Source of the DNA: Streptomyces sp. NA04227
GTDB lineage: Bacteria > Actinomycetota > Actinomycetes > Streptomycetales > Streptomycetaceae
Direction: 5' to 3'
Length of the DNA stretch: 64,000 bases
NCBI RefSeq assembly: GCF_013364195.1
Contig: NZ_CP054918.1
Span: 310,001-374,000, forward strand
Shown here piece by piece: positions 1 through 64,000 of the stretch. Made by a program: the position numbers and the translations under genes. Each line of letters starts with the position of its first letter. The stretch's first letter is position 1. Below the pieces are notes generated by a model. That model searched no databases, was not told the origin of the DNA, and saw only the letters and a list, made by a program, of their open reading frames with translations.

Positions 1-3000
1 TCGAAGATCTCGTCCAGCTTCTCCGGCGGGATGCCGATGCCGGTGTCCTTGACCGAGAAGGCGATCAGGTCGTCCGCGCCGCCGAGTTCCCTGCCCTCCA
101 CCTCGGCGGCCAACACCCTGCGTACGAGCAGCCGGACGCTGCCCGCCGAGGTGAACTTGACCGCGTTGGACAGCAGGTTGCGCAGGATCTGCTGGAGCCG
201 CTGCTCGTCGGAGAACAGTTCCCTGGGCACGTCGTCGTCCACCGTCACCTCGAAGGTCAGGCCACGGTCGTGGGCCAGCGGCCCGAAGGTGACGCGTACG
301 TAGTCGACCAGCTTGACCAGCGGCAGCGCCTTGGGCCGTACGTCCATCCGGCCCGCCTCGATCTTGGACAGGTCGAGGATGTCGTTGATCATCTGCAGCA
401 GGTCGGAGCCCGAGCGGTGGATGGTGGCCGCGAACTCCACCTCCTGCGAGGAGAGTCGGTCCTCGGGGTTGTCGGCGAGCAGCCGGGCGAGCACGAGCAG
501 CGAGTTGAGCGGGGTGCGCAGCTCGTGCGACATGTTCGCCAGGAACTCCGACTTGTACTGCGAGGAGGTTGCGAGCAGTGCGGCCTTCTCCTCCAGTTCG
601 GCGTTGGAGCGCTGCAACTCCTCGGAGCGCTGGCGCAGTTCGGCGGTCAGCCGCTGGGACTCCGAAAGCAGCGACTCCGTACGGGAGTTGGCGATGATGG
701 TGTTGATGGAGACGCCGATGGTGTGCACGAACTGGTCGATGAAGGCCAGGTGCACATCGCTGAACTTGCTGAACGAGGCCAGTTCGATGACGCCGAGCAC
801 CTGCTCGTCGAAGAGGATCGGCAGGATGACCACACTGGCCGGCGGAGCCGCGCCGAGCCCGGAGTCGATGCTGATGTAGCCCGGTGGCACGGCCTCGACG
901 AGGATGCGCTTCTTCTCGGTCGCGGCCTGGGTGATCAGTCCGCGTCCCGGCGTGCGGAACGCCGCGGAGGGCTCCGCGTCCTCGCTCTCCCCGGTGCCGT
1001 ATCCGGCGATGAACTCCAGGCCTTCGCCGGCCTCGGCACCCGCCTCGGCCAGGAAGAAGGCCCCGAACTGCGCGTTGACCAGCGGGGTCAGCTCGCGCAG
1101 GATCAGGTCGGCCACCTCGACCAGATCGCGGTGCCCCTGCATCAGACCGGCGATACGGGTCAGGTTGGACTCCAGCCAGTCCTTGGCACGGGTGGTCTCG
1201 CGGAGGTTGGCGACCATCAGGTTGATGTTGTTCTTCAGTTCGGCGACCTCGCCCTCGGCGGTGACCGAGACGGAGCCGGACATGTCGCCCTGGGTGACCG
1301 CGCTGGCCACCTCGCCGATCGCACGGACCTGGTTGGTCAGGTTCAGGGCCAGGTCGTTGACGCTGGTGGTGAGCTTCTTCCAGGTTCCGTAGACGCCCTC
1401 CACCCGTGCCTGGCCGCCGAGCCGTCCCTCGCTGCCCACCTCGCGGGCCACCCGGGTCACCTCGGAGGAGAACGAGGAGAGCGTGTCGACCATGGTGTTG
1501 ATGGTGGTCTTGAGTTCGAGGATCTCGCCGCGCGCGTCCACGTCGATCTTCTTCGACAGATCACCCTTGGCCACCGCCGTGGCTACCTGGGCGATGTTGC
1601 GCACCTGCGAAGTCAGGTTGTCGGCCATGAAGTTGACGTTGTCCGTGAGGTCCTTCCAGACTCCGGACACCCCGTGGACCTGGGCCCGTCCGCCGAGCCG
1701 TCCCTCGGTGCCGACCTCGCGGGCCACCCGGGTCACCTCGTCGGCGAACGCCCGCAGTTGCTGGACCATCGTGTTGACAGTGTCCTTGAGTTCGAGGATC
1801 TCGCCGCGCGCGTCCACGTCGATCTTCTTCGACAGATCGCCCTTGGCCACGGCGGTGGTCACCTGGGCGATGTTGCGCACCTGCGAGGTCAGGTTGAGCG
1901 CCATCAGGTTGACGTTCTCGGTGAGGTCCTTCCAGACTCCCGACACGTCCCTGACCTGGGCCTGGCCGCCGAGGTTGCCCTCGGTGCCGACCTCGCGGGC
2001 CACCCGGGTCACCTCGTCGGCGAAGGCGGAGAGCTGGGCGACCATCGTGTTGATCGTCGACTTCAGCTCCAGGATCTCGCCCTTGGCCTCCACCGTGATC
2101 GTCTTGCCCAGGTCGCCCTGGGCGACGGCGGTGGCCACCAGGGCGATGTTGCGGACCTGAGAAGTCAGGTTGTCGGCCATGAAGTTGACGCTCTCGGTGA
2201 GGTCCTTCCACACCCCCGAGACGCCGCGCACCTGGGCCCGTCCGCCCAGTTGCCCCTCGGTGCCGACCTCACGGGCCACCCGGGTCACCTCACCGGCGAA
2301 CGCGGAGAGCTGGTCCACCATCGTGTTGATCGTCGACTTCAGCTCCAGGATCTCGCCGCGCGCGTCCACGGTGATCTTCTGGCTGAGGTCGCCATTGGCC
2401 ACCGCGGTGGTCACCTGGGCGATGTTGCGCACCTGCCAGGTCAGGTTGGACGCCATGAAGTTGACGCTTTCGGTCAGGTCCTGCCAGACCCCGGAGACGC
2501 CACGTACCTGGGCCCGTCCGCCCAGTTGCCCCTCGGTGCCGACCTCGCGGGCCACCCGGGTCACCTCGTCGGCGAACGCCCGGAGTTGGTCGACCATCGT
2601 GTTGACGGTCAGCTTGAGTTCGAGGAGCTCTCCGGTGGCCTCGACGGTCACCTGCTGGGTCAGGTCGCCGCGGGCCACCGCGGTCGTGACATCCGCGATG
2701 TCGCGCACCTGCGCGGTGAGCCGGGACGCCATGGTGTTCACGGCCTCGGTCACCCTGCGCCAGTCCCCGGCGAGCTCGTGCACCTGCGCACGACCGCCGA
2801 GGCGCCCCTCGGTGCCGACCTCGCGGGCCACCCGGGTCACCTCACCGGTGAACAGGGAGAGCTGGTCGACCATACGGTTGACGCCACTGGCCAGCCGCCG
2901 CAGATCGCCGCGCAGCCGGCGGTTGCCCTCGGTCAGCTCGACGTGCTGGGTCAGATCACCCTCGGCCACGGCGTCCAGTACGCGGGTCGCGTTGGCGACG

Positions 3001-3422
3001 GGCAGCGCGAGCGCGTCGAGCACGGTGTTGGTCGCGGCCACATTGGTGGCCCACGTCCCCTGGCCGGGACTCGCGCTGATCCGCTCGTCCAGCCGCCCCT
3101 CGCGCAGCACCTCGTGCCTCACGCGTTGCAGCTCACCGGCCAGATGGGCGTTACGGGCCACCACACGGTTGAAGACGGCGGCCAGTTCGGCCGGTACGCC
3201 GTCCCCTGCGGTGTCCATGCTGACCGTGAAGTCCCCGTCGCACAGCGCGTTCATCGCGGCCAGGAGCGGATACAGCTCGGACTGCCGCACGGCCGGCGGC
3301 GCGGCGGCCGACGGGGATCCGTTGTCGCTGTGCCCGGTGTCGCTGTGGCCGGGCAGCCCGGCGGACACATGGCCCGTCCCGGCGGGCCGGACGACCTCGG
3401 GACGGTCATGACGAGGTGCCAT
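1..3422 (-). CDS. Multi-HAMP sensor histidine kinase (5' part, truncated by window edge)
   Basis: Only the N-terminal 1140 or so residues lie in the window; the gene runs off the left edge. After a low-complexity N-terminus come about seven HAMP modules (roughly residues 150-740), a GAF domain (about 750-900), a coiled coil and a HisKA domain with the H-box SHELRTP, whose phospho-accepting His is near residue 966. The kinase N-box [12 protein letters not shown] and the G1 box [17 protein letters not shown] end at the window edge. No membrane segment is visible, so the kinase is probably cytosolic. The ATG at 3422 follows a GGGGGGAG tract. It is divergent from an RsbW/PP2C gene. That pairing resembles osaA/osaC (osmotic adaptation) of S. 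coelicolor; orthology is inferred. A receiver domain, usual in that family, would lie outside the window. Confidence 0.93.
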
Positions 3423-3461
3423 ACGCTCCCCCCACTGATTCATATGGGGCAACATGTCATA

Positions 3462-3486
3462 GTATAAAGCGATTGCTGAGGGGTAC
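3462..3486 (+). promoter_or_regulatory. SigB-type promoter candidate for the RsbW/PP2C gene
   Basis: GTAT at 3462-3465 and GGGTAC at 3481-3486 are separated by 15 bases. This fits the S. coelicolor stress sigma factor SigB consensus as I know it (GNNT, 14-16 bases, GGGTAC/T). Transcription would begin near 3493, about 35 bases before the GTG at 3528. Confidence 0.55.
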
Positions 3487-3527
3487 CTCCTTGTCCGCGT
3501 GCGGTGGGGCTGAGTCAGGAGGGGCGA

Positions 3528-5441
3528 GTGGGATCAACGGTCGAAACCACCTCGGCCACGGCCCGGACGGTCGTGCCGGCCAATCAGCTTGCCGCCGCCG
3601 AGGCGCGTGCCTTCGTACGCGCCTCGCTGGCCGAGCAGACCGAGCGCCTCGCCCCGGACGGCGACCCGGCCGCGGGCCGGATGTACGACGACGCCGCCCT
3701 GCTGACCAGCGAACTCGTCACCAACGCGGTGATGCACGCGGGCACCGACATCGACGTGATCTGCCGCCTCGAGCGCACCCACTCCGCCGCGAACGGCGCC
3801 CCGGCCGATACGAAGGCACCCGCCGCGAAGGCACCCGCCGGGCGGGCCGCACGGGCGGCCGCACGGGAGCGCTCGTCCACCGGTGCCGGAGCCCACGCCC
3901 CGGAGCTGGCCGTCGTCGTGGAGGTGGCCGACCGCCACCCCTCGCGGCTGGTGCGCGCCGGCGGCGACAGCCACGGCCGGAGCGAACCGGGATACGGCCT
4001 GCGGCTGGTCAGCGCGCTGGCCGAGTCGTGGGGCGTGACCTACCGCCAGGACGAGAAGCGGGTCTGGTTCCGCCTTGAGGCCACCACGACGGAGACCACC
4101 CCGGAGCGCGGCCCGCGGACCGGATCGCGTCGCGCGATCGACCCCCTCGTACGGCAGCCTGGTCTTCCCACCCGCAAACCCGCCGCCGAGTGGGCCGACC
4201 GGGGCGGACCCTCGTTCCTCGCCGAGACCAGCGAACTGCTCGCCGGACAGCTCGACGAGGAAATGGTCACCGCGCTCGCCACACAGCTGCTGGTACCCCG
4301 GCTCGCGGACTGGTGCGCCATCTGGCTGGTCACCGAGGCCGGCGGCGGCATGCGGCTGGCCCGGGTCTGGCACGCGGACGAGCGACGCATGGGCCCGCTG
4401 CGCGAGACGCTGGGCCGCGAGCACCCGGCGGGCATCCACCGGTCGGCCGCGCCCTGGCCCTGGCCGGAGAGCGCGGGCGACCGCGGGGGCGGTTCGGCGG
4501 TCGCCTTCCCCCTGGTCGCCCACGGCAGCGAGCAGGGCGTACTGGTACTGGGCCGGGCCGGTCGGCTGCAGATGACCGACCCCGTGGCGCGGATGGTGGA
4601 GGACGTGGGCCGCCGGATGGCACAGGCCGTCCTCACCGCCCGCCGCTACACCCGGCAGACCACCATCAGCCGCGCCCTCCAGCGCCGCCAGCTGCCCACC
4701 TCGCTGGCGCACATCACCGGCGTGGACACCGCGCTCGTCTACGAACCGCACGGCGAGGGCCAGACCGTCGGCGGCGACTTCTACGACGTCTTCCCGCTGC
4801 TCAAGGACCGCTGGTGCTTCCTCCTTGGCGATGTGCAGGGCAAGGACCCGGAGGCGATGTCGGTGACCGGTCTGGCCCGGCACCTGGTACGGCTGCTCGC
4901 CCGCGAGGGCAAGGGCGTGGAGTCCGTCCTCGGCAGGCTGAACCTCGCCATGGCGGAGGAGAGCACCGAGGCCCTGGCCCTGGACGGCGAGCAGGTCCGG
5001 CAGCGGTTCCTCAGCATGCTCTACGGCGAGTTGGAGGTCGACCCGAGAGCGGGCGGCGCGCACTGCACGGTGGCCAGCGCCGGACACCCGCTACCGTTGC
5101 ACCTGCACACGGACGGCTCGGTGGAGTCGGTGTCCGACCCGCAGATGCTGCTCGGCATCGACCAGGGCGCCGAGTTCCACGCCACTTCCTTCGACCTCGC
5201 GCCGGGCGAGACCCTGCTGTGCGTGACCGACGGAGTCACCGAACGCCGCCGCGGCAACTGGCAGTTGGACGACGACGAGGGCCTGACCGACGTACTCCGC
5301 GAGGGCCTTGGCCTCGGCGCGAAGGCGCTGGCCGAGCATGTGCGGCGGGCGGCCCACGAGTTCGGCACCGAACCCGTCCAGGACGACCTGTCGATCCTGG
5401 TCCTCCAGGCGGTGGGAGCCGTTCCGGCTCACCGCACCTGA
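3528..5441 (+). CDS. RsbW-like kinase / GAF / PP2C phosphatase regulator (OsaC-like)
   Basis: A 637-residue multidomain regulator of the partner-switching type. Residues 1-165 form an RsbW-like HATPase: N-box ELVTNAVMHAGT and G2-type box GYGLRLVSALAESWG. Residues 230-370 form a GAF-like sensor. Residues 395-635 form a SpoIIE-type PP2C phosphatase with metal-binding motifs GGDFYD, GDVQGKDPEA, DGVTE and DDLSILVL. Such proteins can bind or phosphorylate an anti-sigma antagonist and also dephosphorylate it. The GTG at 3528 has AGGAGGGG just upstream and is preferred over a GTG at 3504. The divergent multi-HAMP kinase and a SigB-like promoter suggest an OsaC-like stress regulator, although the PAS domain reported for OsaC is not obvious. 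A low-complexity insert (about residues 90-125) interrupts the RsbW fold. Confidence 0.9.
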   Translation: MGSTVETTSATARTVVPANQLAAAEARAFVRASLAEQTERLAPDGDPAAGRMYDDAALLTSELVTNAVMHAGTDIDVICRLERTHSAANGAPADTKAPAAKAPAGRAARAAARERSSTGAGAHAPELAVVVEVADRHPSRLVRAGGDSHGRSEPGYGLRLVSALAESWGVTYRQDEKRVWFRLEATTTETTPERGPRTGSRRAIDPLVRQPGLPTRKPAAEWADRGGPSFLAETSELLAGQLDEEMVTALATQLLVPRLADWCAIWLVTEAGGGMRLARVWHADERRMGPLRETLGREHPAGIHRSAAPWPWPESAGDRGGGSAVAFPLVAHGSEQGVLVLGRAGRLQMTDPVARMVEDVGRRMAQAVLTARRYTRQTTISRALQRRQLPTSLAHITGVDTALVYEPHGEGQTVGGDFYDVFPLLKDRWCFLLGDVQGKDPEAMSVTGLARHLVRLLAREGKGVESVLGRLNLAMAEESTEALALDGEQVRQRFLSMLYGELEVDPRAGGAHCTVASAGHPLPLHLHTDGSVESVSDPQMLLGIDQGAEFHATSFDLAPGETLLCVTDGVTERRRGNWQLDDDEGLTDVLREGLGLGAKALAEHVRRAAHEFGTEPVQDDLSILVLQAVGAVPAHRT

Positions 5442-5554
5442 ACACCGCCCCCGAGTCCCCGGATCACCTCGGCGGTCGAGAACCCGGGACGCGTACGCCC
5501 TACCATCGCTGGACCGACCGCCACACCGACACCGTCACCACGGGGGAACCGCGA

Positions 5555-6319
5555 ATGCCGCCGCTGTACGACGACATGGGCACCGCCCTCGACCTCGCCC
5601 GCCCTCCGCGACGGGTGGTGTCCCTGGTGCCGTCACTGACGGAATCGGTCGCCGCCGACCGTCCGGAGGTCCTGGTCGGGGCGACCCAGTGGTGCACCCA
5701 CCCCGCCGACCTGGAGGTGACCCGGGTACGCGGCACCAAGAACCCGGACCGGGAGGCGATCCTGCGACTGCGGCCGGATCTGGTGATCGCCAACAAGGAG
5801 GAGAACCGCGAACTCGACGTCACCAGGCTGCGCGCCGCGGGAGTTCCGGTGTGGGTGACCGTCATCGAGACCGTCCCGCAGGCCCTGGACTCGCTGGAGC
5901 GGCTGTTCACCGAGGCGCTGCGGGGCACCGCCCCCGCATGGCTGGAAACGGCCCGCGCACTGTGGGCGGGCCCGCTGCCCGACGTCGCCGCGACCGTCGC
6001 GGTACCGATCTGGCGGGATCCGTGGATGGTGGTCGGACGGTCGACGTTCACCGGTGACCTGCTGCGCCGGGCCGGTCTCGCCAACGCCTTCGCCGAGCAC
6101 CCGGACCGCTATCCGCACGTGACTCTCGAGGAGATCGACCGGCCCGGGACGGACGTCGTCCTGCTGCCCGACGAGCCGTACGTGTTCACCGAGAGCGACG
6201 GCCCCGAGGCCTTCCGGCAGGTGCCCGTCCGCCTGGTCAGCGGTCGGCTGCTCACCTGGTACGGCCCCTCGCTGCTGCCCGCCCACGACATGCTCCGACG
6301 GCTCGTGACCACGCTCTGA
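5555..6319 (+). CDS. Cobalamin/metal-receptor-fold protein (helical backbone, BtuF-like), cytosolic
   Basis: A 254-residue protein with the helical-backbone metal-receptor fold of BtuF/FepB-type binding proteins. It opens with RVVSLVPSLTESVAA, and the family signature about DREAILRLRPDLVIANKEENR lies near residues 65-90. It has no signal peptide, lipobox or membrane segment, unlike transport receptors, so it is probably cytosolic; such stand-alone actinobacterial forms are often labelled cobalamin-binding without proof. The ATG at 5555 has GGGGGAA upstream. The next gene is a B12-dependent mutase, but a terminator-free gap of about 190 bases containing an operator separates them, so a link to B12 supply is only suggestive. 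Confidence 0.75.
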   Translation: MPPLYDDMGTALDLARPPRRVVSLVPSLTESVAADRPEVLVGATQWCTHPADLEVTRVRGTKNPDREAILRLRPDLVIANKEENRELDVTRLRAAGVPVWVTVIETVPQALDSLERLFTEALRGTAPAWLETARALWAGPLPDVAATVAVPIWRDPWMVVGRSTFTGDLLRRAGLANAFAEHPDRYPHVTLEEIDRPGTDVVLLPDEPYVFTESDGPEAFRQVPVRLVSGRLLTWYGPSLLPAHDMLRRLVTTL

Positions 6320-6427
6320 GACGAGCTGTCCACGTTCTCGACGGTCGGCGCGACGCCGGACCGGGGAGAGGCGGCACGGCTTCCGGCTGTGCTTCGGGTC
6401 ACATCGCGACCCTCACCCCCCGTAATG

Positions 6428-6468
6428 TACTAGGGCGTCCTACTATTAATTACTAGGACGTCCTACTA
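6428..6468. promoter_or_regulatory. Tandem operator upstream of icmF
   Basis: An 18-base unit, TACTAGGRCGTCCTACTA, occurs twice in direct orientation at 6428-6445 (R=G) and 6451-6468 (R=A), separated by TTAAT; the period is 23 bases. Each unit is centred on a near-perfect palindrome; TAGGACGTCCTA at 6454-6465 is perfect. TACTAT at 6464-6469 could be a -10 hexamer inside the second copy, giving a start near 6475. The arrangement fits binding of two repressor dimers, such as TetR-family. The regulator is not encoded beside it. Confidence 0.75.
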
Positions 6469-6508
6469 TCTAGAGTGAGCGTCCCACCGACCGTCCGGGA
6501 AGGCCCCC

Positions 6509-9500
6509 ATGAGCGATCTGCAGCGTCCTGTGCACCCCGTCCGCCTGGTCACCGCCTCGGCCCTGTTCGACGGACACGACGCGTCGATCAACATCATGCG
6601 GCGGATCTTCCAGTCGCAGGGCGCCGAGGTGATCCACCTCGGCCACAACCGCTCCGTCCAGGAGGTCGTGGACGCGGCGCTGGAGGAGGACGTGCACGGC
6701 GTCGCCGTCTCGTCCTACCAGGGCGGCCACGTCGAGTACTTCGAGTACCTGGTCCAGTCGCTGCGCGAGCGCGGCGCGGACCACATCCGCGTGGTGGGCG
6801 GCGGGGGCGGCGTGATCGTGCCCGAGGAGATCACCCGGCTCCGCAACAGCGGGGTGACCATCTTCTCCCCCGAGGACGGCCAGCGGCTGGGCCTGGCCGG
6901 GATGATCAACTCGGTGGTGCGGGACTGCGACTTCGACCTCTGGGACGGCAAGCCCGCCGACGCCGAGGGCGTCCTCGCGGGCGACCGGTTCGCCATCGCC
7001 CGCGCCATCACCGGCGCCGAACTCGGCAAGCTGCCCCCGGCGTTCATGGAGCGGCTGCGTACGGCCGCGGCCTCGCGTGTCACGCCGGTGCTCGGCATCA
7101 CCGGTACCGGCGGCTCCGGCAAGTCGTCGCTCACCGACGAACTCGTCCGCCGGATCCGCGTCGACCAGCAGGACAAGCTGCGTATCGCGGTGATCGCGGT
7201 CGACCCGACCCGCCGCCGCGGCGGCGGTGCGCTGCTCGGCGACCGGATCCGGATGAACTCCCTGGACGGCAACCGCATCTTCTTCCGCAGCCTGGCGACC
7301 CGTGGCAGCCACGAACTGCCCGAGCACCTCACCGAGGTGATCGACGTGGTCAAGGCCGCCGGGTTCGACCTGGTGATCGTGGAGACCCCGGGCATCGGCC
7401 AGGGCGACGCGGCGATCGTGCCGTTCGTCGACACCTCCCTGTACGTGATGACGCCGGAGTTCGGTGCGGCCTCGCAGCTCGAGAAGATCGACATGCTCGA
7501 CTTCGCCGACGTCGTGACGATCAACAAGTTCGAGCGGCGCGGCGCCAAGGACGCGCAGCGCGACGTGAGCCGCCAGCTCGTCCGCAACCGCGAGGCCTTC
7601 GACAAGCGGCCCGAGGACATGCCGGTGTACGGCACCTCCGCGGCCACGTTCAACGACGACGGCGTCACCGCGCTCTACCAGCACCTGAAGACCTCCCTGG
7701 CCGACAAGGGGCTGGAGCTCACCGAGGGCACGCTGGCGCCGGTCGACGTGCGCCACTCCTCCGGAATCCGGCAGGTCGTGCCCACCGACCGGGTCCGCTA
7801 CCTCGCCGAGATCAGCGAGACGGTGCGTACCTACCACTCCCGGACCGAGCAGCTCGCCGAGGCCGCCCGCCGGGTGCAGCGCCTGGACACGGTCAAGGGC
7901 GAACTGGTCGAGGCCGGTTCGGACGCCGCCAACGTGGAGTCGCTGCTCACCGACGCCCGCAGGAGCCTCCCGCACGAGGTCGCGGACCAGATCGAGAACT
8001 GGCCCGCCGTCGTCGCGTCCTACTCCGGCGACGAGCAGGTCGTGAAGATCCGGGACAAGGAGATCCGCACCAAGCTGACCCGCGAGTCCCTCTCCGGCAA
8101 CAAGATCCCCCGTGTCTCGCTGCCGAGGTTCACCGACCACGGCGAGCTGGTGCGGTTCTGGCGCCGCGAGAACCTGCCCGGCCATTTCCCCTTCACCGCC
8201 GGGGTGTTCCCGTTCAAGCGGGACGGCGAGGACCCGGCGCGGATGTTCGCCGGTGAGGGCGACCCGTTCCGTACCAACCGGCGCTTCAAGCTGCTCTCCG
8301 AGGGCCAGCCCGCCACCCGGCTCTCCACCGCCTTCGACTCGGTCACCCTCTACGGCCGCGACCCGGGCGAGCGCCCCGACATCTACGGCAAGGTCGGCAC
8401 CTCCGGTGTCTCGGTGGCGACGCTGGAGGACATGAAGGAGCTGTACGACGGCTTCGACCTGATCGCCCCGACCACCTCGGTGTCGATGACGATCAACGGC
8501 CCGGCCCCGACCGTGCTCGCGTTCTTCCTCAATACCGCCGTCGACCAGCAGCTCGAACGGTTCCGCGCCACCGAGGGCCGCGAGCCCACCGCCGAGGAGG
8601 CGGCCGGGCTGCGCGCGCACGCGCTCGCGACCGTACGCGGCACCGTGCAGGCCGACATCCTCAAGGAGGACCAGGGCCAGAACACCTGCCTGTTCTCCAC
8701 CGAGTTCTCGCTGCGGATGATGGCCGACATCCAGGAATGGTTCATCGCCAACAAGGTCCGCAACTTCTACTCGGTCTCCATCTCCGGCTACCACATCGCC
8801 GAAGCCGGGGCGAACCCGATCAGTCAGCTCGCCTTCACGCTCGCCAACGGCTTCACCTACGTCGAGACCTACCTGGCGCGCGGCATGGACGTCGACGACT
8901 TCGCGCCGAACCTGTCGTTCTTCTTCTCCAACGGCATGGACCCCGAGTACTCGGTGCTCGGCCGCGTCGCCCGTCGCGTCTGGGCCGTCGCGATGAAGGA
9001 GAAGTACGGCGCCAACGAGCGCTCCCAGAAGCTGAAGTACCACGTCCAGACCTCGGGCCGCTCCCTGCACGCCCAGGAGATGGACTTCAACGACATCCGC
9101 ACCACGCTGCAGGCGCTCATCGCCATCTACGACAACTGCAACAGCCTGCACACCAACGCCTACGACGAGGCCGTCACCACCCCCACCGAGGAGTCCGTAC
9201 GCCGGGCCCTGGCCATCCAGCTCATCATCAACCGGGAGTGGGGCCTGGCGATGAACGAGAACCCCCTCCAGGGGTCGTTCATCATCGACGAGCTCACCGA
9301 CCTGGTCGAAGAAGCGGTCCTCCAGGAGTTCGAGCGGATCAGCGAGCGCGGCGGCGTGCTCGGCGCCATGGAGACCGGCTACCAGCGCGGCCGTATCCAG
9401 GACGAGTCCATGCTCTACGAGCAGCGCAAGCACGAGGGTTCGCTGCCCATCATCGGCGTCAATACCTTCCGCAACCCGCACGCCGACACCGCCGAACCCG

Positions 9501-9739
9501 TCACCCTCGAACTGGCCCGTGCCACCGAGAACGAGAAGCAGTCCCAGCTCGGCCGGGTTCAGGACTTCCAGTCCCGGCACCAGGACGAGGCGCACGCCGC
9601 GCTCGCCGCGCTCAAGGAGGCGGCCGTCAGCGGCGAGAACGCCTTCGCCGTCCTGATGGACGCCGCCCGGGTCTGCTCACTGCAGCAGATCACCGAGGCG
9701 TTCTTCGAGGTCGGGGGTCAGTACCGGCGCAACGTCTGA
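6509..9739 (+). CDS. icmF: Fused isobutyryl-CoA mutase IcmF
   Basis: A 1076-residue adenosylcobalamin-dependent acyl-CoA mutase. The N-terminal B12-binding domain (about residues 10-150) has FDGHDAS, with H23 the likely lower axial ligand. A MeaB-like G-protein chaperone domain (about 185-430) has the P-loop GTGGSGKSS at 199-207. The C-terminal substrate-binding TIM barrel (about 550-1060) carries YGKVGTSGVS and a FSTEFSLRMMADIQEWF-type signature. IcmF interconverts isobutyryl-CoA and n-butyryl-CoA, and some members also act on isovaleryl/pivalyl-CoA; this can feed butyryl units into polyketide and fatty acid synthesis. The domain order B12-GTPase-mutase separates it from methylmalonyl-CoA mutase. 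The ATG at 6509 follows GGGAAGG. The tandem operator just upstream suggests control by an acyl-CoA-responsive repressor. Confidence 0.96.
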   Translation: MSDLQRPVHPVRLVTASALFDGHDASINIMRRIFQSQGAEVIHLGHNRSVQEVVDAALEEDVHGVAVSSYQGGHVEYFEYLVQSLRERGADHIRVVGGGGGVIVPEEITRLRNSGVTIFSPEDGQRLGLAGMINSVVRDCDFDLWDGKPADAEGVLAGDRFAIARAITGAELGKLPPAFMERLRTAAASRVTPVLGITGTGGSGKSSLTDELVRRIRVDQQDKLRIAVIAVDPTRRRGGGALLGDRIRMNSLDGNRIFFRSLATRGSHELPEHLTEVIDVVKAAGFDLVIVETPGIGQGDAAIVPFVDTSLYVMTPEFGAASQLEKIDMLDFADVVTINKFERRGAKDAQRDVSRQLVRNREAFDKRPEDMPVYGTSAATFNDDGVTALYQHLKTSLADKGLELTEGTLAPVDVRHSSGIRQVVPTDRVRYLAEISETVRTYHSRTEQLAEAARRVQRLDTVKGELVEAGSDAANVESLLTDARRSLPHEVADQIENWPAVVASYSGDEQVVKIRDKEIRTKLTRESLSGNKIPRVSLPRFTDHGELVRFWRRENLPGHFPFTAGVFPFKRDGEDPARMFAGEGDPFRTNRRFKLLSEGQPATRLSTAFDSVTLYGRDPGERPDIYGKVGTSGVSVATLEDMKELYDGFDLIAPTTSVSMTINGPAPTVLAFFLNTAVDQQLERFRATEGREPTAEEAAGLRAHALATVRGTVQADILKEDQGQNTCLFSTEFSLRMMADIQEWFIANKVRNFYSVSISGYHIAEAGANPISQLAFTLANGFTYVETYLARGMDVDDFAPNLSFFFSNGMDPEYSVLGRVARRVWAVAMKEKYGANERSQKLKYHVQTSGRSLHAQEMDFNDIRTTLQALIAIYDNCNSLHTNAYDEAVTTPTEESVRRALAIQLIINREWGLAMNENPLQGSFIIDELTDLVEEAVLQEFERISERGGVLGAMETGYQRGRIQDESMLYEQRKHEGSLPIIGVNTFRNPHADTAEPVTLELARATENEKQSQLGRVQDFQSRHQDEAHAALAALKEAAVSGENAFAVLMDAARVCSLQQITEAFFEVGGQYRRNV

Positions 9740-9758
9740 CGCGGCGACGGCAGTTGGT

Positions 9759-9798
9759 CGTACGGCCGTGGGGTGGCAGGTCGCCCCACGGCCGTACG
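9759..9798. terminator. Bidirectional terminator between icmF and lysR
   Basis: The arms CGTACGGCCGTGGGG (9759-9773) and CCCCACGGCCGTACG (9784-9798) are perfect 15-base complements around a 10-base loop. It sits between the convergent icmF and LysR genes, 20 bases after the icmF stop. There is no long T-run, as is usual in Streptomyces. Confidence 0.85.
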
Positions 9799-9844
9799 GC
9801 GTCGTCGGGTGAGTTCGGGGCGACGCCCGCCGAGGGCCACCCTG

Positions 9845-10735
9845 TCACCGACGCGCCGCCTCCTTCAACGCCTCGATCAACGCGCGCAACGCGGGCTGCG
9901 GCAACCCGACTTGGCGTACCGCCGCGTGGATCGCCCTGACCGGCTCGGGGTGGCGGACCCTGCTGATCACGACATCCGGGTGCGGATTGGTCAGACCCAG
10001 GCGGGGAATCAGGCCCACTCCCAGCCCGGCCGCGACGAAGCCCTGCGTCGTCGCGTAGTCCTCGCTCGCGGCGACGAAGTGGGGAGTGAACCCCGCGGCG
10101 GCACAGGCGTCGACCACGGGCTGGAGGCAGGGGCCCGGCGCTTCGCTGCCGACCCAGGGTTCGTCGGCGAGTTCGGCGAGGTCGAGTTCACGCTGCGCGG
10201 CGAGCCGGTGGCCCGCGGGAAGCACGGCGTAGTACGGGTCGTCGAGCAGATGCAGCAGACGCACGCTCGGGGCGTGGGTGCCGTCCGCTCCGATGACCAG
10301 CGTCAGATCCGCCGTGTCCTGCTCGGCCCCGGCCTGTGGGCCCAAGGGGTCGTACAGCGCGAGATCGATGTGCACACCCTGGTGTTGTTCGCGGAAACGG
10401 GCGAGCGCCGGAGCGACCAGGGTGGGGCCCACGGAAGGGAAGTAGCGGACCGTCAGGCGACCCGCGTGTCCGTCCCGGAGGTCGGCCAACTCCGCCTCCG
10501 CCTCCGCCAGGTTCCGACCGATGACGGCCGCGTGCCTGGTGAGCAGGCGCCCTGCCTCCGTCGGCCGTACTCCCCGGCCGACCCGTTCGAGCAGGGCGAT
10601 CCCGGCCTCCTTCTCCAGTGCCGCCACCTGCTGGCTGACAGCGGAGGGTGTGTAGCCGAGGTTCGATGCCGCCGCGGTCACCGACCCGCTGGTCACCACG
10701 GCCCGCAGGATCTGCATACGCCTCACGTCAAGCAT
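9845..10735 (-). CDS. LysR-family transcriptional regulator
   Basis: A 296-residue LysR regulator. The N-terminal winged helix is MLDVRRMQILRAVVTSGSVTAAASNLGYTPSAVSQQVAALE (residues 1-41), and the C-terminal periplasmic-binding-like effector domain covers about 90-295. It is divergent from the DMT transporter gene across a 120-base gap, the usual position for a LysR protein controlling the neighbouring operon. It therefore probably controls the transporter-aminopeptidase-RidA-PhzF set. The effector is unknown; an amino acid or an imine product would fit the targets. The ATG at 10735 gives the full HTH. Confidence 0.93.
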   Translation of the reverse strand: MLDVRRMQILRAVVTSGSVTAAASNLGYTPSAVSQQVAALEKEAGIALLERVGRGVRPTEAGRLLTRHAAVIGRNLAEAEAELADLRDGHAGRLTVRYFPSVGPTLVAPALARFREQHQGVHIDLALYDPLGPQAGAEQDTADLTLVIGADGTHAPSVRLLHLLDDPYYAVLPAGHRLAAQRELDLAELADEPWVGSEAPGPCLQPVVDACAAAGFTPHFVAASEDYATTQGFVAAGLGVGLIPRLGLTNPHPDVVISRVRHPEPVRAIHAAVRQVGLPQPALRALIEALKEAARR

Positions 10736-10744
10736 GGAGAGGAG

Positions 10745-10764
10745 CTAAGCATGTAGCAGCACTT
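10745..10764. promoter_or_regulatory. Possible LysR box in the divergent promoter
   Basis: TAAG at 10745-10748 and CTTA at 10761-10764 form an interrupted dyad just upstream of the lysR start codon, in the lysR-DMT gap. The shape resembles a LysR-type site but the half-sites are short. Confidence 0.3.
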
Positions 10765-10855
10765 AACGGAAGTGTAGAACTCTTCGCTTGTCCTTCCTTG
10801 TCGCCAAGGGCATCATTCACGGCAACGGCTCGGCGAGGACCGAAGGAGAACAAGA

Positions 10856-11788
10856 GTGAACGGTGCCCTCGTGAGAACACCGGCGTGGGTACGGGTGGTC
10901 GTGCTCGCTCTGCTGTGGGGATCGACCTACCTCTGGATCGAACTGGCCCTTGACGCCCTCTCCCCCGTCCAAGTCACCTTGGTCCGCTGCGTGTTGGGGG
11001 CGGCCACGCTGACCGTGGTACTCCTCGCCACACGGCAGCGGCTGCCGCGCGGCAGGGCGACCTGGGGCCATGTGTTCGTCGCGGCGTTCTTCTGCAACAC
11101 ACTCCCGTTCTGCCTTTTCAGCATCGGGCAGCTCACGGTCGGCTCCGGGTTGGCGGGCGTGCTCAACGCGACGACCCCGTTGTGGTCCCTGCTGATCGGC
11201 ATCGGCCTGGGATCCGAGCGCGGACTTCGCCCCGTCCGCCTGGTCGGACTCGGCCTCGGCTTCCTGGGAACGGTGCTGATCTTCGCCCCCTGGCAACAGT
11301 CCGGCTCCGTCGGCTGGGGTGCCCTGGCCATCGTCGCCGCGGCGGCCAGCTATGCCACCGGTTTCGCGTACATGGGACGCAAACTCGTCGGGAAGGGCAT
11401 CCCCACGCTCTGCCTCTCCACGGCTCAGCTCATCGCCGCGACGGCACTGGCCGCGCTGGTGTTGCCGGCCGGGGGCCTCGAGCCCGTGGACGCCGACCCC
11501 ACCGCTCTGATCGCCGTCGTCGTCCTGGGCGTCTTCGCCACCGGGGTCACCTTCCACCTCACGTACCGCATCATCGCGGACGAAGGCGCGACCAACGCGG
11601 CGACCGTCAGCTACCTGCTGCCGGTGGTCGCTGTCGCCCTCGGCGCTCTCGTACTCGACGAGGAGCTCAGTGTCCGGGTGTTCGCGGGGATGGTGGTCGT
11701 GCTCGTGGGCGTCGGTATGACACGGCGGCAGAAGCCGACGTCGGCGTCCTCGCCACACCAGGACCGCACCGCCCTCGCCAAACGCTAG
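10856..11788 (+). CDS. DMT-superfamily (EamA) transporter
   Basis: A 310-residue inner-membrane protein with about ten hydrophobic helices arranged as two EamA repeats, beginning VRVVVLALLWGSTYLWIELAL and ending with a positively charged tail. EamA proteins export amino acids, metabolites or drugs by antiport. GAAGGAGA precedes the GTG at 10856. It leads the likely operon with pepA, a RidA gene and a PhzF gene and is divergent from lysR, which points to efflux of an amino-acid-like compound made or handled by those enzymes; the substrate cannot be read from sequence. Confidence 0.9.
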   Translation: MNGALVRTPAWVRVVVLALLWGSTYLWIELALDALSPVQVTLVRCVLGAATLTVVLLATRQRLPRGRATWGHVFVAAFFCNTLPFCLFSIGQLTVGSGLAGVLNATTPLWSLLIGIGLGSERGLRPVRLVGLGLGFLGTVLIFAPWQQSGSVGWGALAIVAAAASYATGFAYMGRKLVGKGIPTLCLSTAQLIAATALAALVLPAGGLEPVDADPTALIAVVVLGVFATGVTFHLTYRIIADEGATNAATVSYLLPVVAVALGALVLDEELSVRVFAGMVVVLVGVGMTRRQKPTSASSPHQDRTALAKR

Positions 11789-11804
11789 AACAGGAACGTA
11801 CGAA

Positions 11805-13292
11805 GTGACCGAAGTGACCGTAAGTACCTCCCCTGTGGCATCGCTGCCCGTGGACGTCCTCGTGTTCGGTGTCGCCCAGGGCTCCGGGGGTCCGACGCCT
11901 GCACTTGGTGCCGAGGCGGTGGCCGAGGCGTTCGACGGGGCTCTCGTCGGCATCCTCGGCGCCCTCGGTGTGACCGGCGCCGCGGGTGAGGCGGTCGGGC
12001 TCCCGGCGCCCGCGGGTCTCAAGGCCTCTGTGGTCCTCGCGGTCGGGCTCGGCCACGTCGCGGACGACGGCGCGTACGACACCGAGACACTGCGCTGCGC
12101 CGCCGGTGTCGCGGCCCGCGCGCTGGCCGGTACCAAGAGGGCCGCGCTGCTGCTGCCGGTGCCGACCGCCGAGGCAGTGGAGGCGGTGGCACTGGGCGGC
12201 CTGCTCGGTGCGTACGCCTTCACCGCCTACCGCACCTCCGGCCGGAACAAGCCGCCCGTCGGCGAGTTGGTGGTCCTCGCACGCCAGGCGGATGCCGAGG
12301 CGGCGATCCGTCGCGCGACCGTGATCGGCGCGGAGGTCAACCGCGCCCGCGACCTCGTCAACACGCCCGCGAACGACCTGGATCCGGAGAGCTTCGCCGC
12401 CGCCGTACGGGCAGCCTGCGACGTGCACGGGGTGACGTGCGAGGTACTCGACGAACAGGCACTCACCGAGCAGGGCTTCGGCGGCATCCTCGGCGTCGGC
12501 CAGGGGTCGGTCAAAGCGCCCCGGCTGGTGCGGATTTCCTCCACGCACCCCGGGGCGAGGACGAGTCTCGCCCTCGTCGGCAAGGGCATCACCTACGACT
12601 CGGGCGGCATCTCGCTGAAGCCGGTCGGATTCAACGAGATCATGAAGCGCGACATGTCCGGTGCGGCCGCCGTGTTCGCCGCTGTCCTCGCCGTCTCCCG
12701 GCTCGGCCTGCCGATCGAGGTGACCGGTTGGCTGGCGCTGGCCGAGAACATGCCCTCCGGCTCGGCCGTCCGCCCGGGCGATGTGCTGCGCATGTACGGC
12801 GGCAGGACTGTCGAGGTGGTCAACACGGACGCGGAGGGGCGCCTGGTGCTCGCCGATGCCCTCGTACGCGCCGCCGAGGACGGACCCGATGCCCTCGTGG
12901 ACGTCGCCACGCTGACCGCCGCCATGAGAATGGGCCTGGGCAACCGCCTCTTCGGCGTGATGTCCACCGACGACGCCTTCCGCGACCGTGTCCTCGGCGC
13001 CGCGGCACGGGACGGCGAGCAGGCATGGCCGATGCCACTGCCCGACGAGCTGCGCAAAAGTCTGGACTCTCCCGTGGCCGATATCGCCAACACCGGCGAG
13101 CGGATGGGCGGCGGGCTCGTCGCGGGCCTGTTCCTGAAGGAGTTCGTGGCGGAGGGCACTCGCTGGGCCCACCTGGACATCGCCGGACCCGCCTTCCACG
13201 AGGGCGAGCCCTACGGCTACACGCCCCGGGGCGGCACCGGCTGCGCGGTCCGCACGCTGGTGCGGCTGGCCCAGGACCTCGCGAACGACTGA
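11805..13292 (+). CDS. pepA: Leucyl aminopeptidase (M17 family)
   Basis: A 495-residue cytosolic dizinc aminopeptidase. The C-terminal catalytic domain shows VGKGITYDSGGISLK with the catalytic Lys at 260, MKRDMSGAAAV, and the M17 signature NTDAEGRLVLADAL starting at residue 340. The N-terminal regulatory domain (about 1-170) is more divergent. It removes N-terminal residues from peptides. It lies 16 bases after the DMT gene with AGGA in the gap, so it is probably cotranscribed. Streptomycetes usually carry another housekeeping pepA elsewhere; this copy, sitting with RidA and PhzF, may serve a dedicated peptide-degrading role. Confidence 0.95.
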   Translation: MTEVTVSTSPVASLPVDVLVFGVAQGSGGPTPALGAEAVAEAFDGALVGILGALGVTGAAGEAVGLPAPAGLKASVVLAVGLGHVADDGAYDTETLRCAAGVAARALAGTKRAALLLPVPTAEAVEAVALGGLLGAYAFTAYRTSGRNKPPVGELVVLARQADAEAAIRRATVIGAEVNRARDLVNTPANDLDPESFAAAVRAACDVHGVTCEVLDEQALTEQGFGGILGVGQGSVKAPRLVRISSTHPGARTSLALVGKGITYDSGGISLKPVGFNEIMKRDMSGAAAVFAAVLAVSRLGLPIEVTGWLALAENMPSGSAVRPGDVLRMYGGRTVEVVNTDAEGRLVLADALVRAAEDGPDALVDVATLTAAMRMGLGNRLFGVMSTDDAFRDRVLGAAARDGEQAWPMPLPDELRKSLDSPVADIANTGERMGGGLVAGLFLKEFVAEGTRWAHLDIAGPAFHEGEPYGYTPRGGTGCAVRTLVRLAQDLAND

Positions 13293-13386
13293 CTCCCGCC
13301 AACCAACGGCCATCACTCCTCACCTCACCTCCGCCCCACGCCACCCGGTCAACTCGCCCGGCGCAGAATCGAGGTTCGAAGACCGT

Positions 13387-13788
13387 ATGCCTCCTCTCGA
13401 CTCCCTCACGACATCCGCGGCGCCGGCGCCCTTCGGGCACTACGCGCAGGCCACCGTCACACCGGACGGCACCGTCTGGGTGTCGGCGCAACTCCCCGTC
13501 GGAGACGGCGTGTCCGCCGATTCCCCGGTTCGGCGGCAGGCGCAGCAGGTGCTGGCCAACATCCTCGCCGTCGTCGAATCCGCGGGCGGAAGCCGGGACT
13601 CCGTCGCGAAGGTCACCGTGTACGTGACGGACATCGCCGCGTGGGACGCCGTGGACGCCGCCTTCGCCGAGGCCTTCGGGGGCCACCGCCCTGCCCGCGC
13701 CGTTCTCCAAGTGGCCGGACTGCACCACGGATTCCGGGTGGCCGCGGACGCGGTCGCCTGGTGCGGCACACCGGGACGACGACCATGA
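13387..13788 (+). CDS. RidA/YjgF-family protein (enamine/imine deaminase)
   Basis: A 133-residue RidA-fold protein. Family features are GTVWVSAQLPVG near residue 34, the QAQQVLANILAVVESAGGSRDSVAKVTVYVTDI core and the C-terminal RPARAVLQVAGL, whose Arg corresponds to the substrate-carboxylate-binding Arg of RidA. RidA enzymes hydrolyse reactive enamine/imine intermediates released by PLP enzymes. The gene starts 94 bases after pepA and overlaps the PhzF gene by ATGA, so those two are translationally coupled. The pairing suggests clean-up of amino-acid-derived intermediates. Confidence 0.9.
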   Translation: MPPLDSLTTSAAPAPFGHYAQATVTPDGTVWVSAQLPVGDGVSADSPVRRQAQQVLANILAVVESAGGSRDSVAKVTVYVTDIAAWDAVDAAFAEAFGGHRPARAVLQVAGLHHGFRVAADAVAWCGTPGRRP

Positions 13789-14684
13789 GGACGCTCTATC
13801 AGATCGACGCCTTCACGCGTGTCCCGTTCACCGGCAACCCGGCGGGGGTCGTACTGGACGCGGAGGGCATGACGGACGCCGACATGCTCGCGGTGGCACG
13901 TGAACTCAACAACTCCGAGACGGCGTTCGTACTTCCCGCCGACGCGGCCGACCACGACGTACGGGTGCGCTTCTTCACCCCGACGAAGGAGGTCCCGACC
14001 TGCGGACACGCCACCGTGGGCACGCATTTCGCGCGCGCCGTCGAGTACGGGCTGCCGTCGTGCTCGCTGACTCAGAAGACGGGCAGCGGGCTGCGTCAGC
14101 GAGTGGAGATCCACCGCGACGGGGACCGCGTCCGGATCGGCATGCACCAAGGTCCGGCCGCGTTCGGACCCGAGTGGAACGGGCCCCGGGTGGACCGGCT
14201 GCTACGGGCCCTGGGCGCGAGTCCCGACGACCTCGCCGACAACGGTCCGGTCCAGATCGTGTCCACCGGCCACTCCAAAGTGCTGGTCGAACTGCGCGGC
14301 CGTGACGCGGTGGACGCCCTGCGCCCGGATCCGGCCGAGCTGACAGCGCTCAGCCACGAGGTGGGCAGCAACGGTTTCTTCGTCTTCACCCGGGCCACCG
14401 CCGATACCGAAGTGCTCACCTGGGCCCGGATGTTCGCGCCTGCCATCGGCATCCTCGAAGACCCGGTGACCGGCAACGGGCACGGCCCGCTCGGCGCGTA
14501 CCTGGTGCACCACGGCATCGTCCCGGCCCGGGACGGCGTACTCACCTTCCGCGGACGCCAGGGTGTGGTGCTGGGACGTCCGGGCGAGGTCGAGGTGCGT
14601 GTCGACGTCCGGGCCGAGGGCCCACCCCAGGTGTCCATCACCGGCGACGCGACAACGGCCTTCCGCGCGCGATTGCGGGTCTGA
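13785..14684 (+). CDS. PhzF-family isomerase/epimerase
   Basis: A 299-residue member of the PhzF/diaminopimelate-epimerase fold family, made of two similar halves. It opens with LYQIDAFTRVPFTGNPAGVVLDAEGM, and NNSETAF near residue 45 carries the general-base Glu of PhzF. CGHATVG and EDPVTGNGHGPLGAYLV are further family motifs. Known members isomerise dihydrohydroxyanthranilate, but most have unknown substrates. The start codon overlaps the RidA stop. There is no phenazine cluster nearby, so the substrate is more likely an amino-acid-like molecule handled by the neighbouring RidA and aminopeptidase. Confidence 0.9.
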   Translation: MRTLYQIDAFTRVPFTGNPAGVVLDAEGMTDADMLAVARELNNSETAFVLPADAADHDVRVRFFTPTKEVPTCGHATVGTHFARAVEYGLPSCSLTQKTGSGLRQRVEIHRDGDRVRIGMHQGPAAFGPEWNGPRVDRLLRALGASPDDLADNGPVQIVSTGHSKVLVELRGRDAVDALRPDPAELTALSHEVGSNGFFVFTRATADTEVLTWARMFAPAIGILEDPVTGNGHGPLGAYLVHHGIVPARDGVLTFRGRQGVVLGRPGEVEVRVDVRAEGPPQVSITGDATTAFRARLRV

Positions 14685-14905
14685 GCGGCGCGTGGGCCGG
14701 ATCGCAGGCGGAACAACGCTCCGGCGCCGTGGGGACGGCATCTCGTACTGCCTCTGGACGGGATCGGTCCGGTGTGCTGGGATTCTGACGCTTCGCGGGA
14801 TGCCGGTGGCCCACTGCGTGTACGGAGCGATCCGGCAGAGGGCGAAATCCCGGTGCCCCGCGGCGAGTTCACGACGTCACCCCCCGCTCGAACGATGGGA
14901 GAGTC

Positions 14906-15841
14906 ATGAAATCCACTTCTGGCCGAGGCAGAGTCCGGACGGCCCTGTTCGCGACACTGGCCGCCGTGGCACTCGTGTGCGGTGCGACGGCCGCTGCCCC
15001 GGCGGCCGTCCCCACACCGGCCCCCGAGGCGGCGCACGCCAAGGCGGGACCGACCTCGGTGGCCTATGTCGAGGTGAACAACAACAGCATGCTCAACGTC
15101 GGCAAGTACACGCTGGCCGAAGGCGGTGACAACGTTTTCGACATCGCTGTCATCTTCGCCGCCAACATCAACTACGACACCACCACCAAGTCGGCGTACC
15201 TGTCCTTCAACGAGAACGTGCAGCGCGTCCTGGACAACGCGGAGACGGAGATCAAGCCCTTGCAGGACAAGGGCATCAAGGTCGTACTGTCCGTGCTGGG
15301 CAACCACCAGGGCGCCGGCTTCGCCAACTTCCCCTCCCAGACGGCCGCTTCGGCCTTCGCCAAGGAGTTGTCCGACGCCGTCGGCAAGTACGGGCTCGAC
15401 GGTGTCGACTTCGACGACGAGTACGCCGAGTACGGGCAGAACGGCACGGGCCAGCCCAACGACAGCTCCTTCGTCCACCTGGTCACCGCCCTGCGCGACA
15501 ACATGCCCGACAAGCTCATCACCCTGTACGAGATCGGCCCGTCCGCGGACCGGTTGTCCTACGACGGCGTGGACATCACCTCGAAGTTCGACTACGCCTG
15601 GAACCCGTACTACGGATCATGGAGGGTTCCGCAGATCGCGCTGCCCAAGTCGCGGCTGTCGCCCGCGGCGGTCTCGATCGGCACCACGCCCACGGGCACC
15701 GCGGTCGACCTCGCCCGGCGGACCGTGGCCGAGGAGTACGGCGTGTTCCTGACCTACAACCTGGACGGTTCGGACCGGGAGGACTACCTCTCCAGCTTCA
15801 CCAGGGAGTTGTACGGCAGCGACGCCGTCTACACCCCGTAG
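14906..15841 (+). CDS. Secreted endo-beta-N-acetylglucosaminidase H-like enzyme (GH18)
   Basis: A 311-residue secreted glycosidase very similar throughout to Streptomyces plicatus Endo H. It cleaves the GlcNAc-GlcNAc core of high-mannose N-glycans. A signal peptide is clear: positively charged KSTSGRGRVRTA, a hydrophobic stretch to about residue 32, and an AP-rich spacer before TSVAYVEVNNNSMLNVGKY. The GH18 active-site motif DGVDFDDE lies at residues 165-172; D170 and E172 correspond to Endo H D130 and E132. NGHQ-like NHQGAGFANF and WNPYYG line the substrate groove. GGGAGAG precedes the ATG. It stands alone between convergent and upstream genes and probably serves scavenging of fungal or plant glycoprotein glycans. 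Confidence 0.96.
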   Translation: MKSTSGRGRVRTALFATLAAVALVCGATAAAPAAVPTPAPEAAHAKAGPTSVAYVEVNNNSMLNVGKYTLAEGGDNVFDIAVIFAANINYDTTTKSAYLSFNENVQRVLDNAETEIKPLQDKGIKVVLSVLGNHQGAGFANFPSQTAASAFAKELSDAVGKYGLDGVDFDDEYAEYGQNGTGQPNDSSFVHLVTALRDNMPDKLITLYEIGPSADRLSYDGVDITSKFDYAWNPYYGSWRVPQIALPKSRLSPAAVSIGTTPTGTAVDLARRTVAEEYGVFLTYNLDGSDREDYLSSFTRELYGSDAVYTP

Positions 15842-15910
15842 TCACTCACCCCATCCCGTAGGCGGCCTCAACTCGGTTTGCTGGTAAGGCGATTGCGATG
15901 CTGGTGACGG

Positions 15911-15936
15911 GGTCACGGTGCTGGTGGGCCGTGACC
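15911..15936. terminator. Hairpin between Endo H gene and PAS-LuxR gene
   Basis: GGTCACGG (15911-15918) and CCGTGACC (15929-15936) form an 8-base stem with a 10-base loop in the 220-base gap between convergent genes. A plausible factor-independent terminator. Confidence 0.5.
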
Positions 15937-16061
15937 TCGTCGCTTGTCGTGAGTGCCGCGGGCCGGCGAGGTCGGCGTCGGCGGCGCCGGGTCCTGCCAC
16001 CGGATTCCCCTCGTCGTCGGCAGGGCGGACGGGTGTGTGACCACAGGCCCCGCGAAAGCCC

Positions 16062-17360
16062 TCAGGTGGGGCTGAGCGGATGGGTGGCCGTGGCGGAGCG
16101 CGGCGGCCAGGCGCGGGGCGCGAGGATGCCGAGCACATAGGCGCGGGCGACCAGGGCGGGCCGGGTGGCCGCGCCGAGGAGTTCGCGCAGCCGACTGAGG
16201 TGGTAGTCGACCGTCTGCCGGGACAGCTTCAGCGAGGTGGCGATCTCCCCGTTGCTGCTGCCCTGGGCGAGCAGCGACAGGATGCGGATCTGCGCGGCGG
16301 TGAGCGGCGGATGGGCCTCGTGGGCGAGGCTCTGGTGGGTGACGACGGCCCAGACGTGCCGGGCACGGGCGGCACTGCGGCCGACCGTCGTGAGGTGGAG
16401 CTGGGCGCGGCGGTGCCGTCCCTCGGCGTCCACGAGCACGGCGGAGGTCTCCACCCGTCTGGTGCGGCGGGCTATCAGACCGTTCCATCCGCGGTGCAGC
16501 CGGCCGAGGTCCGGGGCCGAGGCCGGGGCGAGCAGGGTGTGCGCGCGGACACCGAGCAGGTCGGACAGCGGCAGCCGGAACAGTTCGGCCGCGGCCGTAC
16601 TCGCCTGCTCGATACGGCCGTTGGCCGAGAGCAGCGCGCAGGGCAGGCCGCTGTGGTCGCGCAGCGCGTGCAGGTTCTCCTCGGCCTCCCGGCGCTGGTT
16701 CATGGCCCGGATGTGCTCGGTGATGTCCACATAGATCCCGGCCACGCAGGTCTCGCCGTTCTCCTCGACCGGGAAGCGGTGGCCCGCCGCCTGCCCGGTG
16801 CCGCCGTCCGGGCGGTGGTAGCTCAGGGTGTGCCGCACCGGCTTGCCGCGGGTCAGGATCTCCTGGTCGAGCACCCGGAACCGCTGCGCGTCGGCGGGCG
16901 GGTCGAAGTCCTCGATGCGGGTGCCGACGACCTGTTCGGGGGTGGTGCCGTAGAGGTGCGCGTAGGCGTGATTGGCCCACAGATAGCGGCCGTTGCCGTC
17001 GCGGATGAAGGCGGCCGCGGGAGCGAAGTCGGCGAAGTCCGCGAAGGCGGCATAGCGTCGCGGGCCCGAGGCGCCGCCCGCGACCTCCACCGCGAGTCCG
17101 CGGGTGCGGCCCTTGGCGCGGCTCTCGTCGAGCGGGCAGCTCACGTCGAAGACCCGGCCGTCGAACCGGGCCTGCCAGCGGCCGTCGGCGGAGTGCCCCG
17201 GCGCCGAGAGCTCCTGGCGCATGCGGTCCAGGAAGCGCTGCGCCGTGCCCAGGTCGGCGAAGGCGCCGCCGCCCCGTTCCAGTACCCGCCACTCCTCGTC
17301 GACCTCCCACCAGGAGACGGGCACGCGCTCCAGGAGTGCTTTGAGGCTGGAATAGTCCAC
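16062..17360 (-). CDS. PAS-domain LuxR-family regulator
   Basis: A 432-residue one-component regulator without a receiver domain. A variable N-terminal region (1-110) precedes a PAS domain at about 118-225 (AAFIRDGNGRYLWANHAYAHLYGTTPEQVVG), a second PAS-like segment at about 235-350, and a C-terminal LuxR/GerE HTH at about 355-415 (LTAAQIRILSLLAQGSSNGEIATSLKLSRQTVDYHLSRLRELLG). The start is the GTG at 17360 after AAAGG. It is divergent from the ATP-grasp/dikinase/MFS cassette across 572 bases, so it is the obvious candidate regulator of that cassette. The ligand of the PAS domains is unknown. Confidence 0.92.
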   Translation of the reverse strand: MDYSSLKALLERVPVSWWEVDEEWRVLERGGGAFADLGTAQRFLDRMRQELSAPGHSADGRWQARFDGRVFDVSCPLDESRAKGRTRGLAVEVAGGASGPRRYAAFADFADFAPAAAFIRDGNGRYLWANHAYAHLYGTTPEQVVGTRIEDFDPPADAQRFRVLDQEILTRGKPVRHTLSYHRPDGGTGQAAGHRFPVEENGETCVAGIYVDITEHIRAMNQRREAEENLHALRDHSGLPCALLSANGRIEQASTAAAELFRLPLSDLLGVRAHTLLAPASAPDLGRLHRGWNGLIARRTRRVETSAVLVDAEGRHRRAQLHLTTVGRSAARARHVWAVVTHQSLAHEAHPPLTAAQIRILSLLAQGSSNGEIATSLKLSRQTVDYHLSRLRELLGAATRPALVARAYVLGILAPRAWPPRSATATHPLSPT

Positions 17361-17932
17361 AGGCGGCCTTTCCGTCCGTATTCAACCGACTGACGCGGTG
17401 TGACATCGCGATGCGTATCCCGTCCGCATCCCACGCATGCCCGGTTCTCGGCCGATCTGGCACCTCCGCCTCCCCAGGAAGACGTCCGGCAGGGCGCACC
17501 CCTACGCACTCACAGAACTTTCACGATGGCTCGACGCGACCCTCAACTCTGGCATTTGCCTGAGCGGTAGGGGCCCTCGGTGGCGTTCGGAGACCCCCAC
17601 CGCCTGGTTCCCTTGTGTGTACGGGCGAACACACCATGTCACGGGGCGAAGAGCCGCACTCCACCGCCTTCGGACACCAACTGCCGGGCCACGCCCCGCA
17701 GTCGGGCGCACCGTCCGGCGCCGCGCCGGGCACGTGAACCACGCGCACGACCCGTACGGCCCCCGTACCACCCGCAGGACCGCACCACCCGGACGAGCCG
17801 GAGGAACCGGCGGCCGGGACACCGCAATGCCCGGATTCCGTACGCAGGACCACCGCGCGGGCCAGGGACACCCCCGGGCGCGACGGCGATCACGGCCGTC
17901 GGGCCACGACAACCGAATGGAGACGAACTTCA
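17361..17932. other. Intergenic region between PAS-LuxR and ATP-grasp genes
   Basis: A 572-base divergent promoter region. Short open frames here are Arg/Pro-rich and lack ribosome sites. One rightward frame ends by overlapping the ATP-grasp start, but its composition is that of a chance frame. I see no strong operator. Confidence 0.5.
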
Positions 17933-19405
17933 GTGAGCAAGGTGCTGTTGGTGCACGCCAAGGGTGGACCGCCGCTCGGCCACGTCCTGTCCCGGACGGC
18001 CGCGAAGGCGGAGTTGCACCTCCTTGCGCTCAGCGCTCTGCCCCCGGCCGTCGCCACCGACGCCGGGAACCTGTGCGCCTCGGTGGTGACCCCGGCCGCG
18101 GCGCAGCGCTCCGACCTGGTCGCGTTGATCGTCACCCGGGCGCGGGAGGTGGGGGCGGACGCGGTGCTCACCTTCTCCGAGTACGCGGTGGTGGCCGTCG
18201 CGGAGGCCTGCGAGGCACTCGGGCTCCCTGGAGCGGGCAGCACCTGCGAACTCGCCCGCGACAAGCGGATGATGCGCCGCACCTGGCAGCAACACGGCCT
18301 GCCGCAGCCCGAGTTCCGTCCGGTAGCCACCGAGGCCGACCTGCACGACGCGGCCGCCGCGCTGCCCTTCCCGATGCTCCTCAAAGCGGCCTGGAGCGCG
18401 GGATCCACCGCCCACCAGATCATCCGCGCCCCGCACGAGGCGACCGAGGCCTGGCAGCACTCGCGCCAAGTAATGGCCGAATCGGCCCAGTTGGGCTACG
18501 CCGAGCTCCATGTGGCCGAGGCCGACGCGGACTTCGTCGTCGAGCAGATCGTGACCGGCACCGCGGGCGAGTGGTTCGACGAGCCCGGCTGGGGCGACTA
18601 CGTCAGCGTCGAGGGCGTGGTGGCCGACGGCACCTTCCACCCGGTCTGCCTCAGCGGCCGGATGCCCACCGTCGAACCCTTCACCGAGCGCGCGGGCATC
18701 ACCCCCGCCCTGCTCCCCGAGGACGCCCAGAACCGCATCGTGGACCTCGCGCGCCGGGCCGTGGACGCCCTCGGGCTCGGCACCTGCGGTACGCACACCG
18801 AGATCAAGCTCGGCGCCGACGGCCGCATGTGGCTGATCGAGACCGCGGCCCGGTTCGGCGGCGCGATGACCGTCCCGCAGATCGAGGAGGTCTTCGGTCT
18901 GGACCTGATCGGCATGCTCGTCGACCAGCTCCTCGGCCGCCCGGTCGCCTGGCCCGGGCAGGCTCTCACCTGCGAGCAGGCTCGCGGCGCCGCGGGTTCG
19001 CTGGTGGTCCTCGCGGTGGACGGCAACGGTGAGGCCTGGCCGGACCGCCGGGTCTGGGACTTCCCCACGGTGACCGGGGCGGTCCCGCTCAGCGAGGGCA
19101 GCACGCTGTCCGTGGTGCCGGAGAACTCGCTGCCCGACGGCAGCCCGGTACCGGTCTACGAGCCGGCCGGGGGCGCCAACACCATGGCCGCGCTCTGCCT
19201 GCTCTCGGCCAGGGACCCGCACACCGTACTGCGCGACTTCGAGACCCTTGTCGACGCCCTGCCGACCGCCCTGCCGCAGGCGCCCGCCGTCGCGAGGACA
19301 GCCCCCGCCACCGCCCCGCCGGCGGCGCCCACCGCTGCGCGGTCCGTATCCGCCGCCCGTACGCAGGTGCTGCCCACCGCGCTGCCCGAAGGGATCCCCG
19401 CATGA
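17933..19405 (+). CDS. ATP-grasp ligase, L-amino acid ligase (BacD)-like
   Basis: A 490-residue ATP-grasp enzyme. The family regions are LARDKRMMRRTWQQHGLPQPEF (about 103-125), the ATP-contacting PMLLKAAWSAGSTAHQI (about 147-163), FVVEQIVTGTAGEW, and HTEIKL at 288-293 with the following IETAARFGGAM, closely resembling HTEIKL...GLIESAARFAG of BacD, the L-alanine-anticapsin ligase of bacilysin. Such ligases join two carboxylate/amine substrates, typically amino acids, through an acyl-phosphate. The C-terminal about 60 residues are an Ala/Pro-rich tail. GGAGA lies 9 bases before the GTG. The stop overlaps the dikinase start as ATGA, so the first two cassette genes are translationally coupled. 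Substrates are unknown. Confidence 0.87.
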   Translation: MSKVLLVHAKGGPPLGHVLSRTAAKAELHLLALSALPPAVATDAGNLCASVVTPAAAQRSDLVALIVTRAREVGADAVLTFSEYAVVAVAEACEALGLPGAGSTCELARDKRMMRRTWQQHGLPQPEFRPVATEADLHDAAAALPFPMLLKAAWSAGSTAHQIIRAPHEATEAWQHSRQVMAESAQLGYAELHVAEADADFVVEQIVTGTAGEWFDEPGWGDYVSVEGVVADGTFHPVCLSGRMPTVEPFTERAGITPALLPEDAQNRIVDLARRAVDALGLGTCGTHTEIKLGADGRMWLIETAARFGGAMTVPQIEEVFGLDLIGMLVDQLLGRPVAWPGQALTCEQARGAAGSLVVLAVDGNGEAWPDRRVWDFPTVTGAVPLSEGSTLSVVPENSLPDGSPVPVYEPAGGANTMAALCLLSARDPHTVLRDFETLVDALPTALPQAPAVARTAPATAPPAAPTAARSVSAARTQVLPTALPEGIPA

Positions 19406-21414
19406 GCGCCGTTCTGCTCCCCGCCCCGGCCCCGGAGCCCGGCACGGACCGCACCGTGGTCGGCGGCAACCTCTCGCTGCCGCTGTTCCGCACCCTGTCC
19501 GGAGTCCTTGCCGGTCACCCGTACCTCAAGGTCGTCGTCGACCGCGCCGAGGACACCTGGCACCTGCTCGACACCGCCGCGCACCCCTTCCACGTCAACT
19601 ACATCGCCACCCGGGTGCTCGGCATGGACCTCGACCAACTCGACGCCGGTCTCGACGAGTTCAACGCCTCCGTCTACATGGACCCCGAGCGCCGCTTCCT
19701 GCTCGGTGTGCTGTCCCTGCACACCGACGAGGACACCGAGGGCCGCGAGCGCACCTTCCTGGTCCTGGAGACCACCGAGGCCGACACGATGCACGGCGCC
19801 CTCCTGGAGGCCTTCTACGAGTTCGTCCGGGTGCGCGTCGACGGACGGCTGCCGCTGCTGCTCAAGCCCGCCAACCACGGCCAGGAGGAGGAGCTGGCGG
19901 CGATCAGCGAACTGCGGGTGCCGCGCATCCTGGGCCACGAACTCTTCGGCACCAGGACCCGGACCCCGCTCAACACGGGCGAGGCCGTCGGACGGCTGCG
20001 CCGCTTCGCGGACCTCGAGGAGTACGAGGCCGCCGCGGCCGGACTCGGCTGGGCCGACATCGTCGCCATGCCCTGCCTGCCCGACGACGTGCCGCGGGTG
20101 GCCGGATTCGTGAACACCGCTCCCATCACCCCGCTCTCGCACACCAATGTCCTCGCCTCCGGCTGGGGCATCCCCAACGCGATCGTCCGCGACCTGGACC
20201 AACTCGCCGAGCAACACCGCCTGGACGGCGCCTGGATCCGCTACCGGGTGCGGGAGGACGAGATCAGCCTGGAGCGGCTGGCCCAGGAGCCCGCCCTGCA
20301 GCCCCCGGCCTGGCACCAGCAGCGGATACGCCTCGAACCGCCGCTGCTCGCCGACGCTCCGGTGCTCGCCCTGCACCGGCTGCGCAGCGCCGACCGCGAC
20401 CGGTACGGCACCAAGGCGGCCAACCTCGGCGAACTGCACCACGTCCTGGACAGCGGCACCGTCGACCTCACCGCCTTCCACGGGCGCCCCCGCCCGCCCC
20501 GCGAGAACCTCTACGGGCACCTGGCCGCACGGCTCGGCCTGCGCTCGCCCTCCGCCGCCGAACTCCGCTCCGCGGCGGCCGCCTTCGTCGCGGGCACCGT
20601 CGAGGCCCCCGACGGCGTCGCCCTTCCCTTCTCGCTCCAGCACCGCTTCCTCACCTCCTCGCCCGCGCTCCAACAGGGCATCGGAAAGCTGAAGATGGCG
20701 CTCGAACTCGACGCCTTCGAGGTACTGGACTCGCTCTGCCTGCAGCTCCAGCACCTGGTCCGGCACACTCCGATGCCCGGCTCGGTCATCCGCCTGATCG
20801 ACCAGGCCCTGCCCGCCCCGCTCGCCGGGGGCAGCCGTCTCGTGGTGCGCTCCTCCTCCAACGCCGAGGACCTGCCGGGCTTCTCTGCCGCGGGCGTCTA
20901 CGACTCGGTCACCACCGTCCGCGGCACCGGCGAACTCCTCGACGCGGTACGCCAGGTGTGGGCCTCGCTGCTCTCGCCACGCAGTGTGCGGCTGCGCCAC
21001 CAGGTCGGCATCTCCCTGGACGACACCTACATGGGCGTGATCATCCAGGAGTACGTCCCCGCCGAACTCGGCGGCGTCCTGGTGACCTGCAACCCGACCC
21101 GCCGCGAGGACTTCCGCAACGTCTACCTCAACTGCTCCCCCGGATCGCCGGAACAGGTCGTCGACGGCACCGTCCTGCCGCAGCAGTACCTGTACAACAC
21201 GGTCGAGGGCGGCGGCCGTACGGTGGCGCTCGGCTCCTGGGGCGAGGGCCTGTCCGCCGCCACCCGGTCCCGGCTCGCGGACCTGTCCCTGACCGGACGG
21301 CTGCTGCAGTCCCACTTCAGCGCGCCGGACGTGGACAAGCCGCTGGACATCGAGTGGCTGCTGACCGACCGGGACGAGTTCCGCCTGGTCCAGCTCCGCC
21401 CCTACGCACTGTGA
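19402..21414 (+). CDS. PEP-synthase/dikinase-like protein with reordered domains
   Basis: A 670-residue protein. The first 200 or so residues are unfamiliar. Then comes a segment like the swivelling phosphohistidine domain of PEP-utilising enzymes, APITPLSHTNVLASGWGIPNAIV with H247 as the possible phosphoryl carrier. The C-terminal half is the nucleotide-binding domain of PEP synthase: YGTKAANLGELHHVL, RSSSNAEDLPGFSAAG beginning at 483, IIQEYVPAELGGVLVTCNP, DIEW at 649 and the terminal FRLVQLRPYAL. Classical PEP synthase has the order nucleotide-binding, His, PEP barrel; here the His domain comes first and no PEP barrel follows. The closest familiar order is that of glucan-water dikinases. 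It may phosphorylate a small molecule. It overlaps both neighbours by stop/start codons. Confidence 0.82.
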   Translation: MSAVLLPAPAPEPGTDRTVVGGNLSLPLFRTLSGVLAGHPYLKVVVDRAEDTWHLLDTAAHPFHVNYIATRVLGMDLDQLDAGLDEFNASVYMDPERRFLLGVLSLHTDEDTEGRERTFLVLETTEADTMHGALLEAFYEFVRVRVDGRLPLLLKPANHGQEEELAAISELRVPRILGHELFGTRTRTPLNTGEAVGRLRRFADLEEYEAAAAGLGWADIVAMPCLPDDVPRVAGFVNTAPITPLSHTNVLASGWGIPNAIVRDLDQLAEQHRLDGAWIRYRVREDEISLERLAQEPALQPPAWHQQRIRLEPPLLADAPVLALHRLRSADRDRYGTKAANLGELHHVLDSGTVDLTAFHGRPRPPRENLYGHLAARLGLRSPSAAELRSAAAAFVAGTVEAPDGVALPFSLQHRFLTSSPALQQGIGKLKMALELDAFEVLDSLCLQLQHLVRHTPMPGSVIRLIDQALPAPLAGGSRLVVRSSSNAEDLPGFSAAGVYDSVTTVRGTGELLDAVRQVWASLLSPRSVRLRHQVGISLDDTYMGVIIQEYVPAELGGVLVTCNPTRREDFRNVYLNCSPGSPEQVVDGTVLPQQYLYNTVEGGGRTVALGSWGEGLSAATRSRLADLSLTGRLLQSHFSAPDVDKPLDIEWLLTDRDEFRLVQLRPYAL

Positions 21415-22955
21415 GCCCCCGCCTCCCGCGGTACGGCCTTCGGTGGCAGCGCCCCGCGGGGCGCTGCCTCGCGGCGGGCACCGCGCCGACCGACACCGCC
21501 CGCCGGATCATCCGCCTCAACTACGGCTTCCAGCTGCTGTTCAACCTGCTGTGGTGGATGCCGGTGTTCTACGCCTACCAGAAGGCGGCCGGACTCTCCG
21601 ACGGACAGATCTTCGGCATCCAGAGCATCTACTACGTGGCCTTCTGCCTGTTCGAGATCCCGACCGGCCTGATCGCCGACCGCATCGGCACTCGCAACTG
21701 CCTGCGGGCCGGTGCCGTCGTCATGACGGCGGCCAACCTGGCCCCGGTGCTCAGCCCCTCGTACACCGGCTTCCTGGTCCACTTCCTCGCCATCGCCGCG
21801 GGCCGCTCCCTCACCTCGGGCGCCGCGAGCGCCTATCTCTACGACGGGCTGCGGGCCGAGAAGTGCGACGAGCACTATCTGAAGGCCGAGGGCACGGCAC
21901 GCGCCCTCGGGCTCGCGGCCAAGGTGCTGTGCTGGCCGCTGGTGGGACCCCTGATGGCCCTGGCCCACACGGCCCCCTACGTCCTCAGCGCCGTGAGCGC
22001 GGCCGGTTCGCTGGCCTGCGCCGTCGCCCTGCCCCGGCTCGCGGCCCCTGCGGCGGGCGCCGGGAAGCGGAAGCACGGCAAGGACGGTGCGCGGGCAACG
22101 GCCGCCAGGGACAGCGGAAGCGGCGGGGGCGGCGCCTCGGGGGCGGACGGCGGCCGCCGGGGCGGGGCCTTCCTGCGCGACGCGGGTATCGCGCTGCGCT
22201 GTGTGGTCTCCTCGCCCTGGCTCGCCCTGGTGATGGTGCAGGGCGTGGCAGTGTTCACGCTCTCCCGGATCTGCCAGGTCAACCTCTTCCAGCCCATCCT
22301 GCTCGACCACGGCATCGGCGATTCCTCGCACGGCGGGGTGCTGGCCGCCATGACGGTGGCCGAGGCCGTGGCCTCCGCCCGCCCGCAGTGGCTGAGCCGT
22401 CGCCTGACCCCGGTGGCCTGGGTCTCGGTGCTGAGCCTCGCGCTCGCCGGCACCCTGGCGGGCATCGCCCTCGGCGGCCCCTGGACGGTCGTCACCCTGC
22501 TCTGCCTGTTCGCCGCCGCCACCGGTTTCGCGTACCCGGTGCAGCGCAAGCTGGTCAACGACGCGATACCCGCCCACGCGCCCCGGGCCACCCTGCTCTC
22601 CGTCGAGTCCATCGTGGACCGCGCGGTCTGCGCCCTGGCCGCCGTCGCCGCCGGCGCCTACCTCTCCGCCGGACGCCTGGACGCCCTGCTCTGGCACAGC
22701 GCCCTGGCCACCGCCGTCCTTCTCGGAGCCTTCCAACTGGCCCTGTGCAGCAGGGCGGTGAGGCGGCGGCTCGGCAGCATTACGGGAACGGAGTCGGATG
22801 CCGCTGCGAGTGCGGGCGCGGGGGCCGGTTCGGTGGCCGTGGAGCAGGGCGCGGGCCCGGGCTCGGTGACTGTGGAGCCGGGCTCGGGCTCAGCGGTTGC
22901 GGAGCCTGGTTCGGGCTCCTTGGTTGTGGCCGGGCACCCGAAGGCGGGCGTGTAG
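21411..22955 (+). CDS. MFS transporter (probable exporter)
   Basis: A 514-residue major facilitator protein with about 12 hydrophobic segments. It begins RRIIRLNYGFQLLFNLLWWMPVFYAYQKAAGLSDGQIFGIQSIYYVAFCLFEIPTGLIADRIGTRNCLRAG, where PTGLIADRIGTR is the MFS loop 2-3 motif. A Gly/Lys-rich central loop (about residues 215-255) divides the two halves. The C-terminal about 55 residues are a Gly/Ser/Glu-rich soluble tail with repeated EPGSGS-like units. The GTG at 21411 overlaps the dikinase TGA (GTGA); an internal RBS is poor, so coupling is likely. Coupling to a ligase and a kinase-like protein suggests it exports their product. Confidence 0.88.
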   Translation: MSPRLPRYGLRWQRPAGRCLAAGTAPTDTARRIIRLNYGFQLLFNLLWWMPVFYAYQKAAGLSDGQIFGIQSIYYVAFCLFEIPTGLIADRIGTRNCLRAGAVVMTAANLAPVLSPSYTGFLVHFLAIAAGRSLTSGAASAYLYDGLRAEKCDEHYLKAEGTARALGLAAKVLCWPLVGPLMALAHTAPYVLSAVSAAGSLACAVALPRLAAPAAGAGKRKHGKDGARATAARDSGSGGGGASGADGGRRGGAFLRDAGIALRCVVSSPWLALVMVQGVAVFTLSRICQVNLFQPILLDHGIGDSSHGGVLAAMTVAEAVASARPQWLSRRLTPVAWVSVLSLALAGTLAGIALGGPWTVVTLLCLFAAATGFAYPVQRKLVNDAIPAHAPRATLLSVESIVDRAVCALAAVAAGAYLSAGRLDALLWHSALATAVLLGAFQLALCSRAVRRRLGSITGTESDAAASAGAGAGSVAVEQGAGPGSVTVEPGSGSAVAEPGSGSLVVAGHPKAGV

Positions 22956-22971
22956 CCGCGAGGGACCCGGC

Positions 22972-23004
22972 GCCTGCCCGCCCACGGCACGGGGGCGGGC
23001 AGGC
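22972..23004. terminator. Terminator after the ATP-grasp/dikinase/MFS cassette
   Basis: GCCTGCCCGCCC (22972-22983) and GGGCGGGCAGGC (22993-23004) are perfect 12-base complements with a 9-base loop, between the convergent MFS and HAD genes. It closes the cassette 17 bases after the MFS stop. Confidence 0.85.
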
Positions 23005-23028
23005 GGCATGCGCTGCGGGCTCGTTGGA

Positions 23029-23664
23029 TCAGCGCGGCAGGTGGGCGAGGAGTTCGATCAGCCGGGCCGGGAGGTAGTCGGGGCGGGAGGGCTGCCCGAT
23101 CAGGTAGGCGACGTAGCCCAGCGAGGCGGCGACGTCCACCTCCTCGGCGGTCTCGGCCTGGTACACGAGGCGGCAGCCGCCCGCCCCGGCCTTGGCGCGC
23201 TCCCAGAGCACCGGCGCCGGCTTGCGCTCCTCCTCGGTGCGCGGGGTGAGGATCCGGTCCCCGAAGTCGCCCCAGGCGAAGGGCTCGGAGCCCGTCCAGG
23301 CGGAGTCGATCTCCTTCTTGAGCGCCGCCGCGCGCTCGGCGTCGGTCTCGCCCCAGGCGGACGGCACATTGGTGATCAGCCCCACCGGGATCCGGCGTTC
23401 GCGCAGTTCACGCAGGTAGGCGGCGGCGCCGGGGCGGTAGCCGATGCTCCCGTCCTCGGCCGAGTGCACCAGGGTCTCGCCGAGGTCGAAGTACACGACG
23501 GCGCAGCCCCGTTCGACGCCCTGCCGAGCGGCGGATGCCCGGCCCTGCCCGGCGTCGCCGCCCGGCACGGCCGCTGCTGCCGTCGTGGCCAGCGCGGTCG
23601 AGGCCAGCACGGCCCCGAGCGCGATACCGGCGCGGACGAAGCCACGGAAGTCAGATCTGTTCAC
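23029..23664 (-). CDS. Secreted HAD-superfamily hydrolase-like protein
   Basis: A 211-residue protein with a signal peptide (MNRSDFRGFVRAGIALGAVLASTALATTAAAA, likely cleaved near residue 33) followed by a HAD core. HAD motif I is YFDLGETLVHS with the nucleophile Asp at 60; it has Gly-Glu in place of the usual DxDxT second Asp. A Thr in GLITN fits motif II, Lys in EEERKPAP fits motif III, and a late QAETAEEVDVAASLGY fits motif IV. HAD enzymes are normally cytosolic, so export is unusual. The start is the GTG at 23664 with AGGAGAAGG upstream; longer frames lack the signal peptide at the N-terminus. Substrate unknown, likely a phosphoester outside the cell. Confidence 0.8.
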   Translation of the reverse strand: MNRSDFRGFVRAGIALGAVLASTALATTAAAAVPGGDAGQGRASAARQGVERGCAVVYFDLGETLVHSAEDGSIGYRPGAAAYLRELRERRIPVGLITNVPSAWGETDAERAAALKKEIDSAWTGSEPFAWGDFGDRILTPRTEEERKPAPVLWERAKAGAGGCRLVYQAETAEEVDVAASLGYVAYLIGQPSRPDYLPARLIELLAHLPR

Positions 23665-24177
23665 GGCGCGGCGCCCTTCTCCTTGACGCACCCCAGGGGC
23701 GTGCATCTGTCCAGTCCATGACACATATCGCGGCAGGAATTCCCCCGCCACCGGCAGGTGCCCGGAAGATCTCTCTTCGGTCAGTACTCCCTCCCGCTCT
23801 ACCCCGCGGCACCACGGACCAGTCCCGTACCACCGAACTCCCCCGCCACGAACGCCTCTTGAGGCCCGGGAAACCGTCGTCGCTCACCGACAGTGAGAGA
23901 GGTGGTGTGCTTCGGGACGGAGACGCGCCTGCCGTTCGCGCACGTGATATTCGCTGCCGCAAGTCCGATACTGCCAACAGCAACACCTCGGCCGAGGCAA
24001 CCCAACCTGACGACCCGTCACCGAAGTCAGCACCCAGTCGGCATCAACACCGCCAGAACCTCCTTCGAGCCGCCACGGACCGCCGCGAACCGCCGAGATC
24101 ACCAACCGCCCACACCCCCTCCGACCAGCAAAGACACAGATCTGCGACTGGCCTGCTACGCCCCCCAGGAGGTACCC
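23665..24177. other. Divergent intergenic region before dhaK
   Basis: A 513-base gap between the HAD gene and dhaK. It is less GC-rich than the genes. I see no convincing operator, hairpin or reading frame; promoters for both genes presumably lie here. Confidence 0.5.
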
Positions 24178-25170
24178 ATGAAGATGCTCATCAACGTCCC
24201 CGAGACCGTCGTCCCGGACGCCCTGCGCGGTCTGGCCGCGGCCCACCCCGAGCTGACCGTCGACGTCGAGAACCGCGTGGTCGTCAGGCGTGACGCCCCG
24301 GTGGAGGGCAAGGTGGCCCTGGTCTCCGGCGGCGGCTCGGGGCACGAGCCGCTGCACGGCGGGTTCGTCGGGCCCGGCATGCTCTCGGCGGCCTGTCCGG
24401 GTGAGGTGTTCACCTCGCCGGTGCCCGACCAGATGGTGCGTGCCGCGGCGGCCGTGGACAGTGGCGCGGGCGTCCTCTTCGTGGTGAAGAACTACACGGG
24501 CGACGTCCTGAACTTCGACATGGCCGCCGAACTCGCCGAGGACGAGGGCGTGCAGATCGCCAAGGTGCTCGTCAACGACGACGTGGCGGTGCAGGACAGT
24601 ACGTACACGGCGGGGCGGCGCGGAACCGGGGCCACCCTGTTCGTGCACAAGATCGCGGGGGCGGCGGCGGACGAGGGCATGCCGCTCGACCAGGTCGCGG
24701 CGATCGGGCACCGGGTCAACGAACGTGCGCGGACCTTCGGTGTCGCGCTCAGCGCGTGCAGCACCCCGGCCAAGGGCAGCCCCACCTTCGACCTGCCCGC
24801 GGGCGAACTGGAACTCGGCATCGGCATCCACGGCGAGCCCGGCCGGGAGCGGCGCCCCATGATGACCTCCCGCGAGATCGCCGACTACGTACTGGACAGC
24901 GTCCTGACCGACCTTCAGCCCCGTAATCCGGTCTTGGTGCTCGTCAACGGCATGGGCGCCACCCCGCTGATCGAGTTGTACGGATTCCACGCCGAGGTCG
25001 CCCGGGTCCTCGGCGAGCGCAAGGTCACGGTGGCCCGGACCCTGGTCGGCAACTACGTGACCTCGCTCGACATGGCCGGGGTCTCGGTCACCCTGTGCGA
25101 GATCGACGAGGAGCTGCTGCGGCTGTGGGACGCGCCGGTGCGTACTCCGGCGCTGCGCTGGGGAGTCTGA
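24178..25170 (+). CDS. dhaK: Dihydroxyacetone kinase subunit DhaK
   Basis: A 330-residue DhaK subunit that binds dihydroxyacetone covalently as a hemiaminal through His. The key region is GIGIHGEPGRERRPM, with His at 218. SGGGSGHEPLHGGFVG and VVKNYTGDVLNFDMA are further DhaK signatures. With DhaL and DhaM it forms the PTS-dependent kinase that makes dihydroxyacetone phosphate in the cytosol using PEP. AGGAGG at 24167-24172 precedes the ATG. It is followed 177 bases later by dhaL, then dhaM overlapping dhaL, the standard order. Confidence 0.96.
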   Translation: MKMLINVPETVVPDALRGLAAAHPELTVDVENRVVVRRDAPVEGKVALVSGGGSGHEPLHGGFVGPGMLSAACPGEVFTSPVPDQMVRAAAAVDSGAGVLFVVKNYTGDVLNFDMAAELAEDEGVQIAKVLVNDDVAVQDSTYTAGRRGTGATLFVHKIAGAAADEGMPLDQVAAIGHRVNERARTFGVALSACSTPAKGSPTFDLPAGELELGIGIHGEPGRERRPMMTSREIADYVLDSVLTDLQPRNPVLVLVNGMGATPLIELYGFHAEVARVLGERKVTVARTLVGNYVTSLDMAGVSVTLCEIDEELLRLWDAPVRTPALRWGV

Positions 25171-25347
25171 GCCGGGGCCGGGCCCACCGCGGCCCTGTGG
25201 CCCGAGTGCCCGGCCGCCCGCCGCGTCTGGGGGGGACCCGCCCGGAACGGCCGAACCGCGGGACGTGCGCTGTCCCCGGCGACAGACTGGGAAACGCACC
25301 TCAGCCATCACCGGCCCCCGGGGGCCGCAGGACACTACGGAGAGCCC

Positions 25348-25989
25348 GTGCTCGATGCCGCATTCTTCCGGCGCTGGATGGCCGAAGCCGCCGCCGTGGT
25401 CACCCGCGAGGCGGACCGGCTGACCGAACTCGACTCGCCGATCGGCGACGCCGACCACGGCAACAATCTGCAACGCGGCTTCGCGGCCGTCGTCACGGCC
25501 CTCGACGCGCAGGACCCGAAGACCCCGGGCGCGGTGCTGGTCCTGTGCGGCGGCAAGCTCATCTCCACCGTCGGCGGGGCCTCGGGCCCGCTGTACGGGA
25601 CCTTGCTGCGGCGTACGGGCAAGGCGCTCGGCGACGCCCCGGAGGTGTCGCGCGAGGACCTGGCCGGGGCGCTGGGCACGGGGGTTCAGGCCGTGAGCAC
25701 CCTGGGCGGCGCGGCGGCCGGGGACAAGACCATGCTGGACGCCCTGCTCCCGGCCGTCGAGGCACTGGCCGTCTCCTTCGAGGCGGCGCGCGCGGCGGCC
25801 GAGCAGGGCTCCCGCGACACCATCCCGCTGCGGGCCCGCAAGGGCAGGGCGAGTTACCTCGGTGAGCGCAGCGTCGGTCACGAGGATCCGGGCGCCGCCT
25901 CCTCGGCGCTGCTGATCGCCGCTCTCGCGGACACGGCGGACACCGCGACGGACACGACCGCCCCGGCAAAGGACGGCAGCGATGTCTGA
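25348..25989 (+). CDS. dhaL: Dihydroxyacetone kinase subunit DhaL
   Basis: A 213-residue ADP-binding subunit. The helical barrel motifs are LTELDSPIGDADHGNNLQRGF near residues 26-46, whose Asp residues chelate Mg-ADP, and later GDKTMLDALLPAVEAL and the C-terminal YLGERSVGHEDPGAAS. ADP bound here is a cofactor that is re-phosphorylated by DhaM and passes phosphate to dihydroxyacetone held on DhaK. The GTG at 25348 has CGGAGAG upstream. The last codons overlap dhaM by 8 bases. Confidence 0.95.
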   Translation: MLDAAFFRRWMAEAAAVVTREADRLTELDSPIGDADHGNNLQRGFAAVVTALDAQDPKTPGAVLVLCGGKLISTVGGASGPLYGTLLRRTGKALGDAPEVSREDLAGALGTGVQAVSTLGGAAAGDKTMLDALLPAVEALAVSFEAARAAAEQGSRDTIPLRARKGRASYLGERSVGHEDPGAASSALLIAALADTADTATDTTAPAKDGSDV

Positions 25990-26407
25990 ACCGACCGGGA
26001 AGCCCGCCGACGGACCGGTCGGCCTCGTTCTCGTCTCGCACAGTGCCGCTCTCGCCGAGGCGGTCGCCGAGCTGGCCCGGGGCCTCTCGCCGGGCTCCGA
26101 GGTCCCGCTCGCCGCGGCGGGTGGCGGACCGGACGGCTCCCTGGGTACGAGCGCGGAGCGCATCACGGCCGCGGCGGCCGCGGCGGACCGCGGCGCGGGC
26201 GTCGCGGTGCTGGCCGATCTCGGCAGCGCCGTCCTCACCGTGAAGGCCCTGCTCGCCGAGGGGGACGAACTCCCGGACGGGACACGACTGGTGGACGCCC
26301 CCTTCGTCGAGGGCGCGGTGGCGGCACTGGCGACCGCGGCCACCGGGGCGGGAATGGACGAGGTGCTCGCGGCCGCCGCCGACGCGTACGCCTACCGCAA
26401 GGTCTGA
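25982..26407 (+). CDS. dhaM: PTS-type phosphotransfer subunit DhaM (EIIA domain only)
   Basis: A 141-residue mannose-EIIA-like domain with the phospho-acceptor in LVLVSHSAALAEAV (H20). GVAVLADLGSAVLTVKALL is the second family motif. It receives phosphate from PTS HPr and recharges DhaL-ADP. Unlike E. coli DhaM, it has no fused HPr or EI domain, so it must use the general HPr/EI of the cell. The start lies inside the end of dhaL, indicating coupling. Confidence 0.93.
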   Translation: MSEPTGKPADGPVGLVLVSHSAALAEAVAELARGLSPGSEVPLAAAGGGPDGSLGTSAERITAAAAAADRGAGVAVLADLGSAVLTVKALLAEGDELPDGTRLVDAPFVEGAVAALATAATGAGMDEVLAAAADAYAYRKV

Positions 26408-26574
26408 CCGGGCGCGGGGCGGGGTGCGCCGTACGGAGGACTCGTCACCTGCCCGGCCCGCGCCCGCATGCGGAGTGGCCCGCGGGCGCCTTGGCTCGGA
26501 ACGGACAGCACGGAAGCCCCCCATGTTCTGGCGGAACACCCGGCGTACCGCCGACCGTGCGGTCGGAGGACCCC

Positions 26575-27186
26575 ATGCGCGCCACCCGCCTTCGCCTGCC
26601 CCTCGCCCTTGTACCGGCGACCGTGCTGCCCCTTGTCGCGGGGGCTCAAGTCGCCCACGCGGCACCGGAGTTCACGGTCACGGCGCACGGCGACACCGTC
26701 GAGGCCCGTACCACCGCCTGTGCGCGCGGCGGGATCGCGAAGCTCCTCGCCACCGGCCGTGCGAATCCGGTGCAGGGGCACACGCTGCCGCTGACCGGTC
26801 CCGCCCCGGCCCGGTCGGCCACCTGGTCCGGTCTGGAGCCGGGGGCGTACACGGTGAGTGTGCTGTGCCGGGACGGTTCCTCGCCGGGTGCGCGCTCGGT
26901 GAGGGTGGCGGGGTCGGCGCGTTCGATGTCGGCTCCCAACGCGCAGCCGAACGCCCAGCCGACCTCGCCGGCCACCATCTCGGCCACCTCGACGCCGCGG
27001 CGCAGCCCGAGCCCGAGCCCCACCCCGAGTTCCTCGGCCTCCCGGGGCGTACGGGGCGGGGTCGGCGGCTCCCGTACCGACATCGGCACCCTCACACTGG
27101 CGGGCGGCTCGGCCCTGGTCGCCCTCGCGGCGGGGGTCGGTGCCTGGCAGCTGCGGCGCCGTACGGGCGGGCGGCGGCCGCTCTGA
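26575..27186 (+). CDS. Secreted, membrane-anchored surface protein of unknown function
   Basis: A 203-residue protein with a signal peptide (MRATRLRLPLALVPATVLPLVAGAQVAHA), an immunoglobulin-like compact region of about 75 residues with two cysteines, a Ser/Pro/Thr-rich stalk (about 120-160) and a C-terminal hydrophobic helix ending in RRRTGGRRPL. This is the layout of a wall-spanning membrane-anchored protein; there is no LPXTG motif. GGAGGA lies 4 bases before the ATG at 26575, which decides against an earlier in-frame start. It follows dhaM by 167 bases and is convergent with padR. I do not recognise the family beyond its architecture. Confidence 0.8.
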   Translation: MRATRLRLPLALVPATVLPLVAGAQVAHAAPEFTVTAHGDTVEARTTACARGGIAKLLATGRANPVQGHTLPLTGPAPARSATWSGLEPGAYTVSVLCRDGSSPGARSVRVAGSARSMSAPNAQPNAQPTSPATISATSTPRRSPSPSPTPSSSASRGVRGGVGGSRTDIGTLTLAGGSALVALAAGVGAWQLRRRTGGRRPL

Positions 27187-27220
27187 GAGAGGTGATCCGG
27201 CGGCACGGTCGGCTCAGCCC

Positions 27221-27829
27221 TCAGGCGGTGTCGTCCTCGGACAGGCGCGGAGCGGTGTCCGAGGACTGCTCGGTCCCCGGCTCGGTCTCCGCTGCCTCGG
27301 TGCCGGGGAACTCGCGGAGCGCCTCGGCGAGCCACTCGACCCAGAAGGTCTCCATCATGATGCCGCCGCGCAGTACGAGACGTTGCATCCGGTCCCGTTC
27401 GGTGTCCTTGCTGCGGGCGACGTCGCGCTTCTCGATCTCCTCGTAGTCCGCCAACTGCCGCTGGTGCAGGGCGAGATGGCGGCGCAGTTCGTCCGCCACG
27501 CCCTCGGTGCCCAGGACGCCCGCGGCGCGCAGACGCAGCATCAGCGGGTCGCGGGGGCGCCTGGGTTCGTCCGACTCGGCGGTCCAGCGCCGCAGTTCCT
27601 CACGCCCGGCCGGGAGCACCTCGTACTCCTTGCGCTGGCCCTGCGCGGGCTGGGCGGGCTCAATGGCCCTGATGTGGCCCTGGCGTTCGAGTTTTCCCAG
27701 CTCGCGATAGATCTGCTGGTGCGTGGCCTGCCAGAAGTACCCGATCGACTTGTCGAACCGGCGGGTCAGTTCGAGTCCCGAGGAGGGCTTTTCGAGCAGG
27801 GCGATGAGGATCGCGTGCGGGAGGGACAT
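27221..27829 (-). CDS. PadR-family transcriptional regulator
   Basis: A 202-residue PadR regulator. The N-terminal winged helix is MSLPHAILIALLEKPSSGLELTRRFDKSIGYFWQATHQQIYRELGKLERQGHI, and the C-terminal alpha-helical dimerisation region (about 90-180) is rich in charged heptads. An acidic tail follows. It lies downstream of fadH on the same strand but behind a strong intercistronic hairpin, so it may be expressed from its own promoter or by read-through. PadR proteins often repress the neighbouring gene; the 22-base palindrome before fadH is a plausible target. Confidence 0.93.
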   Translation of the reverse strand: MSLPHAILIALLEKPSSGLELTRRFDKSIGYFWQATHQQIYRELGKLERQGHIRAIEPAQPAQGQRKEYEVLPAGREELRRWTAESDEPRRPRDPLMLRLRAAGVLGTEGVADELRRHLALHQRQLADYEEIEKRDVARSKDTERDRMQRLVLRGGIMMETFWVEWLAEALREFPGTEAAETEPGTEQSSDTAPRLSEDDTA

Positions 27830-27885
27830 GCGGGAATCCTAAGACGGGTGCGGACCGGGCGGCGGAGTCGTGCCGGGCGGCCGGA

Positions 27886-27920
27886 CCGTGCCCCGGCGGC
27901 GCGCTGCCGCCGGGGCACGG
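27886..27920. terminator. Strong hairpin between fadH and padR
   Basis: CCGTGCCCCGGCGGC (27886-27900) and GCCGCCGGGGCACGG (27906-27920) form a perfect 15-base stem with loop GCGCT. It starts 3 bases after the fadH stop on the minus strand and lies 56 bases before padR. Confidence 0.85.
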
Positions 27921-27923
27921 TGC

Positions 27924-30068
<2,145 letters not shown>

Positions 30069-30809
30069 CTACGCGCCGTGCTCCGGAACCCGTACGGCAA
30101 GGAAGTGGACGGGACGCCGCAGCCGGAAGCCGAGCGACTCGTACAGCCTGATCGCGGAGGTGTTGTCGGCGGCGGCGTGCAGGAAGGGCGCCTCACCGCG
30201 CTCGCGCATCCGGTGCGCCACCGCCCGCATGAGGCGGGCCGCGAGACCCTCGCCCCGGAAGTCCGGATCGGTACAGACCGCGCTGATCTCGCTCCAGCCG
30301 CCGGGCCGCAGCCGCTCCCCCGCCAGCGCGACGAGCCGCCCCTCGCGGCGGATGCCGAGATACGTGCCGAGTTCCACGGTCCGCTTCAGGAACGGGCCGG
30401 GCCGGGTCCGCTCGACGAGTTCGAGGATCTCCGGGACGTCCTCGGCGCCCATCTCCCGCGCCTCGGGATCGGCCTGCCCGGCCAGATCCTCGGCGGTCAT
30501 CTGGACGCCGGGCGCGTCGAAGAGGATCTCCCAGCCCGCGGGCGGCCGGGTCAGGGTGAGCAACAGAGCGGTGTTCCCGCCCCCGGTCAGCCGGGCCAGG
30601 TCGGCCCAGTCCGCCGCCTCCGGCTCGCCCGGGACGGCCGACCAGGGCGACACCTCCAGCGGAAAGCGCCGTACGCGGCCCCGGGCCATGGCCAGGTGCG
30701 ACTGCGGCCCGCTCAGCGCCCAGTGGGCGGGGTTGTCCAGGGGGTGCGGCCGCTCGGCGCCGATCGTCTCCGCGTCCACTCGTTCGTCCCGCTCCCGCGT
30801 CTCACTCAC
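30069..30809 (-). CDS. GNAT-family N-acetyltransferase
   Basis: A 246-residue protein with a variable N-terminal half and a C-terminal GNAT (FR47-like) domain at about 140-240. The acetyl-CoA-binding loop is SAVCTDPDFRGEGLAARLMRAVAHRM, and HAAADNTSAIRLYESLGF is motif B. It probably acetylates a small molecule or protein amine; the substrate is unknown. It is encoded upstream of fadH on the same strand but is separated by the palindrome region and has its own GTG start at 30809. Confidence 0.88.
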   Translation of the reverse strand: MSETRERDERVDAETIGAERPHPLDNPAHWALSGPQSHLAMARGRVRRFPLEVSPWSAVPGEPEAADWADLARLTGGGNTALLLTLTRPPAGWEILFDAPGVQMTAEDLAGQADPEAREMGAEDVPEILELVERTRPGPFLKRTVELGTYLGIRREGRLVALAGERLRPGGWSEISAVCTDPDFRGEGLAARLMRAVAHRMRERGEAPFLHAAADNTSAIRLYESLGFRLRRPVHFLAVRVPEHGA

Positions 30810-31159
30810 TGTCCGGTCCCGTCCTGTCCCATCGCCCCGCGTCCCCTCGCGTCCCGCCCCATCGCGTCCTGCACCCTCGCACCTCGGACCCGCTCGGAGC
30901 GCGGCCCTGGTTTCCGCTGCCCTGCCTCACGCCCGCCCCCCCCCTCAGCCAACCCGAACCCGCCCTCTTCTGCCAACAAACCGGGCCACCGTCTGTTCCC
31001 GCCCCGGCACCGCTCCACGCTGCGGCAACGCCCGCCGCCGCGTCGGCGCCGTCCGCGATACGGAACGGGCGGGCCGACCGGCGCCGAAGGGGCAGCGAAG
31101 AACGATCACTTACGGCAGACTCGGCCATCGAACCGGCCAGCCGAGATCCGGGAGCCCCG
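30810..31159. repeat. Low-complexity pyrimidine-rich intergenic segment
   Basis: A 350-base divergent gap. Between about 30812 and 30885 the plus strand is a run of degenerate CGTCC, CCCATCG and GCGTCC words, an imperfect short tandem repeat. The rest is C-rich with no recognisable site or gene. Confidence 0.6.
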
Positions 31160-32695
31160 ATGATCGTCCCCTTCGCCGTCAGTGACTTCCTCGCCCGCGC
31201 CACCACGGTCTACGGCGACCGGGTGGGCGCGGTGGACGAGCCCGTCCAACCTGCCACGCCCTGGGAAGGGCTGAGCTACCGCCGTATCGGCGAACTCGCC
31301 CGGGCCCAGGCCGCGGGCCTGGACGCCCTCGGCGTCCCGCACGGCGCCCGGGTGGCCGTGGTCTCCCCCAACAGCGCCCGCCTGCTCACCTCCTTCTTCG
31401 GGGTGAGCGGTCACGGCCGGGTCCTGGTACCGGTCAACTTCCGCCTCACCGAGGGCGAGGTGCGCTACATCGTCGAGCACTCCGGCGCCGAAGTCCTGCT
31501 CGTGGACCCGGAGATGGACGAGCGGCTGGCCAAGGTCGGCGCCCGGCACCGCTTCGTGATCGGCGAGGAGTCGGACGCGGAGCTGTACCGCTTCGACACC
31601 GAGCCCGAGCCGTGGACGCACGAGGAGAACGCCACGGCGACCATCAACTACACCAGCGGAACCACCGCCCGCCCCAAGGGCGTTCAGATCACCCACCGCA
31701 ACATTTGGATCAACGCGCTCACCTTCGCCCTGCACGCGGGCGTCAGCGACCGCGACGTGTACCTGCACACGCTGCCGATGTTCCACGCCAACGGCTGGGG
31801 CATGCCCTTCGCCATGTCCGCCCTCGGCGTACCGCAGATCGTGCTGCGCAAGGTCGACGGCGCCGAGATCCTGCGCCGGGTCGCCGAGCACGGCGTGACC
31901 GTCATGTGCGCCGCCCCCGCCGTGGTCAACGCCGTCCTGTCGGCGGCCCAGTCCTGGGAGGGCGAGATCCCGGGCCGTGACCGCGTCCGGATCATCGTCG
32001 CCGGAGCGCCGCCGCCCACCCGCACGGTCGCACGCGTCGAGGCCGAACTGGGCTGGGAGTTCATCCAGATCTACGGTCTGACCGAGACCTCCCCGCTGCT
32101 CACCATCAACCGCACCCGCGCCGAATGGGACGACCTCGACCCGCAGGAGCGGGCGGGCAAGTTGGTCCGCGCGGGCACCCCGGCACTCGGCGTCAGCCTG
32201 GAGATCTCCCCGCAGGAGGAGATTCTCGCCCGCTCCAACGTCGTCCTGGAGGGCTACTGGGAGCAGCCGGAGGCCACCGCCGACGCGCTGGAGGACGGCT
32301 GGTTCCACACCGGCGACGGCGGCAGCATCGACGAGGAGGGCTACCTCTCGATCAGCGACCGGCAGAAGGACGTCATCATCACCGGCGGTGAGAACGTCTC
32401 CTCGATCGAGGTCGAGGACGTGCTGTTCAGCCACCCGGCGGTGGCCGAGGTGGCGGTGATCGGGGTACCCGACGAGAAGTGGGGCGAGACGATCAAGGCG
32501 CTCGTCGTACTCGCCGAGGGAGCCGAGGCCAGTGAGGCGGATCTGATCGCCCACTGCAAGACGAACCTCGCGGGCTACAAGTCCCCCACCACCGTGGAGT
32601 TCCGCACCGAACTCGCCCGCACCGCGACCGGCAAGCTGCAGAAGTTCAAACTGCGCGAGCCGTACTGGCAGGGCCGCGAGCGGCGCGTCAACTGA
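31160..32695 (+). CDS. AMP-forming acyl-CoA synthetase
   Basis: A 511-residue member of the ANL superfamily that activates a carboxylic acid as its CoA thioester. The AMP-binding motif INYTSGTTARPKGVQITHRN lies near residue 157, then YGLTETSPLL, GWFHTGDGGSIDEEGYLSISDRQKD, the hinge ITGGENVSSIEVE and the C-terminal catalytic Lys in TATGKLQKF. The spacing and length fit medium/long-chain acyl-CoA ligases. The neighbouring dienoyl-CoA reductase makes a fatty-acid degradation role plausible. Exact chain length cannot be deduced. Convergent with the next gene, with a hairpin between. Confidence 0.92.
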   Translation: MIVPFAVSDFLARATTVYGDRVGAVDEPVQPATPWEGLSYRRIGELARAQAAGLDALGVPHGARVAVVSPNSARLLTSFFGVSGHGRVLVPVNFRLTEGEVRYIVEHSGAEVLLVDPEMDERLAKVGARHRFVIGEESDAELYRFDTEPEPWTHEENATATINYTSGTTARPKGVQITHRNIWINALTFALHAGVSDRDVYLHTLPMFHANGWGMPFAMSALGVPQIVLRKVDGAEILRRVAEHGVTVMCAAPAVVNAVLSAAQSWEGEIPGRDRVRIIVAGAPPPTRTVARVEAELGWEFIQIYGLTETSPLLTINRTRAEWDDLDPQERAGKLVRAGTPALGVSLEISPQEEILARSNVVLEGYWEQPEATADALEDGWFHTGDGGSIDEEGYLSISDRQKDVIITGGENVSSIEVEDVLFSHPAVAEVAVIGVPDEKWGETIKALVVLAEGAEASEADLIAHCKTNLAGYKSPTTVEFRTELARTATGKLQKFKLREPYWQGRERRVN

Positions 32696-32718
32696 GCTGT
32701 GGGCGACGGCAGTTGGGT

Positions 32719-32763
32719 CGCAGGGCGGGCGCGTGGCGCGCCCGACTGCTGCCCCGCCCTGCG
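32719..32763. terminator. Terminator between acyl-CoA ligase and GHR-like genes
   Basis: CGCAGGGCGGG (32719-32729) and CCCGCCCTGCG (32753-32763) are perfect complements; a nested GGGCGCG/CGCGCCC pair lies inside. Located between two convergent genes. Confidence 0.7.
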
Positions 32764-32774
32764 GCCGCCCGAGC

Positions 32775-33803
32775 CTACGGCCGTCCCTGTACGGGCACCC
32801 GCTCCGCCTCCGGCACGGGCGGCGGCGGTGTCCCGTCACCGAAGGGGCTCCCGCCCAACTGCTCGCGGTGGTGCGGGGTCAGCCAGCCACCGAGCTCGGG
32901 TCCGAGCGGCACGATGCCGGTCGGGTTGATGCCGGTGTGCACCTGGTAGTAGTGCCGCTTGATGTGGTCGAAGTCGACGGTGTCGCCGAAGCCCGGGGTC
33001 TGGTAGAGGTCGCGTACGTAGGCCCAGAGCACCGGGTCCTCGGCGAGCTTGCGCAGATTGCACTTGAAGTGTCCGTGGTAGACCGCGTCGAACCGCACCA
33101 GCGTGGTGAACAGCCGGATGTCCGCCTCGGTGACGGTGTCCCCCACCAGGTAGCGACGGTCCGCGAGCCGCCGCGAGAGCCAGTCCAGGCGGTCGAACAG
33201 CGTCCGGCAGGCCTGCTCGTAGGTCTCCTGGTCATGGGCGAAACCCGCGCGGTACACACCGTTGTTGACGTCCCGGTAGACGTACTCCGCGACCTCGTCG
33301 ATCTCCTCGCGCAGCGCCTGCGGGTACAGATCGGGCGCGCCCTCGCGGTGCAGGGCACTCCACTCGGTGGCCAGGTCGAGGGTGATCCGCTGGAAGTCGT
33401 TGGTGACCAGCCTGCCGCTCGGCACGTCGACGATCGCGGGGACGCTCACGCCGCCGGGATAGTCCGATTCCCTGGCGTCGTACGCCTCGTGCAGGTACCG
33501 GATGCCGAGTACCGGATCACGGCCGCCGGGATCGAGGGTGAAGCGCCAGCTGCGGTCGTCCTGGATCGGGTCGGTGACCGCGAGGGACAGCACCCCTTCC
33601 AGGCCCAGCAGGCGCCGCGAGACCAGGGCCCGGCTCGCCCACGGGCAGGCGCGGCTCACGACGAGCCGGTAGCGCCCGGCCTCCACCGGCCAGCCGTCCC
33701 GCCCGTCGGCGGTGATGCGGTCGCCGAAGTGACTGCGCGACCGCTTGAAGGGCTTCCTGCCGTACGTCTCGTTGCCTCCGTCGATTCCGGCGGTGCCGCT
33801 CAT
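32775..33803 (-). CDS. Glutathionyl-hydroquinone reductase-like (Xi-class GST) protein
   Basis: A 342-residue thioredoxin/GST-fold enzyme of the YqjG/ECM4 type. The catalytic Cys is in SRACPWASRALVSRRLLGLE, and the C-terminal helical domain carries YRAGFAHDQETYEQACRTLFDRLDWL, YLVGDTVTEADIRLFTTLVRFDAVYHGHFKCN and the terminal NPTGIVPLGP. Xi-class enzymes reduce glutathionyl hydroquinones. Streptomycetes make mycothiol rather than glutathione, so this protein probably acts with mycothiol or another thiol (inference). The ATG at 33803 with AAGGGA upstream is preferred over a GTG 21 bases earlier. Confidence 0.9.
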   Translation of the reverse strand: MSGTAGIDGGNETYGRKPFKRSRSHFGDRITADGRDGWPVEAGRYRLVVSRACPWASRALVSRRLLGLEGVLSLAVTDPIQDDRSWRFTLDPGGRDPVLGIRYLHEAYDARESDYPGGVSVPAIVDVPSGRLVTNDFQRITLDLATEWSALHREGAPDLYPQALREEIDEVAEYVYRDVNNGVYRAGFAHDQETYEQACRTLFDRLDWLSRRLADRRYLVGDTVTEADIRLFTTLVRFDAVYHGHFKCNLRKLAEDPVLWAYVRDLYQTPGFGDTVDFDHIKRHYYQVHTGINPTGIVPLGPELGGWLTPHHREQLGGSPFGDGTPPPPVPEAERVPVQGRP

Positions 33804-33921
33804 CGCGGGTCCCTTCGTCGCCACTCAGGGCGGCCACGGCCGGGCCGCGTCGCCGCGTCGCCCGTGGCCGTCCGGGTCTCTCTGGGTCTGTGTGAGTCTG
33901 TGAGTCTGTCCGGTCCGGCCT

Positions 33922-34440
33922 TCAGCCAACACCGGGGACCGGTGCGGCGCATCCCGGCTCGTTCCCCGGAAGCACGGGCTCGAACCAGGCGGGCTCGTCG
34001 ACCAGGGCCTGCTTGATCCGCTGCAGCCCGAACTCGTGCAGCTCCGGCAGCGCGTCCAGCGCGAACCAGGCCACCTCGAGCGACTCGTCGTCGTTGACCC
34101 TGGCCTCGCCGCCCACCGCACGGCAGCGGAAGGTGATGTCCATGAACTGACAGACGTCCGCGTTGTCGTACGTGACCGGCTCCAGCGCCTGGACCAGGAC
34201 GATCCGCTCCGGCACACAGTGCACGGCCGTCTCCTCGTAGACCTCGCGCACCGCACAGGCGGCGGGCTGCTCTCCGGGGTCGGGGATGCCGCCGATGACC
34301 GACCACTTGCCGTTGTCGGCACGGCGCCCGAGCAGCACCCGGTCCTCGTCGTCGAAGACGATGGCGGTCACCCCGGGCAGCCACAGGAGCTGATGGCCCG
34401 CGCTGGCCCGGATCGTGCTGATGAACTCAGGGATAGCCAT
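33922..34440 (-). CDS. Nudix hydrolase
   Basis: A 172-residue Nudix protein. The box reads GGIPDPGEQPAACAVREVYEET followed by AV, matching GX5EX7REUXEEXGU except that the last Gly is Ala. All four acidic metal ligands of REUXEE are present. These enzymes cleave nucleoside diphosphates linked to another moiety. The start 10 bases after lnt makes the two genes a probable operon, though no functional link is apparent. Substrate unknown. Confidence 0.9.
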   Translation of the reverse strand: MAIPEFISTIRASAGHQLLWLPGVTAIVFDDEDRVLLGRRADNGKWSVIGGIPDPGEQPAACAVREVYEETAVHCVPERIVLVQALEPVTYDNADVCQFMDITFRCRAVGGEARVNDDESLEVAWFALDALPELHEFGLQRIKQALVDEPAWFEPVLPGNEPGCAAPVPGVG

Positions 34441-34450
34441 GCCGGAAACC

Positions 34451-36085
34451 CTAGCCAGCCGCCGTGTCCGTGTCGGTACGGCCCCGCGCCACCCTGCGCC
34501 GCACGGCAGGAGCCACCGCCCAGCCGAGCCCGCCGACACCGAGCAGGACCAGGAGCGCCTCGGGCAGCGTGCCGAGCCGGGTCGCCGGGGTCTTCGAGGA
34601 GCGCAGCGGCACCTCCTCGACCAGGGAGTCGGGCGTGAACATCTTGGTCCGCTCCACGATCCTGCCGTCCGGCATGATCACGGCGCTCACACCGCTGGTG
34701 ACCGGAACGACCACGGAGCGGCTGTGCTCGACGGCGCGCACCCGTGACATCGCGAGCTGCTGGTAGGTCATCTCGCTGCGGCCGAAGGTCGCGTTGTTGC
34801 TGGGTACGGACAGGAGCTGGGCACCGCCCGTGACCGTGTCCCGCACGGCCCAGTCGAAGGCGGCCTCGTAGCAGGTGGCGATGCCGACCCGGGCGCCGTC
34901 CATGGTGAAGACACCGGGACGGGAGCCGCGGCTGAAGTCCTGCCGGACCATGTCGACGTCCGAGCTGAAGACGCTGATCAGCGGGCGCAGCGGGATGAAC
35001 TCGCCGAAGGGCTGGATCTGCCGCTTGTTGTACGTGTCGACGGGGCCCTTGCGCGGGTCCCACAGGACCTGCTGGTTGTAGAGCCGGTCCCCGTCCTCGA
35101 CGACCGCGCCGATGGAGACCGGGGCACCGATGGCCTTGACCGCGCGGGTGATCACCGTACGGGCGTCGCCGTTGAGGAAGGGGTCGATGTCGGAGGAGTT
35201 CTCGGGCCACAGGACGAGATCGGGGCGCGCCACCTCGCCGCGGCCGACCCTGGCGGCCAGTCGCTCGGTCTCGCGTGCGTGGTAGTCGAGTACGGCCCGT
35301 CGCTGGGCGTTGAAGTCGAGACCGGAGCGGGGCACGTTGCCCTGGATCAGGGCGACCGTGCGGGTGCCGTCCTCCGCCTCGTCGCTGACCAGTGAGCGGG
35401 AGCCGAACGCGGCGAGCAGCGGCAGCACGAGGGCGCCGATGCCTATCGCGGCGGCGCCTCGGCGCAGTCCTCCGGCACCGCGCAGGGCGGCGAGGGTGCG
35501 CGCGGTCTCGAACAGGCCGAAGCCGGTGAGCACGACCGCGAACCCGAGTACCGGGGTGCCGCCCAGCGCCGCCAGCGGCAGGAAGACACCGTCGGCCTGG
35601 CCGAAGGCGATCTTGCCCCAGGGGAAGCCGCCGAAGGGGACCCGGGCACGTACCGCCTCGGCGGTGATCCACAGGCCCGCCGACCAGAGGGGTGCGCCGG
35701 GCAGCCGTGAGACGACCGCGATGCCCGCGCTCGCGAAGCCGATGTACAGGGCCTCGATCGCGGCCAGCGCCAGCCACGGCACGGGGCCCACCTCGACGCC
35801 GGTCCACACCAGAAGCGGCAGCAGGAAGCCGAGCCCGAAGAGATAGCCGAGCCCGAGCCCGGCCTTCCAGTGGCGTCCGCGCAGACACCAGGCGAGTGCG
35901 GCGAAGGCGGGCACCGCCAGCCACCACAACCCGCGGGGCGGAAAGCTCACATAGAGCAGCACCCCGGCCAGCGCCGCGGTGAGCGGGCGGGCGAGGCGGC
36001 GAAGAAGACGGGAGGCGCGCGAGGCGGACTCCTGCGGCGTCCTGAGACGCTCCGACTCGTCTGCGGTGGTTGCGGTGGCGGTCAC
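34451..36085 (-). CDS. lnt: Apolipoprotein N-acyltransferase
   Basis: A 544-residue inner-membrane enzyme that N-acylates the lipoprotein N-terminal diacylglyceryl-Cys. About seven or eight membrane helices in the first 230 residues precede a nitrilase-fold catalytic domain. The Glu-Lys-Cys triad is visible in DLVLWPENSSD (Glu), DTYNKRQIQPFGEF (Lys) and VGIATCYEAAFDW (Cys). A last hydrophobic helix and an Arg-rich tail end the protein. Actinobacteria with lipoprotein N-acylation carry one or two lnt homologues. The GTG at 36085 has a weak ribosome site. Confidence 0.94.
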   Translation of the reverse strand: MTATATTADESERLRTPQESASRASRLLRRLARPLTAALAGVLLYVSFPPRGLWWLAVPAFAALAWCLRGRHWKAGLGLGYLFGLGFLLPLLVWTGVEVGPVPWLALAAIEALYIGFASAGIAVVSRLPGAPLWSAGLWITAEAVRARVPFGGFPWGKIAFGQADGVFLPLAALGGTPVLGFAVVLTGFGLFETARTLAALRGAGGLRRGAAAIGIGALVLPLLAAFGSRSLVSDEAEDGTRTVALIQGNVPRSGLDFNAQRRAVLDYHARETERLAARVGRGEVARPDLVLWPENSSDIDPFLNGDARTVITRAVKAIGAPVSIGAVVEDGDRLYNQQVLWDPRKGPVDTYNKRQIQPFGEFIPLRPLISVFSSDVDMVRQDFSRGSRPGVFTMDGARVGIATCYEAAFDWAVRDTVTGGAQLLSVPSNNATFGRSEMTYQQLAMSRVRAVEHSRSVVVPVTSGVSAVIMPDGRIVERTKMFTPDSLVEEVPLRSSKTPATRLGTLPEALLVLLGVGGLGWAVAPAVRRRVARGRTDTDTAAG

Positions 36086-36098
36086 CTGGGGAGTCTAC

Positions 36099-36125
36099 GG
36101 CCGATCGGGCGAGGCCCGGTCGGCC
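36099..36125. terminator. Hairpin between the PH-like gene and lnt
   Basis: GGCCGATCGGGC (36099-36110) pairs with GCCCGGTCGGCC (36114-36125), with one G-U pair and loop GAG. Located after the PH-like gene and just before lnt on the minus strand, it could separate the two transcripts. Confidence 0.6.
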
Positions 36126-36200
36126 GCCCGAACTCCGCCAGGGGGCACCGAGCTTCGGACCGGCGTCCCGGCGACGGCCGGACCGGCGTCCCGAGGATCG

Positions 36201-36755
36201 TCAGACCGGCGTTCCGGTGGGCCGCGGCGGGCGCAGCCGGTCGCGGATGACGGCGACGGCGGTCTCGGCGTCGTCGACGGTCACCGTGAAGATGTGTCCG
36301 TCGCCGAGTACCAGCACCACGCCCTCGCCGCGCCGGACGATCACGGCGGTGCCCTTCTCCGGACGCCAGCGGTAGCCCCAGCCGCCCCAGTGCCGCGGTG
36401 TGAGCTGGGAGACGAAGTCGGCCCGTACGACCTCGTCCAGCGGGATGCGTCTGCGGGGCAGGCCGATGTGCCCGCAGCGGATCTCCAGATGGTCGCTGTC
36501 CACCTTCAGTGAGACGTGGACGAAGGCCAGCGTGCCGAAGAGGATGAGCAGCCCGGCGGCGATACAGCCGACGACCGACATGATCAGCGGGGCGTCGCCC
36601 GAGCTCGAACTCCAGGCCGAGTCGACGGCCAGCAGGATGCCGAGCGCGATACACCCGGCCCCGGCCAGCGCGAGCACCCACTGCACACGGTTGGTCGCCC
36701 TTCCGTGCCAGGTCTCGATCTCTCCGTGGCTCCCCTGGCGGTGGAGGTCGTTCAT
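36201..36755 (-). CDS. Two-helix membrane protein with PH-like domain
   Basis: A 184-residue protein: a polar N-terminus, two hydrophobic helices (about 25-45 and 58-80, VQWVLALAGAGCIALGILL and SVVGCIAAGLLILFGTLAFV), then a compact beta-rich domain with LEIRCGHIGLPRRRIPLDEVVRADF and a C-terminal helix DAETAVAVIRDRLRPP. The layout is that of bacterial PH-domain membrane proteins, actinobacterial and of unknown function. The start at 36755 is uncertain; an ATG 18 bases upstream is possible. It is encoded leftwards between the racemase and lnt. Confidence 0.72.
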   Translation of the reverse strand: MNDLHRQGSHGEIETWHGRATNRVQWVLALAGAGCIALGILLAVDSAWSSSSGDAPLIMSVVGCIAAGLLILFGTLAFVHVSLKVDSDHLEIRCGHIGLPRRRIPLDEVVRADFVSQLTPRHWGGWGYRWRPEKGTAVIVRRGEGVVLVLGDGHIFTVTVDDAETAVAVIRDRLRPPRPTGTPV

Positions 36756-36977
36756 GTTCCCGAGCGTACGCATCCACGGCCCGCCAGGCACCAGCTTGCC
36801 CGGTGTCGGGTCGAAACCGGGCATAACCGGAGCACAAGGAGACGGGTGGGTGGGGCTTGCGCTGCGAAGTGGCACGTCGGCTGTGCGCGCCGTGCCCGTA
36901 CGTACGCCCTGGGGCGCCACCTCGTCGCACCGGGGCCCGGCCACGCGCGGGCGTACGCCGCCGGAGCGCGCGGCGCC

Positions 36978-37760
36978 TCAGTACGCCGGGCTGGTAACGG
37001 CGAGCAGCCTGCCGTCGGCGTAGGCGCGCGCCGCCTCGGGCAGGACGCCCTCGCGGCCGTTGAGGAGCACCGTTACCGTGCCGGTCGCCGAGGCGTGCGG
37101 AGCGGGCTGTTCGTCCAGGCGGCGCAGGGCTTGGGCGGCGACGGCACCGGCCGAGCCGTGCAGGACGAGCTGTGCGTCCGGCTGCCGCAGGGCGGTGCGG
37201 ATGCGTTCGGCGACGAGTTCGTAGTGCGTGCAGCCGAGTACGACGGTGGAGACCCGCTCCGGGGTGAGGCCTGCGGCCCGGGCCACGGCTTCGTCGATGG
37301 CGGCCTCGTCGGCCTGTTCCACGGCGTCCGCGAGGCCGGGGCACGGAACCTCGGTGACGTCCACACCGCTCGCGAACTCCGCGATCAGGCCGCGCTGGTA
37401 GGGGCTGCCGGTGGTGGCGGGCGTCGCCCAGACGGCCACCGGGCCGCCACCGGCGGCGGCCGGTTTGACGGCGGGGACGGTGCCGATGACCGGCAGACCG
37501 GGTTCGAAGCGGGCGCGCAGGGCGGGCAGCGCGTGCACGGTGGCGGTGTTGCAGGCGACGATCAGGGCGTGCGGCTCGTATCGCGCGGCAGCCTCGGCCA
37601 CCGCGAGCGCGCGCTCGGCGATGCCCTGCGAGGTACGCGGACCCCAGGGCATTCCGGCGGGGTCGAAGGAGACGACGAGGTCGGCGTCCGGCCGCAGCCG
37701 GCGTACCGCGGCGGCCGCGGGGAGCAGCCCCATGCCGGAGTCCACGAGCGCGATCTTCAC
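36978..37760 (-). CDS. Aspartate/glutamate racemase family protein
   Basis: A 260-residue protein with the paired active-site signatures of MurI: VDSGMGLLP at the N-terminus, VACNTATVHAL (first catalytic Cys) and VLGCTHYELVA (second Cys and His). Glutamate racemase makes D-Glu for peptidoglycan. The sequence departs from housekeeping MurI at DSGMGLL (normally DSGVGGL), and its C-terminus is unusual, so it may be a second paralogue or act on another amino acid. Divergent from the HpnB-like gene across 58 bases. Confidence 0.85.
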   Translation of the reverse strand: MKIALVDSGMGLLPAAAAVRRLRPDADLVVSFDPAGMPWGPRTSQGIAERALAVAEAAARYEPHALIVACNTATVHALPALRARFEPGLPVIGTVPAVKPAAAGGGPVAVWATPATTGSPYQRGLIAEFASGVDVTEVPCPGLADAVEQADEAAIDEAVARAAGLTPERVSTVVLGCTHYELVAERIRTALRQPDAQLVLHGSAGAVAAQALRRLDEQPAPHASATGTVTVLLNGREGVLPEAARAYADGRLLAVTSPAY

Positions 37761-37818
37761 CCGGCCACCATAGTCGATCGCCCTTCGCGGCCCGACGGCG
37801 TCGGGCAGACTGCGGCGG

Positions 37819-39000
37819 GTGACCGTGCTCCTGTGGATCTGTGTCGCCTCGCTGCTCGCCTGGCTGTGGCTGCTGCTCTGCCAGGGCTTCTTCTGGCGTA
37901 CCGACGTACGTCTGCCACCGGCGAAGGAACCCGCCCGCTGGCCCTCGGTCGCCGTGGTCGTACCGGCCCGGGACGAGGCGGAGATGCTGCCCGCCAGCCT
38001 GACCTCGCTGCTCGCCCAGGACTATCCGGGCCGGGCGGAGATCTTCCTGGTGGACGACAACAGCACCGACGGCACGGGCGAGCTGGCGCGCGAACTGCAC
38101 CGCACGACGGGCGGGCTGCCGCTGACGGTCTCCACTCCCGGCGAACCGCCCGAGGGCTGGACCGGAAAGCTCTGGGCAGTGCAGCACGGCATGGCGCTGG
38201 CGCGGACCGGCGGACCCGGTTATCTGCTCCTCACGGACGCCGACATCGCCCATGAACCGGACAGCCTGCGGCGGTTGGTGGCCTCGGCCGAGGGCGGTGG
38301 ATACGACCTGGTGTCCGTGATGGCGCGGCTGCGGGCGCGGAGCGCCTGGGAACGGCTGATCGTGCCCGCCTTCGTCTACTTCTTCGCCAAGCTCTACCCC
38401 TTCCGCCGGGTCGGCAGGAAGGGTTCGCGCACGGCCGCGGCGGCGGGCGGCTGTGTGCTGCTGCGGACCGAGGCGGCACGCAGGGCCGGGGTGCCCGAGG
38501 CGATCCGGCACGCGGTGATCGACGACGTGGCGCTGGCCGGGGCCGTCAAGCGCACCGGCGGGCACATCTGGCTGGGCCTGGCCGAGCGGGTGGAGAGCGT
38601 GCGGCCGTATCCGCGCCTGGGCGATCTGTGGCGGATGGTGGCGCGCAGCGCGTACGCGCAGTTGCGGCACAATCCGCTGCTCCTGGTGGGCACGGTGTTC
38701 GGGCTCGCGCTGGTCTATCTCGCGCCACCGGCGGGCCTGTTCGCGGGGTGGGCGGCGGGAGACGGCGCCACCGCGGCGGTCGCCGGCGCGGCCTGGCTGC
38801 TGATGACGCTGACGTACCTGCCGATGCTGCGCTACTACCGGCAGTCCCCGTGGTTCGCGCCGCTGCTGCCCGTGATCGCGCTGTTGTACCTGGCGATGAC
38901 GGTGGACTCCGCGGTGCGGCACTACCGGGGCCGGGGCGCGGCCTGGAAGGGCCGGACCTATCCGAAGCCGGTGCCGGACGCCGCGCCGGAACACCGCTGA
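37819..39000 (+). CDS. HpnB-like family 2 glycosyltransferase
   Basis: A 393-residue membrane glycosyltransferase. After one N-terminal helix comes a GT-A domain: SVAVVVPARDEAEMLPASLTSLL, FLVDDNSTDGT (metal-binding DxD-like region), EGWTGKLWAVQHGM, LLLTDADIAHEPDSL and the acceptor-side DDVALAGAVKRTG. Two to three membrane helices and RYYRQSPWFAPLLPVIALLYLAMT end the protein. The GWTGKLWA motif is typical of the hopanoid-associated HpnB. There is no hopanoid cluster in the window, so the acceptor is unknown. Two nearby GTG starts (37819, 37825) are possible. Confidence 0.87.
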   Translation: MTVLLWICVASLLAWLWLLLCQGFFWRTDVRLPPAKEPARWPSVAVVVPARDEAEMLPASLTSLLAQDYPGRAEIFLVDDNSTDGTGELARELHRTTGGLPLTVSTPGEPPEGWTGKLWAVQHGMALARTGGPGYLLLTDADIAHEPDSLRRLVASAEGGGYDLVSVMARLRARSAWERLIVPAFVYFFAKLYPFRRVGRKGSRTAAAAGGCVLLRTEAARRAGVPEAIRHAVIDDVALAGAVKRTGGHIWLGLAERVESVRPYPRLGDLWRMVARSAYAQLRHNPLLLVGTVFGLALVYLAPPAGLFAGWAAGDGATAAVAGAAWLLMTLTYLPMLRYYRQSPWFAPLLPVIALLYLAMTVDSAVRHYRGRGAAWKGRTYPKPVPDAAPEHR

Positions 39001-39406
39001 GCCGACGGACCGCTCCACGGGCACCTGCTGCGGCCGCCGCGAACAAGCCACGCCGAATACCGAACTTCAGGCCAATTCGATCTGTACGAGGGCTACGACC
39101 CGCAGAACTTCTGATCCTTTTCGACATTGTCATGTCCGTCTTCAGGGAAGCCCAAGATCCGTTTCCGAGGCGCCGGTTTCACCCCGCACCCGGAGGCCGA
39201 AAGCGCCCTGCACAGCCCCGTACACCGGGCCCTGACCTCAACTTCCGCAATACTGGCGGAACTTGATTTTTACGCGACCCCTACACGTCACAACGACCGA
39301 TTTTGCCGCGTTCGCTCGCATTACGGATCCCCGGCCACTGCGAGCTCGGAAAACAACCCTCTTATCGGTCTCCCCAACCAGCACATCGTGGGCTTAACTT
39401 ATTGCC
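39001..39406. other. AT-richer intergenic region
   Basis: A 406-base gap, distinctly less GC-rich than the surroundings. No gene is evident. At its right end TAACTT (39394-39399) lies 8 bases before the ATG of the next gene and could be a -10 element for a leaderless transcript; no ribosome site is present. Confidence 0.55.
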
Positions 39407-39886
39407 ATGACCTCCCCCCGCTCCACATATGGCGGCGGTTACTACTCCGCGCCGTCCTTCCCGGACACTCCGATCTACGACTCCCTGGTCGCAGAGCGGG
39501 GCACACCCCAGATCGCTCCGATCCGGGTCCCGGCCGCGTACGAGACCGGCAGTCACCTGCCGGCCCTCCCGGCAGCGCTTCCCGCACTGCCCGCGGCGCC
39601 CTCCGCCCCGCAGCCCCAGTACGGCTACCCGCCCGCGCAGCACTCCGGTCTGCAGCAGGCTCCGGCGCCGTACATCCCGCAGCAGGTGCCGGCCCGCGGC
39701 TACCAGGGGCAGCAGCACGCCCCGCAGCGGCCCGTGCAACAGGCGGCCCCGCAGCGCCCGATGGCGCCGGGCACCGGATACGAGGCGATGCGTCCCGCCG
39801 CCCCGCGGCCGGCCGCACCCCGCCCCGCTCCGGCTCCCGGGCACTACGAGGATCCGTACAACCGGCAGCAGTACCGGGGGTACTGA
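39407..39886 (+). CDS. Pro/Gln/Ala-rich protein of unknown function
   Basis: A 159-residue protein that I recognise only as a conserved streptomycete small-protein type. The first 50 residues (MTSPRSTYGGGYYSAPSFPD, then IYDSLVAERGTPQIAPIRVP) look constrained; the remainder is low-complexity, rich in Pro, Gln, Ala and Tyr with PAAPRPAAPRPAP repeats, and ends YNRQQYRGY. No signal peptide or membrane helix, so probably cytosolic and partly disordered. There is no Shine-Dalgarno sequence before the ATG at 39407; a -10-like element 8 bases upstream suggests a leaderless mRNA. Confidence 0.72.
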   Translation: MTSPRSTYGGGYYSAPSFPDTPIYDSLVAERGTPQIAPIRVPAAYETGSHLPALPAALPALPAAPSAPQPQYGYPPAQHSGLQQAPAPYIPQQVPARGYQGQQHAPQRPVQQAAPQRPMAPGTGYEAMRPAAPRPAAPRPAPAPGHYEDPYNRQQYRGY

Positions 39887-40279
39887 CCTCGCGGCCGCCG
39901 GTTCGGCACGGCACGGCGGTACCCAGTACATCGATCGACGCACGGCGCCCCGCACGGGCGCGGCCGGATTTGCCGGGCAGTGGACACCGAGGTCCACTCC
40001 CGGACGGGAGGAACCGGCCGCTCCTGGCGCGGGGCACATGTGCACCCGGGCACGGATCCGCACCCTGCCGTGCCCGCCCGCGGCCTGCCCGCCCAGCGGC
40101 GCGCGCCCCGGCCGCGCCACCTCGCGCGGGCGGTCATTCGCCGATACCTGCCCGGGGAGCCCCGGCACAGGGCACACTCTTGGCACCGGCGTCCCGGACG
40201 GGTCCGGGCCGAGGGGGCCACGCGCCCTCTGCTGCCCGCGTACCCGCGCGGGCGCACCGGGGGGCGGGAGGGGCGGGCG
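39887..40279. other. Intergenic region without visible gene
   Basis: A 393-base GC-rich gap. The frame of the next gene is open through it but lacks membrane or domain character and has no ribosome site until 40267. Nothing else is seen. Confidence 0.5.
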
Positions 40280-40882
40280 ATGCGTGCGATCTTGGGACTC
40301 TGGCGTTGGCGGCACAATCCGCTGTGCCGTGACACCGACCGCGTCGAGGGCTGGATCGCCCTGCTCGTCCTGGTGGTGATCACCGTCGCGGCGCCGCTGA
40401 CCGGAGCGGTGGCCGGATCGCTGTGCCACCAGGCCCTGTTGGACGTCGTGGACCGGCAGCGCTCCGAGCGCGCCCTGGTGACCGCGGTCGTCCTGCGGAT
40501 CGTGGAGCACAACACCGACGTCGACCTGGAGACCGGCCCCGCGGGCAGTCCGCGCTACCGCGTCGCCGCCAAGTGGCCGACTCCCGACGGGAGTTCGCGC
40601 ACCGGGACCGTACCCTCGACACTGCGCTCGCCCGAACCCGGCGACCGCTTCCGGCTCTGGACCGACCGTCACGGCACCCCGGTGGAGCGCCCGATGAACC
40701 GGGCGAGCGCGGCCACCCATTCCGTACTCGCCGGATTCGGTGCCGCACTGGCCGCGGTGGGTGCGGCCGAGGGCGTGAGGCGTCTGGTCATGTGGCGTCT
40801 GATACGCCGCCGTTACGACCTGTGGGACCAGGCATGGGACAAAGCGGGGCCGGACTGGGGCAGGACGGGCACCGGGAGTTGA
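40280..40882 (+). CDS. Rv1733c-family membrane protein
   Basis: A 200-residue protein with two hydrophobic helices (about 22-45, GWIALLVLVVITVAAPLTGAVAG, and about 150-170, HSVLAGFGAALAAVGAAEGV) flanking an extracellular loop with a beta-strand-like segment RYRVAAKWPTPDGSSRTG. The opening LWRWRHNPLCRDTDRVEGW is characteristic of the family named after mycobacterial Rv1733c. The function is unknown. GGAGGGG lies 6 bases before the ATG at 40280, which rules out longer starts. Confidence 0.82.
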   Translation: MRAILGLWRWRHNPLCRDTDRVEGWIALLVLVVITVAAPLTGAVAGSLCHQALLDVVDRQRSERALVTAVVLRIVEHNTDVDLETGPAGSPRYRVAAKWPTPDGSSRTGTVPSTLRSPEPGDRFRLWTDRHGTPVERPMNRASAATHSVLAGFGAALAAVGAAEGVRRLVMWRLIRRRYDLWDQAWDKAGPDWGRTGTGS

Positions 40883-41021
40883 GCGGGCGCCGACCACGGT
40901 CGGCGACGCCCTTCTCACGCGCTACGGTTGACCGGGCTGAGTCGTCGTCGGCTTCGGTGGCCTCGACGGCATTCGGCGACAGCACAGTGGGGCGTACGAC
41001 GAGGTGGGGACAGAACTACCC

Positions 41022-43451
41022 ATGGCACAGGGCACGGTCCAGGTGACGCACACCGGCACTTCGCGGTGGCGGCGCCGCACGGGCGAGTACGCCTCGCTCT
41101 CCGCCGCCCTGGAGGCCGCCTCCGACGGCGACGTCCTCACCGTGGCGCCGGGTACCTACCGGGAGAACCTGGTCGTACGGCGCGCGGTGACCCTGCGCGG
41201 CAGCGAGGGCGGTGCGGGCTCGGTGCGCATCGCGCCGAGCGAGGGCGTCCCGCTGACGGTGTGTGCCCCGGCCACCGTCCTCGGTCTGCAGATCGAGGGC
41301 CAGGACGGCTCGGCGCCCGCCCTGTTGATCGAGGACAGCACCCCCGAACTGACCGGCATACGGGTCGTGACCCGCTCCGCCGCGGGCATCGAGGTGCGCG
41401 GCGGCGCGCGCCCCACGGTGCGCCAGTGCACCGTCGACAATCCGGCGGGCGTCGGTATCGCCGTGACCGACGGCGCGGCCGGTGTCTTCGAGGAGTGCGA
41501 GGTCGTCGCGGCGGGCCAGGCGGGCATCGCGGTACGCTCGGGCGCCCGGCCCCGGTTCGAACGCTGCCGGGTGCACCACACCGGCGGGGCGGGTCTCTCG
41601 GCGACCGGCGAGCAGTCCGTACTGGAGGCCGTGGGCTGCGAGATCTACGAGGTGCGCGGCTCGGGGGTGCATGTCACCGGGCGGGCCAGTGCCCAGCTCA
41701 CCGACTGCGACGTGCACCGCACCACGGCCGACGGCATCACCCTGGACACCGACGCGGTGCTCACCCTCGCCGACTGCCGTATCCACGACATCCCCGAGAA
41801 CGCGGTGGACCTGCGCTCGCGTTCGGTGCTCACGCTGACCCGCTCCACCGTGCAGCGCTTCGGACGCAACGGTCTGTCGGTGTGGGACCCGGGCACCCGG
41901 GTCGACGCCCACCAGTGCGAGATCCACGAGAGCACCGGCGACTATCCGGCGGTCTGGATCAGCGACGGTGCCGCCGCGGTGCTCGACTCCTGCCGGGTGC
42001 ACGACGTCCCGGACGCGCTGTTCGTCCTGGACCGCGGCTCCCGTGCGGACGTGGTCGACAGCGACCTCTCCCAAGTACGCAACACCGCGGTCTCGGTGAG
42101 CGACGGCGCCACCGCGCAGCTCGACGACTGCCGTATCCGCGAGGCGGCGACCGGGGCCTGGTTCCGTGACCACGGCAGCGGCGGCACCCTCTCGGGCTGC
42201 ACCATCGACGGCACCCAGACCGGGGTCATCGTCACCAAGGGCGCCGATCCCACCGTGGAGCGCTGTACGGTCACCGGCCCCGCCGAGGCGGGCTTCTACG
42301 TCTCCGCCGGGGGCCGCGGCAGCTTCCACGGCTGCCGGGTCTCCGACAGCGCGGGCTACGGCTTCCACGTCATCGACGGCTGTCGTACGCATCTCAAGCG
42401 CTGCCGCACCGAGCGCTGCGCCCGCGGCGGTTACGAGTTTGCGGAAGCCGTCGGCGGCGAGGCGGGCACCGGTTCGGGTCCCCAGGTCGAGGACTGCACC
42501 AGCGACGAGAGCAGCGAGGTACGGGCCCCCGCCGCGACGGGCGCACCGGTGCGTGCCGCGACGCAGACCGAGGGGCTGCTCGGCGCCGCCCCGGCCCCGC
42601 GCCGGCCCGCGCCAGCGGAGAACGAGCCCCAGCCCGCCTCGCGCGCCTCGGAGGTGGTCCTCGGTGAACTCGACACCCTGGTCGGCCTGGAGAGCGTCAA
42701 GCGGGAGGTGCGGGCGCTCACCGACATGATCGAGGTGGGCAGGCGTCGCAGGGAGGCGGGCCTCAAAGCCGCCTCGGCCCGCCGCCACCTCGTCTTCACC
42801 GGGTCCCCCGGCACCGGCAAGACCACCGTGGCCCGCCTGTACGGCGAGATCCTCGCCGCCCTCGGGGTCCTGGAGAAGGGGCACTTGGTCGAGGTCTCCC
42901 GGGTCGACCTGGTCGGCGAGCACATCGGCTCGACCGCGATCCGTACCCAGCAGGCCTTCGAACGCGCCCGCGGCGGCGTGCTGTTCATCGACGAGGCGTA
43001 CGCCCTGTCCCCGGAGGACTCCGGGCGCGACTTCGGGCGCGAGGCCATCGACACCCTGGTGAAGCTGATGGAGGACGAGCGGGACGCGGTGGTGGTGATC
43101 GTCGCCGGCTACACCGCCGAGATGGAGCGCTTCCTTTCGGTCAACCCCGGTGTCGCCTCCCGGTTCTCACGGGTCATCACCTTCGGCGACTACGCGCCCG
43201 AGGAGCTGCTGAGCATCGTGGGCCAGCAGGCCGACGAGCACGAGTACCGGCTCACCGAGACCGCCTCCGAGGCGCTGCTCAAGTACTTCACCGCGATTCC
43301 CAAGGGTCCGGCCTTCGGCAACGGCCGTACCGCGCGCCAGACTTTCGAGGCGATGGTCGAGCGGCACGCGGGCCGGGTCGCCCAGCTCTCCGAGACCACC
43401 ACGGACGATCTGACCCTGCTCCTCCCGGAGGACCTGCCCGCGCTCCCCTGA
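41022..43451 (+). CDS. Beta-helix repeat / AAA+ ATPase fusion (CbxX/EccA-like)
   Basis: An 809-residue two-part protein. Residues 20-500 are a right-handed parallel beta-helix built from about 23-residue coils of the type PTVRQCTVDNPAGVGIAVTDGAAGVFEECEV. After a Pro/Ala-rich linker, residues 555-800 form an AAA+ domain of the CbxX/CfxQ type: LVGLESVKREVRAL, Walker A GSPGTGKT at 593-600, Walker B LFIDEAYAL at 654-662 and an arginine-rich sensor GNGRTARQTFEAM. The same AAA class occurs in RuBisCO activase CbbX and type VII secretion EccA. No signal peptide, so cytosolic. The target is unknown. The ATG at 41022 is preferred; a GTG at 41004 is possible. Confidence 0.9.
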   Translation: MAQGTVQVTHTGTSRWRRRTGEYASLSAALEAASDGDVLTVAPGTYRENLVVRRAVTLRGSEGGAGSVRIAPSEGVPLTVCAPATVLGLQIEGQDGSAPALLIEDSTPELTGIRVVTRSAAGIEVRGGARPTVRQCTVDNPAGVGIAVTDGAAGVFEECEVVAAGQAGIAVRSGARPRFERCRVHHTGGAGLSATGEQSVLEAVGCEIYEVRGSGVHVTGRASAQLTDCDVHRTTADGITLDTDAVLTLADCRIHDIPENAVDLRSRSVLTLTRSTVQRFGRNGLSVWDPGTRVDAHQCEIHESTGDYPAVWISDGAAAVLDSCRVHDVPDALFVLDRGSRADVVDSDLSQVRNTAVSVSDGATAQLDDCRIREAATGAWFRDHGSGGTLSGCTIDGTQTGVIVTKGADPTVERCTVTGPAEAGFYVSAGGRGSFHGCRVSDSAGYGFHVIDGCRTHLKRCRTERCARGGYEFAEAVGGEAGTGSGPQVEDCTSDESSEVRAPAATGAPVRAATQTEGLLGAAPAPRRPAPAENEPQPASRASEVVLGELDTLVGLESVKREVRALTDMIEVGRRRREAGLKAASARRHLVFTGSPGTGKTTVARLYGEILAALGVLEKGHLVEVSRVDLVGEHIGSTAIRTQQAFERARGGVLFIDEAYALSPEDSGRDFGREAIDTLVKLMEDERDAVVVIVAGYTAEMERFLSVNPGVASRFSRVITFGDYAPEELLSIVGQQADEHEYRLTETASEALLKYFTAIPKGPAFGNGRTARQTFEAMVERHAGRVAQLSETTTDDLTLLLPEDLPALP

Positions 43452-43494
43452 GGCGCGGCGCACGGCACTCCGGCACTCCGGCCTCCTCGGTGGC

Positions 43495-43518
43495 GGGCCC
43501 CTGCTCGGCAGGGGACCC
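43495..43518. terminator. Hairpin after the beta-helix/AAA+ gene
   Basis: GGGCCCCTGC (43495-43504), loop TCG, and GCAGGGGACCC (43508-43518) form a stem with one interior mismatch. It lies 43 bases after the stop. Confidence 0.55.
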
Positions 43519-43622
43519 AAGTCCGCTGTTCCCCTGCGCACTTGCGCGTGATGGGATGGGGATACACCGCAAGGGGCCCGCGTCGCCGGGCCCGCCGAAG
43601 AGGAATTCAGGGAGAGTCCGGA

Positions 43623-44861
43623 ATGCTTGGTGGCAGTGTGGCCGTCGTGGGCGGCAGCATCGCGGGATGTGCGACGGCGCTGGCCGCGGTCCGCGGCGGT
43701 GCCGACAAGGTCACCATCATCGAGCGGGCGGCCGGTCAACTCGAGGAACGCGGCGTGGGCGTGAGCCTGCAGGGCCAGCGCTACGCCGAACTGGAGGCCG
43801 CCGGATACGTCGACGCCGACATCCCGTGGGGCGCGCTGAACCGCCGTGTGTGGACCGTACGGGACGGTGAGGCGCCGCTCGGCCGTGCCATCAGCGTGCA
43901 GGACTTCCCGTTCCGGGCGTACTCGTGGGGCTCGCTCTGGAGCGAACTGCGCAGCCGGGTGCCGGGGCAGGTCGAGTACCGCTCGGGCGTGAGCGTCACG
44001 TCCGTCGACGAACAACCGGACGGTGTGGACCTGGAGTTCGCGGACGGCGGCCGGGAGCGGTTCGATGTCGTGATCGGCGCGGACGGCTACCGTTCGGTGG
44101 TCCGGGACACCATGTTCCCCGGCCTGAAGCCCACTTACGCGGGGTACCTCGGCTGGCGCGGCGCCACCGTGGGCACCCCCGAGTGCCCTCCGGAGGTCGC
44201 CGCCGACCTGGAGTGGACGGACCTGCGTACCGTGGTCTTCCCCGGTGGCCACTGCGTGCTCTACCTGATCCCGGACGGCGCGGGCGGCGTCCGCGTGAAC
44301 TGGGTGCTGTACACCACCCCGCCCGAGCACCTGGCGGTCCCTCTCGATCTGCGGACCCCGACCTCGCTGCCGCCGGGCCGTCTCACGACCGAACTCAGCG
44401 ACTTCGCACGGGACTTGGTGAGCAAGCACTTCCCGCCGTTCTGGGCCGAGTGCGTGCTGCGCACCCCGCGCGAGGAGTCCTTCATCCAGCCCATCTACGA
44501 CCTGGAAGTGCCGCATTACGCGACCGGGCGGCTGGCCCTGGCCGGCGACGCCGCCACCGTGGCGCGGCCGCACACCGGCGGCGGGGCGGTGAAGGCGCTG
44601 CAGGACGCGCTGGTCCTGGAGAACTCCTGGCGCGAGGGCGGGAGTTGGCAGGAGATCGCCGCGACCTACGACGAGGACCGGACCGCGCTGGGGGCCTCGA
44701 TAGTCGACCTCGGCCGAAGGTTCGGGCAGGTCCAGGTGGTCGACACCCCCAACTGGGAGGCCATGCGCACCCCGGACTTCGACGCCTGGTGGACCCAGCA
44801 GAACGGTGGCTCCGACCGCAGCAGCGGGTACGGCGGCCACGCTCTGAAGCAGCGCGGCTGA
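43623..44861 (+). CDS. FAD-dependent monooxygenase (UbiH/PHBH family)
   Basis: A 412-residue group A flavin monooxygenase. VAVVGGSIAGCATALAAVRGGADKVTIIER at the N-terminus is the FAD-binding beta-alpha-beta, VIGADGYRSVVRDTMF is the second conserved block, and LALAGDAATVARPHTGGGAVKALQDAL is the flavin-ribityl DG motif. There is no C-terminal thioredoxin-like domain. It hydroxylates an aromatic or similar substrate with NAD(P)H and oxygen; the substrate is unknown. GGGAGA precedes the ATG at 43623. It stands alone, convergent with livF. Confidence 0.9.
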   Translation: MLGGSVAVVGGSIAGCATALAAVRGGADKVTIIERAAGQLEERGVGVSLQGQRYAELEAAGYVDADIPWGALNRRVWTVRDGEAPLGRAISVQDFPFRAYSWGSLWSELRSRVPGQVEYRSGVSVTSVDEQPDGVDLEFADGGRERFDVVIGADGYRSVVRDTMFPGLKPTYAGYLGWRGATVGTPECPPEVAADLEWTDLRTVVFPGGHCVLYLIPDGAGGVRVNWVLYTTPPEHLAVPLDLRTPTSLPPGRLTTELSDFARDLVSKHFPPFWAECVLRTPREESFIQPIYDLEVPHYATGRLALAGDAATVARPHTGGGAVKALQDALVLENSWREGGSWQEIAATYDEDRTALGASIVDLGRRFGQVQVVDTPNWEAMRTPDFDAWWTQQNGGSDRSSGYGGHALKQRG

Positions 44862-44919
44862 ACGCCCGCGGCGGGGGCCGCGGAGACGCCCACTCCCCCG
44901 CCGCCGAGCCGTCCCCTGG

Positions 44920-44952
44920 GCCCAACCGGCCCGGGACAACAGCCTGTTGGGC
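44920..44952. terminator. Possible terminator between monooxygenase and livF
   Basis: GCCCAAC (44920-44926) and GTTGGGC (44946-44952) can pair over a 19-base loop between convergent genes. Short stem, so tentative. Confidence 0.35.
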
Positions 44953-44969
44953 TCAGACGGCGGTGCGAC

Positions 44970-45698
44970 TCAGGCGGCGGGAGTGAGTGCGAGCGCCGCG
45001 TGCAGCGGCTCCGGGTCGGTGCGCACCGCGTCGCCGTCCAGGCGTGCGGCGGCCCGCCCCGAGGTGAGTACGGTGACGTCGTCCGCGCACTCGACGGCCA
45101 GCGTCGCGCTCGGTGAGACCAGGAGCGAGGCGATGCCCTCCCCCGCCAGGGTCCGTATCAACTCGTGGATCTGCCGGACGAGTACGGGCGCCAGTCCCTC
45201 GGTCGGCTCGTCCAGGAGCAGCACCCGCGGGGTGCCGAGCAGCGCGCGGGCGAGGGCGAGCATCTGCTGTTCGCCGCCGGAGAGTTCGGAGCCCTTGTTG
45301 CCGAGCCGCTCGGCCAGCCGGGGCAGCAGTTCGAGCACCCGCTCCGGGGTCCAGGCCTCGCCCCGCCCCTTGCGGTCGCGGTCCTTGGGCGGCCGGTACG
45401 ACAGGCGCAGATGCTCCGCGACGCTCAGCCCGGCGAAGACCCGGCGGCCCTGCGGTACGAGCCCGACTCCGGCGCGGGCCACCCGATGCGCCCTGCGCCC
45501 GGTCAGCGCCACGCCGTCCAGGACCACGGTGCCCGCGGAGGGGCGCAGAAGTCCCGCGACGGTGTGGACGAGGGTGGTCTTGCCCGCGCCGTTGTGCCCG
45601 ACCACGGCGTGCACGGTGCCGGGCCGCACCGTCAGGTCGAGGCCGTGCAGCACGGTGCCGCCGTGGTACCCGGCCGTCAGTCCGCTGAGTTCGAGCAT
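44970..45698 (-). CDS. livF: Branched-chain amino acid/amide ABC transporter ATPase LivF
   Basis: A 242-residue ABC ATPase. Walker A GHNGAGKTTL at about 36-45, Q-loop LVPQGRRVFAGLSVAEHL, signature LSGGEQQMLALARALL, Walker B RVLLLDEPTEGLAP. PQGRR-FAGLSV matches LivF rather than LivG. It overlaps the end of livG by 22 bases and is the last gene of the leftward operon, so it energises the fused LivHM permease together with LivG. Confidence 0.92.
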   Translation of the reverse strand: MLELSGLTAGYHGGTVLHGLDLTVRPGTVHAVVGHNGAGKTTLVHTVAGLLRPSAGTVVLDGVALTGRRAHRVARAGVGLVPQGRRVFAGLSVAEHLRLSYRPPKDRDRKGRGEAWTPERVLELLPRLAERLGNKGSELSGGEQQMLALARALLGTPRVLLLDEPTEGLAPVLVRQIHELIRTLAGEGIASLLVSPSATLAVECADDVTVLTSGRAAARLDGDAVRTDPEPLHAALALTPAA

Positions 45699-46489
45699 CG
45701 ACTGGTCCCTGTTCCTAGATACGCCTCGCGGACGGCGGGGTGGCCGAGCGCCTCCCGGGTGGCGGCGGTCACCAGTGCCTCGCCGTCCTTCAACACGGTG
45801 ACGGTGTCGGCGAGTTGGGCGACCACCTCGGTGTGGTGCTCCACCAGGAGCATCGCGACCTCGTCGGGCAGTCGGCCGAGGACGTCGAGCAGGCGGGCGA
45901 TGTCCCGGTCGGTGAGCCCGGCCGCCGGTTCGTCGAGCAGCAGCAGGCGGGGGCGGCAGGACAGCGCGGCGGCCAGGTCGAGCAGCCTGCGCTGGCCGTG
46001 GGACAGCTCGGCGGCCCTTCGGTGCGCCATGTCCGCCAGACCCACTTCGGCCAGTTGCCGGGTGGCCGCCTCGACGCGCTCCCGCCCTCGCCGGTGCCGC
46101 CACCCGGCAAGGACCACATTGTCGAGCACCGTCAACTCACCTATGGCGGTGGGTTGTTGGAAGCTGCGGGCGATACCGAACCGGGCCCGGCGGGCGGGTG
46201 CGGTACGCGTGAGATCGCGGCCGTCCAGGACGACGGTGCCCTCGTCGGGGCGTTCCGTACCGGCGATGAGGTTGAGCAGGGTGGTCTTGCCCGCGCCGTT
46301 GGGCCCGATGACGGCGTGCCGTGCTCCGGCCCGAAGCCGCAGGCTGACACCGCCGAGCGCGGTGAGGCTGCCGAAGCGCCGGGTGAGCCCGTCCAGGACG
46401 AGCACCGGACGCGCCGTGCCGGGGACCGGCCCCGCCTCGATGCGGCGGTCGGTGGCCGCGGCGGGCTCCGGCCCGGCTCCGTGGCTCAT
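45677..46489 (-). CDS. livG: Branched-chain amino acid/amide ABC transporter ATPase LivG
   Basis: A 270-residue ABC ATPase with Walker A GPNGAGKTTLLNL, a GIARSFQQPTAIGELTVLDNV Q-loop region typical of LivG, signature LSHGQRRLLDLAAAL and Walker B RLLLLDEPAAGLTD. About 25 extra residues precede the domain. Its ATG overlaps the livHM stop (ATGA). It forms the ATPase pair with LivF. Confidence 0.92.
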   Translation of the reverse strand: MSHGAGPEPAAATDRRIEAGPVPGTARPVLVLDGLTRRFGSLTALGGVSLRLRAGARHAVIGPNGAGKTTLLNLIAGTERPDEGTVVLDGRDLTRTAPARRARFGIARSFQQPTAIGELTVLDNVVLAGWRHRRGRERVEAATRQLAEVGLADMAHRRAAELSHGQRRLLDLAAALSCRPRLLLLDEPAAGLTDRDIARLLDVLGRLPDEVAMLLVEHHTEVVAQLADTVTVLKDGEALVTAATREALGHPAVREAYLGTGTSRCSNSAD

Positions 46490-48417
46490 GAGGAGGCCTC
46501 CCGGGACCGGGCCGTCCAGCGGCGGACCGTGGGCGGCCGGACTCCGGCGAGCCCGCGCGGCAGCAGATACACGGACACCACGAAGAGCCCGCCGAGCAGC
46601 AGCGGACCGTGCCCTGGCCAGGCGCTCGACAGCCAGTCACGGGTGCCCACGATCAACCCGACGCCGAGCAGGGTGCCGACGACGGAGGTGGTGCCCCCGA
46701 TGACGGCGGCGAGCATGGCGAGGGCGGCGATCTCGAAGCCGACATCGGCGGGCGAGACGTACTGCTGCGCCGCCACGAGCAGCGAACCGCCGACGCCCGC
46801 GAGGGCACCGCCGCCGATGTAGGCGAGCAGCAGATAGCGGGAGACCGGGTGTCCGCTGGCCCGCATCCGTGCCTCGGCGCTGCGGGTGCCGGTGAGCAAC
46901 TGGCCCGCGCGGGACCGGAGTACGAGCACGGTGACCACGAGGACGACGGCGACGGCGCTGAGGACGTACCCGTAGACGGCGACCTCGTCGGACAGTTCCT
47001 CGCCGCCCCACAGGGGCACCGTCGCGGGGAAGTCGAAGAAGCCGTCGGTGCCGCCGGTGACGGACTTCATCTGGGCGACGGCGGTACTGGTCAGCTCGCC
47101 GACGGCCAGCGTGATCATCAGGACCGTGGTGCCCCGGGCCCGGATCACCGCCGGTCCGGTCACCGCGGCGAACAGGGCCGCGGCGCCGCCCGCCAGGGCG
47201 AGTTGGACCGGCCCCACGTTCGTCCAGCCCTCGTCGGCGGCGATCGCGGTGATGTACGCGCCCACCGCGAAGGGTGCCGTCTGGCCGAGGACCGGGAGCC
47301 CCGCGTACCCCGTGAGGACGGTGGAGCTGACGGCGACCAGGCCGAGCGCCAGGGCGTAGCTGGACAGCGAGAGTGTGTACACGTCCACGACCCAGGGCGC
47401 TGTGGCAAGGAGCGCCAACAGCACGGCCAGCGGGGCGAGTTGACGCACCGGCCCGGGCGTGCGGGCGAGCAGCAGCGAGAGCCCGGAGGCGGGCCGGTCC
47501 TTGACGGAGGCCGAGGCGGACGGGCGGGCCGCGGCCGCCGCGGGGGGCGGCTCCTGCGCGAGTGTCACGCGCTGCGGGCGCAGGATCAGGGCCGCGGCCA
47601 TCGCGGCGAAGAGCAGGTAGGGCGCCAGCTCCGGGGCCAGCGAGACACCCAGGGTCTGCACCTCGCCGACGGCGACAGCCGCGAGGAGGATGCCCCACAG
47701 CGAGCGCATCCCGCCGAGGACGACCACGACCAGCGAGAGCATCAGCACGCTCTCCGAAGTGCCGGGCCCCGGGCCGATGATGGGCGCGCCGAGCACCCCG
47801 GCCGCACCGGCCAGTGCCCCGGCCGCCGCGAGCACACCGGTGTGTACGGCCTTGGGGCTGATGCCGGTGACGGCCAGCATCTCCGGGTCGTCGGCCGCGG
47901 CGCGTACGGCGGCGCCCGCGCGGGTGCGGGTGAGCACCCAGGTACCGATCCCCGCGAGCAGCACCGCCATCACGATGAACACGAGCCGGTACGCGGGATA
48001 GCGGTGCCCGAGCAGGGTCACCGAGGCGTCCAGTGCCTGGGGTACCCGTACCGGCAGTTCGTCGGAGCCGAACCAGGCGATGAGCAGGTTGCCGCCCATC
48101 AGCGCCAGGCCGAAGGTCAGCAGGGCCTGGGCCAGATGGCCCCGCCGGGAGAGCGGTTCGGCGGCGACGGAGAGCAGCGCGCCCGCCACTCCCGCCGCCA
48201 CGGTCCCGGCCAGCAGGCCGAGCAGCAGCCCGCCCCAGGTGCCGTCGCTCAGTTCGGCGCCGGTGTAGGCGCCGATGGCGTACAGCGTGCCGTGCGCCAG
48301 GTTGAGCACCCCGGCCGTGCCGAAGGCGAGGCTCAGCCCGGCGGCGACCACGAACAGGAGCAGCCCGTAGGCGACCCCGTCGACCGCCGGGACGAGCTGC
48401 GCGTCGAGGGCGCCCAT
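46486..48417 (-). CDS. Fused LivH-LivM permease
   Basis: A 643-residue permease in which LivH-like (about 1-300) and LivM-like (about 325-640) halves are joined in one chain; LivH and LivM are normally separate. The first half begins VAYGLLLFVVAAGLSLAFGTAGVLNLAHGTLYAIGAYTGA, the second has GYAGLPVLGQTAPFAVGAYITA and the EAA-like loop near ARMRASGHPVSRYLLLAYIGGGALAG. A Pro/Ala-rich linker of about 30 residues lies between. It forms the membrane channel for the substrate delivered by the LivK-like lipoprotein. Start TGATG overlaps the livK stop. Confidence 0.92.
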   Translation of the reverse strand: MGALDAQLVPAVDGVAYGLLLFVVAAGLSLAFGTAGVLNLAHGTLYAIGAYTGAELSDGTWGGLLLGLLAGTVAAGVAGALLSVAAEPLSRRGHLAQALLTFGLALMGGNLLIAWFGSDELPVRVPQALDASVTLLGHRYPAYRLVFIVMAVLLAGIGTWVLTRTRAGAAVRAAADDPEMLAVTGISPKAVHTGVLAAAGALAGAAGVLGAPIIGPGPGTSESVLMLSLVVVVLGGMRSLWGILLAAVAVGEVQTLGVSLAPELAPYLLFAAMAAALILRPQRVTLAQEPPPAAAAARPSASASVKDRPASGLSLLLARTPGPVRQLAPLAVLLALLATAPWVVDVYTLSLSSYALALGLVAVSSTVLTGYAGLPVLGQTAPFAVGAYITAIAADEGWTNVGPVQLALAGGAAALFAAVTGPAVIRARGTTVLMITLAVGELTSTAVAQMKSVTGGTDGFFDFPATVPLWGGEELSDEVAVYGYVLSAVAVVLVVTVLVLRSRAGQLLTGTRSAEARMRASGHPVSRYLLLAYIGGGALAGVGGSLLVAAQQYVSPADVGFEIAALAMLAAVIGGTTSVVGTLLGVGLIVGTRDWLSSAWPGHGPLLLGGLFVVSVYLLPRGLAGVRPPTVRRWTARSREASS

Positions 48418-49637
48418 CAGCTACCGAGCGTCGCCAGGTCCTGGACCATGACGTTCGCCAGCTTCTTGCCGTCCGGCCGCACCTGGCGCAGGTACCACTT
48501 CTGCACCGGCGAGTGCGTCTTCTTGCTGAACTCCCAGGTGCCGCGCGGGCTGTCGATCTGGCCGAGCCCGGCGATGGCCTCGTTGATGGTCTCGGAGGTG
48601 ATCTCCTTGCCGTCCTTGTCCAGGTCGGCGACGGCCTTGTCGAGCACCGCGGCGGCGTCGTAGGCGGACATCGCGTAGGTGGTGGGCGGCGTCTCGTGCT
48701 TGGCGGTCCAGTCGGCGGCGAACTTGCGGTTGGTCTCGTTGTCGAGGTCGGCCGCGTAGTTGAGCACCGAGTAGATGTCCTTGGCCGCGTTGCCCTCCGC
48801 GGGCAGCGTGCCGCCCTCGGTGAGGAAGCCCGGCGAGTACAGCGGCAGGTCGGCGACGTCGGACTGCTTGTACTGCTTGACGAAGTCGATGGCCGCCTTG
48901 CCCGCGTAGAAGCAGTAGACCGCCTTGGCGTCGGTCTTGGCGATGTCGTTGAAGTACGGGGTGAAGTTGGTGGTCTTGGGGAACGGCGTCCACCTGGTCT
49001 TGCCGTCCTGGTTGGCGAGCTTGCCGCCGACCTTGTCGAAGGCGTCGGTGAAGCCGCGCATCTCGTCGTGGCCGCCCTGGTAGTCGGGGCCGATCGCGTA
49101 GACCGGTCCCTTCACCTTGTCCTTGATGTACTTGGCGATGGCGCCGCCCGGCTCCTCGGAGAGGAAGCTGGTGGTCCAGATCCAGCTCACGTCGGACTTG
49201 GTGGGGCGGCCCCCGGTGGCGAGCAGCGGGACCTTGTTCTTGGTGACCAGCGGCTGGACGGCGGCGAAGGAGCCACCGCCGACGATGCCGGTCATCACGT
49301 CGACCTTGTCCTTCTTGATGAGCTTGTTCGCCGCCGGGACCGCGGTGGGCGCCCCGTCGCCCTCGTCGCCGAGGGTCAGCTCGACCTTGCGCCCGCCCAG
49401 CTTGTCGTCGTGCGTGTCCAGGTAGAGCTGGAAGCCCTCGCGCATGTCCTTGCCGACCGACTCGTAGGTGCCCGACAGCGAGACCAGCATGCCCACCTTG
49501 AGCGTGTCGTCGTCGCCCGAGGAGGCGGCGCTGCCGCTGCACCCCGCGACGGCGGTGACCGACAGCGCGAGCAGCGCGGCCCCGGCCGTGCGAGCTCTCA
49601 GACGGCCGGAACGGCGGGCGGTGAGGGCGTTGATCAT
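48417..49637 (-). CDS. Branched-chain amino acid/amide-binding lipoprotein (LivK-like)
   Basis: A 406-residue type I periplasmic-binding protein with a lipoprotein signal (TAVAGC lipobox, Cys about residue 35). LKVGMLVSLSGTYESVGKDMREGFQLYLD is the family N-terminal domain, followed by GLIVGGGSFAAVQPLVTK-like and FTPYFNDIAKTDAKAVYCFYAGKAAIDFVKQY. The ligand could be a branched-chain amino acid, an amide, urea or an aromatic acid; family members vary. The ATG at 49637 has GGAGAA upstream. It lies 112 bases downstream of the Roadblock gene of the conservon-like pair, which suggests joint expression. Confidence 0.92.
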   Translation of the reverse strand: MINALTARRSGRLRARTAGAALLALSVTAVAGCSGSAASSGDDDTLKVGMLVSLSGTYESVGKDMREGFQLYLDTHDDKLGGRKVELTLGDEGDGAPTAVPAANKLIKKDKVDVMTGIVGGGSFAAVQPLVTKNKVPLLATGGRPTKSDVSWIWTTSFLSEEPGGAIAKYIKDKVKGPVYAIGPDYQGGHDEMRGFTDAFDKVGGKLANQDGKTRWTPFPKTTNFTPYFNDIAKTDAKAVYCFYAGKAAIDFVKQYKQSDVADLPLYSPGFLTEGGTLPAEGNAAKDIYSVLNYAADLDNETNRKFAADWTAKHETPPTTYAMSAYDAAAVLDKAVADLDKDGKEITSETINEAIAGLGQIDSPRGTWEFSKKTHSPVQKWYLRQVRPDGKKLANVMVQDLATLGS

Positions 49638-49749
49638 GACGGTTCTCCAAGAGGGGTGGTTCGAGCGTGGTACGTCGAGCGGGGAGAGGGTTCGCGTCGC
49701 CGGTCGGCTGCCCGGCGGGTCCCCGGCCCATGCGGCCGGGGCGGCGCTC

Positions 49750-50166
49750 TCAGGACGCGGGCTGCGGGCTGCCGGAGTCGCGCAGGTGCGGGGAGAGTGC
49801 CTCACCGACCTGGTCGATCAGTTCCGCCATCGAGTAGCTGACCTCGCCGATGTCGGCCTCCCGTGTGGTGATGACGACCAGGGAGGCGCCGCTGGAGACC
49901 GCCATCGCGAACAGATAGCCGCCGTCCATGGCGGTCAGGCTGTGCTCCACCGGGTCGGTGCGCAGCAGTTGCGCGGCGCCGGACATCAGGTTGACCAGAC
50001 CGGAGGAGATGGCCGCGAGCCGGTCCGCGTCGTCCTGGTCGAGTCCGGTGAAGGCCAGCGCCAGACCGTCCACGGAGACCGCGAGCGCGTGGGTGACTTC
50101 CGGGACACGGCGGGCGAAGTCGGTCAGCAGCCAGCCGAGCGGGCTGGGCGGGGAGGAGTGGGTCAT
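49750..50166 (-). CDS. cvnB: Roadblock/LC7-domain protein (CvnB-like)
   Basis: A 138-residue Roadblock/LC7 protein, the typical second component of a streptomycete conservon. LGWLLTDFARRVPEVTHALAVSVDGLALAFT opens the fold, and GGYLFAMAVSSGASLVVITTREADIGEVSYSMAELIDQVG completes it. Roadblock proteins regulate GTPase partners in membrane-associated complexes. Its ATG overlaps the cvnA stop as ATGA. The usual third and fourth conservon genes (DUF742 and a small GTPase) are missing downstream; the liv genes follow instead. Confidence 0.9.
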   Translation of the reverse strand: MTHSSPPSPLGWLLTDFARRVPEVTHALAVSVDGLALAFTGLDQDDADRLAAISSGLVNLMSGAAQLLRTDPVEHSLTAMDGGYLFAMAVSSGASLVVITTREADIGEVSYSMAELIDQVGEALSPHLRDSGSPQPAS

Positions 50167-52826
50167 CTCGTGCTCCGTTGGGTGTTGTCGTCGGAGGAAC
50201 CTGCGGACTCGGTGCCGGTGGCGCGCTCCTGTCCGGAATCTCGGCGTGAACTGCGGTTGATGCCCTGCGCGTAGGCCGCGAAGACGTCCGAGACCTGCCG
50301 GGAGTCCCGGCGGCGCGGGGCCTTCTTCGGCGGCTGGGTCCCGGGCTTGTCCGCGACGTCGGCCGCACCCGCCCGCGGCGGTACGGAGACGGGCTTCTTC
50401 GCCTCGGCGGGCGTGGACCGTCTGCGCATCGGCAGACCCGCGGCACTCACTCCGGCGATCCGGCTGCGCACCGGATCGGGCGAAGTGCCGGGCGTTTGCC
50501 GCGAGTTGGCTGACGTGGCCGTGTCCGGTGCGCTCGCCGCCGGTGCGGCCGTCGGCTCCTGCCGGTGCGGCGGGAGGACCGTGGCGCCCGCCCGTGGCGC
50601 GGGTACCTCCGCGCCGGTGCGCCGAGCCGCCGCACGCGAGTGGTCGCCCTCGCCGCCCTGCGGTTCGTCGTCGATGCGGAGCACGTCTCCGGCCGGGGAC
50701 GGCGCGGACCTGCGGATAGCGGGCAGTACCACCGTGCTCTCGACGGGGCTCTCCTCGTCGTGGGAGCGCGGGCCGTCGGCCTCGGGACCGGTGGCGCCGT
50801 CCTCGGCCGCGGCGTGGTGCTGTTCCGCGGCGCGTTCCCTGCCTCCGGCCGGCGGAGGCGGCGGCACCTCGGTGCCGGTGCCGGGTTCGGCGAGCACCTC
50901 CTTCGGGAGGATCACCTCGACGATGGTGCCGGGCCCGGACGACTCGCGCAGTTCGACCAGGAGGCCGAGCCGCGCCGCGAGGCGCCCGACCACCTGGAGA
51001 CCCATGGTGCGGACGGCGCCGATGTCGCTCTGCGGAGCGGCGAGTTCGGCGTTGAGCTCGGCGCGGCGGTCGGCGGACATCCCGACGCCCTCGTCGACGA
51101 TCTGCAGTACGGCCCGGTCCCACAGGCTCCAGGCCGCCACACCCACCTCGGTCTCCGGCGGGGAGAACCGGGTGGCGTTGTCGAGGAGTTCGGCGAGCAG
51201 GTGCGCGATGTCGTCGACGACACGGGCGGCGATGGTGATCGACGGTTCGATGTGCCCGAGGCTCACCCGCCCGTAGTGCTCGATCTGCTGCGCGGCCGCG
51301 TAGATCACCGAGGTGCACGGGGCGTCGGCCGAGCGGACCTTGCCGCCGCCGTAACCACCCAGTACCAGCAGGTTCTTGGCGTTGCGCTCCATCCGGATGG
51401 CGAGGTGGTCGAGCGCGAACAGCGCCTCCATCCGCTTCGGGTCGAGCTCGTCGCGCTGCACCGTGCTCAGCTCGGCGGTCAGTACGGAGTTGAGCCGGGC
51501 ACCGCGGCGGGCGACGGTCACCAGGGTTTCGGCGAACCGGTCGTGGGACCTGGCCTGCTGGGCGGCGAGCCGTACGGCCGCGTAGTGCACCGAGTTGAAG
51601 GCCTGGCCGACCTCGCCCATCTCGTCGTCCGCCAGGTCGGTCAGCGGGCGGCCGGCCCGCTCGGCGATCTGGTCGGGCGTCGCCCGCCCCGCGGCACCGG
51701 GTGCGGAGAGCTTGCGCACCTCCTCGGGGAGCCGCTTGTGGGCCACCTCGTGTGCGGCGTTGCGCAGGTCACGCAGTCGACGGATCAGGTCGCGGCCCAG
51801 ACGGGTGGCGACGAGCACCACACCGACCAGCATCAGCAGGACCAGAACCAGCTCGGACACGGCCCACCAGATGAGCCGGGTGCGCTCGTCCGAGACCTCG
51901 TCCAGCACGTCGGAGTCGACCCGCTCCACCACCGAGCGCAGCAGTGCCTGCCGGTCGGCCATGGCCTTGGTCCAGTCCGCGCGGCTGACGTTGAGCCGCT
52001 GGCCGGAGGTGCTGCGGCCGACCTGGTCGGCGAGCTTCTCCGCTGCCATGGCCTTGGGGCCCGACAGGGTGCGCTCCATCCAGGTCCGCCAGTCCTCGGG
52101 ACCCAGCGTCGCCACGTCGTGGTAAGCGTTCGCGACGCCGAGCCGGGTGGCCTCGAAGGTGCGCAGCGACGCGGGCGTGAACCCGCCGGCGGCCAGTGCC
52201 CGTACGACGGTCACCTCCTGCTGCGCGACGTGCTCGGTGCCCTCGGTCAGGGCGGCCGCCGCGCGGATGTGGTCGGCGACGTCAGCGTTGACTCCGTCGG
52301 CCTGCGCCAGGCTGTCGCGGAAGGAGATGAGGTCGGCGATGACGATGCGGTAGCCGAACACGGTGGAGGAGAACGCGCTGCTGCCGGACCGGACTTGGGC
52401 CCGCAGGGTGGCCAGTCCGCCGAGGGACTGGTCGATCCGGTCGAGCGCCGCGTTCGTTCCGGTGGGCATGGAGGAAAGCTCGGCACGCTTTTCGCGGTAC
52501 CGGGCCACGCTCTCGTCGGTGGCTCTGGCGAGCTCCCCGAAACGCTCACCAAAATCGCCGCCCGAGGTGATCTGCGCCGCCCCTTCGGCGCGCTCACGCT
52601 GGAGGCGGTACGTCAGTTCACTGGCGGCTTCGGCGGCCTCGATCGCCGTCTTGAGCCGGACGGCCTGAACGGCCTGTCCTGTGGACGGGGTAAGAGCCCG
52701 CCCGGCAAAGGCAATTGCTATTACGAGCGGGACCGCGACAAGCAGGATCAGACGACGCGAGATCCTTACTGAGCGGACACCCTGCCTGGGCCCCTTGCTT
52801 GGTCGGAGCCGGGGTATTGGCGACAC
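50163..52826 (-). CDS. cvnA: Conservon-type sensor ATPase (CvnA-like) with NIT domain
   Basis: An 887-residue membrane sensor. Helix 1 (about 23-45, RLILLVAVPLVIAIAFAG), an extracytoplasmic nitrate/nitrite-sensing (NIT-type) four-helix region to about 330, helix 2 (RLIWWAVSELVLVLLMLVGVVLVATRLG), a HAMP-like segment, the conserved block LDPKRMEALFALDHLAIRMERNAKNLLVLGG and a histidine-kinase-like ATPase (ELLDNATRFSPPETEV, VDEGVGMS). The H-box His is absent, as in CvnA, so classical autophosphorylation is unlikely. A long Pro/Ala-rich tail follows. The GTG at 52826 has a weak ribosome site. It is the first gene of the leftward cvnA-roadblock-liv run. Confidence 0.91.
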   Translation of the reverse strand: MSPIPRLRPSKGPRQGVRSVRISRRLILLVAVPLVIAIAFAGRALTPSTGQAVQAVRLKTAIEAAEAASELTYRLQRERAEGAAQITSGGDFGERFGELARATDESVARYREKRAELSSMPTGTNAALDRIDQSLGGLATLRAQVRSGSSAFSSTVFGYRIVIADLISFRDSLAQADGVNADVADHIRAAAALTEGTEHVAQQEVTVVRALAAGGFTPASLRTFEATRLGVANAYHDVATLGPEDWRTWMERTLSGPKAMAAEKLADQVGRSTSGQRLNVSRADWTKAMADRQALLRSVVERVDSDVLDEVSDERTRLIWWAVSELVLVLLMLVGVVLVATRLGRDLIRRLRDLRNAAHEVAHKRLPEEVRKLSAPGAAGRATPDQIAERAGRPLTDLADDEMGEVGQAFNSVHYAAVRLAAQQARSHDRFAETLVTVARRGARLNSVLTAELSTVQRDELDPKRMEALFALDHLAIRMERNAKNLLVLGGYGGGKVRSADAPCTSVIYAAAQQIEHYGRVSLGHIEPSITIAARVVDDIAHLLAELLDNATRFSPPETEVGVAAWSLWDRAVLQIVDEGVGMSADRRAELNAELAAPQSDIGAVRTMGLQVVGRLAARLGLLVELRESSGPGTIVEVILPKEVLAEPGTGTEVPPPPPAGGRERAAEQHHAAAEDGATGPEADGPRSHDEESPVESTVVLPAIRRSAPSPAGDVLRIDDEPQGGEGDHSRAAARRTGAEVPAPRAGATVLPPHRQEPTAAPAASAPDTATSANSRQTPGTSPDPVRSRIAGVSAAGLPMRRRSTPAEAKKPVSVPPRAGAADVADKPGTQPPKKAPRRRDSRQVSDVFAAYAQGINRSSRRDSGQERATGTESAGSSDDNTQRSTR

Positions 52827-53014
52827 GGCGACACCTGGAATGCGGTTGGTCGGGATGGGACGGGTACGGACGTTCCTGGTCGGTGTGGACGGATGTGAGC
52901 GAAATCAACTTGCGGAACATCAACATGCCAGTGAGGCTGTTGTGTTCGCTGTTCCCCCCTGACAAGCGTGATGATGCTAGGCGCTAAGTCCGCGCCGTGC
53001 GAGCAATCGCCGTC

Positions 53015-53053
53015 GATCACTGTGATCCGTATGACATCGTGATCTTAGATCAC
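53015..53053. promoter_or_regulatory. Paired GTGATC palindromes upstream of cvnA
   Basis: GATCAC-T-GTGATC (53015-53027) and GTGATC-TTA-GATCAC (53039-53053) give four copies of the same half-site in two dyads 25 bases apart, about 190-230 bases upstream of cvnA. This looks like an operator for an unidentified dimeric regulator; the second dyad loosely resembles a CRP-type site but has one base too many in the spacer. Confidence 0.55.
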
Positions 53054-53207
53054 AGCGATTCTTGTGGACATGTTGGTCCAGGGGTGCCAAATGGACCTTG
53101 TCACTGCGGAGTTCGGGGTACGTGAATGGCCGGGTAGCGGTTGGTGACACCGAGACGACCGGCCATCCGTCCGGTTTTCTGTTCGCCCGTACCGCGCCCC
53201 AACTGCG

Positions 53208-53253
53208 AAAACGCCCTCGCCGGGCCTGCGTTGAGGGCAGGAGGGCGAGGGCG
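53208..53253 (-). terminator. Terminator of the leftward SMP-30/ABC operon
   Basis: On the minus strand CGCCCTCGCC (complement of 53244-53253) pairs with GGCGAGGGCG (complement of 53212-53221), followed by CGTTTTC. This is a classic stem plus T-run, about 215 bases after the SMP-30-like stop. A second hairpin, GCCCGCTGC/GCAGCGGGC, lies at 53271-53307. Confidence 0.7.
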
Positions 53254-53469
53254 GTGTCGTACACGACGACGCCCGCTGCCTCCGGCGAGGGCCGGGAAGC
53301 AGCGGGCGGCGGCGACCTCACATGCGGTCGCGATGTCGAACGGGTTGCGGGAATAAGGGAGTTGGGCCGCTCAAGGAACCTCGTGCGGCGACAGAGAGGT
53401 CAAACGGCAGATTCGGCACCGACCTGACGGAACATCAGCCCTGCTTGGCTGTCCGGCTCTTGCCGGTTT

Positions 53470-54230
53470 CTAGTCGGGCAGCCGTCGCAGCGTGAAACCG
53501 TCGACGGGATTGCCGGAGATGATTTCCGCGAGCCGACCGTCGAGTACGTACGTGCCGTACGGGGTGACCGCGGAGGTGCTGGGGCTGGAGTCGGGCCACG
53601 GCGCGTGGCACGCCACCGTACGGGCCGAGGCCCAGCCGTCGGTGGACCGCAGGACCGTCACCGCGGCGCTGCCCGAGGAGATGACGCCGTTGGAACCCAC
53701 CACCAGCGTGCCGTCGGGGCGCAGTTCGACGCCGTCGGCGCCGGGGATCGGCTGCTCCAGGGCGACAGTTTCGGCGTGTTCCGGGGCATGGAGCGGGATA
53801 CGGACGAGGGTGCCCCTGCCGTGCGTCGACACGAGCAGGAAGCCCGCCGGGTGCCAGACGATGCCGTTGGGGCCGAGGCCGTCGGTGCCGAACAGCTCCG
53901 GCGGCTCGCCGTCACTGCCCACGAGCTGGCCCGCGCCCTCGATCCGGGGCACGGCGGCGGCCACCGACGGGAGCCGTCCGTCCCCACCACCGACACGGTG
54001 CCGTGCCGCAGCGAACCCACCAGGAAGGTCCGCCGGACGCTGTCCCAGGCCACGCCCTCGGGGTGGAGGGTGGGCGCCTGGCTGGTGATCAACGCCGGTC
54101 CTGAGCACCGCCCGGAGGTGGCGGCGGCCCGGCCGGTGAGCGCACCCGCCACCGCCGTGGCGCCCAGCGCGGTCACCATGGCGCGGCGCGTGAGTGTGCG
54201 CCGACCTGTCTCTTCCTGAGCTGCGGTCAT
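53470..54230 (-). pseudogene. SMP-30/gluconolactonase-like exported protein, frameshifted
   Basis: The coding sequence continues in two frames. The first part (54230 to about 53973) has a Tat-type signal, RRTLTRRAMVTALGATAVAGALTGRAAA, and a beta-propeller start PEGVAWDSVRRTFLVGSLRHGTVSVVGTDG. The second part (about 53974 to 53470) continues the propeller in another frame, LPSVAAAVPRIEGAGQLVGSD through GPNGIVWHPAGFLLVSTHGRGTLVRIPL to the end. One base appears to be missing in the ACGGACGGCTC run near 53973. The intact protein would be about 250 residues. It lies downstream of the CUT1 permeases. It may be a true pseudogene or a sequencing error. Confidence 0.8.
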
Positions 54231-54474
54231 CGCTTCCCTCTCCAACCTCTCCGGCATCTCCAAGTCGGCCTGCTCCGGGGCCTGTTGCCGAATCCGGGCA
54301 CCTGCGTGCGGGCCCGTGCCGGCCCCGTCGCGGCTGTCGCGATCCACGCTAGGCTCGGCCAACTCCCGTGACTGTCCAGGAAGTTGCACATCCGGCGCGG
54401 TGCCGCTGAGAGGACGAGGGCCAGGGCGTGCCCGGTCTCCTGCGAGGCCTGCCCGGCCCCGCTGGGACCCGGCC

Positions 54475-55311
54475 TCAGCCCTTCACCGCTCCGGCGGTCA
54501 GCCCTTGGACGATGTGGCGGCTGGCGAAGGCGAAGAGCACCATGGTGGGCGCGATGGTCAGGACGGCCGCGGCCGACATGGACCCCCAGTCGATGTTGAA
54601 GCTGGAGATGAAACCGTTCAGCGCCGTGGGGACGGTCTTGTTCGCGTCGCTGTTCATCAGCGTGACCGAGAGGAACAGTTCGTTCCAGCAGTTCACGAAG
54701 TTGAAGATGAACGCGGCGATGATGCCGGGCTTCATGACCGGGAGCAGCACCCGGAACAGTGCGCTGAGCCGGGAACAGCCGTCGATCATCGCCGCCTCCT
54801 CCAAGGTGTCCGGGATGTTCTCGAAGAAGCCGCGGAGCATCACCGTGCAGAAAGGGATACAGACGGCGACGTAGACGAGGATCAGGCCGAAGCGGTTGTC
54901 GACCAGGCGCAGGTCGGTCATCAGCAGGTACAGCGGACCGAGCGCGATGAAGGCGGGGATCATCTGCGTGACCAGTGCCGCCATGAGGACGGCGGACTTG
55001 CTGCGGAACTCGAAGCGTGCGAGCACGTACGCCGACAGCATCGCCACACAGGTCGCCACGGCTCCGGCGACGGTGGCGACGATCAGGCTGTTGGTGAGGT
55101 ACACCCCGAAGTCGGCCTTGCCGAACAGCCTGCGGTAGTTCTCCAGCGAGACCGTGCTGGGCCAGTAGTCGAGCGGGAAGCTGAAGATCTCGCCCGGCGG
55201 CTTCAGCGAGGTGATCGTGATCCAGTAGAGCGGGAAGACGGTCAGGATCAGCCAGAAGCCGAGAAAACCGATCCGGATCACGCGTCCTGTCGCGGATTCA
55301 CGGTTGATCAT
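54475..55311 (-). CDS. Carbohydrate ABC permease (MalG-type, CUT1)
   Basis: A 278-residue permease with six hydrophobic segments and the EAA loop EEAAMIDGCSRLSALFRVLLPVMKPG that contacts the ATPase. It follows the MalF-type permease with ATGA overlap. No ATPase is encoded here, so, as is known for many streptomycete CUT1 systems, the shared ATPase MsiK may energise it (inference). It ends the intact part of the operon, 244 bases before the frameshifted SMP-30-like gene. Confidence 0.94.
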   Translation of the reverse strand: MINRESATGRVIRIGFLGFWLILTVFPLYWITITSLKPPGEIFSFPLDYWPSTVSLENYRRLFGKADFGVYLTNSLIVATVAGAVATCVAMLSAYVLARFEFRSKSAVLMAALVTQMIPAFIALGPLYLLMTDLRLVDNRFGLILVYVAVCIPFCTVMLRGFFENIPDTLEEAAMIDGCSRLSALFRVLLPVMKPGIIAAFIFNFVNCWNELFLSVTLMNSDANKTVPTALNGFISSFNIDWGSMSAAAVLTIAPTMVLFAFASRHIVQGLTAGAVKG

Positions 55312-56297
55312 GACGTCGCCTCCTTCTTCTCGCGCGTGGCCATGAGGTAGAAGAGCGAGAACACGAACAGACCGGCCACGATGATCAGTCCCAGTGCGGA
55401 GGCCTTTCCGTAGTCGCCCTGCTGAGTGATGGTGATCATCCAGGTCGTGACGATGTGGGTCTCGTTGTTCGGGCCGCCGCCGGTCATGCCGAAGATCAGG
55501 TCGGGGAAGTTGAAGATCCAGATGACCCGCAGCAGCACGGTGAGCGCCAGCGTGGTCCGGATGTACGGGATGGTGATCTGGAACAGCGTGCGCACCTTGC
55601 CCGAACCGTCCAGGGCCGCCGCCTCGTAGACCTCGTCGGGGATCGACTGGAGGGCCGCGAGGAGCATGATCGCGAAGAAGGTGACGCCGTACCAGATGTT
55701 GGCGACGATGACGGCGGCCATCGCGGCCTTCGGTTCGGCGAGCCACGCGATGGGCTCGTCGATCAGTCCGGCCTTCTGCAGCAGGTCGTTGACGACCCCG
55801 AACTCACTGTTGAACATCCACCGGAACAGGATGCCGATCAGGAATCCCGAGATGGCCCACGGGAAGAAGATCAGCGCCTGGTAGAGCCCGCGGAAGCGGA
55901 AGTGCCGGCGCAGCCAGAGCGCCAGCGCGAAACCGATCAACAACTGCGGCACGATCGAAGCCACGACCCACACAAGGGTGTTGGTCAGTACCGTGCCCCA
56001 TGCCGGATCGGTGAAGACGGCCCTGAAGTTGCCGAAGCCGACGAAGGACTTGTCGGTCAGGTCCGCGAGGTTCCAGTGGCGGAAGGCCATCTGGCTGCCG
56101 GCGACCATCGGGTAGTACGTGAAGACCGCCACGAAGATCACGGCAGGCGCCATGAAGGCGGCGATGACCAGACCGTTGCGGGTGGTGAACGGACGCTTGC
56201 GGCGACCGGGGCGGGCGGGGCCGCCGCTCCCCCTGCGAGGGGAGCGGCCGGTCCGCCCGTCGGCTTCCGTGGCCGGAAGCGAGACGTCTGATTTCAT
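55308..56297 (-). CDS. Carbohydrate ABC permease (MalF-type, CUT1)
   Basis: A 329-residue permease with a long Arg/Gly/Pro-rich cytoplasmic N-terminus (about 45 residues) before six membrane helices. The EAA loop is YEAAALDGSGKVRTLFQITIPYIRTTLA, and FNFPDLIFGMTGGGPNNETHIVTTWM is typical of CUT1 MalF-like subunits. The ATG at 56297 comes 2 bases after the binding-protein stop; its own stop overlaps the next permease start. Confidence 0.94.
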   Translation of the reverse strand: MKSDVSLPATEADGRTGRSPRRGSGGPARPGRRKRPFTTRNGLVIAAFMAPAVIFVAVFTYYPMVAGSQMAFRHWNLADLTDKSFVGFGNFRAVFTDPAWGTVLTNTLVWVVASIVPQLLIGFALALWLRRHFRFRGLYQALIFFPWAISGFLIGILFRWMFNSEFGVVNDLLQKAGLIDEPIAWLAEPKAAMAAVIVANIWYGVTFFAIMLLAALQSIPDEVYEAAALDGSGKVRTLFQITIPYIRTTLALTVLLRVIWIFNFPDLIFGMTGGGPNNETHIVTTWMITITQQGDYGKASALGLIIVAGLFVFSLFYLMATREKKEATS

Positions 56298-56299
56298 GA

Positions 56300-57604
56300 T
56301 CAGCCCTTCTGCGACTTCCACTTGGCCGTCCAGTAGGCGTCCCAGTCCGCGAGCAGTGCCTTCGGCGTCACCTTGCCCAGCACCAGCTTCTGGACGTCGG
56401 CGTCCGCCTTCAGGGTCCACGCGGTGAACCACGGCGCGTCACGGGGCTGGGTGACGTCGATGTAGGTCTCGGGCTGCTTCGCCATGGACACGTATCCCGC
56501 CCAGGCGCCCTTCGTGTAGAACGGGTCCTCGGTGGCCTTGCCGAGGATCGGGACGAGGCTGTTCTTCTTGCTGAACACGGTCGACGGCTCGCCCTGCGAC
56601 AGGAACTTGATCAGCTTCACGGCCTCGGCCTTGTGCTTGCTGCCCTTGGCGATGCCCCAGCCGGCGGTGCCGAAGGGCTGGACGCCCTTGCCGCCGGGGC
56701 CCTTGGGCAGCGGTGCCGTCGTCCACTGGTCCTTGCCGATCGTCTTGGACTCGGCGAGGGTCGCGATCACCTCGGGGTCCTGGAGCAGGAAGGCCGTCGA
56801 GCCGTTGGAGAAGCCCTCGACCATCTCCGGGTAACTCCAGGCGACGGAGGACGGCGGCGCTCCCTCCTTGAATATCCGCAGGTAGGTCCGCAGGGCATCG
56901 ACGGCCTCGGGCGCCGAGAAGATGGTGCTTCCGTTCTTCAGCCGGTAGGCGTTCGCGGTGTCGATCCGGTCCGCGGTGTACGCGCCGATGAGGGAAGTGA
57001 CGTTGTGGACGCCGCCCTGGCCGCCCCGGAAGGCGTACCCGTAGCGGCGCTTGCCCTTGTCCTGGATCGCGCTCGCCTGTTCGAGCAGTTCGTCCCAGGT
57101 CGCCGGAGGTGCGTCGAAACCGGCTTCGGCGATCAGGTCCTTGCGGTAGAACAGGCTGGTTCCGTAGAAGCCGTAGGGCATGAAGTACGTCCTGCCCTCG
57201 TTCTGCGTGGACGCCTTCCGCGCGTTCTCCGTGAGGTCCTTCCAGCCGGACCAGCCCTTGAGGTCCTTGCTCATGTCGTACAGCCAGCCGTTGTTCGACC
57301 AGGGTCCGACCGTCTGGTCCCGGACCTCCAGGACGTCGACGCCGCTGCCGGACGGAAGCATCTGCTGAAGCTTCTGGTCCGCCTGCGCGGTGGGCGGCGA
57401 GACCAGATTGACCTTGATCTTGGGGTTCTGCTCCTCAAAGTCGGCGATCAGGTCCTTCAGCAGCGCGCTGCGCGTGGGGTTGGTCAGGCTCTCGACCATC
57501 TGCAGGGTGACGGTCCCGTCGCTGCCGGAGCCCATGGCGCTGCAGCCCGACAAGGTGACCGCCGCGGCAAGGGCCAGGGCGACTGTGGTCTTCGTTCTGG
57601 TCAT
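56300..57604 (-). CDS. Extracellular sugar-binding lipoprotein (CUT1 ABC)
   Basis: A 434-residue family 1 solute-binding lipoprotein with signal and lipobox TLSGC (Cys near residue 21). LIADFEEQNPKIKVNLV and NGWLYDMSKDLKGW near the N-terminus, and GFSNGSTAFLLQDPEVIATLAESK then FGTAGWGIAKGSKHKAEAVKLIKFLSQ, are family features. It binds an unidentified sugar or derivative at the cell surface. It starts where the PLP-enzyme gene ends (ATGA overlap), which couples the two. Confidence 0.94.
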   Translation of the reverse strand: MTRTKTTVALALAAAVTLSGCSAMGSGSDGTVTLQMVESLTNPTRSALLKDLIADFEEQNPKIKVNLVSPPTAQADQKLQQMLPSGSGVDVLEVRDQTVGPWSNNGWLYDMSKDLKGWSGWKDLTENARKASTQNEGRTYFMPYGFYGTSLFYRKDLIAEAGFDAPPATWDELLEQASAIQDKGKRRYGYAFRGGQGGVHNVTSLIGAYTADRIDTANAYRLKNGSTIFSAPEAVDALRTYLRIFKEGAPPSSVAWSYPEMVEGFSNGSTAFLLQDPEVIATLAESKTIGKDQWTTAPLPKGPGGKGVQPFGTAGWGIAKGSKHKAEAVKLIKFLSQGEPSTVFSKKNSLVPILGKATEDPFYTKGAWAGYVSMAKQPETYIDVTQPRDAPWFTAWTLKADADVQKLVLGKVTPKALLADWDAYWTAKWKSQKG

Positions 57605-58863
57605 GACCGTCCTTCGGGGGATGTGGTGCGGGCCCATTCGCCGATCGCGGGGACGCAGTGCTCGGCGAAGAACTCGTAATCGGCGGGGGTGTTGTAGACG
57701 TGGGTGGACAGCCGGAGATATCCGGTGCCGCCGAAGCTGGTGAACGCCGCCGCGACGCCCAGTTCGCGCGAGGCGCGTTCGCGTAGCGCGTCGGCTTCCA
57801 GCCGGGTGCCGCCGAGGCCGTCGGGCAGCCGTACGAGTCGCAGCGCGTCGACGGGCATGCCGACGTCCACCGGAGGCGGGCAGCCGGTCAGTTCGGCGAA
57901 GGCCTCGCCGACGATCCGCTGGGCGTAGTCGGCAAGTTCGCGCATGTAGGTACGCGCTGTCGGCCACCCCCAGGTACGCTCGATGAAGCCGAGCGCGGCA
58001 GGTGTCGCGAGGTAGCCCGTGGCGTCCAGGGTTCCCTGGCTGTCGAAACGGCTGGGGAAAGGCTCCTCGGCCCCCCAGGAGTCGATCAGCGGATACAGCT
58101 GGTCACGCTGTTCGGAGCGGGCCACCAGGACCGATGAACCACGCGGGGCGCAGCCGAACTTGTGGATGTTGCCGATCCAGAAGTCGCACTCCAGGCCCCG
58201 CAGCGGGCCCTCGATCAGTCCCGGCACATGGGCTCCGTCGACGAGGAAGGGGATCTCACGGCGCCGGGCCTCCTCACCGATGCGCTCGACGGGCATCCGC
58301 CGGGCCGTGGGTGAGGTGATGTGGTCCACGACGACGAGGCCGGTGCGCTCACCCATCAGAGCCGTCACGGCCTCGTACGCCTCTTCGGCGTCGGCGTCCA
58401 GGGGCACATGGGCGGTGCGGACCGTGCCGCCCCAGCGGCGGGCCAGGCGCTCGGCGCCCCAGGTCACGGCACCGTAGCCGTGGTCCGTGACGACGATCTC
58501 CCCGCCGGGCCGGGCCGGAAGAGAGCCAAAAACGACGCTGGCGCCGCCGCTCGCGTTGGGCACGAACGCGAGGTCCTGCGGGGCCACCCGCAGGAACCCG
58601 GCGACGGCGCTCCGGGCCTCGGCCACCCGCTGGGGCAGGTGCGGGAACCACGCGACGGGATTGCTCTCCATCTCCCTGCGCAGTTCCTGCTGCACCCGCT
58701 GTGCCTCGAGGGGGACGGCACCGAACGAACCGTGGTTGAGATGTCGGACCGCGGGGTCCAGCGACCACGCGGCCGCCGCAGGGCGGCCGTCCGCAAGGAG
58801 CAGGGGGCGGGGCGCGGTGGTGAGGTCGGCTCTGATCACGTCACTCCAGGCGCTTGTCAGCAT
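57601..58863 (-). CDS. Class V PLP aminotransferase (isopenicillin N epimerase-like)
   Basis: A 420-residue fold-type I PLP enzyme. The PLP-binding Lys is in FWIGNIHKFGCAPRGSSVLV; FVPNASGGASVVFGSL binds the cofactor phosphate, VVVDHITSPTARRMPVERI and VDGAHVPGLI are the other conserved blocks, and HLNHGSFGAVP opens the fold as in CefD-like epimerases. It could be an aminotransferase, epimerase, lyase or desulfurase; the substrate is unknown. It is the first gene of the CUT1 operon and is divergent from a GntR regulator. The ATG at 58863 lacks a close ribosome site; a GTG at 58839 with GGAG upstream is an alternative start. Confidence 0.88.
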   Translation of the reverse strand: MLTSAWSDVIRADLTTAPRPLLLADGRPAAAAWSLDPAVRHLNHGSFGAVPLEAQRVQQELRREMESNPVAWFPHLPQRVAEARSAVAGFLRVAPQDLAFVPNASGGASVVFGSLPARPGGEIVVTDHGYGAVTWGAERLARRWGGTVRTAHVPLDADAEEAYEAVTALMGERTGLVVVDHITSPTARRMPVERIGEEARRREIPFLVDGAHVPGLIEGPLRGLECDFWIGNIHKFGCAPRGSSVLVARSEQRDQLYPLIDSWGAEEPFPSRFDSQGTLDATGYLATPAALGFIERTWGWPTARTYMRELADYAQRIVGEAFAELTGCPPPVDVGMPVDALRLVRLPDGLGGTRLEADALRERASRELGVAAAFTSFGGTGYLRLSTHVYNTPADYEFFAEHCVPAIGEWARTTSPEGRS

Positions 58864-58997
58864 GGTTCATCAGACGCCCACCAGAAGTCATCTGATGAGT
58901 TGCGGCATGCTGACACGTCAACCGGGGGTGGAACAAGATGTTCCGCAGCGATTGTTTGATGACTCGAGAGTAGGTACCACGAGAGGTCTGATGAACC
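58864..58997. promoter_or_regulatory. Inverted repeats in the PLP-enzyme/GntR divergent promoter
   Basis: GGTTCATCAGAC (58864-58875) and its exact complement GTCTGATGAACC (58986-58997) flank the region; TCATCTGATGA (58888-58898) is a third related dyad. The recurring TCTGATGA half-site in a GntR-controlled divergent promoter suggests the GntR operators. The left copy abuts the PLP-enzyme start codon. Confidence 0.7.
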
Positions 58998-59064
58998 TGC
59001 CGAAGAGGCAGTACGCTGCACTGGAGGCCGGCAGCCCGCCGCCAAGCCCGAAGAGGAGAGTGGG

Positions 59065-59787
59065 ATGTCCGCAGTCGAGAAGGCGGTTCACGGTCTACGG
59101 CGCATGATCTCCAGCGGACGGCTGACACAGGGCGACCGTCTGCCTCCGGAGGGCGATCTGTGCGAGGAGCTCGGTGTCTCCAGGGGTTCGCTGCGCGAGG
59201 CGGTCCGTATGCTCGCCGCGCTCGGCGTGGTCGAACCCCGGCACGGCTCGGGCACGTTCGTCTCCCCGCTACGGCCTGCCGACATGATCGGCAGCCTCTC
59301 GCTGACCATCGAACTGCTGCCGCTGGACGGCGTGTTGGAGTTGTTCGAGGCCCGGGGCGTACTGGAGGCGCATGTCGCGGCGCAGACGGCGGCGCGTATC
59401 ACCGAGGAAGAGCTCAAGAACCTCCGCGCGGTCATCGAGACCCTGGAGGCCAGCGACGACCCGGACGAGGGCGCGGAACTCGACCGCCAATTCCATTCGG
59501 AGATCGCCCGTATCGCCGGCAATCCCGCCATCGCCTCACTGCTGGCGGTCTTCCGCGGCCGCTCCCGCGCGTATCAGGTGTTCATGATGCCCGAGGGCCC
59601 TGCCATGAAGAAGGAGAGTGACGCGGGGCACCGGCTGATCGTCGAAGCGCTGGAGGCCCGCGATCCGGTTGCCGCCGCGGCACAGGCGGCGGCCCATGTC
59701 ACCTGCTCGGCCCGGTGGTTGGAGGCCTGTCGGCCACCGGTGACCGAAGCCGCGCACGCGTCGCTCCCCCAGTTCCCCGCAGAGTAG
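59065..59787 (+). CDS. GntR-family (FadR/FCD) transcriptional regulator
   Basis: A 240-residue regulator. The N-terminal GntR winged helix is AVEKAVHGLRRMISSGRLTQGDRLPPEGDLCEELGVSRGSLREAVRMLAALGVV, and the C-terminal FCD ligand domain (about 90-225) has FEARGVLEAHVAAQTA and later EGAELDRQFHSEIARIAGNPAI, where D/H residues usually bind a metal and the effector. It is divergent from the PLP enzyme and CUT1 operon and probably represses it until a sugar-like or amino-acid-like ligand is present. GAGGAGAG precedes the ATG. Confidence 0.92.
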   Translation: MSAVEKAVHGLRRMISSGRLTQGDRLPPEGDLCEELGVSRGSLREAVRMLAALGVVEPRHGSGTFVSPLRPADMIGSLSLTIELLPLDGVLELFEARGVLEAHVAAQTAARITEEELKNLRAVIETLEASDDPDEGAELDRQFHSEIARIAGNPAIASLLAVFRGRSRAYQVFMMPEGPAMKKESDAGHRLIVEALEARDPVAAAAQAAAHVTCSARWLEACRPPVTEAAHASLPQFPAE

Positions 59788-59838
59788 GGCCGGGCGCGGC
59801 GCACGCGACGCGCGGACGGTTCCGGGCCGGAGGCATCC

Positions 59839-62256
59839 CTACGACGGCACACCGGGCGCCGGCCCGCTCCCCGCACCGGCCCCGCCCTCCCGCTCCCCCT
59901 GATCCGCCCCTGGACGCGGCCCGGGCACAGCCGGCCGGAGCCGGGCCAGGAGCCGTCCGCGTTCCTCGGCGAAGGCGGGGTCGGCCTGGTACTCGGAGTG
60001 GCCGAGGATCGGTGCGGGCAGTGGGTGGAGTTCGGTGCGGCCGTAGCCGAGCGGGTCGCGCAGCGCGGGGCAGTCGACTTCGGGGCCGTCGCCCGCGTCG
60101 ACCCGGACCGGGCCGCCGATGGGGTCGGTGTCGCGGTACAGGTTACGCCAGCAATCCACGTCACGGTGCAGGGACTTGAGGGCCTCGGGGCCGAAGTGGG
60201 CCGGGAACCAGCGGCCGTAGAGGCGTTCCAGCGGGGAACCGTAGGTGAGCAGGGCGACGCGGCCGCGGGCGCGCGGGGACAGTTGCCAGGCCGCGGCGGC
60301 GGCGAGCACGCTGCCCTGCGAGTGGCCGGAGATGACCAGGCGTCCGCCGGTGGCCTGCGTCCAGGTCGCCATCCGCCAGCTCAGATCGGGCACCGCGCGC
60401 TCGGCGTAGCAGGGCGGGGCGAAGGGATGCGCGGCGCGCGGCCAGAAGGTGCCGACGTCCCAGAGGATGCCGATGGTGCGCCGGGCGGCGGGGTCGCGGT
60501 AGGCCCGGCGGCCCCAGGTGACCAGGAGTATGAAGCCGAGTCCGATCAGCCAGGAACCGAGGGCCTGCGCCGCCTCCGCGGCACCGGCGAGGAACGGTGT
60601 CGTTCCGCTCGCGGCCTGCGCCGGCACCTCGCCGGTCCCCCAGGCTCCGGCCAGTGCTCCGCCGCCGAGCACCAGGGTGGCCACCGCGGTGACTCCGACG
60701 AGCAGCGGTGCCTCGTCGGTGAGTTGGGCACGGGTGCGCGTCGCGGCGATGCGGCGGGTACGGATGGGGTCCTGCTTCTCGTCCGGGTAGTCACGGTAGA
60801 CGTGCACCAGGCCGCTTCTGATCCTGCGTGCGGTGCGCACCGTGAGAGCCGTGCACAGGGCGAGCAGCAGTACCAGGAAGACCGGGATGACCGAGGCCTG
60901 CCAGGTCAGCATCACCGGCGGCCCCGGGATGTCGGCACCCGAACCCGCGGTGCCCGCGCCGTCCAGCCAGTCGCCCACCCGCTGGGCCGTACCGCCGGAC
61001 ATCACACCGCCGAGCGCACAGGCCAGCATGACCACGGCGGGCCCGCCGAGTCCGCCGAGCGCGCTGCGCGCGGAGGGGCCGCGCCGCCGCAGTATGTAGG
61101 CGACGACAGCGGTGGCGATCACGAGCAGACCCTGCACCAGGGCCAGCGAACCGAAGGTGGGATCGCCGGGCAGGCGGCCCGAGGACTCCCAACCGGGCCT
61201 GGACCAGCCCGCGTAGAGGACGGACAGGCCGAGCACCGCCAGGGCGGCGGCGGGCAGCCGCCGCACCAGGTGCTCGTCGATCTCACGGTCGAGCCGGTGC
61301 TCGCTGCGGCCCCTGCGGCACACCACCCAGACCACAAGCAGCAGCCCGAGTACGAGAACCGCCTCCAGGGCGCGCCCCAGCACATCGAGCAGCGCGGGCC
61401 CGCCGTCCTCGCGGTCGAAGCGGGCCGCCGAGGTGCAGACCGCGGCCGAGACGGTGAGCAGTCCCGCCGCGGTGTGGGCGGCCCGCAGTCGGGCGACCAG
61501 CCTGCGGCCGAACCAGAAGCCCGGCTCGCTGAGCGCGGTGGCGCTGGTCTCCTCGGCGGTCTCCGGTTCGACGGGCAGCGGGTGCTGCGACTCGTACGCG
61601 CTCCAGGTGCGCCGCGACAGGTACCAGAGCAGTCCGACGAGGAGGGCGGGCAGCACCGCGGCCAGGGCGAGGCGGCGGCCTGGCTGCGACCACCAGCCGT
61701 CGTCGGAGAGCTGAGGGCTGGCGAAGCCGAGCCAGGAGTGGTCGGAGGCGCAGGCCCGGGTACCGGCGCACTGCCACGCCGTCAGGTCGAGTGCCACCTC
61801 GCAGCAGGCGGCGACCATCATCAAGGTCAGCGACAGCCCGGCGAGGCGGACCAGCATCCCGTAGCCGCGCACCGCCCTGCTGCGGTGGCGCGAGGTGGGG
61901 CGCATCCAGTGCGCGAGGTTGACCACCATGAACGGCAGAAGCAGCAGCCACAGGGCGCGTGAGCTGTTGCCCGAGGTGAGGTTGGACCAGACGTACGCCT
62001 CCGGGATCGGCTCACCGGGCCGCTCCCGTTCGCCTTCTCCGTCCGCTTCGCGTTGCTCGCGTTCCTCGGCGCCCACGTCCTCGGGGCGGCGGTAGACGGC
62101 CGCGCGCTCGTCGCCGGTGATCCGCACGGTGCGCGGGTCGTCGAGCATCTTCTCCGGAGTGGTCCCGCCGACTCCGTGGACGAGCAGTTCCAGCGCCGGT
62201 TCGAAGGACCCTTCCGGCGCCGCCCCGGGTGCTGCGGCTTGTGCGGCACGCTCCAC
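59839..62256 (-). CDS. Multi-pass membrane protein with split alpha/beta-hydrolase motifs
   Basis: An 805-residue protein. It opens with ELLVHGVGGTTPEKMLDDP, a hydrolase oxyanion-type strand and loop, continues with about 10-12 hydrophobic helices (about residues 100-600), and returns to a soluble C-terminal region with the nucleophile elbow GRLVISGHSQGSVLAAAAAWQL, LLTYGSPLERLYGRWFP and a late LGHSEY that could supply the His. Thus one lipase-like fold seems split by a membrane insert. The substrate is unknown. The GTG at 62256 is chosen because it gives the conserved N-terminus. It is convergent with the GntR gene. Confidence 0.8.
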   Translation of the reverse strand: MERAAQAAAPGAAPEGSFEPALELLVHGVGGTTPEKMLDDPRTVRITGDERAAVYRRPEDVGAEEREQREADGEGERERPGEPIPEAYVWSNLTSGNSSRALWLLLLPFMVVNLAHWMRPTSRHRSRAVRGYGMLVRLAGLSLTLMMVAACCEVALDLTAWQCAGTRACASDHSWLGFASPQLSDDGWWSQPGRRLALAAVLPALLVGLLWYLSRRTWSAYESQHPLPVEPETAEETSATALSEPGFWFGRRLVARLRAAHTAAGLLTVSAAVCTSAARFDREDGGPALLDVLGRALEAVLVLGLLLVVWVVCRRGRSEHRLDREIDEHLVRRLPAAALAVLGLSVLYAGWSRPGWESSGRLPGDPTFGSLALVQGLLVIATAVVAYILRRRGPSARSALGGLGGPAVVMLACALGGVMSGGTAQRVGDWLDGAGTAGSGADIPGPPVMLTWQASVIPVFLVLLLALCTALTVRTARRIRSGLVHVYRDYPDEKQDPIRTRRIAATRTRAQLTDEAPLLVGVTAVATLVLGGGALAGAWGTGEVPAQAASGTTPFLAGAAEAAQALGSWLIGLGFILLVTWGRRAYRDPAARRTIGILWDVGTFWPRAAHPFAPPCYAERAVPDLSWRMATWTQATGGRLVISGHSQGSVLAAAAAWQLSPRARGRVALLTYGSPLERLYGRWFPAHFGPEALKSLHRDVDCWRNLYRDTDPIGGPVRVDAGDGPEVDCPALRDPLGYGRTELHPLPAPILGHSEYQADPAFAEERGRLLARLRPAVPGPRPGADQGEREGGAGAGSGPAPGVPS

Positions 62257-62503
62257 TGTTTCCCCGTCCCCCGTCGCAGCGCGTCGTTCAGTTGTCGGTC
62301 ACCAGGATCCCTTGTCGCCACGGCGGGTGCACCCCCCGTCACGGAATCTCCGCGATCCGTACGGACTGGGTTCCTTGTCCGGCTTCGGCGCCCGTGGGAC
62401 GGCCGGTTCAACGCCGTGCGAGGATGTGTCCTTCCAGGTGGCCGGTACGGTACGGGCGGCGGCCACCGAGGCGTACCGAAGGATGCGAAGGGACGACGGC
62501 GTC

Positions 62504-63367
62504 GTGAGCGAGAACCAGAACCTCCTCGCCGAGCAGCGGCGTGCTCTCATCCTGGACGAGGTGCGCAGACGCGGCGGCGCGCGGGTCAACGAACTCACCC
62601 GGCGGCTCGGGGTCTCCGACATGACGGTGCGTCGGGACCTGGACGCGCTGGCGCGGCAGGGTGTCATCGAGAAGGTGCACGGCGGGGCGGTGCCGCTGTT
62701 CGAGGCGAGCAGCCACGAGCCCGGCTTCGAGGCCAAGTCGGGCCTGGAGCCCGGCGCGAAGGAGGAGATCGCGCGGACCGCGGCCTCCTTCGTGGCGCCC
62801 GGTACGGCGATCGCGCTCTCCGGTGGGACGACGACGTACGCCCTGGCCCAGCAGTTGCTCGACGTCCCGGATCTGACCGTGGTGACCAACTCGGTCCGGG
62901 TGGCCGATGTCTTCCACGCCGCTCAGCAGATGTCGGGGCTGCGTGCCGACTCGGCGACGGTGGTCCTGACCGGCGGGGTCCGCACCCCGTCCGACTCGCT
63001 GGTCGGTCCGGTGGCCGACCGCGCCATCGGCTCCCTCCACTTCGACCTGCTGTTCCTCGGTGTGCACGGCATATCGGCGAGCGCGGGCCTGTCCACCCCG
63101 AACCTCGCCGAGGCCGAGACCAACCGCAGGCTGGTGGGCTCGGCCCGCCGGGTCGTCGTGGTGGCCGACCACACCAAGTGGGGCACCGTGGGCCTGAGTT
63201 CCTTCGCCGCGCTGGACGAGGTGGACACGCTGGTCACCGACAAGGGGCTGCCGGAACAGGCGCGGACCGAGGTCGCCGAGCAGCTCCGGCTCGTGGTCGC
63301 GGGTGAGACCGAGCCGGAGTCGCAGTCGGCGTCAGAGTCACCGTCGGAGTCCGACGGTCGCGCCTGA
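62504..63367 (+). CDS. DeoR-family transcriptional regulator
   Basis: A 287-residue regulator with the DeoR helix-turn-helix LAEQRRALILDEVRRRGGARVNELTRRLGVSDMTVRRDLDALARQGVIEKVHGGAV at the N-terminus and the DeoR sensor domain to about 255: AIALSGGTTTYALAQQL, FLGVHGISASAGLSTPN, VVVADHTKWG and DEVDTLVTD. A Ser/Glu-rich tail ends it. Effectors of this family are sugar phosphates. AAGGGA lies 10 bases before the GTG at 62504; an ATG at 62483 has no room for a ribosome site. The regulated genes are not obvious here. Confidence 0.92.
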   Translation: MSENQNLLAEQRRALILDEVRRRGGARVNELTRRLGVSDMTVRRDLDALARQGVIEKVHGGAVPLFEASSHEPGFEAKSGLEPGAKEEIARTAASFVAPGTAIALSGGTTTYALAQQLLDVPDLTVVTNSVRVADVFHAAQQMSGLRADSATVVLTGGVRTPSDSLVGPVADRAIGSLHFDLLFLGVHGISASAGLSTPNLAEAETNRRLVGSARRVVVVADHTKWGTVGLSSFAALDEVDTLVTDKGLPEQARTEVAEQLRLVVAGETEPESQSASESPSESDGRA

Positions 63368-63371
63368 CGGG

Positions 63372-63406
63372 AGCGCTACACGGGCTGCGTGCTCCCAAGT
63401 AGCGCT
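63372..63406. terminator. Hairpin between deoR-type gene and right-edge gene
   Basis: AGCGCTAC (63372-63379) and GTAGCGCT (63399-63406) form an 8-base stem between convergent genes, 5 bases after the regulator stop. The 19-base loop is long, so this is tentative. Confidence 0.4.
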
Positions 63407-63460
63407 CGTGGATGGCGAGTTGACAGCCGGTCGGCCGGTCCGGCTTCCGGCAGGCCGCCG

Positions 63461-64000
63461 TCAGTCGGCCGTGCGGTCGCAGGCCGGCCACTGCCCGGTA
63501 CCGAGGAAGGTCTCCAGGGCCCGTGCGTACGGCGCGATGTCCAGGCCCTGCTCGCCGAGCCACTCGTCCGAGTAGTACTTGTCGAGGTAGCGGTCGCCGG
63601 GGTCGCAGAGCAGGGTCACCACGCTGCCGGTGCGGCCCTCGGCCAGCATCTCGGCGACGATCTTGAGGGCGCCCCACAGTCCGGTACCGGTCGAGCCGCC
63701 CGCCTTGCGGCCGATCACACCCTCCAGCGCACGGACGGCGGCCACGGCCGCGGCGTCGGGGACCTTCATCATGCGGTCGATCGCGCCGGGCACGAAGCTG
63801 GGCTCCATCCGGGGGCGGCCGATGCCCTCGATCCGTGAACCGCTGTCGCAGGTGGCGTCCTGACGGCCGGTGGTCCAGCCCTCGAAGAAACAGGAGTTCT
63901 CCGGGTCGGCCACACAGATACGGGTGTCGAACTGCATGTAGTGCACATAGCGCGCGAGGGTGGCCGAGGTGCCGCCGGTACCGGCGGTGGCGACGATCCA
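63461..64000 (-). CDS. PLP-dependent cysteine-synthase-family enzyme (3' part, truncated by window edge)
   Basis: Only the C-terminal about 179 residues are present; the gene runs off the right edge. The visible part begins WIVATAGTGGTSATLARYVHYM, the glycine-rich cofactor-binding loop of the cysteine synthase/CBS fold, then RICVADPENSCFFEGW, IEGIGRPRMEPSFVPGAID and GRKAGGSTGTGLWGALKIVAEM, and ends ACDRTAD. The CDPGDRYLDKYYSDEWL-type ending matches the actinobacterial subfamily that includes the cysteine desulfhydrase Cds1. The PLP Lys lies outside the window. It would release or assemble sulfide/cysteine; which reaction is not decidable here. Confidence 0.88.
   Translation of the reverse strand, partial: WIVATAGTGGTSATLARYVHYMQFDTRICVADPENSCFFEGWTTGRQDATCDSGSRIEGIGRPRMEPSFVPGAIDRMMKVPDAAAVAAVRALEGVIGRKAGGSTGTGLWGALKIVAEMLAEGRTGSVVTLLCDPGDRYLDKYYSDEWLGEQGLDIAPYARALETFLGTGQWPACDRTAD

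Follow-up and report, generated by a model that had tools for sequence, protein, structure and literature searches.

A conserved ligase-kinase-transporter cassette of Streptomyces with a possible phosphorylated dipeptide product

What would a bacterium make with an amino acid ligase, a phosphotransfer kinase and a transporter encoded in overlapping genes? This question is raised by three tandem genes on the forward strand of a 64,000-nucleotide stretch of the Streptomyces sp. NA04227 genome (hereafter the window), for which a preliminary description had proposed a dipeptide-like, possibly phosphorylated and exported product.

Layout and co-inheritance of the cassette

The genes encode a BacD-like ATP-grasp L-amino-acid ligase (LIG; 17933–19405, 490 aa, GTG start), a 670-aa swivel kinase of the PEP-synthase superfamily (DIK; 19402–21414) and an MFS transporter, presumed to be an exporter (21411–22955, 514 aa from the GTG at 21411; MFS_1, 3.1e-12). 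Coordinates and sequence confirmed the order and the stop/start overlaps that had been described, ATGA at 19402–19405 between LIG and DIK and GTGA at 21411–21414 between DIK and MFS, and Pfam together with NCBIfam bore out the identities proposed for the ligase (ATP-grasp, BacD-like), the transporter (MFS_1) and a divergent PAS-LuxR transcriptional regulator on the reverse strand (16062–17360; PAS_4 and GerE). The 572-bp divergent intergenic region (17361–17932) presumably bears the promoters; a sigma-70 consensus scan of it returned no site. A "strong terminator" after the last gene held up in part: a long G+C hairpin does lie on the forward strand at about 22971–23005, between the convergent MFS and HAD genes, and segment 22956–23028 folds at −45.9 kcal/mol, but this possible terminator has no T-run, and the sole forward-strand match of a terminator scan lay inside the MFS gene (22901–22919), with a scan total of two that was not above shuffles (mean 1.4). 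Likewise, the extent first assigned to the cassette (17933–22955) covers the three coupled genes but is one gene short, since a convergent HAD gene (23029–23751) accompanies the cassette in many genomes.

Looked for in other genomes, the block co-occurred consistently. Ligase, MFS and divergent PAS-LuxR genes were present in 69/69 Streptomyces loci fetched via the kinase (one of them, L057, with a ligase fragment only), and a ligase-first search of 150 genomes gave 22 places, 19 of which adjoined the kinase; on these counts, chance neighbourhood was dropped as an explanation. Moreover, the coupling of ligase and kinase goes beyond chance, because the ligase stop overlaps the projected kinase start in 59 of the 69 Streptomyces loci (by exactly 4 nt in 47) and the other 10 have a gap of only 2 or 5 nt. 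Among the best 80 of 103 relatives, MFS lay 3′ of DIK in 79 loci; in the remaining one (L075) the sequence stops shortly beyond DIK.

Of 295 Streptomyces genomes sampled, 32 had full-length DIK relatives; relatives were also found in other actinobacteria and in Bdellovibrionota and Elusimicrobiota samples. A thinly sampled kinase search of 396 Actinomycetota genomes gave three matches, all in the window's genus, and protein searches name DIK relatives in many other actinobacterial genera. Only 3 of 25 non-actinobacterial loci had a relative of the nearby ATP-grasp genes, so that the acceptor there may not be a ligase product. Aconitase and H+-pyrophosphatase genes adjoin several Bdellovibrionota loci. 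The tree of these relatives has 101 rows, 18 duplicate or short-flank loci having been removed by hand, and its HAD labels omit L123 and L124, which do carry HAD; L112 duplicates L072, and HAD and residue counts use distinct loci or sequences.

The kinase and the ligase

PPDK_N was the only Pfam domain in DIK (4.3e-37, residues 399–600 of 670). A 12-row alignment, models and fold searches resolved, in this order, an N-terminal domain that is a candidate for acceptor binding (19444–19950, residues about 15–183), a phosphohistidine swivel domain (19951–20283, residues 184–294) containing the candidate catalytic His247 (SHTN; 20140–20142) and an ATP-grasp domain (20404–21405, residues 335–668). 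With a swivel histidine and an ATP-grasp domain bearing catalytic residues, DIK belongs to the phosphohistidine-swivel kinase superfamily (PEPS/PPDK/RPH), and its swivel-His and ATP-site residues were invariant among aligned relatives. In Foldseek searches the nearest solved structures were those of the antibiotic-inactivating kinase RPH, the ATP domain matching that of RPH-Lm alone (5hv6_A) at E 3.7e-15 and TM 0.75 by target length; R483, E651 and Q664 of DIK align with Arg117, Glu297 and Gln309 of RPH-Lm. For the fold of residues 1–170, a 302-residue model gave no Foldseek match at E ≤ 0.001, and the VIA-align rows for DIK cover mainly residues 183–300.

LIG scored 185.4 bits against the NCBIfam BacD model, below its curated equivalog cut-off of 850, and matched BacD in the PDB (3wo1) at E 1.6e-50. 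The concern that it might group with an enzyme of primary metabolism did not materialize: primary-metabolism ligases ranked lower among the NCBIfam and PDB matches listed, and that identity was dropped because BacD scores ahead. Six residues aligned with BacD (E252, H288, E290, E303, R307 and G310) were identical in 73/73 distinct orthologues covering them, and presumably retain the ATP/Mg and carboxylate-site roles of their BacD counterparts. The position of BacD Trp332 is occupied by Ala in 68 and Val in 5 of the 73, and that of His276 by Gly (55), Ser (15), Thr (2) or Ala (1). With its pocket opened at the Trp332 position, LIG likely takes an N-terminal residue bulkier than alanine. All three LIG paralogues that we inspected lie in other specialized-looking cassettes.

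Gene neighbourhood and possible products

Sixteen further Streptomycetaceae loci fell into two types, seven with the window's ligase-kinase-MFS set and nine (L134–L142) with kinase and ligase followed by an EryCIII-type deoxysugar glycosyltransferase; in Amycolatopsis (L070), transferase, kinase, MFS and ligase lie together. The combination of kinase, ligase and EryCIII-type glycosyltransferase is the gene logic of phosphoramidon. Work by Baulig from 2019 is said to describe phosphoramidon/talopeptin biosynthesis by way of an N-P-bond-forming kinase and a deoxysugar, and from its gene context DIK may be homologous to that published kinase. The L141 transferase, used as query, matched nothing in the window or among the 69 Streptomyces loci at E ≤ 1e-6, and nothing in the 7.9-Mb genome of the window at E ≤ 1e-20. 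The pathway had been called a candidate undescribed one, which is only partly right, as its gene logic follows the known route to phosphoramidon with the sugar step left out. None of the titles and abstracts listed in searches of open-access papers described this cassette, and a description may be in print elsewhere; one paper gives a cluster from Rhodococcus an antiSMASH similarity of 40% to phosphoramidon (PMC11705897). Two single-locus neighbours of glycosyltransferase-type cassettes, an M14 peptidase (L135) and a purple acid phosphatase (L134), were given no weight.

Thermolysin-type M4 peptidase genes adjoined 11 of the 69 Streptomyces loci, where their density in the genomes would predict about 0.42 (an expectation based on the Pfam genome count, the loci themselves being searched by tblastn). 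They were spread over four clades in three arrangements, the gene of L047 being partial at a contig end and the match of L054 in two pieces; M4 neighbourhood requires a minimum of seven changes on the tree, and the genes may go back to ancestral neighbours that were lost repeatedly. Both phosphoramidon and talopeptin are thermolysin inhibitors (PMC6429109). No M4 gene was found by tblastn in the window, nor did the loci of its HAD-bearing clade show one, so for this genome an M4 target is one that we infer.

The reverse-strand HAD-type phosphatase convergent with MFS (23029–23664, in the ORF 23029–23751) probably starts at the GTG at 23664, after which its N-terminus reads, by eye, as a Sec-type signal peptide, predicting secretion. 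Motif D89-x-G91-x-T93 and K177 were present in 39/39 distinct relatives and Thr127 in 36/39; the protein thus has the nucleophile Asp, motif II Thr/Ser and motif III Lys of a HAD phosphatase, with Pfam HAD matches below curated cut-offs. Homologues occurred in 35 of the 69 Streptomyces loci and were not found in the other 34, three of them on contigs ending soon after MFS. Among 22 testable non-actinobacterial loci, HAD lay 3′ of MFS in eight, PAP2 in three, and relatives of neither were detected in 11. In L123, MFS and HAD form one in-frame ORF, and the hydrophobic stretch between them could place the HAD part outside the cell; signal-like HAD N-termini occurred in three phyla. No phosphatase was identified in the third operon gene of L074 or the gene adjoining L072.

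On balance we lean, with modest confidence, towards a cassette for the synthesis and export of a dipeptide that carries an N-linked phosphoryl group (a phosphoramidate), essentially phosphoramidon lacking the deoxysugar. LIG would join two amino acids using ATP, the N-terminal one likely larger than alanine; DIK would pass a phosphoryl group from ATP via His247 of the swivel domain to the dipeptide, whose free amino group is the most likely site; and MFS would export the product, which outside the cell might act on M4 (thermolysin) zinc metallopeptidases, the producer's own or a neighbour's. The secreted HAD phosphatase of the window's clade could take the phosphoryl group off again and so terminate the effect, and the PAS-LuxR protein would switch the operon. 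Co-inheritance of ligase and kinase supports a phosphoryl dipeptide, as does the presence of two unrelated phosphatase families (HAD and PAP2) 3′ of MFS in non-actinobacteria. The phosphorylated dipeptide foreseen in the preliminary description is strengthened by the glycosyltransferase-bearing relatives, the recurrent phosphatase and the M4 neighbours, whereas we infer the product and its substrates, N- versus O-phosphorylation, export as the direction of transport, the target, the role of HAD and regulation.

If the product is a phosphoramidate inhibitor, however, a phosphatase secreted alongside would destroy it, and activation would fit the presence of this enzyme more simply: DIK would silence a harmful ligase product, MFS would export it and HAD or PAP2 would reactivate it outside. 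We regard this as possible but fairly doubtful. Kinase, MFS and extracytoplasmic phosphatase do recur without a nearby ligase, the MFS-HAD fusion and the signal-like N-termini agree with an external phosphatase, and the structures nearest DIK belong to a kinase that inactivates an antibiotic; nevertheless, HAD was not found in about half of the Streptomyces loci, and both the M4 neighbours and the glycosyltransferase relatives would be left unexplained.

Two further schemes appear improbable. DIK might be a second ligase or condensing enzyme like PigC or RedH, whose phosphate is transient and whose final product is phosphorus-free; the PigC and RedH models do match its ATP domain, but the match is weak, with 61.8 and 64.3 bits lying far under curated cut-offs (1300 and 1350), and recurrent phosphatases and the glycosyltransferase would go unaccounted for. 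Equally unlikely is uptake, in which the phosphatase would free a nutrient, MFS import it, DIK trap it by phosphorylation and the ligase tag it. The sequence does not tell the direction of MFS, a secreted phosphatase suits scavenging, and housekeeping genes border several Bdellovibrionota loci, but a BacD-like ligase with paralogues in other MFS-bearing cassettes and the kinase-ligase-glycosyltransferase relatives suit biosynthesis better.

More speculatively, a swivel-first kinase, MFS and a HAD or PAP2 phosphatase, secreted or fused to MFS, might constitute a cross-phylum phosphorylate-export-dephosphorylate module, with or without ligase, that keeps a peptide-like bioactive masked within the cell and unmasks it after export, phosphoramidon being a sugar-capped specialized offshoot; if so, the Bdellovibrionota version would be a system not yet recognized. 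To our knowledge, natural products containing a P-N bond are few, and phosphoramidon is well known as an inhibitor of metalloproteinases. A minimal version of three genes lends itself readily to expression and assay, a swivel-first kinase adjoining a BacD-like ligase offers a clear handle for genome mining, and with the predicted secreted phosphatase at hand, what becomes of the phosphoryl group can be tested directly.

Relation to known systems

The label "PEP-synthase-like" was apt for the PPDK_N match, the swivel domain and the superfamily, all of which DIK has in common with PEP synthase and pyruvate phosphate dikinase, but not for function: a plain PEP synthase (PpsA) was rejected, as the PEP/pyruvate-binding C-terminal barrel is absent among the Pfam matches and the domain order is reversed, the swivel preceding ATP-grasp. 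Plant glucan water dikinase, by description, also has its swivel-His domain ahead of the ATP domain, but acts on starch and bears carbohydrate-binding modules. Rifampin phosphotransferase (RPH-Lm, PDB 5fbt/5hv1) shares ATP-grasp and swivel-His domains with matching residues, and part of its published account describes phosphorylation of a small molecule through a phosphohistidine (PMC4844700). Its order, however, is ATP-grasp, rifampin-binding, then swivel; no match to the rifampin-binding domain was found in DIK, whose 104.1 bits against the rifampin phosphotransferase model (cut-off 999) place it outside that family. BacD, the alanine-anticapsin ligase (PDB 3wo1, 3wnz, 3vmm), is the best match of LIG and has the same ATP/Mg/carboxylate residues, but its Trp332 and His276 are replaced in the LIG family. 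Finally, phosphoramidon/talopeptin is approached by cassette relatives that join ligase, kinase and EryCIII-type glycosyltransferase, and by Streptomyces copies flanked by thermolysin-type peptidase genes, whereas the window, with that glycosyltransferase undetected, has MFS and a predicted secreted HAD phosphatase instead.

The cassette and its conservation in Streptomyces

LIG (17933-19405, +), the gene for a BacD-like ATP-grasp ligase, is the first of three coupled genes; it is followed by DIK (19402-21414, +), for a swivel-kinase of the PEP-synthase superfamily (the kinase), and by MFS (21411-22955, +), for a presumed exporter. The stop/start overlaps of the preliminary description, ATGA between LIG and DIK and GTGA between DIK and MFS, are both present in the window. 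A PAS-LuxR regulator gene (16062-17360) lies divergently upstream of LIG, and a gene for a predicted secreted HAD-type phosphatase (23029-23751) lies convergently downstream of MFS. The strong terminator previously placed after the last gene needs correction: what lies between the convergent MFS and HAD genes is a long G+C hairpin with no T-run, so that a terminator role is possible but unproven. The gene for Endo-beta-N-acetylglucosaminidase H (14906-15841, +; NCBIfam 482.6 bits vs an equivalog cut-off of 300) has no homologue among 80 kinase loci and is thus taken to lie outside the cassette. Further downstream, three ORFs (23893-26407, +) form a putative dihydroxyacetone kinase DhaK-DhaL-DhaM set, judging by eye from their motifs.

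When one genome per species was scanned for the kinase, the best 80 of 103 relatives comprised 69 Streptomyces, one Amycolatopsis and ten other records. Ligase, transporter and divergent regulator accompany the kinase in all 69 Streptomyces loci of this set, with partial MFS matches in two (L057 and L045), which agrees with the three-gene block and PAS-LuxR regulator described earlier. The ligase stop overlaps the projected kinase start in 59 of the 69 (by exactly 4 nt in 47), and a gap of 2 or 5 nt separates them in the other ten. L057 retains only a C-terminal ligase fragment (about 7015-7959) abutting the regulator match; this one Streptomyces cassette has apparently suffered a deletion.

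In the reverse search, the ligase was sought in 150 Streptomyces genomes and located at 22 places in 21 of them; 19 of these places lie beside the kinase by coordinate comparison, and in one genome (G097) MFS sits between ligase and kinase. The other three are paralogues, 45-47% identical. Two of these lie in a methyltransferase, asparagine-synthase-like, ligase, MFS cassette (L130, and L131 by similarity), and L129 lies among PLP enzymes, a second amino-acid ligase and an MFS gene. By match-table count, 32 of 295 Streptomyces genomes, among them the window's own, encode a full-length relative of the kinase, and a further genome (G201) carries one in two pieces.

Phosphatase genes and loci beyond Streptomyces

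By tblastn, the HAD gene occurs in 35 of the 69 Streptomyces loci, convergent and just past MFS in 34 of them and 5 kb away in L027; three of the 34 loci that lack it sit on contigs that break off shortly past MFS. The non-actinobacterial set has 22 distinct loci reaching past MFS: eight have HAD next (L071, L073, L079, L110, L111, L113, L123, L124), three have a PAP2 phosphatase there (L080, L121, L122) and 11 have neither after MFS. The order in L113 is kinase, MFS, ATP-grasp, HAD. In L123, a single 587-residue ORF (5372-7135, -) contains both MFS (MFS_1, 20-338) and HAD (about 408-565), with a hydrophobic stretch (389-409) between them. This is a single metagenomic or draft locus, and its reading frame could be a true fusion or could come from two genes that overlap or are joined in frame. 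The nucleophile Asp and motif Lys of HAD are conserved in 39/39 distinct relatives, and signal-like N-termini were seen by eye in seven non-actinobacterial HADs and in 14 HADs listed of 38 minus-strand matches.

Outside Streptomyces the kinase is patchily distributed (22/191 genomes in the phylum of L071, 2/149 in that of L073 and 5/249 in the order of Amycolatopsis), which suggests horizontal transfer. Since a relative of the nearby ATP-grasp genes occurs in just three of 25 non-actinobacterial loci (L073, L113, L124), the older core is perhaps the kinase-MFS pair, and the acceptor in these bacteria may be a different one. Aconitase-like and H+-pyrophosphatase-like genes both flank the pair in L112 (=L072), L114, L115, L116 and L120, and one of the two does so in L077, L117 and L118 (Pfam for L112, similarity elsewhere), which may reflect either a PPi link or plain synteny. 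Upstream of the pair in L151 (by Pfam), L152 and L153 (by similarity) lie genes for a dihydroxy-acid/6-phosphogluconate dehydratase and a KDPG-aldolase-like protein.

The ligase and relatives with a sugar transferase

Consistently with its earlier assignment, LIG is nearest to BacD (NCBIfam 185 bits; PDB E 1.6e-50), which ranks above the primary-metabolism ligases listed. Residues aligned with the ATP, Mg and carboxylate sites are identical in 73/73 distinct orthologues. BacD Trp332 (numbered as chain index minus two) limits the N-terminal residue, and a Trp-to-Ala BacD variant exists in the PDB (3wo1 vs 3wnz). In the 73 orthologues this position is Ala (68) or Val (5), and that of BacD His276 is Gly (55), Ser (15), Thr (2) or Ala (1); in 21 glycosyltransferase-type and other divergent ligases the Trp332 position is Val (12) or Leu (9).

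A divergent-kinase query matched 41 of 249 Streptomycetaceae genomes. The 20 loci fetched comprise 16 of these Streptomycetaceae matches, plus four from the order of Amycolatopsis. Kinase, ligase and glycosyltransferase occur together in nine of the 16 (L134-L142), with no relative of the window's MFS found between or beside these genes, and seven (L143-L149) carry the ligase-kinase-MFS set. All nine belong to one genus (g249; nearest named proteins mostly Kitasatospora), yet so do L143 and L146, so that the split follows cassette, not genus. By Pfam, all three transferases examined are EryCIII-like, and in NCBIfam 2/2 examined are nearest, below cut-off, to activator-dependent glycosyltransferases. 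In Amycolatopsis, locus L070 unites transferase and ligase with both kinase and MFS. The transferase was not found in the 64-kb window, in the 69 Streptomyces loci or near the cassette in any of 19 kinase-bearing Streptomyces genomes searched, six of which, the window's own included, have none anywhere at E <= 1e-20.

Metallopeptidase neighbours and the likely product

Thermolysin typifies metallopeptidase family M4. Phosphoramidon and talopeptin inhibit thermolysin, according to PMC6429109. An M4 gene adjoins the cassette in 11 of the 69 Streptomyces loci, vs about 0.42 expected in all flanks from a density of 196 matches in 41 genomes. These 11 are spread over four clades of the kinase tree (fewest changes, 7) in three arrangements (downstream on the same strand, downstream convergent, or beyond the regulator); if they count as four events, a Poisson estimate over all loci puts the chance at about 9e-4. 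None of the 11 falls in the HAD-bearing clade of the tree, which includes the window.

The most economical account of the cassette is an exported, unglycosylated N-phosphoryl dipeptide akin to phosphoramidon. Its strongest rival, if a doubtful one, shares the first three steps and adds unmasking, the phosphoryl group serving as a mask during export; the MFS-HAD reading frame of L123 favours it slightly. The same frame lends a little to an unlikely broader reading, a phosphorylate-export-dephosphorylate module shared across phyla, in which kinase and MFS act with a HAD or PAP2 phosphatase and the ligase is optional.

For the phosphoryl dipeptide account, the closest comparison is the phosphoramidon pathway, in which TalE is the kinase and TalC the transferase, and whose study, by its title, reportedly implies a ligase, an N-P kinase and a deoxysugar transferase. 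Since the sugar transferase is present in phosphoramidon logic but was not found in the window or, at E <= 1e-20, in its genome, the window's version of the pathway should, by analogy, end at the phosphoryl dipeptide.
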